From: Tachypleus tridentatus
Taxonomy: Eukaryota; Arthropoda; Merostomata; Xiphosura; Limulidae
Assembly (NCBI RefSeq): GCF_004210375.1
Contig: NC_134833.1
Location: 146,064,127 to 146,128,126 of the forward strand
Reading direction: 5' to 3'
DNA: 64,000 nucleotides
Shown here: positions 1 to 64,000 of the stretch, piece by piece
Position numbering within the stretch: the stretch's first letter is position 1
How the letters are laid out: the number at the start of each line of letters is the position of its first letter
Position numbers and translations under genes: made by a program
Notes under the pieces: generated by a model
Told to the model about the DNA's origin: nothing
Databases searched by the model: none
Seen by the model: only the letters and a program-made list of their open reading frames with translations

Positions 1-1075
1 GCACACTATTTAGATTTTGAAATGAAAATAATTGATAAGAATATCAATATAAATATTTTTGATAAAGAAAAATATTCTGTCTTTCCAATATATATATATA
101 TTTGCCCTCATTTAATAGTAATGTACCATACCTTTCTGTTATAACTTTACAATTATTCCGATTTTGTAAAATTTGTAATAAGTTAGAATATTTTATTATT
201 AATGCTTAATTATTGATAAAAAATTAATATTATATGGATTTAATAAAGAAACTTTAAATAAAATTATTAAAATGTTATGTAATAAATACAAAAATATATT
301 AAATAAATATAAATAAATAAAAATTAAAGAAATTTTACTAAAACATTCTGATAACTATTTTTAGTTGTAAATAAGGTTATTGAATAACATAGCACTACTT
401 CATGAAGATGAACACTTTACTGACTATAAAGATTTGTTTAGAGTATGAAAACTGATAGTTGTAGAAGACTTTACGGGTGGTAGTTGTGATTTTACCATTT
501 GGTTTAGATACCTGGTTGATACCCTTCATACTAGTATAATTCATTTACTGGGCTACCAGTCACTGCCTCACTACCATAATGAGGGTTGAAATACTAATTT
601 CAAGAGGTAAGTTTATTTAACTTACTTATCCCAAATGATAGTACCTTATTTTGCTTATTCTTATTTTTCAATTAATTATTTCTTCTTCTTTACGTTGGAG
701 AGCAGTCACCTTCCCACAGCTGTCTGCAGGAAGTGAAAGGCGATATAAATGTGGGACGTTGTAGGCTTGAGCACCCACATCTCGCTCTTCTAACTTCTAT
801 TATATTAATTTTAATTTACATTGTTATTCCTTTATTTTCCTCTTTATCTTGTTTCTTTATGTGAGACTGGCGAACGGAGATTAAGACTGATAGACGGTGT
901 ATCCCCACCGCATTGTGGGTTCTATTTTCGTATTCACCTACAAAACCAAGGTACATTTTATATTCCATATTATAGCCTGTACCGTGGAATCCTTTAAGCA
1001 TTTTTACTTTTTATTTTGTTTTGTTTGTTTTTGGTTATAACAAATTAACATTAGTCAGAGGTTTGGATTTGCTGT
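1..1075 (+). pseudogene. Penelope-like reverse transcriptase, C-terminal remnant and 3' region
   Basis: The window opens inside a decayed reverse transcriptase. The frame starting HYLDFEMKIIDKN matches the segment HYLDLEIKIIDKD in the copy at 23.7 kb. Downstream, about 700 bases of non-coding sequence are also shared with 24.2-24.9 kb, including the blocks gtgagactggc and cattgtgggttc. Stops and frameshifts make it a pseudogene. Classification as Penelope-like rests on the style of RT in the sister copy (YIDDLISINNPE) and is an inference. Confidence 0.6.
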
Positions 1076-1980
1076 TTTTAACACACATAGTTATCCAGTA
1101 CATATCTGTTTATGTATGCATGCGTGGTAAAAAAATAAACGTAGGATGAAGGAAAAGACAAAAATAAATGAATAGATGGATGGATTTTGAAATTTTTGTA
1201 ATATTCTACCTTCTGCTATGAGCAAACATGTAAACTTGATACAAATTTGTATTAAAACAATTTTTGAACTAAAAAAATACATAACTTAGGTGTTTGTCAA
1301 GATATATGTGAAATTCTGAATTCAAATATGTACATATCAAAGATTTAATTATATTTAGGTTAATTAAAATGGAATCAAATACTTATAAATAATCGTTTAA
1401 CAAAAGAAAAAGGAAAATCATATATAGCCATAGCTTTTAAACACAAGACACAATGACCCAGCTCCACGTTTCTTAATGCATTACACTGTGGAAGAGAACA
1501 TATTTTACATTAAATCATTTCGGTCAATAGTTTATTTTAAACATGATAATTCATAGGACTTCTTCAACTATAAAAAAATTCACTGAAGAATTTAATTAAA
1601 TAGAAGTTGATAAATGACCTTGTAATTGTAACAAGAATAAATCGAAGGATCCGTTTCATTATAATGTAGTTACAGGAAACTTGGAAATTATCAAAGACAA
1701 AGAATTAGAATCAATACTGACAAAAGATCAAAATTTAAAATTTAAAAATAAAACCAAAAAACAGAAATACTTCGAAAAATATTGATAATTATATTATCAT
1801 AATAACTAAAACATATTATTTTCTATATTTCTTTCTGAATGGAAACTTCTTCATTAGTTCCATAAAAATCGTCCAAGAAACTTAAACTTATCTCAATACA
1901 AAATACATATTTCTTTTTATATTTTTAAAAAATTAAAATAAGTTCAAGAACGATTTATTATAGCCCCTATGAAAGTCCCT
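1076..1980. other. Gene-free AT-rich stretch
   Basis: No coding, repeat or regulatory signal was recognised; short frames on both strands have no family resemblance. Confidence 0.5.
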
Positions 1981-2048
1981 CAGGTTTTTACCAGAGGTGG
2001 GCAGAACACAAATAGCCCATTGTGTAGCTTTGTGTTTAATTACAAACA
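1981..2048 (+). mobile_element. SINE family 2 tail fragment
   Basis: It contains gtgggcagaacacaaatagc followed by ccattgtgtagctttgtg and an A/C-rich end, the tail of the family 2 SINE. The tRNA-like head is mostly missing. Confidence 0.65.
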
Positions 2049-2099
2049 ATCCAATCCCCTGTTGATAAAGCAGGTTGCAACCTTGACTTTATATGTAAA

Positions 2100-2490
2100 A
2101 AATTAAATGAATAAATTTCAACTAAAGAAATTAACAATACAAGTACATTTAACAGACGAACTCTAAATAAAAATATCAATATAATTACTGATATAAATAA
2201 AGCAACAAAAAAGTGGAATATACTTACAGATTCGTCTTCTCATTTACCATTTGTATATATATTTCTAAAATTACATAAAACTCCTATCAAGTTCAGATTT
2301 ATAAATCTTTAAATGCGGTCTCTAAATCTGCATATGTTGTTTTTAATAATATTGAGGATGTGGAGTTCAAAAATGAAGACACTAATTTTAGATAATCCAG
2401 TTTAATAACTGTTTTTGGAACATTAAGAACACAAATTACAATGGACTTTATATAATAATCTCAATAATTATCCTTTATATATATACTACT
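2100..2490 (+). pseudogene. Penelope-like RT fragment (finger/palm region)
   Basis: A broken + strand reading contains FLKLHKTPIKFRFI, the typical PK(M/L)HK-P---RFI motif of this reverse transcriptase class, preceded by a Thr/Asn/Lys-rich segment. Several stops interrupt it. It is in the same orientation as the RT piece at 1-1075 but is not contiguous with it. Confidence 0.55.
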
Positions 2491-3557
2491 GCAACCCTTG
2501 GAAAAACAAATATCTGCATATGAAAGCCGCAGACCTCCTATTTTGACAGATCTGGACTTCTCTGTTTTGCCGAGAATCTTCACGACACCACAGTACAAAA
2601 AAAATGTTTTCAAAAACTGTGGTCAGCCATATTCTCGTAGCTACATATTCCTTACACGTGACAAAATGTTTACGATACACACAATGACAGTATTGTGAAA
2701 TAAGAGAAATGTTTCAACAATGAAACAGATCAAGTTATGATATTAATCTATAACATACTTTCAATGCATAGAAAATGACATTTTTATGTGATTCTGGACA
2801 CACAGTTTTTGTATTGTTAATAAATTCTGGATGTTCTGATCTGAAATATATTCTTTACTTCTTTCGTTGATTTTAATAAGTAATGTATTTTAGGTAAACC
2901 TAGTTTGATTCAAGTGAAGCTGAATAGCTCTTAGAACTGATTAATTTAATACTATTACTTAGCTTTCTGCACACACACGTGGAGCACTTGCCTTGTTTAC
3001 ATCTTTACACATGCGTGGAACACGTTCCTTGTTTCTGTCTTTGTAGATGCACGTGGAGCACGTGTCCACGGTTACGAATGGTTTTAGATTACATTTTCCT
3101 CCCTTCGGAAATATTATCTATGAAACAAAGTTTTTTTTTAAATTATCACTAGTTTTTATTTAAAATCAGAGATTGTCTATTTCAGCCTTTTATTATATTA
3201 GAATTCCAAAAGTAATATTACTGAGTTAAATACTTATTGGCCATGTTTATCGAGTTTGGTGAGAAGTTTTCAAACAATCATAAATGATGGCTTTACGACC
3301 AAGAAGATGGTCTCTTTAGAAGTGTCTAACTTGAAATGTCGTACTGTACTAGAAGATAGAAGTGATTTGGTAAATGATGGATATTTAAATCCTTACAGAG
3401 ATATTACTTTTAATTCCAAAACATTCTACTTTCTCTAATAGCACGTGACTAACAAGAAATGAAATGATTACTTTTCTGAATTCACTTTTACCATCCATTC
3501 TGTACTATAAACATAAGTAACAACAAGTAGAAACGATTTTTAATTAATACAATCAAA
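2491..3557. other. Gene-free stretch with a small E-box-rich duplication
   Basis: At 2978-3068 a unit of about 37 bp starting cgtggagcac is repeated two and a half times and carries CACGTG palindromes. No other feature was recognised. Confidence 0.45.
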
Positions 3558-4171
3558 CGGCATATCTCAACTTATTAAATCAATATTGTCAACAGTGGAT
3601 CTCAACTTATTTGTTTAATATTGTCAATACTATATCTCAACTTATTAAATCAATATTGTCAACAGTGGATCTCAACTTATTTGTTTAATATTGTCAATAC
3701 TATATCTCAACTTATTAAATCAGTATTGTCAACAGTGGATCTCAACTTATTTGTTTAATATTGTCAATACTATATCTCAACTTATTAAATCAATATTGTC
3801 AACAGTGGATCTCAACTTATTTGTTTAATATTGTCAATACTATATCTCAACTTATTAAATCAATATTGTCAACAGTGGATCTCAACTTATTTGTTTAATA
3901 TTCTCAATACTATATCTCAACTTATTAAATCAATATTGTCAACAGTGTATCTCAACTTATTTGTTTAATATTGTCAATACTATATCTCAACTTATTAAAT
4001 CAATATTGTCAATACTATATCTCAACTTATTTATTTAATATTGTCAATACTATATCTCAGCTTATTTGTTTAATATTGTCAATACTATATCTCAGCTTAT
4101 TTGTTTAATATTGTCAATACTATATCTCAACTTATTTGTTTAATATTGTTTATACTATATCTCAACTTATT
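3558..4171 (+). repeat. 35/70-bp tandem repeat array
   Basis: Units of 35 bp share ctcaacttatt...aatattgtcaa and alternate in two types (cttattaaatcaatattg and cttatttgtttaatattg), giving a 70-bp higher-order unit. The alternation is lost in the last 170 bases, where one type repeats alone. Confidence 0.92.
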
Positions 4172-4426
4172 ATAATTTATGCAGTTGACTAAAATAATTT
4201 TAAACTATTATTTCCTTATAACACGTCTTTATTTCACAAAGTATATTAAAATACTAACCTCCTCTTGTAACGTTTCTTTTAATAACTCTTTATTGTTGTA
4301 ATAAACAAAATGACTATTACCCACATCGTTTGACGAAGTAATTGTTGTATGTTAAATCTGCGTTATCAAAATAAAAAAGATAGTATATTCCTATCTTATA
4401 TTTTCTCTCAGCTATGATTTTTGGAA

Positions 4427-4548
4427 AGTGTGTGTGTTTTCTTATAGCAAAGCCACATCGGGCTATCTGCTGAGTCCACCGAGGGGAATCAAACCCTTGA
4501 TTTTAACGTTGTAAATCCGTAGACTTACCCTGTACCAGCGGGGGACCA
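4427..4548 (-). mobile_element. SINE family 3 copy
   Basis: A tRNA-like head (reverse strand, B-box-like ttgattcccctcggtgg) is joined to a tail that reads cttatagcaaagccacatcg on the + strand. The head has a loop reading TAC but also mismatches, so it is not a working tRNA gene. Confidence 0.75.
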
Positions 4549-4605
4549 CTTAGAAAAAGTTAAAAAAATTACAACGCCATGGTGTTCTAAACACATTTTA
4601 AAACA

Positions 4606-4880
4606 ATTGTTTGTTTCTTTAATTTCGCGCAAAGGTACACGAGGGCTATCTCAAATAGTCGTCCCTAATTTAGAAATTTAAGATTACAGAGAAGGCAGCT
4701 AGTCATCACCACCCACCGCCAACTCTTGGGCTATTCTTTTACCAACGAAGAGCGGGATTGACCGCAACATTGTAACGCTCCTAGGGTTAAAAGGGTGACC
4801 ATATTTGGTGTGACGGGGATTCGAACCCGCGAACCTCACATTACGCGTCGAGCGTCATAACCACCTGGCCATGCGGGGTC
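4606..4880 (-). mobile_element. SINE family 1, near full length
   Basis: On the minus strand it runs tRNA-like head (4812-4880), conserved body (ccaactcttgggctattc on +), then tail with gcgcaaag. The head keeps an A-box-like ggccaggtgg and a B box. Confidence 0.85.
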
Positions 4881-5080
4881 CGTCTCAAAATGCGTAGAGA
4901 GATTTATTAAAAAGGATGGTGCATCGATATAAAACAAGATGAAGCTGAACACGAGGAAAGCATATTGAATATCGAGTTCAAGAAATGTTAGAATGTTAGA
5001 GAGTGGGACAGTTTTAAACTAGATATGTGTACATCATAAAGATCCAGAATAATTCTATTGTCATTACAAAGCTTGTTCTC

Positions 5081-5203
5081 ACCAACAGCATGTTTGATAT
5101 GATATAGGTCCAGCTTATCTTACCAACAGCATGTTTGATATGATATAGGTCCAGCTTATCTTACCAACAGCATGTTTGATATGATATAGGTCCAGCTTAT
5201 CTT
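5081..5203 (+). repeat. 41-bp tandem repeat, three copies
   Basis: Three nearly identical 41-bp units begin accaacagcatgtttgatat. The low divergence suggests a recent expansion. Confidence 0.92.
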
Positions 5204-6170
5204 TCTTAGCTTGTGTTCAGTGTTATTGATGAAATTCTCTGAAACTAGCTCTCAAAAGAGAACAAATTTTGGTAACACCACACTACCTCCAAATTTTGTA
5301 AACATTGTTCAATCGATCCTTTTTACTAGGATTTTAGCACAACTAGCTGACAAGCAGGAGCTCGAAAGTAACAATGCACGATCTTACACATAGACATACA
5401 AAGAATTAAAATTACTTACACATCTGATTTTTTTGGAAAATCAATAAAAACATAATACTTGCATCTTTACATATCAATCAGGCTTTATGTACTCTCGGTT
5501 CTGGGAAATTTGTGAAAAACCTGACTGTTCTTTCAGAAATTAAAAATAAACACTATTTTCAACAGCTGAAAGTAATAAGACTAATTATTTTGTTTGTTGA
5601 AGTTCGCATTAAGAACTTCCTGTCTTATTTGAAGTAATATGCTAATCTACACTACCCACCGCCAACTATTAGGCCACTTCTTTACTAATGAATAACAGCG
5701 GGATTTACCGTTTCTTATACCATCTCATGGCTGAAAGGACGAATACGTTTCATGACATGATTTAAGCCCTCGAACTGCATGTTGCAAGTCGTGGATACTA
5801 GCCATCTGGTCATGTTTATTATAAAAGGTAGCAAGCGAGTCGAGTGACCTAGCCACTAGGCTAGGCCTATAAAAAAACAAAATCAGGAGGTGTCAAGCGC
5901 ACTTTATAAACCAAATATTTAAAAAATTATTTTCAATTCATAAGATCAGATGTGATATCGAAACATTAATTACACTTCTTTAACACTAGCAAAAAGTTTG
6001 CGTTAAAATACATATTTCCCCTAAAATGTTTTAAAATGTTCAGGCAATTATTAAAATAATTTTATTGGTTTCAGTGTAAATTGCCACAAACACAAAAATA
6101 GCCTCTTTGGTATAGATTATGTTCAACATGTTACCAAACAGTAAGAAGCGAAAACTTGAAATGAACATAA
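5204..6170. other. Gene-free stretch
   Basis: Apart from the degraded SINE at 5648-5816, nothing was recognised. Confidence 0.5.
5648..5816 (-). mobile_element. Degraded SINE family 1
   Basis: The body is recognisable (ctacccaccgccaactatt) and the head is badly decayed. Confidence 0.6.
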
Positions 6171-6449
6171 TGGCCTGGCATGGCCTAGCGCGTAAGGCGT
6201 GCGACTCGTAATCCGAGGGTCGCGGGTTCGCGCCCGCGTCGTGCCAAAACATGCTCGCCCTCCCAGCCGTGGGGGCGTTATAATGTGACGGTCAATCCAA
6301 CTATTCGTTGGTACAAGAGTAGCCTAAGAGTTGGCGGTGGGTGGTGATGACTAGCTGCCTTCCCTCAAGTCTTACACTGCTAAATTAGGGACGGCTAGCA
6401 CAGATAGCCCTCGAGTAGCTTTGTGCAAAATTCAAAAAACAAACAAACA
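6171..6449 (+). mobile_element. SINE family 1, full length
   Basis: It starts with a tRNA-like head (tggcctggcatggcc, loop CTCGTAA, B box gggttcgcgcc). The body and tail gcacagatagcc...gtagctttgtgc follow, ending in a run of aaac repeats. CpG content is high, suggesting a young copy. Confidence 0.9.
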
Positions 6450-6590
6450 GTCTTCTGTAGTATATGCAGCTGATCAGTGGACGGCGCCACCTGTCCCTCA
6501 GTACTTCTTGGTTGTGAGAAAGAAAAACAGCTTCAAACAGAAATGGTGAGAAACGGGTTGAGGGAGACGTGGCTAGAACTTTAGCGTAGT

Positions 6591-6700
6591 GTTGTTTTTG
6601 GTTGATATTAAGCTACGCAAAGAGCTATTTGTGCTTGCTCTGCCCATCAGGGGTATCGAAACTAATGTGCCACTAGGGGCAGAATCTAAAAGGATAACAA
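6591..6700 (-). mobile_element. Degraded SINE family 2
   Basis: It contains the tail complement (aagctacgcaaagagctat), ggggtatcgaaac of the B box, and cactaggggc of the head end. Confidence 0.5.
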
Positions 6701-6940
6701 ATAGGATAAAAGCAATCCCGAGAATAAAATGTTTAAATTATAATAAAGACTCCGAAGACATGCATTTATTTCCTGAAAGATCTGAAGTGACTCTTTAGAT
6801 ATACCAATATATATACTAATACCCTTAATCTGTATTTCTCAATACAGTTATTTTCGTCATCTTCTGTAAAAATTAAAAATAAGTCTTGCATAAGTATCTG
6901 ATTTACAGCAAGGGTTTGTTTGTTTGGAATTATGCGTAAA

Positions 6941-7209
6941 TGGCCAAGCATGGCCAGGTGCAAGGCATTCGACTTGTAATCCGAGGGTCGCGAGTTCAAA
7001 TCCTTATCACACCAAACATGCTCGCCCTTTCAGTCGCCAAGGTGTTGCAATATGACGATCAATTCCACAATTCGTTGGTAAAACAGTTGCCCAAGAATTG
7101 GCGGTGAGTGGTGATGGCTAGCTGCCTTCCCTCTAGTTTTACAGTCTAAAGTAGAGACGGCTAGCACAAATAGCCCTAGTATAGCTTTGCGCAAAATTCA
7201 AAAACAAAC
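6941..7209 (+). mobile_element. SINE family 1
   Basis: Near full length. The head loop reads CTTGTAA, the other common version in this family. It follows a short SINE-like tail piece at 6910-6927. Confidence 0.85.
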
Positions 7210-7229
7210 GCGTTATGCACAATGCTACA

Positions 7230-7321
7230 CAACAAGTTATTTATACTCAGCTCACCACGCGTATCTAACCCAGATTTTTGGCGGTGTGAGTACACAAACA
7301 TACTGCTATGCCACTGGGGGG
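7230..7321 (-). mobile_element. Degraded SINE family 2
   Basis: It ends in ctatgccactggggggc with a preceding cagctcaccacgcgtatc, and abuts the preceding SINE. Confidence 0.55.
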
Positions 7322-8818
7322 CTTACAGTTTGGGATTTGTCCTTCCAATAATAAACTTCAATCATTTAGAAACGCAATAAAATTATATTAAACTTCAATT
7401 ATTTTCTTGAAGTGAAACAAAATACGTTTAAAATTAGGATGAGGTTCTTCATACTTTTTAGCATTCTAATTTATGATTGTTATATCTTGGAATTCGGTGA
7501 ATACGTGAAATCTTGTTTTCCATTTTCACATATATAATGCAATACTTAAGTTAGAAAATTTATTCATAAATTCTCGAGAGTGTGTTAAATCACCACAATA
7601 AATCATGCTTCACTGACAGAAGTTCTGATAGCCTTCACAGTTTACATTAAGTGAGTGATAAGTGTAAATAACTACTCTTGAGAAACTTTTAAGAAATTCC
7701 TTTTTTTATAGATGGCGTGATTTTAACTAAAACAAAAAGGCTTACATAAAATGAATGTTAACAGAAATGCACTTTGCGTATCACATCGAGGTACTTTCGA
7801 GATATGTGTTAGTTTGAGCCTAAGACTACACTATGTAACACAAATTTTGTTCCTGAGTAGTGTGTATTATTTCTTAATTGCTTATGTTGTAAAAGTACAG
7901 AAATGGCTATTATTCCCTGAAAGAAAAGGCAGGCAGTCAAAAGCACCCACCACCAGCTCATGAGCTGCTTTTCTGTGACTGGGACTTGAACGTCAATAGT
8001 GAAGAGAATCGATGCCACACACTGTATAACACGTATTTGCTGCAACGGGATGCGAACTACGAATCTTCAGCTATAGACTCCGCGCACGCTAACTTATAAC
8101 CAGTTTCTGATCTAACTGAAAGGTAGAGAATTATGAAGAGTAAGTGATTTGTAAGACAGCAAACTGTGGCATTATATTAATTATAATTCTACTATGGCAA
8201 CAACAATTTGCATCGAAAGTAACTTAAAAAAAAAGCACCCAGTTCAGAACATGAAGTATCAGCAATTGACGGTGTAAATAGCAAACCAGGTCACATACCT
8301 CGAAACACCCATAAGTCTCATGACTTGAAACACGAGTGTACCAAATTACGACCACTCTTACTAAACGTATTTGTATTCTATTATAATGACGAGAAACACA
8401 AGTACGTCAAGCTATGACCACCCATTTCCAAATAAGATTTATCCGCATCTCAAGCCAGCCCAAACATAGGCTATTGTTACCTCATAACGTTAAACACAGA
8501 CTATTATTACGTCATAATGTTAAAAATAGAAATTCGTTCTCAGAAAAAATAAAGAAATATAATTAATAAAATAAATTACTTTGTCAAGTTGTGTTTGAAG
8601 AATTTCTAGTTTGTTTTCGTTCATTTTCTTCGTTATCAGTTTAACCTATATTCATATCGATAAATGGTTACTAGGATACCAAAAGACTGATTGTTATGAC
8701 GTGTTTTTGTTCTTGCTGCTCTAATATCCAATTGACGTACAATGGTAAAGTGCTGGCTATTATCCTCACTCTGGATTCTTTCATCCATCTGTAACGGGAA
8801 CAATTTGACACTAATGGG
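7322..8818. other. Gene-free stretch
   Basis: Nothing coding was recognised. Around 7935-8095 (cacccaccaccagctcatg, then gggatgcgaac) there may be a very old tRNA-derived SINE, but it cannot be assigned to a family. Confidence 0.4.
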
Positions 8819-9076
8819 TTGTTTTGAATTTCTCGCAAAGCTACACGATAGCTATCAGCGCTAGCTTTTCCTACTTTAGCAATGTAAGGCAAGAGGAAAG
8901 GCAGCTATTCATCACCACCCACCGCCAACTCTTTTACCAAAGTATAGTAGGGTCGGCCATCACATTATAACACTCCCACGGGTGAAAGGACGAGCATGTT
9001 TGGTGTGGCGGGGATTCAAACCCGCGACCCTAAGAATACGAGCCGAGTTCCTGACCAATTGGCCATGCCGGGCCCG
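8819..9076 (-). mobile_element. SINE family 1
   Basis: Tail, body and head are all present in minus orientation, with a deletion in the body (ccgccaactcttttacc lacks gggctac). The head ends ggccatgccgggccc. Confidence 0.82.
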
Positions 9077-9304
9077 ACACTTATGGCTAGCCTTCCTTGT
9101 TGCTGGAATAACGAGTGGAATAGATGTATACACCAACTGCCTCCTCCTTCATGTGTTTGCTGAAGCAACACTTTCATCACTATGATTTAAATTGCCATGC
9201 TTTAGAAAGAATCAACGAACTATTAGTATTAGTGGTCGTATTAAGAATATTAAACTCTTTGATTAAAAGAAAGTTGTTAGTTGCAACAAACTCTGCCTTT
9301 GTTA

Positions 9305-9420
9305 AGCTGAAGATGACCTAAGAAGGTTGAAACTTTATTTTGGTAAAAGTGTTGATACCTATGCCAGCCGTTCTGAGATACATTTTTACTTCCAGTGGAT
9401 TTCACGCCATCAAGAAAGAT
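9305..9420 (+). repeat. Short dispersed repeat with CTAAGAAGGTTGAAAC
   Basis: The block gatgacctaagaaggttgaa and following bases reappear at about 30171. I have seen this sort of sequence near 3' ends of Penelope-like elements, but the link is from memory. Confidence 0.45.
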
Positions 9421-9997
9421 TTTATGTTTATATATTACATACAGGTACATGTCCTGTGTAAAAAATAAAATAAAACAAATACATTTTTGTCTCTAATGCT
9501 GTTGTATTTACTTCGAATCTTCATTGTCTAGAAAATTTTTAAAAGGGAATCTCTTCCAAAGCGTGAAAATATGATTTATAAAACCGCCAACAGATGGCGG
9601 TGGTATCTAGATAAAGGATTGAATATTTTTCCTTTAAGATTAGGTAATGATTTCAACAGCACAATTTCTTCCTCTGATGAACTTCTTTTCTATTATATAA
9701 GCATTGATGATTATTATCTGATGTATAACTTATTTTCAAAAGAAAAAAATTTGCTGGAGCAGCTCTATCTAGTAGCCATGTCAAAATTTAACAAGAAATA
9801 TATCAGTAATTAAATTCAGGCCACAAAACAAAAATAAGAAAACAGAGATTTTCTTTCGCTCATGAATTCAGTCGATCTTAACAGCCCACGAATTTAATAC
9901 CTTCGTGTTACACGGATCAAGATGACGTGTGGAAAGTAACTGACTTGAGGAACGTGTTATCTTAAGGAAGAAATCATAGTATTTGTCTCGAGTTGTA
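9421..9997. other. Gene-free stretch
   Basis: An 80-codon open frame at 9571-9813 has no recognisable relation to any family. Nothing else was seen. Confidence 0.4.
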
Positions 9998-10272
9998 GAC
10001 CCGGCATGGCCAGGTGGGTTAAAGCGTTCGACTTGTAATCCGAGAATCACGGGCCCGAGTCCCCGTCACACCAAACATGCTTTTTTTTCAGCCGTGGAGG
10101 CGTTACAATGTTACGGTCAATCCCACTATTCGTTGGCAAAAGAGTAGCCCAAGAGTTGGCGGTAAGTGGTGATGACTAGCTGCCTTCCCTCTAGTCTTAC
10201 ACTGCTAAATTAAGGACGGCTAGCGCAGATAGCCCTGGAGCAGCTTTGTGCGAAATTAAAAACACAAATAAA
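9998..10272 (+). mobile_element. SINE family 1 with probable target duplication
   Basis: Full-length copy: head with loop CTTGTAA, body, and tail ending aaacacaaataaa. Flanks ctcgagttgt (9987-9996) and ctcgagtagt (10273-10282) differ by one base and look like a target-site duplication. Confidence 0.85.
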
Positions 10273-10283
10273 CTCGAGTAGTG

Positions 10284-11184
10284 TTATTTTTTTATGTTCC
10301 TGTACTATCTGCATTATACGTTTTATGTTCCTGCAGTGTTTATATTAAATTCATTACTTTCCTATAGTATTCGTAGCATATTTTTATGTTATGTTGTTGT
10401 AGTATTACCATTCTTTGACGGATTCTTATACACTAGTTTGTGAATATAACTTGACATTATGTCCACGTTAGGAAAATAAATCTTTAATTTTGTTCTTTAA
10501 CATTTCTACTAGCATTTTCATCTTTTCATGGTCGTTAACTGTTTGAACGTTTCAAAGGAGGTTCAAATCTCTCTAACGTAAAATTAACTTCCTTGTGTAA
10601 AGTGATTTAATAAATACGGTAACAAGTCCAAATACTTCCGGAAAACACTGATTGACTTAACTTCCCATCTTTGTTCTAAAATTTTAACAACTATCTCTTA
10701 TTTATAACTTAGCCCCACATCTGAGAAAAACTTGACGTCAAGTTAGAGCTTCCTAAGCATTGTAGGCCTATCTTTCCATGATGGACTTTCTATTTGTTTT
10801 GCAAATTATCTTACAAGTACAATTTGCAACAATACCATTTTACTTATTTTCCGTTAATGCATATGGTCAGCTGCTAAACTACTCACTAGACACAACTAGA
10901 CTAAACTAGACACAAGTTTAGTAGCGTGTATTTACATGTGGTTCTTGCAAATAAGACTTATTTCCGGCTCAATACCAGCACTTCATACAAGAAATGTTAG
11001 GCATGTATCATCATATCAACTCACAAGACAGAATTCTCTCGATTAACATATATCATGTTACATAACTCTGACTAAAACTAGTGAGACTCCCCACAGAGAC
11101 AATAGTTCTATTACCCTTGAATCTTTAATTGGACTTCTTATGATAATATAAAATCACCTCATTGCGAGTTTGATGTACGAGCAG
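10284..11184. other. Gene-free stretch
   Basis: Three loosely repeated lines around tttttatgttcctgtagtat at 10290-10410 suggest an old tandem repeat. Nothing coding was recognised. Confidence 0.4.
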
Positions 11185-11480
11185 GCTTGGTTCTCGCCAG
11201 ACACCGGTGGCTGACTCTATATCAGATTGGGTCTCATCACACAGGTGGTGGTTTCTACATCAAATTGAGTTGTCATCAAACAAACGGTTGTCTCTATATC
11301 AGGCTGGATTCTCGTCAGACAGGTGGTTATTTCTATATCAGCCTGGATTTTCGTCAAACAGGTGGTTGTTTTTAAATCATTTTGGGTTCTTATCAGACAG
11401 GTATGTTGGTTGTCTGTTTATCAGGTTGGGTTCTCTACAGACCAGTGATGGTCTGCACCTCAGGATGGGTCTTTGTGATG
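11185..11480 (+). repeat. 39-bp minisatellite
   Basis: About seven units of roughly 38-41 bp carry ggtggttgtttctatatcag and ttctcgtcagaca. Long open frames in two phases here only reflect the repeat and are not genes. Confidence 0.85.
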
Positions 11481-12761
11481 ATCTTAACACCCATTGAAGG
11501 TTGTTTAATCTAACCTGTATAACACAACTCACATGAGATGGTTGACATGGTGTCAACCCAACGTTCATCCTCATACCAGATAACCACGTAGGTATATTAT
11601 CTTAACGCAAGGCTAAACGATACGCTAAATGCACCCTGTTCCTCATGTGGAATCGAATCCCGGATTTTAATGTTGTAAGTTTGTAAACTTACTGCTGAAT
11701 CACTTGGTTAGAATACCGAGAACAGAGTTAATTAATACACTGTTTACACGAATTAACCAACAATTTAAGTTTATACTTTTACCGACCAGAGAAAACTGGT
11801 TTGAACAAATTGTAGATATCTAGAATACCTCTAACATTCCTCAGTCAAAATAATAATGTCACCGTAATTATTCAGCCATATTCATGTGCATGAGAAACAT
11901 TGCTAATAATTTTATTTCTAGTTAGTTGCAAATTTGCGATTGATGGTTGGTTAATTTGCAAGTTGGAAGGCCCAACGTTTGAACCCTAATGTGCTTAGGA
12001 ACACACCACATACATTCATTTAGCTTTAGGCATGCTATAAAATCATCAGTCATTCCCACGTTTCAGATAAAAGATGCAGTTGGTGCTCAGTGGATGCTGT
12101 ATCTATAATCACCAACGTAAAATTAATAACAAGTATCTTTAAGTCTTGAGGACTGACGTGACATTTTATCCCACGTGTTAAATGATTAGTCGTTCAAATT
12201 ACATACACCAAATCTATGTCGAACGCAATCTGTTAACACGTACTGCCATCTGTCAGTCAAATGTCTAGTCGTTTGCGCTAGTTTTCAATGAATAAACTGA
12301 TTTAACATTTAGTACTAACTGAAGAGTAAACAGTAGAAATTTATTTTAAACAATACCCTGAATAAATAAACAATAAAACTAGTTTAATTAGAAAGTACAA
12401 TAGCTGTAATGTTCTTTTTCTATAAAACTATGTCAATACAAAGTTACCCTCTAATACAAATAAAAACCTGTACAACCTTAAACTCCTATATTTTTTACTA
12501 TTATTTACTATCGCCACTCTCCAAGATGTAATTTTACATATAATATATAAAAAAACATTCATATACAACTTTTCAACTTAACATTCATACCCTAATTCAA
12601 AGACACATTTTTCAAAGTGTACAAACATAAAATATGAATCTTATATATATGTATTAAATTCGTTCAAATACACTCAGAAGTAAATTACTGTTTTTCAAAT
12701 ACAACTCCCCTCATTTCAATTTCTTTACCAGTTCACCTTTAGTTAAACTTTTATTTTGCAC
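11481..12761. other. Gene-free stretch
   Basis: It holds one degraded family 3 SINE head (minus strand, about 11620-11705, gaatcgaatcccggatttta). The rest shows nothing recognisable. Confidence 0.45.
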
Positions 12762-12871
12762 ACCCCCTCCCAGTGGCACAGTAATATGTCTGAAAGCGTA
12801 TAAAGCTAGAAACCGAATTTCGATACCCGTGGTTGACAGAGGTTTTGGTAAAAAAACAACAACAACAACAA
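12762..12871 (+). mobile_element. SINE family 2 head with CAA-rich end
   Basis: cccctcccagtggcacagta begins a family 2 tRNA-like head, with tttcgatacccgtgg as its B box. It ends in an (AAC)n run at about 12850-12871. Confidence 0.6.
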
Positions 12872-13112
12872 AGAAAACTCGTTCCGAAACAGATTCATTT
12901 TCGTTATTAAATACTGTATAATGTCTAGGGACAACAAGTGATCTGTTCGTTCATCAGGGCTGTCCAATCCTCCAAGCCAACCTCAATCTATTTAACATAC
13001 AATGTATGTATATATTTAAAGTTTGATTTTGTTAATCATATACACACACGCACATACGTAATAATGTATTTGTCTTATAATCTCACTGCAAGCTAAATTA
13101 TAACTAAGCCTA
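12872..13112 (+). repeat. Unclassified dispersed repeat, copy 1
   Basis: Similar to 15868-16096 across about 230 bases, with shared blocks such as gtatttgtctt...aatctcactgcaag and actaagcctaaa. It has no coding signal. Confidence 0.6.
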
Positions 13113-14120
13113 AAAAACTGTTACGGGTAGTAACAAACGTAAAAACATCCATAAACAAAATCACAAAACTGAAAACTTGTATCCATCTCGCCATGGACTA
13201 AATTAACTTCCACATCAAATTTGGTAAAACTCCATCTATAGGAGGTAAAATAGTAGTTAAAACGTCCATAAAAAACACAAAACTGAAAATTTATATGTAC
13301 TCCTGCATGTAACTAATGAACCACCATGACAATTTTTGTGAAGATCCATCCACACCCTGTGAATTAGTTACATACAACAAACAGACAGTTCTGTTATATT
13401 TACCTGGGTTTCATAAATTCTCGTCACATAACTAACTTATTCTGTCGAAATTAAAACATCTATCAAAAAACGCGTTCCGGATCTAGTAAAACAGACAGAT
13501 AAATTTAATAACAAATCTACGAGACCGCCCTCTTTGGAGATGAATTTTAATTAAAAATGGTTAATTATCAGAAACTGACAATCGTATGTTTTATCTTTTA
13601 AAATTTAATGTAGCCATACGAAATAGCAGACCTCCAGAACTGAGATATTCTGACTCCCATATGTTTATTTATTGTAATTAGACAGTACCTGTGTTAAATA
13701 TGGTGCAGCATGAAGTAAAACTGTGTCAGGGAAGAGACAAAAAAAGCGAAACTATTCCCTAGGAGAAGATAGAATATGTTTTGTAACACATAAAAAAGAA
13801 AATAAATTACCAAAAAAGTTTAATAAAATAGGCTTCAGGAAGAATGATTATTATAAGCATATGATGATTGAAATATCTTCAAATTAAAACTGAAATCAAT
13901 ATAATAGTGTTACAACCTAAATATAGTGAGACGATGTCAGATTTTTTACGAAAAGGAACAACCGAGAAAACTAACTATTTAAGAAAAGACACTGGTAGGT
14001 TCGATCAGTGATAAGTCGAAATGTGTGAGGTATTGAAGCAAAATTATTATGGATATATGCAATGCTTCCAGAGTCTTAAGAATGCGTAGTTGTAACTAGC
14101 AATGTGAATAAGTTAGGGTT
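13113..14120. other. Gene-free stretch
   Basis: A loose duplication of a segment (aacgtaaaaacatccataaa at about 13126 and aaaacgtccataaaaaacac at about 13259) is the only structure seen. Confidence 0.4.
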
Positions 14121-14132
14121 AAAACGGTTGCT

Positions 14133-14370
14133 TTGTTTTTGAATTTCACACAAAGCTACTCGAGGGCTATCTGTGCTAGCCGTCCCTAATTTAGCAGTGT
14201 AAGACTAGAGGGAAGGCATCTAGTCATCACCACCCACCGCCAACTCTTGGGCTACTCTTTTACCGACGAATAGTGGGATTGACCGTCACATTATAACGCC
14301 CCCACGGCTGAAAGGGCGAGCATGTTTGGCGCGACGGGGATGCGAACCCGCGACCCTCAGATTACGAGTC
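14133..14370 (-). mobile_element. SINE family 1, 5' truncated, with 12-bp target duplication
   Basis: The 12-bp duplication aaaacggttgct flanks it (14121-14132 and 14371-14382). The element stops within the tRNA-like anticodon arm, so it was truncated at its 5' end on insertion, as expected of target-primed reverse transcription. Confidence 0.93.
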
Positions 14371-14382
14371 AAAACGGTTGCT

Positions 14383-15867
14383 AACAAAACAGAAATATTA
14401 AAAGTAATGACAAACAACGTTTTAAATAGTTTACAGATGAGAAAGAAATATAACTTTATTAATTATTTATAAATGGCTGACATAACAAGTGAGTCCGAGA
14501 TCCAAACAACTTAAACCTAGTTCAAAAATTATTTATATTTAATCTACAATAATTGTTTGATTCTGTTTTAAGAACAAATATGCACAATTTATGAGTTGCT
14601 CCTCGTGGGGATTTAACTCCTAATTTTAACGTTATGAGCCTTCAAGCCTCTGCTGAATCATCAGGGTGCAAACGAATTTTAAATGTATGATAAAAAAGTA
14701 TTCATGCATATTGTATTATTTCGAATGAAATGTGGTCACATATATTCAAAAATTATAATTATTATGAACAAGGCGTTGCTACAACTAGAAATTACTATAA
14801 TTGAAATACAATCTGATTTCTAACGTGTTACGTTTTATTCGTTTATTCATCTTATTTAAAATAGCATAACAATGGTAATGAAAAACACGAGAAAGATAGT
14901 GGTATTTAAAACAATGTTTGTTTATATTTATTATATACTTACCTTCAGTGTTTTTATTCTATTATTTCAGCTATCAATTTACGTTTTAACATTTTCAGCG
15001 CTCGGGAATCTCCGTGAATCCACTTTTGAGCGCTTTGGCACTATGGGTAAATTAATAAGAACCATGGATAGTATATTTAGCACTATGAGTTACAGTAACA
15101 AGTACCTTGGTTGACATACTTACCATCGTAAGTTTCATTAATAAACATCATGGGTGACATATTTAGCACACGTGTTTGGTTTACGGCTAGTTTCCTGCCA
15201 TTCGACAACACCCCGAATGGTTATATAAATGAAAAATAACATTACATTTCTTTGTAAGGAATAAAATTCGAATAGATTCTTAAACAGTTTATAAGTAAAG
15301 GAAACGTTTCAAAGGAGTCCTTTGATTTTATTCATGGAAATGATAAAATCGTAAAGCAGAACGCTTTGTACAGCAATGGCTTCGAAAACCCTCAGCTAAT
15401 CCAAAGCAATGACATCATATTCAAAATTAAAAATTGTATTAGGCAAAACGAGCCCTCTGCCCCAAAACACTTGAGATAAAGTGGGGCATTTTTCCGCTAC
15501 TATTGACAACATAACAAAAAGATATTTGAAATGATTCATGAGCTTCTGGCGTCACCTTGAAACTAAAGGCTGCTTCTATAGGAAAGATGGTCAAACTCCA
15601 ATGGACTACAGAACCGGCACGCTCCTATATTCAAATACAATGGGCTTTCGTTGCCTTTGGACTGCTTGAACGTCAATTGGAAGCTAACGTCCAGATGGAT
15701 TACCTGTAAAAAGTTGGTCAAGATTTGTGGACTGTTGTTCGAAGTAGCTTGTTACAATAAAGACTGTGTAACAGAAATACGGCTATCCAAAAGAAGGAAC
15801 GCAATCAATGGCACAGCGTGTAGTTGCACTGCAAATTTTAACATAGAAACAACAATAAAGGAAACTC
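14383..15867. other. Gene-free stretch
   Basis: It includes a decayed family 3 SINE head at about 14592-14672 (minus). Open frames at 14872-15114 and from 15651 have no family resemblance; the second runs into a dispersed repeat. Confidence 0.45.
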
Positions 15868-16096
15868 ATTTTGAAACAAATTCTGTTCCGTTATTAAATA
15901 TAATGTTTAGGAATTACAAGGGACCTGTTGATCTATCTCGGCTATGCCATCATCCAAGCCGACCTAAAGCTATTAAATATACAATATATACATACACATA
16001 AAGCCACCTCTTATAAATCATATATAGATTACTGTATTTGTCTTCCAATCTCACTGCAAGTTGAATTATTACTAAGCCTAAACTTCCTTTATACTA
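15868..16096 (+). repeat. Unclassified dispersed repeat, copy 2
   Basis: Second copy of the 12872-13112 repeat in the same orientation, with an insertion or different spacing around 15990-16040. Confidence 0.6.
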
Positions 16097-16576
16097 CTAA
16101 AATACAAGTTAAAATCTTATACCTGTTTTTGCCAACTATTACTAAAGTTAGTTATATTTTGTTATTCAATTCCATTTTCTGAAGATAAAAATAATAAAAC
16201 CAAATAGCATTCAAATATCAACAACATAAAAACAACTTTTTATCTAACGTCTTCTCTTTTCACATAATGCTCCCCTCTCTCTCTCTATATATATATATAT
16301 ATATGTGTGTAGGTGTGTTTGTGTTTGTATTTATATTGGTATCACTAGTTTTTCATTGCTTCAACACTAAAGCACTCAAAGTTTTCTGGAAAATAAATTT
16401 TTAATCATAAATATTCATCAGATTGCATTATTCTTGGAAGTTTCTATTTTAACCAAAATTACCATTATTCTTACAATCTGATTGTAATTTTAATTGGCAT
16501 ATTACGTACACCAACTGATGTGTTAACATTATGTACATTTCTCTGATAAAACACAAAAAAATTGAAAAGTAAAATT
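16097..16576. other. Gene-free stretch with CT/AT microsatellite
   Basis: A (CT)n(AT)n(GT)n compound microsatellite lies at about 16270-16325. Nothing else was recognised. Confidence 0.6.
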
Positions 16577-16682
16577 GTTTGTTTGTTATTAAGTACAAAG
16601 CTAAACAATAGGTTGTGTTCATTGCAGGAGTTGAAACTTGATTTTTAACAGCACAAGTCCTCAGACATACCACTAAGCCAAC
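16577..16682 (-). mobile_element. Degraded SINE family 2
   Basis: It starts ttgtttgtttgttattaagt (tail complement) and ends with cagacataccactaagcc of the head. Confidence 0.65.
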
Positions 16683-16817
16683 AAAGAATAAGCTTCTATT
16701 AAAGTTTTAATCATGAGAAATGAACAAACATAAAAACATTTCTGTTGTTTATATTAAAAACCTCTGCAGTAACTTTAAACTGTATATCTGTGTGTGTACA
16801 CACATACACTTGATTTT

Positions 16818-17036
16818 TCGCAGATTCAAATCCACATCATACCAAACATGCTTGTGTTTCAGCTGTAGGGGCATTATAATGTGATGGTCAATCACACTAT
16901 TCATTGACAAAACAGTAGCCCAAGAGTTGATGGTGGGTGGTGATGACTAGCTGCCTTTCCTCTTGTCTTACACTGCTAAATTAGGGACAGCTAATACAGA
17001 TAGAAATTTTGTAGTTTTGCACAAAATTAAAATCAA
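16818..17036 (+). mobile_element. SINE family 1, 5' truncated, with 12-bp target duplication
   Basis: The 12-bp duplication acacttgatttt flanks it (16806-16817 and 17037-17048). The copy begins just before the B box, lacking the front half of the tRNA-like head. Most CpG sites have decayed to TG/CA, so it is older than the copy at 6171. Confidence 0.93.
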
Positions 17037-17086
17037 ACACTTGATTTTAATTTTAAATCTTCCAATGTTACTCCACAAAACATTTT

Positions 17087-17203
17087 GGGTGTGTTTTCTT
17101 ATAGCAAAGCCACATCGAGCTATTTATTGAGTCCACCGAGGGGAATCGAACCCTGATTTTGCATTGTAAATCTGAAGACATACCGCTGTACTAGCGAGGG
17201 ACG
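17087..17203 (-). mobile_element. SINE family 3
   Basis: The tail complement (cttatagcaaagccacatcg) is followed by the head complement ending accgctgtactagcgaggga. It abuts a family 2 head. Confidence 0.78.
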
Positions 17204-17302
17204 GTACACAATGGGCTCTCTGTACTCTACCCACCACGGGTATCGAAACCCGGTTTTTAGCATTGTAAGTCCGCAGACATACCGCTGAGCCACTGGGGGG
17301 CA
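17204..17302 (-). mobile_element. SINE family 2
   Basis: acacaatgggctctctgtac then accacgggtatcgaaacccg and ccgctgagccactggggggc. It sits directly against the family 3 copy, possibly a dimer or a nested insertion. Confidence 0.78.
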
Positions 17303-17850
17303 ACATTTTGGGATTTGGGGTGTAGTCTCTCAATCCTCACAGAATCAAAATAAAGAAATAAAACAGCTACTAATGAATAAAAAACATGGTACGGTAAAAG
17401 CCAATGCACTCTTGTGAGAAAGAAAATGTTGACAGATTAATCTCTTAAATGTAGGATGATATATGGCTTTACAAAATTGTACCACCATACATATTTCACG
17501 TAGTTTAAATTTTGAAAGCCCACAAATAAATATTTACAGTATTTATGAAATTCGTTATAAAAAATACAGAGTTCCAGAACTAGTTTAAGAGTCCTAACAG
17601 ATACAGATATATATTCTGTGACATGGTTCTTTCTTTTCAGATTCTTGGATCAACGTAATTCAATGTCCAGTTAACAAGAAGGAAAACTGTTAAAAGATGA
17701 AATAAATTAAACTCCAGTACTGATCTAACCTGTAGGCCAAAGTTTTCAGTCAGTTCAACTGCACTACACATTCAATAAATCAACTGACTCGCACAAAATA
17801 TTGCAATAGTTGAAAGAGATCCACTCTTGAAAATTTTCCCTTGAAACAAA
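17303..17850. other. Gene-free stretch
   Basis: Nothing recognised. Confidence 0.45.
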
Positions 17851-19980
17851 TTTTTTTTATCTAATTTCATTTAAACTGACTTCTTCATAGAATGTCATTA
17901 TACATTTGAATATACTATAACTTATGTCCCATTCGCAGAACATTCTTTACTTCCTTTAAAACCCCGTAGAAAAATTATCTGGCCCAAGGACCTTGTCATT
18001 CTTCAAACTTCCCAGTTTTTTATTAACCAGTTCAGTGGAATCACACTGTCTAACCTCAGTGCCATCTATTATAAGCTGTTATCAACTGTTAGACACAAGC
18101 CTTCCTTTATCACCCCTCAAGTGTCTTACTCCAATCCTAAGATTTTGTTAACCCTTAATGTTTGTAATTCTTACATTTTCAGCCAACTTTTATCATACAT
18201 CATTTTTAGTGTTCTAATTTTCTGTTTCACCATTTTCTTGTGATCTTCTAAGTCCCCTTTGGTACAAGTCAATTTAAATTTCTTAAATTTGTAATGTTTT
18301 ACATTAATTTCTCATACCCTTGTGAGTGAAACTGGTTTTCCTGTTGCTGGTAACCTCATATGTTGAGCTTGAACATTTGAAAATATATCTTCAAACAATT
18401 CCCATGTTTGATGAGCACCTCCAACTGATTCAGTTGCCTAATTCACAACAGATAATTCTTGCTGCATCTCTTAAAAATGTGCTCTTTTGACATTTGTAAC
18501 AAAACATCAAATTTAATAGAGCTGTGTCCACTTGCACCCACATATTTACCAATTTCAATTCTCTTAACAATTTTGTATCAGAAATTAACAATAAATCTAG
18601 AATACCATTATTTCTAATAGGTTCTTTAACTAATTGGTGATGAAATCCATCTTGAATAGTTTTCAGAAACCTCTTTCTCTTATGGTTTGGCCTTAGCATT
18701 TCACTATCAATATGTCTGAAATTAAAATAATCCATGATTATAACTTCATTAACAGCTAAATACTTAATGTAATTGTAAAGTTTCTCCTGTCATCACTACC
18801 CAATGGTTAATTCCCCCACTGGTACATCAGTAAGTCTATGGATTTACAACACTAAAATCGTGGATTTGATTCCTCTCAGTTGGCTCAGCAGATAACCCAA
18901 TGTGGCTTTGCTACAAGAAAAACACACACACTTCTAGCATTACAACAGTAAGAAATAAACCTATACTAAAAAATACTTCTAAATTCATTTCCTATGTTAA
19001 ACTTTACTTATTCTTTTTGAATTTAGTTTTTCCTGGCTCTCACCACTGTTGGTCCGAGTTCAAATCTTCCCTTAAAGCAAGTTACTACCCTTTACAAACA
19101 TGCCAGCCCATTCTCTATTTAATTGTAAACCATTCATTACAAAAAGTTCTCTTCAAATACTGGACTGATCCCATAAATCCAACAAACCAATTTGCTTATC
19201 CCTACATATTAATATACATTAACCTCAATCTAGCACTTAGCCCTAGTGACATACTCATAATTTCATACCTGCAGTAAATTATTAGCATTATTCCAGACAT
19301 TAAGTTATAGCCTTTTTCTTTAAATCCCTTTATCAACCTTTGTACTTATTAATTAGCTCATCTAACATATCTTTACATTACAAAAACTGCATCAGTGCTA
19401 ACCACATTTCTTATGTCTTGTTCTCATCAATTGTACCTTCTATATGTGCTCCTCTGTAGCATAATCTAATTATTTTCTCCCTATTTACCCCACAGACTAT
19501 TCTATCGACGTCTTGTCAATGAATCACCAATAACCCTCATCATCACACCCTTCTCTGACTATTTTGTTATTCTTTCTTTTCAATAGTTCCTCATCTGTAG
19601 AAGCCATGTACTAAAATCCGTTACTCAACAAGTTGTCCTTATTATAACTAATCCACTAATCTTCATCAATTTCCTTTAGCTCTAACAATACTTTAACTTA
19701 CTAAAAGTCATTATTAGTTGATGTATGCCTTCCACGTAAAACTCTTCCTGAAATAGTGCTACCATTTCCCACAGTCTATAATTCCGTGTATCTATTACCT
19801 GCACTTTAATTTGGATAGCTTCCAACCTGCAAATTCTACATACAAAATACACTGCTACTAGCTTCTTTACAAGTACATACTCTTCCAGAGTTCCTAAATG
19901 CAACCCACTCATTGCACATATTACACCTAATAAACTGCGAAAGTTAAGTCCTACACTAGTCTTAACCATTGTATTTGGGT
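17851..19980 (-). pseudogene. CR1-like LINE remnant (endonuclease/RT region)
   Basis: The minus-strand frame at 18430-18735 reads FNFRHIDSEMLRPNHK ... NNGILDLLL ... SDTKLLRELK, the end of an APE-type endonuclease (GDFN..DIDW, LDL.LT). Decayed RT-linker-like sequence follows. A further minus-strand frame of 95 codons at 19682-19969 (starting MVKTSVGLN) may belong to the upstream ORF. Many stops break it, and a family 3 SINE (18806-18935) interrupts it. Assignment to CR1 over other APE-type LINEs is tentative. Confidence 0.55.
18806..18935 (+). mobile_element. SINE family 3 inside LINE remnant
   Basis: The head cccactggtacatcagtaag and tail ggctcagcagataacccaat, then gtggctttgctac and acacaca, are all recognisable. 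It lies inside the CR1-like remnant and so inserted after it. Confidence 0.75.
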
Positions 19981-20162
19981 CTTAAATAAATACTCAATAC
20001 TAAATTAAAACTACTGTTAAGCCTAAGATTTTAGAATCAAGTACGCAGGTTTGTCACCACTTTACGTTCACACTAAATTAATTTACTTTTACGTTTTAGT
20101 AGTGACAAGTAAGTAGTCTTTATGTTACTTGATGTTTACGTAATACAAATAGTAATATTATA

Positions 20163-20570
20163 TTGGGTTGAGGAATAATTCGTGAGCGTTTTTTCAAGTT
20201 AAAAAAATATATTCATAAATGAAACGCTTTCGCAAAATATTTCATGTCATTTGGTAGATAATTGTTTGCTCTAATAGATGGTGTGTTTGATTTTCATATG
20301 TCTGTAATGTTTGCTTTCAATTACAGCTCATTAAATGGAATGTCAAGTGGACAAAATCGAGCACTTTCGACACCATCTGCTTTTCGCATTTAATTTCTTG
20401 CAATTTCGTTTAAAACAATGCATACTATATACCTAGGTATTACATGAAATAAAGTATCATAATAAATGTTTTGGGTGTAATGTGTTCATGCATTGAAATA
20501 TTGTATGGTCTTGCATGTAATGCTTGAATGAAATTATTTAAAAACGCTCACGAATTATTCCTCAACCTAA
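20163..20570. mobile_element. Mariner-derived MITE, 408 bp
   Basis: Terminal inverted repeats of about 30 bp (ttgggttgaggaataattcg at left; its near complement ends cctcaacctaa at right) are flanked by a TA duplication (20161-20162 and 20571-20572). The interior around 20370 retains a mariner N-terminus-like reading (HFRHHLLFAFNF), so it is an internally deleted mariner. Confidence 0.85.
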
Positions 20571-20572
20571 TA

Positions 20573-23500
20573 CAATGTATTTAGCCTGATTTATAACCTC
20601 CCTATAATTTATAAACTGGATTTAAACTAACGGATCTAAACTCAAGTAAAATATATAATACTGAAAAAAGAGAAAATAGAGTCTTTAGACTGCATTTGTT
20701 TAATAATACAATGTATTTAATCTGTTTAACAATTTACCAGTGAGATGAACTACAGCTAAGCCTAATAGTCATAGTACAATTTCACACCCAAGCCCAACGT
20801 TCTAGCAGAAGTGTTGGTTACACCACTAAACGTTTACTTAAACCCTACAACTTTGTTTACCAAATTTACTAAATCTAGTTAATCCTTGACTATTCGACAC
20901 AGATTACTACAAATGCTGATAGCCGTAGGTGTATAATGTGACAGTCAATCCAGTTGGTAAAACAGAATATCTTTCCAACATCTCTGCTAAATTAGGGACA
21001 GCATAGCCCCCAGTACCCTAACAAACAAACAAACTCTTCAGCATAACCCCTATGAATAAACAAATTCGTCCTTCTTCCATTCGAAAACTATGATAAAACG
21101 TGTATAATAACATTAAAAGTTTTGTTGAAGTGTATGAAACATAGATGGATTCTGTTTTTATCATTAGCGTACTGAAATTCTTGGTTTTCTAATAGTATGC
21201 TATTCATTTATATTTGTTAAATATTTTGATTTTGTCTATTTTTAAAAACAAAAACAAGATTTTCTATCATTTATCGATTTTATGAAATATTTTACTAAAA
21301 CTTTGTCTAACTTTTCTTCTTAATTCCTAAAAAACAAACTCTCATAACCAAAACCAAACACAAAAACTGCTCATCAAATGCAGTGTAATGAACGAAAATC
21401 GTTTTGAAATCAAATATACCTTTATGTGTTCACAATGGAGATTACATATATCAACCTTATTATTTATACATTATTTTATAATGAATGTGAACAGATGGCA
21501 GCACATGCTGTTAAAATCGTTAAAGTAGCACAAGAGCATAAGGTAAACTTGAATGTTAAATTTTTGAATGGTATAATTATTATATTAAAGTAAGTGTTTA
21601 GATATAGTTTAATAGAAATGCATGTTTTATTTGTTGGTGCTTCAAATTGTTATCTGTCTATAAAAAAGTATTTTGCAATCGCTCGACTGTTTTGGGTTTC
21701 TGTGTATTTTTGTAAATCTCAGAACTAAATCAGCAAGTGACTAAATGAGAATTGTGTTGTTCATGATGTCAGATAGAAATACATGGTTAAAGTTGTATTA
21801 ATATCAAACGATGAAAACACAATAACCCAAAAAATAAAGTTCACCTTTCGAAAGCGTTCAGTTTATTGGGTTTTCGTCGTTTAGTACTTGTTTTATTAAC
21901 TAGGGTTAATACTGTGACTGTAATAGAAGAGTATTTAGTAATAATCAATATTTGCCCTTTACACTTATCACTACTAGTAGTAATGTCACTGCCAGTATTG
22001 GTTCTTATAGATATGAGTTTGAATCCTCGCTGCATCAGACTTAGGAGTGTACAACGTCATGATCAATTCTAGTATTTATTGCTGATAAAATTTTCTAACT
22101 TAAATGTTCTTATTCCAAGACAGAAAAGCCCAATGAACATGAAAGCTACTTAGATTCAGATAACATTCAATGTGTGGTTCAAAATAAAATTGTAATGTTC
22201 TGCTGGTATGTCTGGAAAATCTCATGTCTGGAAAGTCTCATGTCTGGGTAGTAACACTTCACATAAATGGAACTGAGAGTTGATAATGAAGACAGGTTGA
22301 TGAAAATAAATCACATAAATATGGAACTGAAATGTTGATAATACAAGTACATGTTATAAGAGTGTTATGTTTTTATTTTTGGTGGCATACATGTCTCATA
22401 CTAAAAGAGGAATTTTGAACGTGTAGTGATCTTGATAAACTACATGTCTCAGTGCTGGTTCTTAACGTGTATTATGTGACTACACTGAACAATAAACATC
22501 TGTGACCTGAATAGTCCTAATGTTGATTTTTAACCATATAAAACAGTATTTGATGTAACCTGTGTGTTAAATCTATGCTGTTATTATGCCTAAACTTCAC
22601 ATGAACCAGTTTTTAATGCCAGGCTAAATCATGTAGAGCTACTAATATCAAGACAAAAATCACTGTTTTCTCTTATAACTTAAATCATTTTCAAAAACCC
22701 TTAGACTGTTATAGCTAAATTGTCATATAACTCTGTCTACAATGTCATACAATATAACATTTGACAATTAATATATCCCACATGAATGTTTCTTTCTTTC
22801 TGACAAGTGTTAGTTAATGTGTTTAGATGCTAACTGGTACAGTGACATTCATGTTAAAAATACATAATCTGATAACAGTATTATAAGATAAAGTTCTATA
22901 GAAAATCATCTGAAACTGACTTAGGTCTGTTTATGGACATTGAGTAATTACCAAAATTTCACACAAATCAGCTAACCTTTAAAATCTAGATTACAAACTG
23001 GCAAAATGCTTTTATTGTATCAACTGTATATTGAATTATTACTCAATGGAAATATGTGTGTTGGCTAATGGAAAATGCTACTTTTGAAGACTGATATTAA
23101 TATGTTTTTGAAATACTTGAGATATCATGTTTTTTGGACATTAAACCTTTATCTGTTGTTAAGTCATTATTGATTTACAGTTTATGTAACTTACTCAATT
23201 AAAATCAGTAAAAAGTTTAAAAGAGAAATGGATAACTTAGAAAACAAAGAGAGGTTTAAATTGTTTACTTTAGAATGGGTTATGAAGTTTTTATTTTCTT
23301 AAGAGAGTGAGTATGGTAGTTTTACTTTTCCCCAAAATGAGTGTCTGTTAAGTTAGACATGCTGATGATATAAAAGTTGGTGTAACCTATGATTTCTTTT
23401 AAATGCTGATAAGTGAAATTGAAAAACAACATTTTCAATCTTTAATAACATTAGCTTGTATTTATTTCACCCACAAGGGTGAACATACTGATAAAAGTTG

Positions 23501-23704
23501 GTCAATGTAACAATTTAAACAAGACATTTAAAGTCTGTAGCTAATTAAGGCCACATCACTTTGATGATCACTTAATGCAGTAATAGGTATGTGTATATGT
23601 ATTAGTTTGTTATAACTCAAAAACAAGTGATAACACTTAATATATCTTTTACATTTCTGTATTTATAATAATTATATATTTTTCAATAAACTTGTTTTTA
23701 AACA
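20573..23704. other. Gene-free region upstream of MKKS
   Basis: It holds a decayed family 1 SINE (about 20920-21031) and a possible SINE head trace near 22005-22060. Small direct repeats are also present: 16-bp tgtctggaaaatct-like units at 22207-22250 and a pair of acataaat...tggaactga segments at 22262 and 22313. A non-coding first exon of the MKKS transcript may lie here or closer, but none was identified. Confidence 0.45.
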
Positions 23705-24890
23705 AGTAATAGGAGTTCCAATGAGAGCTAACTATTCTACTTGGATAGCAAATTTATATTTTTACCTTCATTTACAAATATATTGATGATTTAATTAGTA
23801 TAAATAATCCTGAAATAAATGATGTTATTAACACTATTTATCCAGCAGAACTAGAAATTGAAAATACTTCAATATTTGATGTAAAAGCACATTATTTAGA
23901 TTTAGAAATTAAAATAATTGATAAGGATATCAAAACAAATATTTTTAATAAAAGAAAATATTTTGTCTTTCCAACCGACTTTTAATAGTAGTGAACCATA
24001 CCCTTCTGTTATAGCATTATAAGTTTAGTTATTCAGGTATTGTAAAGTTTGTAATAAATTACAATATTTTATTAGTAATGTTGATATACTGATACAAAAA
24101 TTAATAGTTAGTGGATTTAATAAAGAAACTTTAAATTATTCTGTAACAAATATAAGAATGTATTAAATAAATATAAAGAAATAAAAATTAGGGACATTTT
24201 ACATAAAATTCTTAATAATTATTTTTAATTAAGAATATGGTAATTTAACAACTTGGTGCTACTTTATGTGGATGTACACCTTACCACATATAAAGGTTTA
24301 TTTAGAGCATGATAGTCATAGTAGACTTGATGAATGAGTGATGGTTGAGAGCTATACAAGTTTGTTTGGACAGCTGGATGGGATGCTTCATGCTGGTATA
24401 GTTCATTTGCTGTGATGTCAGTTTCTGCCTTTCTATGATATTGGGGGTTAGAATGCTAACATCAAGAGGTTTTCTTCTTACTTACCCCCAAATGACAGTA
24501 CCTTATTTTTTACTTCAATTAATTCTTTACCTGAAATAGCAGTCATCTTCCCACAACTGTCTGCAGGCAGTGAAGAGCGATATAGATGTGGGGCATTGAG
24601 CACCCATATCAAGCTCTCCTAATTTCTAATTCTATATCTCTTGATACTCTTTATTTTTTATGTGAGACTGGCAAATGGAAGTTAAGACTTAGATGGTGTA
24701 TGCCCACTGCAATGTAGGTCCTACTTTGTTAGTCACCTCCAAAACCTAGGGTATATTTTATAATCCCTCATTGTAAGCTTGTACCTTGGGATCATTTTGA
24801 TTGATGCAGCATTTTTTATTTAATTTGTTTTTGGGTTATAACAAAATAATATAATTAGAGGTTTGGATTTACTGTTTTTAATGCAGTTTT
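23705..24890 (+). pseudogene. Penelope-like RT remnant with 3' non-coding region
   Basis: Translation shows GVPMRANYSTWIANLYF (RT motif before the catalytic site). A frame change and apparent deletion follow, then YIDDLISINNPE with the YxDD catalytic signature, then HYLDLEIKII up to a TAA near 23992. The next 900 bases are non-coding and match window positions 100-1075 at an estimated 75-80 percent by eye. Its right end lies only about 420 bases before the ORF upstream of MKKS. Confidence 0.65.
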
Positions 24891-25311
24891 TCCTTGTGAT
24901 TTCACTTATTTTACTACTTCATTAAAATGTATGTATTTTCACTAATATATAGAAATTAGCTTTTATTAAAAACATGTATACAAATGAGTTTTATGTATTT
25001 ATGTTTAGTAGCCATATTCGGTTTTCTTAATGTTTTCATGTGGTGGTTGGCCAAACTAAGGAATTGTTATTTTCTTAATATTTTCCTGTGGTGGTTGCAT
25101 TAACCTCAATAATGTGCATGCTGAATTATGTAGTTTTTAGTGTATTCATATTATTTGTAAGTTTTATTTCTTTGAGAGGAAGGACGTGACAGTTATACAC
25201 ACCTGATGTCTACGGCCACTACACGCATTTTTCTTTTTATGCTGTTCCAGACCATTGGATGAGTAATTCCTGTTTATGTGTTAATTTTTATGTGCATTGT
25301 TTGTCTGTTTT
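24891..25311 (+). other. Region before the upstream ORF
   Basis: No first exon or promoter can be fixed. A short GC-richer patch (gaggaaggacgtgacag at about 25178) stands out from the AT-rich surroundings and could be near a transcription start. Confidence 0.25.
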
Positions 25312-25314
25312 AGT
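25312..25314 (+). promoter_or_regulatory. Putative 3' splice acceptor before the upstream ORF
   Basis: A T-rich tract (ttgtttgtctgttttag) ends in AG at 25312-25313, immediately before T-ATG. It implies that at least one 5' non-coding exon lies further upstream. I could not identify that exon. Confidence 0.5.
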
Positions 25315-25506
25315 ATGACTAAGTGGAAATCTCTGGTGAACAAGAACCTGGTGATAATCGTCATGGTTCCTATGCTTGTTGCCGTGCACTGGTCATGGTC
25401 CAGACTTCAAGACAATGATGCTTTTGTTCCGAAGGAAAGTAAAAAAGACTGGCCAGTAAAAGAAATGTTTCAGAAAGTAATACAGAATAGTAAAAGTAAA
25501 GATTAA
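25315..25506 (+). CDS. Small single-pass membrane protein, ORF upstream of MKKS
   Basis: The ORF encodes 63 residues. A basic N-terminus (KWKSLVNK) precedes one hydrophobic segment at about residues 10-27 (NLVIIVMVPMLVAVHWSW). The C-terminus is short, charged and Lys-rich, with a FVPKE motif. This layout suits a mitochondrial inner-membrane microprotein, but no family domain is recognised. The ATG at 25315 is chosen because a pyrimidine-rich tract and AG (25312-25313) end one base before it, which looks like a 3' splice acceptor; the longer reading from 25297 would then be intronic. The ORF ends 360 bases before the MKKS start and has the same orientation. From memory, human MKKS mRNA has upstream ORFs for small mitochondrial membrane peptides, one about this long, so this may be the arthropod counterpart. 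Sequence homology to the human peptide was not checked. Confidence 0.72.
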   Translation: MTKWKSLVNKNLVIIVMVPMLVAVHWSWSRLQDNDAFVPKESKKDWPVKEMFQKVIQNSKSKD

Positions 25507-25631
25507 CCTGAGGAATGTTATTGTGATTTTGAAAAGACTAAGATAGCATCAAAGAAATACTTGAATTGAAAGAGGTGATGGGTTAATAGTAAATGCATCT
25601 GAAAAAATATTTTAAAACATAGTCAGTTTAT

Positions 25632-25637
25632 AATAAA
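25632..25637 (+). promoter_or_regulatory. Polyadenylation signal AATAAA between upstream ORF and MKKS
   Basis: A canonical AATAAA lies about 125 bases after the upstream ORF stop and about 230 bases before the MKKS ATG. If used, it would give a short mRNA coding only the 63-residue peptide. A second AATAAA is at 25794-25799. Confidence 0.45.
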
Positions 25638-25793
25638 GTTTTAAAAATGGGATGTTAAATGATATTTAATTTGATATAGTCAGTGTTTAAGTTCAAAGAA
25701 TTTTCTGTACAGTTAGTGATAGTAAAAGAAAGTATGATCAAAATACACTTGCCCTGGTTAACATTGAAGTCTTACTTATAAAAGTTTTTGGAA

Positions 25794-25799
25794 AATAAA
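25794..25799 (+). promoter_or_regulatory. Second polyadenylation signal AATAAA before MKKS
   Basis: This AATAAA is followed by a T-rich stretch and a GT-rich stretch (ttgtggctgttttgtgtgtg), the usual arrangement of a downstream element. It lies 67 bases before the MKKS start codon. Confidence 0.45.
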
Positions 25800-25866
25800 T
25801 TTTCTTCTCTCTACATTTGTGGCTGTTTTGTGTGTGTGAAGTTTTATAGACTAGGCCTTCATAATC

Positions 25867-26869
25867 ATGAACAGCTCTGGACTTTATCCTACCAAACTGG
25901 CTGAAGCTAAAGTAGAAATTGAACCCTTGAAACTACCTGAAAATCTTGCAGCCTTTGAAGAACTGATGAAGCTTGCAGGTTCATGTTTTGGCCCTAAAAG
26001 CCAATTAAAATGTATTCAAATTTCTGAAGAAAGCTCTGCTATTGTAACTTCCACAAGTATGAGGCTTTTTCAGTATCTGCCAGTTTCTAATCCTTATCTT
26101 AAACTGATAATTCAAGCTGTGAAAGAACACCTCAAAATTTACAAAGATTCTGGGACATTTCTTACATATGTAACATTAAATATATTAACCAAGTTCCCTA
26201 ACTTACCTTTCAAACCACAGTTAATTTCCAGCTTGTTTGATGCATTTTCCATCATATGTCTCGAATACCTAAAAAGTGAAACTTGTCATCCAAAAGTCCA
26301 GCTGGACTTTGATAGCGTGAAACAGTTAATGTCAGTTACCCAGTATATTATTTCTTCTAAACCTGGTTGCTCACTACAAGGTGACGAAAGTACTCACTTA
26401 ACTTTGCAGCTTGTCAAATGTTTCCTTCACACTATACCTTCTCCTGTAGTGGAGAGATCGTCACAACCACTGCGTATCGGCAGACTACATTTCACAACCT
26501 ATGAAGGTGGTAGTGTTTCAGATTCCATTATGTATCCTGGCTTGTTACTTTCATCAAAGCTTTGTTCACCAAGGTCTCTAAAGTGTAGAGAAAGATTACA
26601 AGTCATCCTTTTCACTGTTTCCTTGGCATGGAATGAAGAAAATCCTTTATCACCAAACCACTTGGAATTTTGCAGCACTTTAGAACTGCAGTCCTACTTA
26701 TCCACATGGTTTGAAATGTTTGGAAGGAAATTGCTAGACAAAGGAATCGGCATGGTGGCTTGCCAGAAAATAGTGAATGTACACTTGAAGAAATACCTTG
26801 AAGATCATGGAGTAATAGTGTTGGAAAAGTTGGGGCTAGAAACAGTTACAGCTTTAAAGGAACTTTGTG
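25867..26869 (+). CDS. MKKS: MKKS coding exon 1
   Basis: This exon holds 334 codons plus one base: the N-terminal equatorial, intermediate and most of the apical-like region. The donor is tttgtg|gtacgt at 26870. The open frame continues six codons into the intron (ending FFWP), which should not be read as a real C-terminus. It is one large first coding exon, as in vertebrate MKKS. Confidence 0.93.
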
Positions 26870-29800
26870 GTACGTTCTTTTGGCCGTAGCTTGTGATTGT
26901 GATTAAAAACATTGTTAAAAGTTAACTCCTGCTCTCCGAAAACTTTAAATATCTCAAACTGTAATTACTTTGCTTTTATAGTTCATTGTTTATTACACTT
27001 TATTTACACCGAGGAAATGAATATGTGTTATTGTAAGGTTTATGGTTGTAGTAAAACACCCAGTGTGTGAAAACAAACTTGAAGGTGGCTAAATCTTGCT
27101 CTCACATTAACACAAGAATTCTGTAAACTAATATTACACAAGACACTGGGCTTTAAAACACATATAGCATTTGTGTATTTTGTGATGCAAAATTTCAACA
27201 TGAAAATTGTACAAGGTTTTAAAGTCAACTGTATTAAACATTTACTGCAGTTACAAGAAAGGTCTGAAGTGTAGTTTACACTTATATGTGACTTATTAAA
27301 TATGTTAAATGTTCATAATTTAAACTAATTTTTCTTTAGCTATATAAACAAAAGTCTTTTTCTGTCAGAAGTTAGTTTAATAGTAACAAAAGTTCACAAT
27401 ATTGCGTGTAACGGTTAATGAAACAAACTTGGACAAATCTTCATATTATAGAAACTAGTTTGATATATTTCTGCATCCTATTCAGTGTTCACTTTGTTTT
27501 TTCTTGGGAAAATCTCACCATAATACATTTAAAACAGTGTAGCTTTTAGTGAGTGAAATTGGAAACACTGACCTAAAGAAATATGTCAGATTTTGATATG
27601 AATGCTTTATTCACTGACATTCCAGTAACCCAAACTGAATCAATCTTTCTTTTATGTTTTTGTTGACACTTTTGTCTCTAACTAAAGTCTGTGTAAACAA
27701 CACCGTGTAGCTGTCTTGGTTGGTACTTTAGACAAAAATTCAAAATGGAAAATCAACTTTCTTCAGGGAATGTTTTAAAACAGAATTACTTCATACATGC
27801 ACAGATATATATATATATATATGTATGTGTACACAAATATTTCAAAATATTCTATGTACCAGTACATTCAAAATATCCTGATTGGGAAAAAGATAAACTT
27901 CCTTTCTAGAATATTTTGATAACCAGTGAAAACACAGAACCTTTCCTCTGTCACTTTTTCCATGCCACCATAAGCTAGTTTAAACATATTATTTTTTTAT
28001 TTTCTCATAGAACTTAGAGAATATTCCATCCAGCATGAAGTTAGCTATAGCCTCTGTTTTCAAAGAACTCCACTTTCCACAACGCTTTATTACAAATTGC
28101 CATGTTAGAGCAAGGAAAATCTTGCTTCACGAGGACAAGACTAACCAGTGATAACACGAAATAATTTTATATTGATTACAACATAAACATTGAAAGCCTA
28201 GAGAAAATATTAAAGATTAATAACCCTATAATCACATAACAGTTCCATAAGACCATTTGAAATAGCTACAAATAGAACAAAACCTTAGAGTAGAAAACAA
28301 GCAGTACTTTTGCTTGTGAAAAAATTCTCAGTGTTGGATTTTAATATTTATGTTCTTAAACTGCAGGATTTTTTCTAAATTGTCAGTTTTTCACCAGTAA
28401 CTTGTTCAATGTTTAATATTGTGATACAATAGTCAGATTGATTAAAAATTAATAAAAATTTTATGAAAACATATAATAACATTAAAATAAAAATTGTCAA
28501 AAGCCTGCTTAATTTTAACACCTCTCAAGTTCTCTTTAAACTAAACAACTCCCTGTGTCCCTAAGAGAATTTGAACTCATGTAGGCATTAATGATCAGTT
28601 TTTATCAGAAGATAGTGTGAGACTGAAGGGGACATATGAATGGGTCAGAATTAGGTTCTGTAATACTAAGACTTCTGACAGTTTTTCACAAACTTGTTAA
28701 TGCTATTTTAAGACAGATGTAAGCTAATTTATCAGAAGTTTTTCTCAGGTTAAATAACATGATTTTGTTATTCAAACAATGTAGGAGCCATTCCTCTTGG
28801 AAACCTAGTAGTGCCACCTGACAATCGTCCACTTGGCTTTCTGGAAAAGCTGGATGTTGTGACACTAAACAACAGAAGCTATTTGAACATTCAGAACAGA
28901 AGGAGCTCAGTTACAACGTTGTTGCTCTGTAATTGGAGTGAGGAAAGTTTGGAAGAAATGAAGGTGTCTAGGACTACTGTGTTAAGGCATCAGAGTAGTT
29001 TTATTAGGAAGATACTTATCTTAGTAGTTTAACTAGAAAGATACTTAAGTTATCTTGGTAGTTTTACCAGGAAGATACTCAAGTCATCTTGATAGTTTTA
29101 CTAGGAAGATACTTATGTCATCACTGTAGTTTTACTACGAAGATAGTTAAGTCATTGTAATATTGTTGTTAAGAAGATTCTTAAGTCTAATGATAAGTTG
29201 TAGAGGTGGAGTTTCTTATAAAATAATTTTAATAGTTTTCATTTAATGTTGTTGGATAACTGCATTTTCTAGTTTCCTCAATTTTCTGTGTTAACTTAAA
29301 ATTCAAAATCTGTTTCATTATGAAATATTGCATATAGCATGGCCAATATTAGATAATGTCCATTTAAATACAATAAGACATTACTACAGTGCATGTTTTC
29401 CTTTTCAGGTTGTTTGTCAACAGGCCGTAAGTGTTCTCTACCAATTACTTCTTAAACCAGTTGGCTTGTACGGAGCAGGGTGTACTGAATGCCACATGGC
29501 GTCAGTGCTTCGTAAGCAAGTACGTAATCATATTTTACTGATAATTAATAATATTTTATGCATAAACTTTGATTGAGCTGAAAAGTAAGCATATTTTCTA
29601 GTTCAAAACAGATGGCCTGTCTTGGAAGGATTAATCTTTAGTAATTTGTTTTGAGATTTGATTTTCACAGATAGCACTTATGCTTGTGAGATATATCAAG
29701 TTTTGTTTTTGAAGATTTACATTTTAAAACTGCAAATTTTTTTCTTACTTATCAGCTTTTCTTTGGTAACTTCTTAAAGTGAAATGTTTAATATTTGATA

Positions 29801-31854
29801 TCTCACAGTTACATCCTGGCTTCATGGATAAAAGTTCTCCAACTGTAAATAAAAATCCTTTAAAATGACCTTTCCCAGACTTGGCACAAAAGATTAATTA
29901 ATTAATGTGAAATAAACACATTTTATTTCTAACACTTCTAACTTTTATTGGTCTGAACTTTCAACCATTTTTGTGTGTAAGAGGTAAGAGTAATAATTGG
30001 TTAATTCAATGATACATGTTTTTTTGTCCGAGGTTTTAGAATATTAATTGGGCCTCCATGTACAAGGTGTGACTATTAACATTTATAAAATTTAATTAAC
30101 AAGTCATGTGATTATCAGGTTTAGTCCATCTTGTAACAGGAGAAATTCTAATTAATGTAAGTCTTTGTTAACCTAAGAAGGTTGAAACATTATTTTCTAC
30201 TTTATTTTAATAAAAGCTTTAATACCCATATTTGAGATACAAGTTCTAGTTTATTCCTGGATGTATTTTTTTCTACAAAGTTCAAATTTGATACTGATGG
30301 CTGGAATACACCTAAGGACATAACTCCAAAGTTTGTAGAGGCCTAGACCATCACCAAATTCCTGACCAGTAGCTTTATTTCAGTTAAAATAATTATGAGG
30401 TACTCGTCCATGCTGGCTTGTTTTCCTAAAAATATATGATGCACCTGTATACTGTGTATATATTCCTTATTAGCATTAGATATTTTGTTATATTGTGAAC
30501 TAAATATATGACAAGTAAAGTTTTGACAGTTTTGTGGGTGGAATAAGAGAGGTGGAGAATAGCTGAATTCATGAATTATAATTATTTGGAAATAAGATAG
30601 TCTTCACAAAACTTGTACTGTGTTAGGTATTACTTCCAACTAAGGAGTTTGTTTATATTCTCAAGAAAATATTTCATTATCTTTGAAGAATATTCTTTGT
30701 TTAATTACCAAGTTCCAGTGTTTTGTTTCAAACTTTAATTTGAAACATATCAAAAATGTGATTAAACTAGATATTGAGGAATGTTGAAACATTGTAAGGA
30801 ATATTTTTCTCTCTGTGGTAATTTTGTAAAGAGGAAAGTTAAAACATTGTTATAATTATTTAATTTTTTGCAAATCTGTAAGGCTTCAGTTAAAATCAAA
30901 ACATTCCTTTCTATTCCATTCTTTACGTTTATATCTGTTTGCACAGATGCGATTTTCCCTCCCACATTTGCTTTTTCCAATAAGTTCAGAAGAACCTGAC
31001 AGTCCTCATGTTATTGTATTTTTACTTTAAAAGAATGTTCCAGATGTTAGACCACTGTACCTATATAAAAGTTTGTTCACGCTTCCCAAGTTAGAATGCA
31101 AGTTTTGTTACTGTTGTAAACTCTGTGATAAGTAACAAAACTTTGTTAGATAATGGTGGGTCAGATGTAACAGGAAGTATCGAATTTTTAAAATCTTCAA
31201 CTGTATATTCAACTTGGATAATAAAATATGTTAAATGAAGCTTGCTTGTACTTAACAGTTTTCTCTGAGTTAATCTATACTTTTGTATTTCTTGTACACA
31301 ATTAAACATTTTATGTAATTTACTATCTGAATACCTTGTATTATCTGCTCATACTGTACATTTAGCTTGGTTTTGTTTACATTTTTCAAGTGTATTAATT
31401 ATTTTGGTAGGTTCAGAAAGATTTACACATCTACACTAAGAGGTTTGGATGTAGTGAAGCAGTAGTTCTCTCAACTTGTGAATGTTTTTCATCCTGTCTT
31501 GAAAACTCAGCAGTGAGCCTTTCTAAAACATCCAGACTGAACTTAAAGACCGATTCACGTTTCCATCACTTGTGGTATGAAACTCCTGGTGGTGATTTAG
31601 CCAGCAGCTGTGCTTGTGGACAGTTCACTGAGTCAGACCTTGAACCTTGCATCTGGCATTCGCTACGGAGGGGAGAGATGGACTTTGTGTATGAGGAAGT
31701 CGAACCTGATACAGTTTTGAAAAACTCCCAGTTCAATGTCAAACTGTCAGCTATCATAGATGGATGTGCATCTCGCTTAAATGCTTACCATGTTGCCATG
31801 GAAACATGTTCTGCTCTTCTTCGAACAGCGTTATATATCGAGGACAGAAATTAA
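25867..31854 (+). CDS. MKKS: MKKS / BBS6, chaperonin-like Bardet-Biedl protein (four coding exons)
   Basis: The CDS is join(25867-26869, 28785-28963, 29409-29519, 31411-31854), about 578 residues. MKKS is a divergent group II chaperonin relative. With BBS10 and BBS12 it assists assembly of the BBSome, a ciliary trafficking complex, and acts at the centrosome/basal body. Hallmarks match human MKKS in order: FGPKSQLK at residues 41-48 (chaperonin GP loop), DSGTF at about 94-98 where active chaperonins have GDGTT, YLKSETC in the middle, LLLCNWSEE, GAGCTE at about 416-421, HLW, and a C-terminus ending IEDRN. An in-frame TAG at 25852-25854 fixes the ATG at 25867. All introns begin GT and end AG, and the frame is kept throughout. 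Loss of the ATPase consensus is typical of this family, not a sign of decay. No breaks were seen. A 63-codon ORF and polyadenylation signals lie just upstream. Confidence 0.95.
27806..27830. repeat. AT/GT microsatellite in MKKS intron 1
   Basis: A run of alternating TA followed by tgtatgtgtac. The rest of intron 1 (26870-28784) shows no other recognisable feature. Confidence 0.8.
28785..28963 (+). CDS. MKKS: MKKS coding exon 2
   Basis: The exon is 179 nt. The acceptor is caatgtag|GAGCC and the donor ATGAAG|gtgtct. The first two bases complete a Gly codon with exon 1, and the exon ends in phase 0. Its peptide runs from AIPLGNLVVPP to TTLLLCNWSEESLEEMK, parallel to the human LLLCN...ELK stretch. 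Confidence 0.9.
28985..29180 (+). repeat. Minisatellite in MKKS intron 2
   Basis: About five units of roughly 34 bp, built on gtagttttactaggaagata followed by cttaagtcatctt, stand in tandem right after coding exon 2. Units differ by substitutions and small indels. Confidence 0.8.
29409..29519 (+). CDS. MKKS: MKKS coding exon 3
   Basis: The exon is 111 nt, 37 codons, phase 0 at both ends. The acceptor is ttttccttttcag and the donor is CAA|gtacgt. It encodes the conserved segment with LYGAGCTECHMA, the MKKS version of the chaperonin GGGATE motif. A GTAAGC at 29512 is a possible alternative donor, but it would break the frame. Confidence 0.92.
29520..31410 (+). other. MKKS: MKKS intron 3
   Basis: The intron is AT-rich. 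The only feature noted is a copy of the CTAAGAAGGTTGAAAC motif at about 30172, with flanking similarity to 9305-9385. Open frames inside the intron have no family resemblance. Confidence 0.7.
31411..31854 (+). CDS. MKKS: MKKS coding exon 4 (terminal)
   Basis: The acceptor is ttattttggtag|GTTCAG. The exon holds 147 codons and a TAA at 31852-31854. It includes an HLW motif and a C-terminal helix region that aligns with the human AKLSGLQVAVETA...YVIEDKN end (here MET...YIEDRN). A polyadenylation signal follows 44 bases after the stop codon. Confidence 0.92.
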   Translation, partial: VQKDLHIYTKRFGCSEAVVLSTCECFSSCLENSAVSLSKTSRLNLKTDSRFHHLWYETPGGDLASSCACGQFTESDLEPCIWHSLRRGEMDFVYEEVEPDTVLKNSQFNVKLSAIIDGCASRLNAYHVAMETCSALLRTALYIEDRN

Positions 31855-31897
31855 TGTATAACTGCTGTATGTAACACACTGAGCTGGTATTTGACTG

Positions 31898-31903
31898 AAT
31901 AAA
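31898..31903 (+). promoter_or_regulatory. MKKS: MKKS polyadenylation signal
   Basis: AATAAA lies 44 bases after the MKKS stop codon, with a further AATAAA near 31920. It implies a very short 3' UTR. A deleted SINE starts soon after, at about 31936. Confidence 0.65.
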
Positions 31904-31935
31904 GTAATTAGAAATTTCCAAATAAATCTTAATTG

Positions 31936-32042
31936 TTTGTTTTAAATTTCACGCAAAGCTACTCAAGGGCTATCTGTGCTAGCCCCCACATTTGAAAAGG
32001 CGAGCATGTTTGGTGCAATTAATGGGTATTCGAACCTGCATA
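31936..32042 (-). mobile_element. Internally deleted SINE family 1
   Basis: It runs from the tail complement (ttcacgcaaagctactcaag) to gctagc, then jumps directly to cccccacatttgaaaaggcg near the head. About 120 bases of body are missing. It lies just beyond the MKKS polyadenylation signal. Confidence 0.75.
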
Positions 32043-33186
32043 AAGCTTAATACGTTATTGGTTATTCTTGAGCTGAATGTTAACTTTTCCAGTCAACAAC
32101 CTGTGATGACTGTCATAGTTACTGTAAAAATATTTTCATTAAACAATAACTGTTAAAGCTCTGCATTTGTCAGTGTACATTTATTAATCAACACTTCTTC
32201 TCTAGTTTTGCCATACTAACCAGTCAAGTTATTTATTACTATTATTATGCCATATTTGTCATTATTAAACTGACATCTTTAATTTTGTTATTGCACTGAA
32301 CACACGGACATGAAAATTCAACTTATTTATTGATATCCACTAACGTGTGCTTCTGTCTGTTGATAACTTGGAAAACAGATCTGTTCATCCATAGCCATCA
32401 AGTGATGCTATCTCCCGAGGTCAAAAGAAATTAATGTTCTTAATTATATTTTAACAAATGCGTTTACATTCTAGATTTGGTTTGAACAGAAGTGACTTCA
32501 CATAAAGTACAACTGATTTTTAAATAGAGAAGATGGAATAGCATGTACATCTAAACCATTTTGCTAAGTAACATTAGCTAAGGCTCGAAGAACATATTTT
32601 ATAGTAATTATATACTGGCAGTAAAGTAGGAATTTTATGTGTCTTATGGGGTTATTCTTTTTCTTGTTTCCATTTTAGTAATGAAGCACTCCCTTCAAGG
32701 GGCACAGCAGAATGTCTGTGGATTTACAACATTAGAAATTGGCTGCTAATACACGTGGTACGCAGATAGCTCGTTGTTCAGTTTTGTTCTTTATTACAAA
32801 CAATTTAATGAGGTATTACTTTGTGGTGAAGGAAAGAATCTATCAGTTTTTTTTTTTGTTGTTGTTTTTGCTCTGCGTGTCTGGACTAGACTGGAAACAT
32901 AAGATTCTGCAATGTCTTTGCAAATTTGTTCATGTAAACTACTATAATTCAGTGTTATTTAATTTAAAATTTTATTATTATCTGAAATGCAAGTCTTCTG
33001 AGCTCTATAGTTCAGTGAAGTGTTACAAATAGAGAAGAAAATTGGAGGGAAGATGCTGGTAATGCTATTTTCATGTATTTCACTCTATTGTAGTTAACAT
33101 AAAACTAATAAAGGTAGTAGGAAATAAGTTTAAAGATAAAACGAACTAGAAAGATTAAAGATAAACCATCAAGTTTCTTTCAATAG
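32043..33186. other. Gene-free stretch downstream of MKKS
   Basis: It holds a decayed family 2 SINE at about 32690-32812 (+, starting actcccttcaaggggcacag). Nothing else was recognised. Confidence 0.5.
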
Positions 33187-33400
33187 GGTACATTACCTCC
33201 TTTCAAATAAATGTTCTCATTCAGTGCTGCCCTCTACATGCTAAATTATTTTGCGCATGCCACAAGCCTTGAAGTCTCCACCAAGCTGGAATTGACTGAT
33301 TCCAATGTTTTCATATGCAAGTCATTATGCTAACCCTTTACCAATAAGAGTGTGACATACTTTCTTGACGCATGCAACTCTTTCTATTCAATTCTACCAA
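33187..33400 (+). repeat. Unclassified repeat with GCTGCC...GCATGCCACAAGCC, copy a
   Basis: Core: ttctcattcagtgctgccct, then about 20 bases, then tttgcgcatgccacaagcct. Related copies occur at 34750-34920 (inverted), 35085-35340 (direct) and 47030-47345 (inverted). It has no coding content. Confidence 0.7.
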
Positions 33401-34067
33401 ACGGTTAATTCTAGTTTGGTATTACTCTTATTGTAATGTTTAGTATGTGCTCTTTTAAAGTGTTTCATTTGATTTTTTTTCCTTCTCATTGTATTAATTT
33501 CTCTCAGCAAGTATACTTCTTACACAACATTAATATTTACAATTTGTTGAGTTATTCTGAAGTGGAATTATTTGGTATTTATATCCAGTTAAGGTATTAC
33601 TTTATTACAAAACGTTTAATGTCTTTCTGTCAAACAATTATGTTAAGTTATTCATTTTGCGTTAAGAATACGTTATCAGTTTGGAGGTTATATGTTTTAT
33701 TAGTACATTTACATGGGCTTCTGGTTGCAGTACACAGAAGGGAGATTTTCGGTTGTACTCACTGTGGAAAGTGTCATTAGCAATGAGCTGAGCTACGTGG
33801 AGCTTCATCTCGAGTTTGGGGAAACGCACATTTTAACATATAGCTTGCCGACTCTGTAAAGTTGAGCCGTTACACTGTAGTTTATCTTTTTTTTTTTTTT
33901 TTGAAAAAATACATTTTTAATATTATTTGTAATTATTTGAGTTCTGTAATACAAATTTTGTTAGATTGGTCAATACTTATAGTCCAGTTCAGGTTAGAAT
34001 TTTGGCTTAGTTGTATCTACTCTCACACACCAACGCAATTCGTCTTACTGGTATATGAATCATTGCT
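33401..34067. other. Gene-free stretch
   Basis: A poly-T run lies at about 33886-33902. Open frames here are T-rich noise. Confidence 0.45.
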
Positions 34068-34079
34068 ACAACTAGTGTT

Positions 34080-34346
34080 TTGTTTGGAATTTCGCACAAA
34101 GCTACTCCAGGGCTATCTGTGCTAGCCGTCCCTAATTTAGCAGTGTAAGACTAGAGGGAAGGCAGCTAGTCATCACCACCCACCGCCAACTCTTGGGCTA
34201 CTCTTTTACCAACGAAAAGTGGGATTGACCGTCACATTATACGCCCCCACGGCTGGGAGGGCGAGCATGTTTAGCGCGACGCGGGCGCGAACCCGCGACC
34301 CTCGGATTACGAGTCGCACGCCTTACGCGCTTGGCCATGCCGGGCC
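34080..34346 (-). mobile_element. SINE family 1, full length, with 12-bp target duplication
   Basis: The 12-bp duplication acaactagtgtt flanks it (34068-34079 and 34347-34358). It is complete from tail to tRNA-like head and CpG-rich, with loop TTACGAG on + (CTCGTAA on minus). This is the best-defined insertion in the window and a good reference for the family consensus. Confidence 0.96.
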
Positions 34347-34749
34347 ACAACTAGTGTTATTCTTCCATACATCACATTTCATACATAGGTTGTTGATAAT
34401 ATGAACTTATTTCCTTTTGTAAGTTAACGTTTATTTCGATTTTGTTATGATTTATCTTTTATACTTCAAACAAGTTTGAAACCTTGAACTGGAGACTATG
34501 CTAATGATTCTCACTACTGCACGTAATTATTGTTAGGCTGAGCTTATTTTACCCCTTAGTAATATCCTTTGTTCTGCACTTCTTAAGTAGGCTGAACAAC
34601 TATCCCTTATTTTTTGGGTTACCCCTAATTCTACTTGTGGGTTACTTGTTAATTAAGTTTAATATCTTTAATCATAACACGTATTACATATTTTTATTTA
34701 TCTACACAATTTCTTACCCTTGATATCGTTTAATTTACCCTTATTAACC

Positions 34750-34920
34750 TTAATTTCGTTTGTGTAGACTTGGTAATTTGGATGCGAGTCACATTGTAAT
34801 GAGTGAAATTCAGATGGGTGGGGGTTCCAAGGCTTTTGGCATGCGCAAAATAATTTTGCATGTTGAAGGCAGCACTTAATGAGAATAGTTATTTATATGA
34901 GAGGCGGTAAGTGCCAACAG
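34750..34920 (-). repeat. Unclassified GCTGCC repeat, copy b
   Basis: On the minus strand it reads ttctcattaagtgctgcctt and then ttttgcgcatgcc. With copy a it forms an inverted pair around a 1.3-kb segment that includes a SINE. Confidence 0.68.
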
Positions 34921-35084
34921 GAAAAACATTTTCGAGCTACAATATTGTTCAGTAAAATATATTTGTTGAATAAATAAAAGAGAAATGTTGAGTGCAGAGA
35001 AAAAGTTTGCAACCATTCATAAACCAAAGTGTTTGCCATCTAAGTTAGTGCTACCAATTTGAATTAAGCATGCAAACCTTATGA

Positions 35085-35340
35085 TTTGGTATTACCAATT
35101 TCAAATGAAAGACTCTACTCTTCTCCATTAATTCTAACACTTAAAATGACAGAGTATGTTCCAATATGGTACTTACCTTTTTCACAAGATCACTTATTCT
35201 CATTCAGTGCTGCCATCTATATGCGAACTTTTTCCTTATGCATGCCACAAGCTTCTTACCCCCTTGTTGGAATTCATATTTTCCAACGCGTGTCTCAAGC
35301 AAGTCAGTATACCTTCTCTAGTGACCAATAATAGCAAAGC
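35085..35340 (+). repeat. Unclassified GCTGCC repeat, copy c
   Basis: ttctcattcagtgctgccat followed by tatgcatgccacaagcttct. It lies just before the Jockey-like element. Confidence 0.68.
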
Positions 35341-35523
35341 ATGCTTACCTGAATCTTCACTTTTCGTTTTGCACGTTTTGAATTCGTTCGTTCTCATTTA
35401 TTTGAGTTTTTCACGAAGTGGTCCATTTTAAGCTCCATTTAATTTTTTCAACCACATTATTCTCCTAAGTATCCAAACACCGACGGCAAGACAACTAAAC
35501 CTACTGATCAACCCAACAATCCG

Positions 35524-36744
35524 ATGCCAGACCGAGCTATGTCTCCTACCAAGTCTGCAGAGGTACCAATACCTTCCAAATATCAGCAGTTTCACCCCAA
35601 AATACCACCAGCAGCCATTAGCGTAGGAATTCCAGTTATAACTAGAATTATTGAAATAGCTAAAGAACTAAGAAGACTATTTCCTCGAGTTACTTTCGAT
35701 CCAACGGCTCCCCATAGGAGGTGCTGTGATCAAATCTGCTAATCCTCATGGATACGTCCCTACTCAACCCTTGGCTAGTTAACGCATTCAACGGTGCCGA
35801 TATCACAGTTTGTGACGCCGGTAACCTGCTCCCCGGAAAAGAATTAGTGATCCGGACTGTCCCCTTTGACATCACTCTGAATGAAGTCAAAGAAGAACTC
35901 GAAGCCCAGGACGTTCAAGTAACTAAAATAGACCGAATTAAGTCACCCAGAATCGGATTACCTACACTGCTGGTATGGATCAATATCTCTGCTGTTCAAA
36001 AAGCCGAGAAGATAATATCAACAGGTGTGATACTTTTTACACACACTACCAGGTGGAAGAATTCAAAGCTACAGGCCCAAAGATAATACAATGCTACAAA
36101 TGTCAACGTTTTGGACACACCACAGTTGCCTGTAGAATTTCCAAGTTATTTCACGCCCCTATAAAAAACAGGAAACCCATTGTGTTAATTGCAGTGGGCC
36201 CCAGGCTGCCTTTTACCGTGGCTGCCCCAAATTTAAGGCAGTTCTTCAAGCACAGCGAACTACACTTATGACCACACAATCAGTCACCACAGCGAAGGTA
36301 TCTATCCGGTTTTCCACGCCAATGGTTACAGAACCCACCAAGAGTCAAACCCCAGAAAAGTCACACATCCCTTCATCCAATCCCACTACCAAGAAATCAT
36401 ATGCAAATGCAGCAAACCCCCAAAAAGATATAAAGGATCAGGCATTACTTAGTATTGGTGAGATCCTCTCCACAGTTGTGATCATCCTCACCGATGTCCT
36501 AACTCAACTCACCGATGAAAACCTCCACCGAGATAACATCGCTAATACAGTCTGGAAAAGCGCCAAGGAGCACTTCCACACCGATTCAGTCATGAATCCT
36601 GTACTCTTAGGCAGACTCCTGGAAAGGATTTCTATTGCCTGGCAGCAAGCAGACAAATCAATCCTGAACGACCTGAAAGTTCTTTTTAGTTTTATTAATG
36701 GTAATTATCACACATATAAACATCAGAGGCGGTCGACATTATAA
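35524..36744 (+). pseudogene. Jockey-like ORF1 (gag-like RNA-binding protein), frameshifted
   Basis: Reading moves between frames: a Pro/Ser-rich N-terminus from 35524, then a domain with ELVIRTVPFDITLNEVKEEL from about 35748, then CYKCQRFGHTTVAC at 36092-36133, a perfect C-X2-C-X4-H-X4-C knuckle. A second knuckle (HCVNCSG...FYRGCPKF) follows in another frame and leads into the Ser/Thr-rich C-terminal frame ending at 36744. At least three frame changes are needed, so it cannot make the intact protein. Confidence 0.8.
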
Positions 36745-39240
36745 AAAATACGAATTATTCCAATCACTTAAAACAACCAATACAGATATCCTATGCATAA
36801 ATGATACTTCACTGAAAGAAAAAAAAACTAATTTTATATCCCAGGATATAATGTGAATCATATACCACTCAGTCTAGACCGTCGTGGTATTGCCATACTA
36901 TACCATTACTGTTTGGTAATTTTCTTCCCAAAACTATCGTACACTATTGATAACGAACTAATTATTTACCAAATACACACCACACAATCTACCCCTATTA
37001 TTTTAGTCGCTATTTATGTTTTACACGAACCCAACCCAATATAAACATCTTATAACATATTTACAGCACGTTTCCTAACACTATTATCATAGGTGACCTC
37101 AACAGCCAACACACCGATTTCAACTGCCGAATTACGAACGATAATGGCAACTTATTACATAAATTCATAGAAAACAATAATATTGTTACTATAAACAATA
37201 ATAAAGTCACTCACACGCACTGGGATGACAGCAAAGAGATCCTTGACCTAGTAATGTCCCCTATGGGACAGTCACAGCAACTTTCAGATTCTTAGTGACG
37301 TTGGGAGCAATCATTATCCTATTTACATTGAAATTTTCACCAATATCATGCCAAAACCAAACACACTACCGCCAATATTTGATTATTCTCGCGCATATTG
37401 GACTTGCATTAATAAGCTTATTGAAAACTATTTACCCTTATTGACTGTAGCCGCCTGCGAAAATGATATAGAAAATTATGCATACCAAATAACCAATACC
37501 ATCCAGAAAGCTATACCCACTACAAAACGATTTACCAAACCCAATACTTGGAAAATTATCCCTGAACAATCCAAACAATTATTGACAGATGACGACTACT
37601 ACGTTAGTTCATTATCCATCTTAACCCTAAAATTAAAACTCTGGTCAGTAATACTTATAACAGGACTAAAAACCCTAATCAAAATTCTCCATGCTCATAA
37701 TTGGAACAAATTTTGCAATACCAGAGCAAAATCCTGCACTTCTCTGGAAAAAAGGTTAAATTCATAACCAATACTCAACCAAACAATAACTTCCCATAAA
37801 TCAAATACAGTATCATAGTAACCACTGACTCAGATAAAGCCAACTTATTTGCTCAATATTTCATGAACACTTTCGTTACCTTAAACGTCTCAACCTTCGA
37901 TCAATCACAATACAACCAAATTGATCAGGTCATCAGTTCAAATCCCACTATTTTCTCTACTCGGTTTCCTACTAATATCAATCAAGACAATCAGCCTTCC
38001 TCACATTACATTCGCCTAATAAACAGAACCGAGATAAAGCTAATTCTAAAGAAAATTAGAAATAAAGCCCCAGGACCAGATAATATGAGTAATATTATTC
38101 TTAAGAACTTGTCTGATACCAATATCAATCACCTAATCTCAATTCTTAACCTATCCCTGTTTTCAGGATACTACCCGAACATTTAGAAAGCTGCTGTAAT
38201 TAAAGTCATACCTAAAATAGAGCCTAAGTAATTCGAATAGCTATAGACCAATCAGCCTCCTGAATACCCAAGTCCAACAATTTGATCAGAGAGAACCAAA
38301 ACGCAGATAGAAGAAAAAGACAAACCACTGACCATCTGGTCCGTCTCACCGAATCAGTGTTTAGAGGGTTCAACCGCAAACAAACAACTATCGCCACCTT
38401 TTCAGATGTCCAAAAAGCGTTCGACTCAGTCTGGCTCGATGGCCTCCCGGTATAAAACTCTAGCCCTTGGCATCCCGCAAATTTTAGTCCGATGGATATC
38501 CAGCTCATACCTTTTCCCTCTCTTAATTACACCCTCATTTCCGGTATGCTGACGATATAGCAATATGGAGCACCTCCAGCAACCCCCCATACAGCAGCCT
38601 ACACGGTCCAAACAACACTAAACTCTGTCACTCAGTGGTGCAATAAATGGCGTGTCGCCTTAAACCCCACCAAAACACAGGCCATAGCCTTTCATCGAAA
38701 CGTAAATAAGTATAGGAAAAAACTTAACAATATAAAATTGAGCCTCAGTAACGTTTATATCAACTTCACTAATTCCATCACCTTCCTAGGCCTCACCATG
38801 TCTTGGAATTTAACCTGGACACGACACTTTCAAAAATCATTACTCAAGTTGCTAACAGAATTTTCTTTCTAAACTGTATTAGTGGCCCTAACAAAGGTTG
38901 CTCCCCAAAATCATTCTCGCCATATACAAAGCATTCATTAGACCTCTGTTTCAGTACGGCAGTGCAGTCACATGCAACATGTCTGAAAAATAATACTCAG
39001 TATCACAGAACCACCAGAATTGCTTTTCGCCTTCCCAATTACACTCCCGCAACATACCTCAAGTCATTAACATAGCTCTTATCAATACAAGACAGGCTCA
39101 TTAAACAAGCTTATCGCTATTACACTAAAACAAAAGACAGAAACTTACAAACACGTCAATTATCTCAACTAGCGGACACACCGCAACCCTGGGCCAAGTA
39201 CACATCACCACTAAATTGGATCATTAATCACACTGATTAA
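36745..39240 (+). pseudogene. Jockey-like ORF2 (endonuclease and reverse transcriptase), broken
   Basis: The endonuclease is seen as IIIGDLNSQHTDF (about 37085) and THWDDSKEILDLVMSP (about 37205). The RT is seen as NKAPGPDNMSNIILKNL (about 38065), SYRPISLLN (about 38240), FSDVQKAFDSVWLDGL (about 38400), YADD at 38545-38556 and ITFLGLTMSWNLTW (about 38780). The pieces lie in different frames with in-frame stops, and the sequence between DSVW and YADD is shorter than expected, so a deletion is likely. Confidence 0.8.
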
Positions 39241-42200
39241 TACTATCTTATCTATATGTTTATAATGCTTTACATTTTAGATTTGGCACTGGATGGGTAG
39301 ATTTTTCGGCGCCCACCCAGAGAAAGGTGTTTTGTTAAACTTTTCCGGACAATGAATTCTGAAGTTCACCTTACTACTTGAGTATTTTAGAACAGCAACT
39401 CGCGTTTTTCACGTGCATCAGCTGAGGGCGACACTACTATGGATTTGTTTGTTGTTGTGCTTCGGTAGGTTGAGTGTTGCTGGGTCCAGTCTTTAATCTT
39501 GAACTTCGCTCTGGCTCCTACTGATACTGATAAACCTGTTCCGTCTGACTCGAACTTTATTCGCCTTTTTCCACTTTTATAGTTTGCTGATCCCAACCTG
39601 GGATTCTCCTCAGCCAAATTCGGCCTTCTTCGATTTCCTCTCCAAGGTTTGCCTTTTTTCTTCATCTCGTCCTCTCTTATTACATCTACTATTTTCTTTA
39701 ATATTCGGGTTGTTACTATTCCATTAACCTCGCATTTCTGTGAAGAGATTAGCTTGATGCCCCATCTGAGGACTTCTGGTCATTTCACCCTCTCTTGTTA
39801 TTGGGTGAACTAGGAATTTTAATAAGCAGCTGTTTGGTTTCTTTTTACCTCTTTGGGTGATAAATCCCGAATCTGAAGTTAGTATCTTTCTTCCCTACAT
39901 CTGGTCTTAGAGAATCTCCATAGATATCCTGAGATACTTTTGCCAATACTCTTCCTTTTCTCTCCATTTGAGCTCGTAATTAGTCCTCCACTAGTGGCCT
40001 TATACATGAGGCTTTTGTTAGAGGTAGGGTTTCAGTTTTAAGTTGAGTAATTTAAACCTCTACATATCTCAAGATCTTGCATCCTCCTTTTCCAAGGCTA
40101 CGCATATTTAATCCAGTTTCTAACAATATTGAACCATGGATGGAGTCTGCCTGCTGGAAGTCTACCCTTACACTTTTTTTGGCCCGTCTTTCTCAGCCAT
40201 AACTTCATATGTCATTTCTTTCTCCTACCCATTCCATATTCTTTTAAATGTGGATACTTTTCATTGATTTCCTTGATGGACTACTGCCAATCACTACTGG
40301 CACTGATAACTACCTCGAGTGTTTGGATACTGTAGAAGCTAAATTGTTGGTGTTTCTTTCTCACTGCTTTCCTTGGCTGACAGTCGCTGGGTGTTAAAGG
40401 TCCTTTCAGAATATTTTATAATCCAATTTCCTTTTCCCCTGCTCAGGAACCAGTCTGGAACCAGTTTGGGATTCACTTTGCATCAAGCAATCAAAATCGT
40501 CCCGTACTTTCTTTGCACCAAGACGATTGGTTTCTCATATAAGTTCACTGTGGAGTCTTTAATTCTGAGATGGACATTTTCATCTGGGTGATAAGTGACA
40601 ATAATGTCTCAATTGCCTACCTCTACATCCTGTTTGCACTTTAGTTTCAACTTTTCTTTGGTTTGTTCATTTTGAAGTGGTTTCCAAACTTCAGAAGTCC
40701 TTTTGGACTTGCCTCAGCTCTGTAGGTGTTTTGTCACATTATACGAGTTTTTCTTGTCGTTTTAAGACTATAGGTTTGCATTTACATTATTACTAGATAT
40801 ATGACTTTTTTTAGCTCATTCTGAGCAGATGTCAACTACTTTCTCACGACCTCCTTTTAGTAGCAGCTCTTATTCGCTGGGTTACTAAATTAGAAAGGTC
40901 CTTACATCGCCCCTTTAACTCCATGTGCATGCAAAGGTCTTCGACACAAACATTTAATTGTACTCTATCTTCTCCTTTGTCTGTATTCCATACACGTTTT
41001 AGTTCATTATGCCCTCTCAGCTGAGTCGCTTACTGCTTACGAGGTTCTGTCACTCTTGTGGATGTGATCGTCCGATATCACTTTGGTCCCTCGCAGTGAA
41101 TTCCCCTGTGAAAACCTTGTAGTAGAAACGTTGCATAAGATCGAACCTTGCATGAGATCATCTTTTACAACTATTTCGTTTCCTTCTTCCCTGAGAGATA
41201 ATCTGTGCACTAGTTCCTACTCTGCTCTTGATTATACATTTCATGGACCACTTTCCTTCAGGGTTGGAGGGCTTAGGTCAATCACTGTGAAACTTCAGAA
41301 GGTTGGTCTGTGAACAAGATTTGTCTTGCTTATCAATTTGTTCATCCTTCTTGCACTTTGTCAGACATTATGCTTCTTTATTTCTCTTGTTCATTGCTAC
41401 TTGGTGGAGGTTCATTCAGAAAGAACTGTTTTGGGCTTTGGATCTCCAACCAAACACATTATCTGGCTTCCCCCTCCCTTAATGATCTTCTCCTCTACCC
41501 TTACAACTTGGTTCTACCTTTTGGTTTGTTTCGTCTTCTCTAAGTCTTTCATGTACTCTTTATGCACTCTTTCATGTGCATATCATACTCATCTTGTTGC
41601 ACGTCATGTGCTGGGTGCTTTTAATCCAGTTATAGATAGTTTTTCACGACTAGGCCGAACCTCCCTCCAGAGTGGTTATTCAATCTGTTTGTTTTCAGGA
41701 ACCTCTGCCTTCGATAGAGTTCCATCCACTTATATACATTTCCCATGAGCTTCAACACATGGTTGTTCTCTTTTGATTACTTGTACCACATTCACAGGCT
41801 TTGGCTGTTGATGCCTTCTTCCAGGATTGGTATCAAACTCATTTTGGTGTACCCTCCCATCCAACTGCCTCATCAGGTGATTTCTCTGGTACACTTAACT
41901 CCTTGTCAGGTTCTCCTTATTGCATTCCAATAACAGAACCTTGATTCTTGAAGATTCAATGTCTAATCCTCTCACCACTGCCCCTCTTTCAATGTTCATT
42001 TTCGTCTGGAACCTAAAACTTAAGTTTCTTCCCACACTCCATCTTGCATCTTCAGGCCCCGTTCTTGTCTGGTCATTGGAAAGAAGATCTAACTTCACCC
42101 ATAGAGATGCTATCCTGTTAACTACTTCAGTTTATCTATCTTATATGGACATCTACTACTGCAGGTGGAAGGTTTCTCACTGTTGGTCGGCTGGTAGGAA

Positions 42201-42804
42201 GTTTCCTGTTTGCAAAGCCATGTGTAACTGAGGTGGTAGAATTTCTCACGTGGCTCCTTGACCATAGGTCGCCAGTTCTCCTAGCCATTGATATTTTCAT
42301 TTTTCCACTTACTATAGAGTTTTTACTTCCTCTGCTCTCATTACCCTCTGGATTCAGATACCTTCAAAGAGAGCCTTTTGGATTAGGTCATTCATGTAGT
42401 CCTCCACACACTGATTTTACCTCTGTTTTAACCACTTTCCTCGTGTTCCTTGTTTCGTTTGTCCCTCAAGGCATATTTCTTTCTTCCCTCGACCTACAGA
42501 AATCACTTATGATTTGTTTTCATCTTACTTATCTTTTTCTTCTTCCCAAACACACCTTTCTCCATAAGAAAATAGCAACTCAGGAAGATTGTTTCCCCTT
42601 TCTTCCCATTTTATTATCTTCTACTGTCCATCTTTAGACTGCCGTGTCTAGTCAGTACCCTGAAGTGCACGTACACCTACCCTTCACGCTACATGCAACC
42701 TTCTTTTTAATTTACTGGCAATCCTCCTCCCTTATTGATCTTCCCCTCTACCCTTACGACTTGGATCCACCTTTTGGTTTCTTACACCTACTCTTTTTTT
42801 TTTT

Positions 42805-43326
42805 TTCTCATACTGGCCCTGGAATCGCTTCACATTAACTCTCACCGATATTCATAACCGATTGGCCCATTTCTCTTTAACATCTACTTCTCTCCAATTT
42901 TTTTGGTAATCAGGCCACGTTGGTATTCCCGGGAACGAGTTCGCCGACACCGCAGCTAAATCTGTTTGCTCTGGCACTATCACTGCTATGCCTGTTTCAT
43001 ACATGGACTATGGTCCTGTATTCGAGACTCGGCTCCATGCCAGTTGGCAGTCGACTTGGAGTAAGCAACAGGAAAACAAACTTTTCCAAATAAAACCCTC
43101 TATTGGACTTTCGCCGTCTTGCTTCCGTAAGGATTGGAAGGAGGAAGTTGTTCTTACAAGACTACGCATTGGTCACAGTTTTTTAACTCATCATTTTCTT
43201 TTATCCGCAACTGGTGCACCAGTGTGTAGTCTGTGTAACACTCAGATCATAATGAGCCACATTTTACTTTCTTTCCATCGCTATGACTCTCAACGACGGC
43301 ACCGTTTTAAACATGTTCTGTCCTAA
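42805..43326 (+). pseudogene. I-like LINE ORF2 C-terminus: RNase H and zinc-like motif
   Basis: The reading LALESLHINSH and then LTDIHNRLAHFSL, SGHVGIPGNEFADTAAKSVC is the C-terminal half of a LINE RNase H (ADxxAK helix), with a frame change and a stop (W-stop-SGHVG). The downstream frame, open from about 42913 to 43326, continues through EEVVLTRLRIGHSFLTHHFL and CSLCNTQIIMSHILLSFHRY. In related elements the last motif is CxxC...HIL..C; here the last Cys is Phe, a sign of decay. Confidence 0.85.
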
Positions 43327-43456
43327 GGTTTATCCATAACGTTAGACAGTGTTGTTGGTTATGTTGACACAGTTCACCTTGGTAAAGTTTTTAGTTTTTA
43401 AAGGCCATTAATCTTTTTAATTCCATTTAAGTTTCTTTAATTTATACATTAAAACT

Positions 43457-43849
43457 TTTTAATGTGGTTCCCTTTTAAAGAATCAGTCCATCTAGTTCAA
43501 TTTGAAATTATAAAATGGCTGTAACATTAAATAACTCAAAACCAGGAGTGGAAAGGCCAACTTCAGATGACTGACGGTGGTTTTGTACTTAGTCTCCCTG
43601 GCGAGTTATGATAATTACAATTATGCTACAGAAAGTCCTTTACGACTTCTATTACTGTAGTTTTTCTCTTAACATTGTAGACTAGATGTAAACATTGATT
43701 TTAATGCTATTTATGTTTTTTTTTTTAAATTTTGTTTTGTTTCACCTTAATTTACTTTAATGAATTTTAATAATTTAACTTTTTACCGGATGTTTGGCGC
43801 AAATAGCCTAGTTGCTTTGTACCATAAACACTAAATCAACCAACCAACC
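43457..43849 (+). repeat. I-like LINE 3' UTR unit A
   Basis: From tttttaatgtggttccct to the tail tagcctagttgctttgtacc and the accaaccaacc end. It is nearly the same as unit B directly downstream. Confidence 0.88.
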
Positions 43850-44255
43850 TTTTTTAATGTGATTCCCTTTTAAGAATCAAAGTACATCTAGTTCGATTTG
43901 AAATTAGAAAATGGCCGTAACGTCAAATAACTGGAAACCAGGACTGGAAAGACCAACTTCAGGTGACTGACGGTGCATTTTGTACTTACCTGTTAGTCTT
44001 TCTGGCGAGTTATGATAATTACAACTATGCCACAGAAAGTTCTTTTCCACTTGTATTACTGTAGTTTTTCTCTTAACGTTGTAGACTAGATGTAAACATT
44101 GGTTTTAATGCTATTTATGTTTTTTAAACTTTGTTTTGTTTCACCCTAATTTACTTTAATGAATTTTAATAATTTAACTTTTTACCAGATGTTTGGTGCA
44201 GATAACCTAGTTGCTTTGCACCATGAAACACCAAACAACTAACCAACCAAACCTT
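43850..44255 (+). repeat. I-like LINE 3' UTR unit B
   Basis: A second copy of the 3' UTR, joined head to tail to unit A, ends ggtgcagataacctagttgc then tttgcacc and aaccaaccaaacc. It is either a 5'-truncated second insertion at the first tail or a duplication. Confidence 0.88.
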
Positions 44256-46753
44256 TCCAATCTGTCTTCTTACATTTTCCTTCACTCGTCGTCATCATTG
44301 TCTGTTGGAAGAGATTATTTAAGCAGGTATTTTTTTACCACGCCCAGTGCATTTTCTTCCGCACTATTTTCATCGCATTGCACGTGGGGATTTTGTCTTC
44401 CATTTGTGGCCGTACTTCAGACTCTGCGACTTTAAATCGTAAGTTTGCTTCATTTTCCTTTTTTTCAGTTGTTTTTTTTTTTTCTTTTATCCCATAGATC
44501 CTGCTGTGTGACAAATGGTGTCTGACGTGGTATTTAATTTAAAATGTGCACTATAAGCTATGTATACTCGCACTTTATTGTCTATGTCTTCTCACACTCG
44601 CTGTAGAGATGGCGTGTGTTCCATAAGACTACTGGAAGATTATCTACCTTATGATAATTCATAATTCATAAATATGCCCATTCTGGACTGCACCACCCGT
44701 ATACTGCATGGGTAAAGCAGAAGGAAATAGATGCCATGTCTTCGGTGAATAACTCAGTATGGTCTGCTATTCAAAATAGGATTTCATGGTCACCCAATGC
44801 CTCTAGTCATGGCATTTTTTTGGACTCTCCAATGCATTCACACCCTCCTTCTTTGAATGGAGTAAGAAGTCCTCACCACTTTCCAGTTCTGACTGTGGTG
44901 GATAACCATGGAAGCCCTCTCCTAAATGGGTTCCACGATAGAGTTGTCTGTAACCATTTTAAAGTAGATTGTTGGTGGTATGCTGGTGTAGATGCAACGC
45001 AGTCTCCATGCAATATGATCTATCCCTTTGCTGGTGGATGTGGTCTCCTGTTGCTATTACACAATCACAAAAGGTTATCCACCAGTTTACTGGATGATGT
45101 GGCCTCCAAAAACTATTTACATGTTTAACAATAGTTGCAAGCACTGGAGTTGATCCATTACCTTATAAGATGGCCTGGCCTCCTTATACCATTTACATTA
45201 CCATCCAGTTGATCTGTCACCGAACTGGTTGACGTGACCTTCTGTTACATATTTCTATACCAACTGAATCCATCACAAATACCTCTTTTCATTGGGAGCC
45301 CTCGTTGGTTTCCAGCATTTGTGTTATATTTGAGTAAAACAATTAACAAAAATCCACGCACAAGTTGAATCCATCCTCTTGATGCTGAGCGGCTAGTCTT
45401 GGATTGCTTGCTGTAGGATGTTGATCCTTGTGTAATACTCAGTAATCAGAGTGGGTTTAAAATCCAATTCTTAGTGGGAAGTGAAGACAATACGATTCTC
45501 ACCCTACTCTCGTGTGGATGTAAGTATCCTAAAGAGAAGTTTTTAGATGTAGTTGACTTGATGAGTATGGTTTGATTTGCACTAACTATTCTACACCTGA
45601 TTTCTGGCTTTCAGTTTTATAAATTAAACACACAGGTGAAGATTATACTTAGTGTCATTCCACATTTCTGATCTCTCTGTCTTTTGTAATATTAAGATTA
45701 GGAGTATCTTTTCATATGCTTTTGCGGGTGCTTCTATTACTCCTTTACGTTAACCTTTTTCTATAATGTGAGATTCTAGCCCTATTGTCATGGGACAAAG
45801 ACCATGTCGTAACGTTTGTTGACTTCCATTCAAAATTTTATTGAACTACTATTTTATGAATTTTTGATTAAGTTTGATAGCAAACTGTAGATTATAATTC
45901 AAATTTTCATGTTATACACTATTTATTTTTAAATATGAAAGTAAATATTTAAAAACATTTCTAAACAGTGGTTTTAGTTCATGTTTTTATGTCAAAATAA
46001 AAAGGCTATAGTTGTGTATGAATAGAAACTCAAATAGTCAATATTTAAAAGACATACTATAAAGTAAAAACCTACTATTTTTTCTATATCATGAGATATC
46101 ACTAATGTAGTAAATCAAATAGTGCCCCCTGCTTACTTCTTTCGATTTTGAAAATGGTCCCTTTATATACACTTATTTCTATATATAATATGTAATAAAC
46201 TAATAGAAAGCTCAGAATGTTCCACAACTGGGTTTTTCAGCTATTTTTCAACAATTTATATTTACTTCCTAATTTTTATGGTGGTTACGAGATGACCAAA
46301 TCTATCGAAAATGTATATTAATTTGATTGTGAAAATAACAGATAAAATAAAGTTCTTTTTTCTTAAAAACATTTGATAATTATCTGAAGGGTTATAAATA
46401 TTTCATATGTGAAATTTAAAAATTTTCTCATGCATAAGTCTTTTAAAATCAAAATTACTCTGCATGTTCTCCTTGTCAACATTTTGAAAGAAAATACAAG
46501 AAAATGTTTAAAATGTTTTAATGCCTAAATTATAAATGTGATATTTAGTGTAAAAAACCTTGTAATGTTTACTAATAATTTTCAAAAGTTTGTTAACATG
46601 TGCCTATATTATCAAATATCGTACTATAATTACTCTAATAAATGAGTTTGTGATTACGTGCTGGGTGAATTTCACCCAGCCTCTAACGACTGGGCTAGTT
46701 AGTCTTGTAAGATGTGGTAGATACTGTCTCAGAAGTTATTTTCCTATACTGAA
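44256..46753. other. Gene-free region, possible further LINE debris
   Basis: A 130-codon + frame at 44736-45128 (MSSVNNSVWSAIQ...) matches no family I recognise; its Ser/Pro/His-rich, pyrimidine-rich make-up suggests old retroelement sequence. From 45.3 to 46.7 kb the sequence is plain AT-rich. Confidence 0.4.
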
Positions 46754-46873
46754 GCTCCCCGCTAGTATAGCGGTAAGTCTACGGGTTTACAACGCTAAAA
46801 ATCAGGGGTTCGATTCCCCTTGATAGGCTCAGCAGATAGCCCAATGTGGTTTTGCTATAAGAAAAACACACGT
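46754..46873 (+). mobile_element. SINE family 3, well preserved
   Basis: The head gctccccgctagtatagcgg, loop TTTACAA (reading TAC), B box ggggttcgattcccc, then the tail cagcagatagcccaatgtgg and acacacg. It is the cleanest copy of this family. It could be mistaken for a tRNA gene, but the acceptor stem does not close. Confidence 0.85.
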
Positions 46874-47029
46874 ACACTAAAAATGTATTTCCAATGGACG
46901 CTCACCTCTCTTACACCTGCGTAACTTCAAAGTGAGGATTTAGTAGAGGATTGTAGAGAAAGTCACTTGAGAATGCTATGATATTACTGGTTAATGATTA
47001 TTCGCGTGAGAGACATGTTAGATTATACT

Positions 47030-47345
47030 AATTTCAACGATGGGGAGCGCAAGGCTTGTGGCATGCGTAAAGAACAAGTTCTCGTATAGAGGGCAGCACC
47101 GATTGAGAATACCTAATCTTGTGATGAATTGTTGTTTTGAATTAAGCACAAAGCAACACAATGGGCTATCTGTGTTCTGCCCACCACGGGTATCGAAACC
47201 CGGATTTTAGCGTTGTAAGTCCGCAGTCATACCGCTGAGCCACTGGGGGCACTTGTGATGAGAGGTTAGTACCTTCCGCAATACATTTTTAGTATTGGAA
47301 AATTACAACGTCTTCTCCGTTCATACCGACACTTAAAACAATAGA
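47030..47345 (-). repeat. Unclassified GCTGCC repeat, copy d, interrupted by a SINE
   Basis: The minus strand reads gtgctgccctctatacgaga and cgcatgccacaagccttgcg, with further similarity to copy c (ggtac-taacct...cacaagat) across the SINE insertion. Confidence 0.72.
47128..47251 (-). mobile_element. SINE family 2 with 10-bp target duplication
   Basis: cttgtgatga flanks it (47118-47127 and 47252-47261). It is complete from tail (aattaagcacaaagcaacac on +) to head (ccgctgagccactgggggc). It is inserted inside copy d of the GCTGCC repeat and so is younger than that repeat. Confidence 0.93.
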
Positions 47346-48896
47346 CTGTAATGCTATTCGTTGGTATTACCACGTGAAATGACATAACTAGAGTATTTTT
47401 CTTTGGTATTAACAGTTAAAAATAGCACGGAGTATGGATAGTTTTCTTATTTCATATTATCACTTAAAGTGACACAGATAAGCTGATACTTAAAGTGCTG
47501 ATGTCCAAGATATTTTTCATATATAAATTGATGTTTCAAATTATTTGTTCATATTCAAATTTCTTACTGCTTTTAGCCCCAGTCAAGAAATGCGCGTACA
47601 AAACATTGGCTTTAAAAGAATTGATATTATTGTAAAATAAATATGTGTCGTTATTTTAACATGTATGACTCTTGGCTAAACTGAGAAGGAATGCTGTGTA
47701 CCTTTATTTTCTTTACCAAACAATCAAAGGCTGTATTTCGAAACATTACCTGTTCAGCAGGAAGCGCTGTTCCTATTGCTGTAACAAACCAGTTATCACT
47801 TAACTTCCATCAACTTGGAAGAATATATAAACCTTTGAATGTTTGCAGTTAAACCCTCGGAGGTACTGAATAATTGGGAATAGGATGACTTAGAAAGAAA
47901 GACATATTCGTGATGGTTCGAGGTTAGTTAATCTAAGTCTAAACTTTCAAATATTTTACAGAACAACAGATTAAAAAGGAGACAAATGCAGCTCATTCCA
48001 GCTTCTCAGGGCCATGTTTCACCTTAAAAAATTTGTATGAATAATAAAATAATTGTTTTATTTATAGCCGCCAATAAAGAGGAAAAGAAAATTCAAAGTT
48101 ATAGCTGTAATAACTTTTTAACTATTGTTCGTTCCTTACAAAATGGCGGAAGTCTACTGAAAAACTTAATAATGGTGGTTTAATCAATAACAACGATCCA
48201 AACTTTCTTTGTATAGCAGAAATACACTAAAAGTAAGCATCTGTAGTGAGGTACATACTAAAAACAACACGATGTTGCTTCGAAAGACTAGATACATTGA
48301 TGAGAAAATGACATTTGAAATAATTAAGCATTTCAGTTGAAACTTATAGAGAAGCCGTAATGCACTTATTGCAAAGAGACCGGTTGAGGTGGATGTATTA
48401 TAACTACAAATAATAATAAATAAATAAATTGAACCTATAACAGATTAAACTGAAACTCTTAACATCAGAAAAGTTGAACCTTTTATATGCAAAGCCTTTA
48501 ACCGTGACTTAAGAAAACCTCAAATATAACATCAACAGAAAGGATGAAGAAAACATGTGTTATAATGTCTACAGAGGACGCTGTGTGCTTTAATCCGTCT
48601 CATACGGACAACGTAAACGTTCTTTCGCTTTATTCAAGTAAATTTGAAACTAATAACTGAACAGCCCACATTTTGTGATATGAGTTATCAGGCCCATCTT
48701 GTTGCTGTATTTTTCACTCTCTTAGATCAACAAATTATCTCTTTAGTAATAGCTACATTTTTAACTACACCCGTTTCGATTATCTTTGTTATACTTGCTT
48801 ATTATCTCGACAGTGGAAATAATTTGTTATTCTAAGCACTTGAGTAACACATTGGATTTCTTTGTTTAGGAAATGCGTCAATCAACACGTGGGCTT
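47346..48896. other. Gene-free stretch
   Basis: Nothing recognised; the frame at 48644-48835 is a hydrophobic chance ORF with no family resemblance. Confidence 0.45.
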
Positions 48897-49440
48897 TTCT
48901 TTGATTAGAAAATAGTGGATAACATAGCTATCCTTTCTTTGTTTGGAAAATAGTGGATAATATAGTTATCCTTTCTTTGTTTGGAAAATAGTGGATAACA
49001 TAGTTATCCTTTCTTTGATTAGAAAATAGTGGATAACATAGCTATCCTTTCTTTGTTTGGAAAATAGTGGATAATATAGTTATCCTTTCTTTGTTTGGAA
49101 AATAGTGGATAACATAGTTATCCTTTCTTTGATTGGAAAATAGTGGATAACATAGTTATCCTTTCTTTGATTAGAAAATAATGGATAATATAGTTATCCT
49201 TTCTTTGATTGAAAATAGGGGATAACATAGTTATCCTTTCTTTGTTTGGAAAATAGTGGATAACATAGTTATCCTTTCTTTGATTGGAAAATAGTGGATA
49301 ACAGTTATCCTTTCTCTGTTTGGAAAATAGTGGATAACATAGTTATCCTTTCTTTGATTGGAAAATAGTGGATAACATAGTTATCCTTTCTTTGATTAGA
49401 AAATAGTGGATAGCATAGTTATCCTTTCTTTGATTAGAAA
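48897..49440 (+). repeat. 38-bp minisatellite with a palindrome in each unit
   Basis: About 14 units of 38 bp: GGATAACATAGTTATCC, then tttctttgattggaaaatagt. Each unit holds the 7-bp inverted repeat GGATAAC/GTTATCC around a 3-base loop. Most arms are intact; some units carry GCTATCC or GGATAAT instead. One unit lacks the loop (about 49297). Confidence 0.93.
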
Positions 49441-51218
49441 ACTACAAATAATGACTGAAAGTTTTTTCATTAGGAAAGGGTGAGTCATTATAATTAATGA
49501 CACAAGGGTGTCTTTGATTAAAAAAATAATATACACTAGATCTATTTAAACGTGACGTTTTCTATTAGAATATAACAGAATTTAGTTAAAGGTGATATTT
49601 TTATTAGAAAATAAAGGACGCTAGATGTATTTCAATATGACGTTTTTGATTAGAAAATAACGGATACTACACTTAGTTTAAGGTGACATTTTATGTTATA
49701 AAACTAGTTAGTAATATGTAGGGTATCTTGATTACAAAATTTTAGATAAGAAAGATATAAGACCAAGTTGATATTTTTATGGTTGATAATTATGGATAGT
49801 ACCACACAGAACTCACATATTTAGGTGGTGATGGATAACTACAGTTAATGACACGTGGCCACCATAGGTAACGGATGTTGTTTTCACCCTCTTGTGTATT
49901 TGTCAGCAAGATTTATCGAAAACGAGAAAATGAATTTGGACGACTGGTGGTATACACTTGAACTACTTCACAACTTAATAAATCCCTATTTGATAATATA
50001 GGGACCAATTTTTCAAACCATTTTTACTCTATATAACTCAGTCAAAAGTGGTCGGATTTTTGATAAAACTTGGTGGACACATGCAGAATATTATTCCTTA
50101 TTGTCCTGCAAAAATGATTCGTGTCCACTCATAACGACGAACATATTTTCTTATTTCGTTAGAGCTGCATATAACCATTAGTGAGTGGTGGAGGTATGCC
50201 CTTTAGTGAGTGTCCTTTAGTTCGTTAAGGAATGATGCCTCATATAGATCGTGATACGTGAGAAAACTGTTTTAAAGTACAATTAGCAACACCTGGAATT
50301 TGTTTAAGAAACTGTCAGCGGTAAATAGTAAATAACTAAATTAGAGGCACCTGGTATTTATTTAGTGAGCGAACAATGGATAACTACAGTTAGTGAGTAG
50401 AGTGCGGGTTAGATTCAGGAAGAAACAATTTTACACTTAGTTTAAAATATTACAGGTGTTTAAATATCCAACCTAAACTTCAAACTTGTTACCCAGATGG
50501 CTGCACTATCGATGGTTGGTTCGTCAACTCCAAGTTCGAAGACTACCACAACATCACGCCGTGTGCGAACTTCCGTTACTGATTTTTCCAGAAATAATTT
50601 GTTATTAAAAGCTACAGCAGTATAATACATGATTACGTGTTCTCTGTACAATTATAAGAAAGGTATGGCAAGTTTGTTCGCTGTTTACCATATCAGTATT
50701 GTGTGTTCGGTAGTGAAACCCACAACCTTTCCAAGTGCCAAACTAACTTGAAAACAACAACAAACAAACAAAATATAGCCGCAACGACACCGTGAAAATC
50801 CTTAAGAGTTATAACATTAAAATACAATGTTTCGATATCCTTAAAGGACACAGCACATAAAACCCACTGTTTAGCCTGACGCTTAACTACAAAGAAACAA
50901 AAACTATAATATATGAAAGTTTTTAACCAGCAACTAAAACACGGAAAGGTAATTTTTTTTTATATAATAATACGAAAGTAACCAATAACAATCGGTGGAT
51001 GTAAGATGTGTAAAATCATGTAAATTAACGAATCAATGACTGTAGATGGTGTTATGCACCGCCATCTAAAGCTTTGTGTAGGCCGAGTTAAATCTCTTCC
51101 AAAAGTGTTTTTATTTTCCAGTATCCCTATCTGCAATTAAGCATGTTTTTATTACTCTTATTAAAATTATCCTCACTTTCCAATATCCCTAATTACAGTT
51201 TAATATGATTTTATTATT
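49441..51218. other. Gene-free stretch with degenerate repeat traces
   Basis: From 49500 to 49700 there are loose repeats of gattagaaaataa...gatact and ggtgaca-like words, probably the decayed edge of the 38-bp array. Nothing coding is recognised beyond; the minus frame at 50460-50651 is unassigned. Confidence 0.45.
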
Positions 51219-52115
51219 AGGTTGTCCAGAAATAAATGTCGTTTTCGAACTGCGAAGTTTGGAAAAGTATAAACCAGTGTTGTAAAACATGCTTTAATCA
51301 AAGTAAGCACCATTTGTATCAAACCATTTCTGTCAACGTGTAACAATGATCATGCTGTATAAATAAGAGTTTCTATGGTCAATGAGCTCCCTGAAAGCTT
51401 CTTCTGTAGCTGTCTGGTTTTGAAAGTGCTTATTATTCAAAACGTTGTCAAAGTGCTTGAAAAAAATGAAAATCTGTAGGGGAACGATCTGCAAAATAAG
51501 GTGGATGAGACAGAACCTCGATTACTAATTCGTTCAATTTTTTGAGCGTCATCCTTGACAGGTCTCATAACTCTGATTTTGTTGATCTTCAGTCAGTTCA
51601 TGTGGAACCTACTTGTCCAACTTTTTCGTCTTTCCAATCGCACTCAGGTGGTTGGCAATGCTTGGTTTACTTGTGGCTAGCTTTTCTGCAAGCTCACGTA
51701 CTGTTGTGCGAGGGTCTATATTAACTGCTTCTCTTAATGTGTTTTCATCTAAGGACAGCTTCCTTCCACGACTTTCGTGGTCGTCAATACTTTCATCTCC
51801 AAATCGAAACATTTGGAACCAATGCTGAACTGTGAGTTCAATCCAGATCCACAGCCAAATACCTGGTTGATGTTCCGTATAGTTTCGGTAGCTTTCCGTC
51901 AAATTTGAAATTGTAGAGTAAAATCAGAAAAAAAGTCATTCTTGTCCATGCTGCTTTGGGAGTTGCGAAACTTATTCTTAGTAGAGCTGAAACACCAGAC
52001 AATTGAGACATCTTGTAAACGACAAAAGTTGGATTAAACTAACCAAGCAACGATAAGTTCTCAGTATTGATCTTCTTAATGACATCGTGAGAATTCTGAC
52101 ATTTATTTCTGATAC
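51219..52115 (-). mobile_element. Mariner-like element, internally deleted
   Basis: The left end aggttgtccagaaataaatg is matched, imperfectly, by gacatttatttctgatac near 52100 as the inverted repeat. The interior codes for a mariner transposase on the minus strand, broken by stops and lacking its centre. Confidence 0.8.
51330..51960 (-). pseudogene. Mariner transposase remnant
   Basis: On the minus strand, the N-terminal helix-turn-helix part reads DPRTTVRELAEKL and then HLSAIGKTKKLDK-stop-VPHEL, the linker signature of mariner transposases. After a gap it resumes with FKHFDN, NKHFQNQTATEEAF and FRELIDHRNS, the C-terminal part. The segment with the first two catalytic acids appears to be missing, so it is inactive. 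Confidence 0.82.
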
Positions 52116-52416
52116 TTTCGATACAACTGTTTATCTTACCAATACAACTTTGTCCACAAACTCCATATAAAATTCGTTAAAACACACGGGGTAGTCAGAT
52201 TTTTTTCAGCAGAACAGCATTGTTCTATCTCGTATGTCCGCCATAAAGCTGTGTCATGAAGGTACAGATTAAAATTTAGAAACGTATGTCATTAATTGAA
52301 ACACACCAACCTTTCACTTGATTGTGACAAACAAGACGAGGTGTCTGGCAGTGTTGTAAGCTTGCTCACTTGTTGTTTCAACTTCAATTTTAACAGTCTC
52401 TGTTATCACTCTGAGG

Positions 52417-52688
52417 TTTGGGTTTGGAATTTCACAGAGCTAAGCGAGGGCTATCTGCGCTAGCCGTCCCTAATTTAGCAGTGTAAGACTAGAGGGAAGG
52501 CAGCTAGTCATCACCACCCACCGCCAACTCTTGGGCTACTCTTTTACCAACGAATAGTGGGATTGACCGTCACATTATAACGCCGCCACAGCTAAAAAAG
52601 TGAGCATATTTGGCATGACGAGGATTCGAAACCGCGACCCTCAGATTACGAGTCGCACGCCTTAACTACCTGACCATGCTAGGCCTAC
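52417..52688 (-). mobile_element. SINE family 1 with 8-bp target duplication
   Basis: ctctgagg flanks it (52409-52416 and 52689-52696). It is full length, with a head complement ending accatgctaggcc. Confidence 0.9.
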
Positions 52689-52696
52689 CTCTGAGG

Positions 52697-54147
52697 ACAT
52701 TGGTATATAACCCAGCAAGAACAGGAGTGCACATTCTAAGAATATGTTCTAACATTCCTATTTCATGTTCATGCCAACTATCGAGATCGGAAGCAGATTA
52801 AAAGTTGACCTCCACAGAAATAAGATTCGAACAGGTCTCGCCGCATTACCAGTATAGTTACTGTTACCTTAACTTTGTAGAATGTTTTGTAATTTCAAGG
52901 AATAAATCGTGCTAAACACCCACTCACACTGTGAGCCTACTGAGTGAAAACCCTTTTCGTACAGGAAACTTCCCATGTGGATGTAATGATCCTGTTTTAA
53001 CGAATCTTTTCCCGGACTCAGGTGTAGTGAAGTATTTATCGTGCCAGGATTATCGATTCAGTGAGTTCATAGCTCTGGTTCCATTAAACCAAAAACGCTC
53101 ACTGGCAGTTTAGGGCTACTGATGTGTTATAAGTGTGACAGCCAACTATCACTCTCCGGTCAGCTAAAAGTTTATGATAGGCACTTTTGACAAACTACCA
53201 ACCCCGTAGTCTGGCAGTAACAAATTACAAATGGCAATGTGTACACTGCCTTTACACAGCTTTTCGTGAAAATATTAAAAATTAAAGCCATTTAATTAAC
53301 AGTTTGAAACTTCTCCAAACAGGTGGGTGAAGTTAGCTAGACCACTCTACGACCTACCATTGTCCACTATCTTTTGTCTAATGATCGTTATTGAAGTCAT
53401 ATGTCTCAGTGATTAAAACTAAACAGTGAAAAGTAGTGAGGATATGGTCCAATGCGGTTCGTTTTCCCTCGGTAGACACAGCAGACAGCCCAATGTGGGT
53501 GTGGTATAAGGAAAACACACACATACCAGGGTATGTTCTTGCTCTACAAATCTATATGGACCAGCGTTAAGATAGACGTGGTCTTCTTTTACGGTAATTC
53601 AAAATACATGATAAAGAAAGTCACTGGGTCTTATCTTTCAGTGTCAATTCCACCATTTTTAAATTTTAATTTTAGTTAGTAAAAATAACTTCAGCTGATA
53701 TGATGGGTGACTAATAATACTAATAGAGACCTAACTGTTGGGCAGTTATTTCACTGATCACTTATCTCGTTAATTCAAAGTGTGATGCTAATACAATAAT
53801 ACCACTTATGTTTTAGTTCACTATTTTTATCAAAATGCAGCATTTTCAGTTAACATTACAACATTTTCCATGGGAGTTTTTTTATCTAGGGCCCTCCCAG
53901 TACAGCTTCGCCACTTATATTATTTTTACCAACGAAAATTAGACCTTCTGTTATGTATTTGTATCCACGCCTCTATTTTAAACCATTAGGGGAACACTAG
54001 TTATATGAACTTGTAGAAATTGTAGTCGGAGAAATAAAATGTTTTCGTTACAATTAAATGTTGTCAAAGGAACTCGTCCAGTAATGGAAACCACTACAAC
54101 AGTATCTTGGGACATTGCTTTATTGTTTATAAAGTAAGAATATTCTA
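52697..54147. other. Gene-free stretch
   Basis: A family 3 SINE tail lies at about 53440-53523 (+; cagcagacagcccaatgtgg then acacacac). The 60-codon frame at 52931-53113 is unassigned. Confidence 0.45.
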
Positions 54148-54385
54148 CTGGGTGGCCCGTAAGTCCCTACCCATCCATATATCTTATGTATCCAGTGTAT
54201 CTGTGTGCTGTTCCTCATTCTCACTGCATAATATTATGCGACACCATGTTCTGTGAGACATTTTCCTCAACATAGCAGGGGTTATTGTTCCAAATGCCGC
54301 GGTAACAGCTGCCTTTAACTCATCATTAGTATTATAACGTTGTTTAGACATAATGTGGATGGATAAGGACTTACGGGCCACCCTG
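54148..54385. mobile_element. 238-bp MITE with TA target duplication
   Basis: Inverted ends of about 30 bp (ctgggtggcccgtaagtccc; complement of cttacgggccaccctg) are flanked by TA at 54146-54147 and 54386-54387. The minus strand keeps a short transposase-like C-terminal reading (ELKAAVTAAFGTITPAMLRK), as in many arthropod IS630/Tc1-type elements. It is an internally deleted derivative. Confidence 0.85.
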
Positions 54386-56570
54386 TATATGTCCATATTC
54401 GTATTCCTACAAAAAGTCTTAAGAAAAGCACTTTAACAGTAGGTCTACTAAAACACTATTTTTTTCATAATATTTCAGTAAAATATTTTACCCTTTGTTT
54501 GTGTCACACAAGTTGTCAAATACCCACCATATCTATAATATAGATATACTACAAATCGGTCATTTCTCTCGACAGTTTTACACTGAAACGCATTTTGTAT
54601 ATTTAATATAGTTCTACTACAGTTTAATAGTTGTTAAAAATTTACTACCCTAACGTAAGTTACACACATAACGTACTTAGGCTACAATTTAATCATTTTT
54701 ATTAACAGTATTTAGCCTAATTCTAACACGTACAAGTAAGATACAATGCCGTCGTTTCTCTTAGCGTTGTTACACTCAAATATCCATTATTTATAAATGT
54801 TTGGCCAAAATTTAGCTTGAAACATTACGTTTCGGATTATAATCTGTAAATATGGATGATTCATTTTAGCGATCTTGCTATTTGACAAAATTTGATCGCC
54901 CTCATGAATTCATTGTTTCTATACAGTAGGCTTAACACATTTGCATTAAACGTCCTTATTTTTATATTGCACTATTAAAGCAATAATATTTTTTTAAATA
55001 ACGTTATTTCTTGTTAAAATGTTTGTATTTTGTGCGTTGCTGTAGCGTGATTCAGTGTGAATTTTGCTCATCGTATGAACTATGATTTCAAATCATAGTA
55101 TTACCATGACAAAAAGCAGGTCTGTAAAAAGGATTGTACAGGTACTCTATCTTTATTTAACAATAATGGTAATTTTTTGTCCAGAAATTTCCAGAGTTTT
55201 ATATGTTAATTAGTAGTTGAACAATAAATTATTATAAGACGTTTATGAGAGGTCTGAAGTCTAACCAATTATTTAAAATAATTGTAGATACCAAGTTATT
55301 ACGGATTAATTACGTCGGGAAGTGAGATTTGTAGGCGAAATGCGCTTATACGAGAAGACTAGTCTCATAGTCGTTGGGGAGTAACATATACAATCAGAAC
55401 TTAGCAGTAAGTAATATTTAATAAATATTGACTTTAAAGTTTTACAACCGTGTGTTGATGTTAGGTTTGAGACTAATTATCCTTATTATACTAATAATAC
55501 TAACAAAGAGAGATAGAGAAATAGTTTAACTGTTGAGTAAAACATAGAATCAACTTTTGTGTTTAACAGTTCGAGTTAGGATGAAATCGGAGAACATTAA
55601 AGCAAATAATCATTGTATTATAGTGACCTACCTGTGTTAAAGTAAGTCGATTGTTTAAAAGTAAACAACAGCAACTAAAGCACTGTAAATATTACTGCAG
55701 AAGGTGTAAAACGTATTTGAAAAGTTACTGAAAACAATTAAATAAAATTTAAAAAATGACTGACCAGTAAAGTATCACTAAAAGTATTTGCCTATACATT
55801 TGTGACTAGTTAGGCCTAAACGCTAAGTTTTTCTAGGTAATTTCAGTAACGAGGGTTGAACAAGAATAACACTCGTCTAAATGCTATAATATTTAGTCGA
55901 TTATATAGGGACTTCTAGCGTGAGAAAATAATGTCAACACTATTTCTCAAACGTTAAGCTTATTTATTTACTTTTTATTATTACATTTTTACTTTAAGTT
56001 AGCTATTGTTGTTTCTGTATTTTTCTGAAGGTGCATGTCCCCTCTTTTTAAATTAACACTTTTTAATAACTTCTATCTTCAGTTTTTTTTTTTATGTCCA
56101 TTATGGACACAAGTCTGTATAATAGCAGTATTATCCTATTTAAAGCAGTTTACATTATAAAAATAGTAGTTGATGTATAATGTTTTTTAGGAAACATGTC
56201 ATGGTTTTGCTATATCTGGTCAGCTTTCCTCTTACACTGACATTCGCACAGGGTACAAGGTCAAAAATATGTAAATTAACGATTATGAATTCATTATATT
56301 AGCATATCTTTTCCCCATAAATTTCTGATGGAATTTGGGTTGTGACACGTCTACGACCCAGTTCCACTGTCACGACCCTAAACTCTGGTGGGCTGTCGCT
56401 GCTTTTTACTTTTTTCTGAAACTAAATATCTACCATATACATACAGCTAGAAAACTTCTACCCAACTTTCACCTAGAACCACCATTATTTTCACCATCTC
56501 CTGGTTGAACGAGTCTTGTCACTTCTCATAGTTAGCTCTAAAGATGGCTATTCTATTTGCATTGCAGTAG
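54386..56570. other. Gene-free AT-rich stretch
   Basis: No coding or repeat feature was recognised. Confidence 0.45.
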
Positions 56571-56841
56571 GTCCGGCATGGCCAAGTGTGTTAAGGCGTT
56601 CGACTTGTAATCCGAGGGTCGCGGGTTCGAATCCCGGTCGCACCAAACATGCTCGCACTTTCAGCCAAGGGGATGTCATAATGTGACGGTCAATCTCACT
56701 ATTCGTTGGTAAAAGAGTAGCCCAAGAGTTGGCGGTGGGTGGTGATGACAAGCAGACTTCCCTCTAGTCTTACACTGCTAAATTAGGGACGGCTAGCGCA
56801 GATAGCCCTTGAGTAGCTTTGCGCGAAATTAAAAAAAAAAA
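56571..56841 (+). mobile_element. SINE family 1, full length
   Basis: The head gtccggcatggccaagtgtg, loop CTTGTAA, B box gggttcgaatccc, body and tail gcgcagatagcc...gtagctttgcgc are all present, ending in an A run. It has the best conserved tail stem (GCGCA/TGCGC). Confidence 0.92.
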
Positions 56842-57611
56842 CTTACTGGTTTGTGTTTTTTTTACACGGTTTTCTTTTTGACACAAAAACTATGCGATTT
56901 AATTGGCAATGAATAAACTGGGACAGTAATATGTTTCTTGACTATAATTATTAATTTTCAATAGGACCATATCACGTTGTTAAACTTTAGGAAGTATCTA
57001 ACAGGTACACGGAATTTGAATTGTCGTTTTCTCTGTTCTTCCGCACCAGCTGATTTGTTTATAGTTTTTATATAAATTAACAGACTTGCAAAAAAAAGTC
57101 GAGGTATGAAATGTTCTAACGTGCTCTGTCGTTTAGTGTGTTTCTTTTCTATCTTATTTTGTGTAAGTAATGTGAACTTCAGTCCATATAATGATAACGA
57201 ATTAATTTATTTATTCAATTCAAGAACATTTATTACGGGCTACATTTATTTTACAGAAAGTTGTAGGCCTAACTTCGTAAACAAAATTTTGAACACAAAC
57301 TCTGAAAGTATTGCAGGCCTTGTACGTAAATAACATTCAATAGATATTTACTAAATTGATAACTGCAGTAGCATACAGTTTAACTTTAGAGGATCAGTCT
57401 TTTCTCGACTAATAACTAATTGATCCTTCGAACACTCAATACTTCAAAGACTTCTGAATCACTACTCAGTAACTTATCAACAAATGGCACAGACAGTCCT
57501 CATGTAGTTTTGCGCGAAGTTCAAAACAAACTATATCAATAAATAATCCGCTTTATTATTTGCATTCTTTTTCATTACTTTGTTCTTAAAAGTAAAGAGA
57601 TAACCTAGATA
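56842..57611. other. Gene-free stretch
   Basis: A SINE family 1 tail piece lies at about 57483-57536 (gttttgcgcgaagttcaaaa). The 75-codon frame at 57106-57333 begins with a hydrophobic stretch but resembles no family and has no exon signals. Confidence 0.4.
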
Positions 57612-57613
57612 TA

Positions 57614-58770
57614 TACTCTTCAAAACAAGAAACGTAAAAGGGATATTTTTGTTATTTCAAAGAGAAATATATGTAATAACGTTACAAGCTCAGAGTATGT
57701 GATGTTACACGTGTTAAGGCACTGATTGTCAGACCAAAATGACAATAAAAGTTGTGCACTTTGAAAACGGAGGAAAACATCGGATTTTTCGCCAAAACGC
57801 ATGCGTGTCCAATAAATTTGTTTGAGAGATCTGCATGTTCTGCAAGTGCAACATGTGCAAAATCCCTATAAAAGTGACGGGTTCTCGGTTTCCATAGCTC
57901 AGTGTTAAGCCACCGACACGCAATACAGTTACACCAAGACTGACTGAAGCATAACGCAACAACGCCATTGGTCGCTTGGAAGCAGGCGAATCTCGATCAG
58001 ATGTTGCCAGAGCTGTGAATGTCCACCCAAGCACCATCACAAGGCTATGGAATCGTCATCAACAACATGGATCAACTCGTGACCGTCCACGATCTGGCAG
58101 ACCTCGTGTGACCACGCCCGCACAAGATCGCAACATCCGGTTACGTCACCTTCGGGATAGGACCACCACTGCGATGTCTACTGCCTCAACCATACCAGGG
58201 CTGCGTAGGATTTCCGATCAGACCGTCGATACGTCGACGAGATTCTTAGGCCCTATGTGCAACCCATCATGGTGAACGTCAACGACGTTTTTCAACATGA
58301 CAACGCCCGTCCTCACACAGCCCGACTCACCACTGTCTTCTTGAGACACCACAACATCAACGTTCTTCCCTGGCCCTCCAGATCACCAGATTTAAACCCC
58401 ATCGAACATCTTTGGGACGAGTTGGACCGACGTCTGCGACGGCGACAACCTCAACCGCAGACTCTACCTCAGCTTGCAGCAGCTTTGCAGGCTGAGTGGA
58501 CAGCCATTCCACAGGATGTGATTCGTCATTTCATCGCTTCCATGGGCAGGAGATGCCAAGCAGTTATTGATGCTCACAGGGGGCATACTCGTTATTGACG
58601 TTGAGTGACGTTAAACTTCACCTTGCGAGCGTGGACTTCGCCTTTGCAGACTTTGGATGTTCAGCAGTGAATGTGCAAAGTTTCACACATGTCATACAGA
58701 ACTACCCGGAATAAACTTGTTAACAAGTTGTCTCATATTTTGCCTTTTGCGTTTCTTTTTTTGAAGAGTA
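57614..58770 (+). mobile_element. Tc1-like element, internally deleted, 1157 bp
   Basis: The inverted repeats are tactcttcaaaacaagaaac at left and the complement of gtttctttttttgaagagta at right, flanked by TA (57612-57613 and 58771-58772). The interior carries the two ends of a Tc1-type transposase on +. Confidence 0.93.
57940..58598 (+). pseudogene. Tc1-like transposase with central deletion
   Basis: The N-terminal half has helix-turn-helix sequence (SRSDVARAVNVHPSTITRLW) and RDRPRSGRPRVTT. The C-terminal half starts near 58257 with NDVFQHDNARPHTARL and SPDLNPIEHLWDELDRR, holding the second and third catalytic acids (D and E). The junction near 58225-58250 skips the region with the first Asp. 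A stop also lies near the N-terminus (EA-stop-RN). Both halves look little mutated, so the deletion is recent or was carried by amplifying copies. Confidence 0.88.
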
Positions 58771-58772
58771 TA

Positions 58773-60369
58773 TTGTCATTACTGGTAGCAACTACATTGA
58801 AAATATAGCTTACAACAATAACTTATATTCTGGGCGCAGTTTTATCAGGTTAAAACATACAGGTATATATTTTATCCTGAGAGATAAAATGTAAAATATC
58901 TCAATTCTCAGACTTGTGAAGTTACAAGTTGAATTGCAACTAAATATGTTTTCTAAGCCTAACAGTCTATGTTGAGCACCCAGTAGTCCAGCCTATATCG
59001 ACATATGACTTGTATATCTGGGTTCAAATCCTTGTCTCACTAAACATGTTCGCCCTTTCAGCCATGGAGGCGTTTTGAACCTACAGTCAATTCTACTATT
59101 CCTTGGTTGTTGGCGGTGGGTGGTGATGACTAGCTGCTTTTATTCTAGTCTTCAAGTGCTAAATTGGTGACGGCTAGCACGAAATTTCAATGAAACCAAA
59201 CTATCTCTGTGTGATAATATATGTTGATAAACATTTCAAAATAACATTCCTCCTTTATTGTTTTCGCTATTACTTAGTAATGAGACTGTTATATCGCATT
59301 TTATGGTTTTGGTTTCGTTATCTGTGTCTTCCCACGAGTATGTACAACAAAGTAGAAATGCTCGTCTTAGCTGTTCCAAGATTTATTGTTTGATTTGTTT
59401 TCTCTTGTCGTTATCTCTTTATCGATAAATCGTTTACAATCCGTTCCTATTTGTGACTTTATTTATACCACTTCTGTGTATCAGAAAGCTAATATTCTTC
59501 GATATCGTAAACGACGTTGTGTAAATTTGTAGTAATAACTGTGATCTCATCCTATTATCGTATTTTTCATCCACTTTTGAAAAAGCTATTCTCGAATGCC
59601 ACACCTTTGTCGTGCTTGTCTCGAGTTTTACCAAATTATTTGTTCAACAGTACATCGGGTATGACTTCCCCCAACTATCGCTTTCGTTGCAGGAAACTTT
59701 GTAGGCTTAACATCGATTTTAATACAGCCTGTTCTATATTAGTGTCATAGACATCTTGTAACAATAATAATAATAAAAAAAATCAACCGTAAAGGGCAGG
59801 ATTGCTACGATACCGTATGCGTTAATTTGTATTTATATTTAATGTGCAAGATGATTCTAAGCCTGATGTATCGATCATCTCAACGAGAAATTCCTTTTCT
59901 TTCATCGGTAGTTAGCTCAACGTTTCGTTTTAATGACTCTCATTTGTACTGTCGCTTATATCTTCAGAAATTGGAAAGTCGTTAGGATATTACGTTAATC
60001 AAAGTCTCGATAGACCAGCTCGTTACAAGTCTTTTAATGGGGAACCGATATGTCCTCTCCTTGACCTTTAAACGTACTTGCTCAGAACGGAACGTTCGAC
60101 GAAATCAACATGTGTAACGTACGAACAAGTGAACAGTTTTTTTGTTGTTTTTTTTATATATAATAACCACGAGGAAACTGTATACCGAATTGGTGTGTTC
60201 AGTCCGTAGTGGAAAGTGATTGTGGTATTTCTTACAATTTATTGATCACTTATTTAGGGACGTGGCTTTAACAGACTGTTATTTTGATATGAGTTATTTC
60301 GAAAATTCTGAGTCAGAGACCTCTTATTTTCAGATATTTTATGAATGACTTAAACATTTTGTACTGTTA
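58773..60369. other. Gene-free stretch
   Basis: It holds a decayed family 1 SINE at about 58976-59192 (+, body gttggcggtgggtggtgatg). Open frames at 59190-59750 are unassigned. Confidence 0.5.
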
Positions 60370-61375
60370 AGCCGTGTTACTAAGGATTTGTTAATATCAA
60401 GATGTGTCACTAAGGGTATTTTAATATTAAAATACGTTACTAAGGATTTGTTAATATCAAGATGTGTTACTAAGGGTATATTAATATTAAAATACGTTAC
60501 TAAGGATTTGTTAATATCAAGATGTGTTACTAAGGGTATTTTAATATTAAAATACGTTACTGAGGATTTGTTAATATCAAGATGTGTTACTGAGGATTTG
60601 TTAATATCAAAGTGTGTTACTAAGGATTTGTTGATGTTAAGGTACATTTCTAATGATTTGTTGAAATTAAGATGCGTTACTAAAGATTTGTTAATATGAA
60701 TGTATGTAATTAAGGATTTGTTATTATTAAGGTGGGTTACTAAGGATTTGTTAATATGAATGTATGTAATTAAGGATTTGTTATTATTAAGATGCGTTAC
60801 TAAGGATTTGTTAATATGAATGTATGTAATTAAGGATTTGTTATTATTAAGGTGGGTTACTAAGGGTTTGTTAATATGAATGTATATAATTAAGGATTTG
60901 TTATTATTAAGGTGGGTTACTAAGGATTTGTTAATATGAATGTATGTAATTAAGGATTTGTTATTATTAAGGTGGGTTACTAAGGATTTGTTAATATGAA
61001 TGTATGTAATTAAGGATTTGTTATTATTAAGGTGGGTTACTAAGGATTTGTTAATATGAATGTATGTAATTAAGGATTTGTTATTATTAAGGTGGGTTAC
61101 TAAGGATTTGTTAATATGAATGTATGTAATTAAGGATTTGTTATTATTAAGGTGGGCTACTAAGGGTTTGTTAATATGAATGTATGTAATTAAGGATTTG
61201 TTAGTATTAAGGTGGGTTACTAAGGATTTGTTAATATAAATGTATGTAATTAAGGATTTGTTATTATTAAGGTGGGTTACTAAGGGTTTGTTAATATGAA
61301 TGTATGTAATTAAGGATTTGTTATTATTAAGGTGGGTTACTAAGGGTTTGCTGATGTTAAGGTGTGCTACTGAGG
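60370..61375 (+). repeat. 60-bp minisatellite (two 30-bp halves)
   Basis: About 17 units. Early units are taaggatttgttaatatcaa plus a gtgttactaaggg...aatacgttac half. Later units alternate taaggatttgttaatatgaa tgtatgtaat with taaggatttgttattattaa ggtgggttac. The unit length is a multiple of 3, which creates open frames on both strands that are not genes. Confidence 0.93.
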
Positions 61376-61440
61376 TTTTTTAAAAAAATTAAAGCGTTTT
61401 ACAAAGGATTCTTAATCTTAAGGTGTTACTAATGTTTTTG

Positions 61441-62640
61441 AGGTTAAGGTGTGATTGTTCTTTTGAAGTATGTTATTCTTTGGTTGTCTGTTTATAGGAC
61501 TTATGTTTTGGAGTATGCTATACCTGGGTTGTCTGTTTATATTATTTTTGTTTTGAAGTATCTTATTCCTGGGTCATCTCTTTATAAGATTCTTGTTTTG
61601 AGTATGTTATTCCTGGGTTGTCTGTTTATAAGATTGTTGTTTTGAAGTATGTTATTCCTGGGTTGTCTCTTTACAAAATTGTTCTTTTGAAGTATGTTAT
61701 TCCTAGGTTGTCTGTTTATAAGTTTGTGTTTTGAAGTATGTTATTCCTGAGTTGTCTGTTTACAAGACTGTTGTTTTGTAGTTTTTTATTTCTGATTTGT
61801 CTGTTTGTATGATTGATGTTTTGAGGTATGATATTCCTGGGTTGTTTGTTTATAGGATTGTTTTTTGAAGTATGTTATTCCTGGGTTGTCTGTTTATAAG
61901 ATTGGTGTTTTGAAGTATATTCTTCCTGGTTGTCTCTTTATAACATTATCATTTTGAAGTATGTTATTCATGGGACGCCTGCTTATAGGTTGTTTTTTGA
62001 AGTATGTTATTCATGGGCTGTCTGCTTATAGGATTGTACTTTGCAGTTTGCTCTTCCTGGGTTGTCTGTTTATAGGATTGTTTTTGAAGTATGTTATTCC
62101 TGGGTTTCTGTTTATAGGATTGTTTTTTGAAGTATGTTATTCCTGGGTTGTATGTTCATGAGACCATTGTTTTGAGTATGTTATTCCTGGATTGTCCGTT
62201 TTTAAGATTGTTGTTTTCACGTATGATTTACCTTGGTTGTCTGTTTATAGGATTCTTGTTTTGAGTATGTTAATCCTTGGTTGTCTGTTTATAGGATGTT
62301 TGAAGTATGTTATCACTGAGTTGTCTGTTTATACGATTGTTGTTTTGAAGTATGTTATTCCTGGATTGTCTGTTTTTAAGGTTGTTGTTTTCAAGTATGT
62401 TTTACTTTGGTTGTCTGTTTTTAAGATTGTCGTTGTTATTTTGAAGTATGTTATTCCTGAGTTGTCTGTTTATAGGATTGTGTTTTTGAAGTGTGTTATT
62501 CCTGGATTGTCTGTTTATAAGTTTGGTGTTTTGAAGTATGTTATTTCTGGGTTGTCTCTTTATAGGATGTTTGAAGTATGTTATTCCTGGGTTGTCGTTG
62601 TTTGCTTGTAGGACATTTGGTTTGAAGTATGTTATTTTCT
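61441..62640 (+). repeat. About 45-bp minisatellite
   Basis: Roughly 25 units built on tttgaagtatgttattcctg and ggttgtctgtttataagatt, with variable unit length. It follows the 60-bp array after about 65 bases. Confidence 0.92.
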
Positions 62641-62689
62641 AGAGTTTCTATTTTTGAAGTTTATATTCTCAAATGATATTCCCTTTAGT

Positions 62690-63140
62690 TTTGTAGGACA
62701 AGTATGGCTGCGAAAGTGTTTTTTCTATTTGGCATATGTTCATCTGCTTGCCAATAACCTTGTTCTATCTACTTGATGGTCCATTATATGTTCATCTCTT
62801 TATCAAGAATCTTGTTTAGTGTATTTGGTGATTCATTATGTCTCTTCCTGTTTACCAATAATGTTTTCCTGTTTGATGGTTCATTATATCCTTATCTCTT
62901 TAGCAAGAACCTTGTTTGGTCTACTTGATTGTTCATTAGATGTTTATCTGTTTACCAAGAATACTTACCTGTTTGATGGTTCGTTATATCTTAATCTGTT
63001 TAACAAGAATCTTGTTTAGTCTACTTGATGATTCATTATATATTTATTTGTTTATCAAGAACCTTGTGTGGTATATTTGATGATCCATTATATGTTTATC
63101 TGTTTACCAAGAACCTTATTTAGTTTATGTGATGGTATAG
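62690..63140 (+). repeat. About 52-bp minisatellite
   Basis: About eight units of tgtttatctgtttaccaaga, accttgtttagtctacttga, tggttcattata. A third unrelated unit type stands in the same block. Confidence 0.9.
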
Positions 63141-64000
63141 TTCTGTGGATTTTTATAGTTATAAAGTGTTATGGAGATTAAAAAAAATACATCTGTTTTG
63201 GTTTAATCTGAGTGGAGACGTTTACAACGTGTTTACTAGCAACATTCCGTTTCTTCCCTTCTTTAGAAACACTGTGAGCAAGTCACAACTTGTCACGAAA
63301 GTTTTGTAGGCCAACTAGTTGTAGCTAATGATTTACATGGCAATAAGTGACAGATGAACAAAACTAGATGATGCATAATTTGACACCACTCTGAAAGAAA
63401 AATAAACCAGCTTCCTGTAAACGTTTCTAATGATTAAAGTTTAAAAGTCATTAAGAGCCAATCTCCGTCGTATATTCGGGTAAGAGGTTTGTCGCCACTT
63501 ATTGATTCTGCACGCATGTTTTAATGTCTCAGGAAATGACAGTTGAGTTTATGTCATTGATTGCAGAGAAAACTAACACTTCTCTTCTTTAAATATTCGC
63601 GAAACCATACCATTCTATATAGTGTACATTATTTACTGGTGAAGGGGCGTCGTCGTATTTTAATTGTTCGTTGTTTAAAAAGAAAATAAAAGATTGTTAC
63701 ATATGAAAACTTCTTTATTGTTATTAAGAAGGCGAGGAGAAAGTAGACACTTATGTTTCAGTGGTCTCGGGGATAATAACACTTTTAAAACCCATGTTGA
63801 CGTAACGGACACTTAATGAAATGTTTTATCGTTTTTATTGTTGTTACGAAGGTTTGCTATCAAGAACCAAATACGTACATTCGTTGTAGTTACTGGTATT
63901 GCTTTAGGTAAAGCCATATATTTATGTGTACGAGAAACAAAATCGGATGTTTTAACTCAATGTTTAAGACGTTTTTTATACGTCGATTTTCATATTATAA
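63141..64000. other. Gene-free stretch at the window end
   Basis: Nothing recognised. Confidence 0.45.

Follow-up and report, generated by a model that had tools for sequence, protein, structure and literature searches.

In the window (the whole 64,000-nucleotide stretch of Tachypleus tridentatus DNA that was analysed), a small open reading frame (sORF) of 63 aa is observed 5' of an MKKS-like chaperonin coding sequence, uninterrupted and on the same strand (Table 1). From the letters of the sequence it had been described as an ORF of 63 codons that encodes a single membrane segment, with the MKKS ATG following 360 bases after its stop, and both points are borne out: the ORF occupies 25315-25506 with a hydrophobic stretch at residues 12-26, its stop ends at 25506 and the ATG of the chaperonin stands at 25867. 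What is this reading frame? Is it a chance ORF in a leader, an exon of something longer or a gene for a small protein in its own right?

Table 1. Positions of features at the locus. Splice ranks come from generic matrices that were not trained on this genome, and are relative to the window.
Feature	Positions	Strand	Basis or score
CpG-depleted block containing sORF and MKKS	22058..33613	.	left edge interval 21889-22204, right 33366-33811
Possible upstream exon, speculative	24567..24713	+	acceptor top 1.1%, donor top 3.6%
Stronger candidate acceptor AG	25249..25250	+	top 0.4% of AGs
Acceptor AG one base before sORF ATG (exon would start 25314)	25312..25313	+	top 6.5% of 3234 window AGs
sORF, candidate uMKKS1 counterpart, predicted single-pass membrane peptide	25315..25506	+	63 aa, 192 bp, ATG to TAA
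Hydrophobic core of sORF membrane segment, residues 12-26	25348..25392	+	Kyte-Doolittle
Possible intron between sORF and MKKS	25575..25849	+	donor top 1.5%, acceptor top 14%
AATAAA, weaker downstream element	25632..25637	+	14 of 20 G/T
AATAAA with GU-rich stretch 3', candidate poly(A) site	25794..25799	+	19 of 20 G/T
MKKS-like coding exon 1	25867..26869	+	PF00118 E 3.2e-25 (read-through frame to 26886), junctions
MKKS-like coding exon 2	28785..28963	+	junctions, frame
MKKS-like coding exon 3	29409..29519	+	junctions, frame
MKKS-like coding exon 4 with stop (ends 31854)	31411..31854	+	AATAAA at 31898 and 31921

The downstream chaperonin gene

The borders of the four MKKS-like exons were set by eye and checked by frame, and the joined exons give a protein of 578 aa. 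The exon-1 frame matches Cpn60_TCP1 (PF00118). Against the PDB, the best match of the complete protein is thermosome alpha (3.4e-13), with CCT theta at 1e-11, and exon 1 alone gave no match at 1e-5; the protein is thus read as a divergent chaperonin. Where chaperonin exons L039 and L042 have GDGTT, it has KDSGT. Judged by these matches, the downstream gene is a group II chaperonin that is divergent from the CCT subunits.

Is this chaperonin MKKS? The search gave 56 chaperonin matches in the genome, some of them in one and the same gene, and exon length alone cannot single out MKKS, as long open chaperonin frames are also present on C7 (686 aa, at G000:C7:154172032-154173975, which we take to be perhaps BBS12 or BBS10) and on C12 (497 aa). 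The coding exons here measure 1003, 179, 111 and 444, similar to what we take to be the human lengths of about 985, 176, 111 and 441. The name MKKS is accepted on the strength of the divergence, the size and this exon structure; the gene, named MKKS in the original prediction, fits that identification. SLX4IP (PF15744), presumably the human neighbour of MKKS, gave no match, but the family was silent in all 14 controls as well, so the synteny search says nothing. In the part of PMC12491567 available, a BBS6 homologue is described as absent from the insects examined there.

A tandem array of about five 34-bp copies (28995-29155) is found just within the intron that follows MKKS exon 2.

Properties of the small open reading frame

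The best 15-residue Kyte-Doolittle mean of the sORF peptide is 2.5 and the best 19-residue mean is 1.99. AlphaFold2, run without an alignment, places helices at residues 3-37 and 47-61 (mean pLDDT 72.3, pTM 0.27), and the membrane segment is predicted to be inside the long first helix. Residues 1-11 have a net charge of +3, and the second helix is amphipathic, with a helical moment of 0.41 across residues 46-61.

How much of this could arise by chance? One reading is that the sORF is a lineage-specific upstream ORF (uORF), translated or not, that damps MKKS translation or is idle, its likeness in length to the human leader peptide uMKKS1 being a coincidence. ATG ORFs of at least 63 aa are present in 4-13% of 700-bp stretches, which suits such a reading; the figure was 3.8% among 40000 simulated sequences, and 37 of the 280 real stretches, taken from both strands of ten random 10-kb loci, held one. 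So does the frequency of membrane-like segments, as a 19-residue mean of 1.99 is attained by 8 ORFs, the sORF included, among the 80 in the window that have at least 50 aa, or by 7 of the 79 others. Codon usage, which is at chance level, has also been placed on this side: the sORF ranks 34 among 254 window ORFs, its score is equalled or exceeded by 31 of 140 ORFs from random loci, and the +2 frame outscores the sORF's own frame in the window ranking and in the random-locus comparison alike. The codon-usage test is nonetheless uninformative as to coding by the sORF, since NDUFB1, a known small gene of this genome, scores no better. CpG retention within the sORF is not significant (3 versus 1.0, P 0.08).

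Other properties do not sit well with a chance uORF. A length of exactly 63 aa occurs in 0.4% of the simulated sequences and in 1 of the 280 real ones, and this exact length agrees with that of uMKKS1, at the same place. The G+C content is exon-like, 0.380 for the sORF and 0.377 for MKKS exon 1, against 0.27-0.30 in most surrounding noncoding parts and 0.33 immediately upstream; 22 of 577 overlapping noncoding windows attain 0.380. A candidate poly(A) site between the two ORFs, described below, would make little sense for a mere uORF. A lineage-specific uORF is accordingly held to be unlikely, but is by no means a negligible prospect. An sORF with a helix is in itself no news, and by itself this one is mildly unusual; the notable part is the exact length agreement with human uMKKS1.

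The peptide has no match in Pfam, NCBIfam or the PDB. Relatives were sought by pattern in viral contigs, where there was no match, and in a prokaryote genome collection, where none of 25 pattern matches was confirmed. Within the genome (2.17 Gb in 205 contigs), the sORF peptide and MKKS exon 1 each matched nothing but themselves at the thresholds applied, and the leader DNA (25230-25866) is present once at the search depth used. Both the sORF and MKKS exon 1 appear to be single copy at that depth. A second match of the peptide in the genome (L002, E 5.75, 27% identity) was inspected and judged to be due to chance.

A known small respiratory-chain protein placed before MKKS was also considered, NDUFB1 (the MNLL subunit of complex I, PF08040) in the first place, as it has a similar length and a similar single-helix plan, with a short charged head, a helix and a charged tail. 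The true NDUFB1, however, is encoded at another place on this contig (L004, E 1.9e-7), the sORF lacks any Pfam match, that to PF08040 included, and its likeness to the NDUFB1 of this genome is at shuffle level (P 0.52). NDUFB1 was rejected for the sORF, and, by the Pfam and PDB searches, another known small respiratory-chain protein is most improbable here.

Proposed transcription and processing of the leader

Germline methylation is the established cause of CpG mosaics of this kind in invertebrates and may be so here; in this genome CpG depletion accompanies gene bodies. The CpG share is at most 0.047 in 28 of 30 loci around chaperonin exons (the exceptions are L032 and L061), which represent 30 of the 56 matches and 13 gene clusters with MKKS itself among them, versus 3 of 10 random 10-kb loci; the NDUFB1 locus is also within a depleted block. 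Depleted bins are frequent, 36 of 100 random 1-kb bins being of this type. The sORF and MKKS share one such block, with a CpG share of 0.037 across 22060-31870 and a right edge 1.7 kb beyond the AATAAA at 31921. Between the two ORFs (25507-25866), none of 44 CpG/TpG/CpA sites is a CpG, so no CpG-restored MKKS promoter is visible in these 360 bases. From the single block and the missing promoter signature we infer that transcription starts near 22 kb and passes through both ORFs. Three CpGs are clustered just 5' of the sORF (25185-25224; 3 versus 0.7, P 0.03), which leaves room for a promoter or an exon directly before it. There is in addition a weaker step in CpG inside the block near 25.0 kb, with a share of 0.010 before and 0.048 after, perhaps due to exons that keep their CpGs.

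The alternation of CpG-depleted and CpG-normal blocks is a sharp mosaic, as from gene-body methylation, both in the window (15900-19450 and 22058-33613) and at locus L022. The depleted block at 15.9-19.45 kb (o/e 0.28) is without an assigned gene.

Where would a leader exon begin? The original prediction had a likely splice acceptor one base before the ATG of the sORF. The AG at that place is usable, but it is not the best one, as a better-ranked candidate is present 63 bases further upstream, and this, if used, would put a 19-aa overlapping ORF (25259-25318) ahead of the sORF. By the same scoring, the acceptors of MKKS itself lie anywhere from the top 0.06% to the top 20%, so a choice between the AGs that end at 25250 and 25313 cannot be made in this way. 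Further along, a ribosome that is done with the sORF would need to pass seven ATGs to reach MKKS, unless the possible intron in Table 1 is excised, which would remove six of them and leave one. The site pair of this intron is not unusual, an equally good pair being found in 179 of 498 stretches.

An acceptor immediately before the ATG also lends itself to another interpretation, in which the sORF forms the final exon for a longer protein, whether this belongs to the same gene or to a separate one upstream, with an end at the poly(A) site 5' of MKKS and with the ATG at 25315 being internal. The speculative exon at 24567-24713 provides an example: when it is joined to 25314, an ORF from the ATG at 24586 continues in frame into the sORF and encodes 106 aa (24586-24713 plus 25314-25506). 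The fair acceptor and donor around that exon, the frame running on into the sORF, the poly(A) signals past the sORF stop and the CpG step near 25.0 kb all agree with a last exon. An in-frame join, however, has one chance in three, and the 63-aa agreement with uMKKS1 would have to be accidental; a last exon is thus considered rather improbable.

AATAAA hexamers are present at 25632 and 25794, 3' of the sORF and 5' of MKKS. Of the 113 plus-strand AATAAA in the window, that at 25794 is followed by the GU-richest sequence, and a score of 19 is reached by 2 of 213 when the two strands are taken together, by a measure that was picked after this site was seen and that is unvalidated, as the signals at the presumed MKKS 3' end (31898 and 31921) score merely 0 and 12 of 20. 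With such a poly(A)-like site, some of the transcripts might contain the sORF and not MKKS. The site was counted in favour of the model that follows, as it would be expected if there is a short mRNA with uORFs only, as in human.

The explanation favoured on balance, if by a modest degree of confidence, is that the sORF, within the 5' leader of the MKKS unit, is a genuine gene for a small protein and the counterpart of uMKKS1, and that the unit yields a short and a long mRNA. The primary transcript would begin near 22 kb, and a 5' intron would be spliced to a site just 5' of the sORF. RNA with its 3' end at the poly(A) site near 25.8 kb would be a short mRNA for the peptide alone, and RNA that continues into MKKS would be a long mRNA, on which the sORF would limit MKKS translation. 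With its positive N-terminus, one membrane helix and amphipathic C-terminal helix, the peptide may be a mitochondrial membrane protein that works apart from MKKS.

Relation to human leader peptides

The source study for human uMKKS1, a mitochondrial peptide of 63 aa encoded in the 5' leader of MKKS, is reportedly that of Akimoto et al. in 2013 (doi 10.1016/j.bbagen.2012.12.010). The excerpts available of later papers give human uMKKS0, uMKKS1 and uMKKS2 as 43, 63 and 50 aa (PMC9985340) and place the 63-aa peptide in the mitochondrial membrane, with a predicted action apart from MKKS (PMC9776223). The account of human MKKS in the original prediction, with uORFs of which some make small mitochondrial membrane peptides, one of about this length, is in keeping with these excerpts. 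A table in PMC9776223, where the chromosome is printed as 10, has the 63-aa peptide span 193 positions without interruption, and an excerpt of PMC3951408 gives the ORF in the human mRNA as 192 nt (261..452). A short human transcript with uORFs only is made by way of a poly(A) site in the leader, according to part of a review (PMC12573267). Similarly partial sources list a human MKKS uORF among the leader ORFs detected by PhyloCSF (PMC6886504) and describe repression of MKKS by the uORF, partly via its sequence (PMC7530721). The MKKS-leader peptides in the portion available of PMC5896265, which are that paper's own predictions, are of 48 and 50 aa, not 63.

The horseshoe crab sORF is like human uMKKS1 in being 5' of MKKS, in its 63 aa, in being one uninterrupted ORF and in encoding a membrane peptide, as predicted here. 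A poly(A)-like signal in the sequence between the two ORFs, ranked by an unvalidated measure, would be a further likeness. Unlike the human leader with its additional uORFs of 43 and 50 aa, the leader here has no complete counterpart of these except for nested starts inside the sORF. And unlike a demonstrated homologue, the sORF peptide aligns with the 17 available residues of uMKKS1, a tryptic fragment given in an excerpt of PMC8448870, no better than shuffles do (P 0.46-0.76 versus 5000 shuffles per gap-cost setting), a comparison that has little power either way. This absence of detectable similarity has been counted for a lineage-specific uORF. The sORF is nevertheless probably the counterpart of uMKKS1, by the likenesses in position, length and predicted structure. 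The literature searches turned up no account of a peptide encoded 5' of MKKS in an arthropod.

Mitochondrial microproteins encoded in leaders are known from other genes. The MIEF1 and SLC35A4 uORF peptides are of this type, with the uORF reported to act on translation of the main ORF, in the available parts of PMC7530721 and PMC10908861. The sORF peptide would resemble them in being leader-encoded and, by its predicted structure, mitochondrial; the genes are different and are likened by description.

Could the arrangement be ancient? A wider proposal, which seems to us evenly balanced between right and wrong, is that the peptide and uMKKS1 are orthologues, that an MKKS locus with two cistrons, for a mitochondrial microprotein and for a chaperonin-like BBS protein, the choice between them being made by use of a poly(A) site in the leader, predates the protostome/deuterostome split, and that of the two products it may be the microprotein, and not MKKS, that is older and essential. 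Peptides from uORFs are mostly young, and one shared by horseshoe crabs and human would be a very old leader-encoded protein. The youth of most such peptides is in line with the part available of PMC10032668. If the peptide is shared, selection on it should be measurable among bilaterians, and a mitochondrial protein, not the cilium, might mediate the effects of those MKKS alleles that touch the leader.

Several other elements of the window and genome were seen in passing. Two minisatellites are near the 3' end of the window, one of 60 bp x 16 at 60376-61350, inside a minus-strand open frame of 346 codons, and one of 45 bp x 26 at 61453-62596. A fragment of a DDE_3-type transposase is present at 58209-58598 (E 2.1e-12). 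A tRNA-like match at 56578-56638 reaches the Rfam threshold (31.8 bits versus 29), is unreported by ARAGORN and is perhaps a tRNA-derived repeat. A tRNA-like repeat that carries a motif similar to CCGGCATGGCC recurs, as found by eye, in the window (34080-34350) and at locus L002 (1260-1560 and 1800-2070), and is probably a SINE. The coagulin family, which we take to be special to horseshoe crabs and which marks the genome as that of such an animal, has 19 matches in it, the best at E 1.5e-25.
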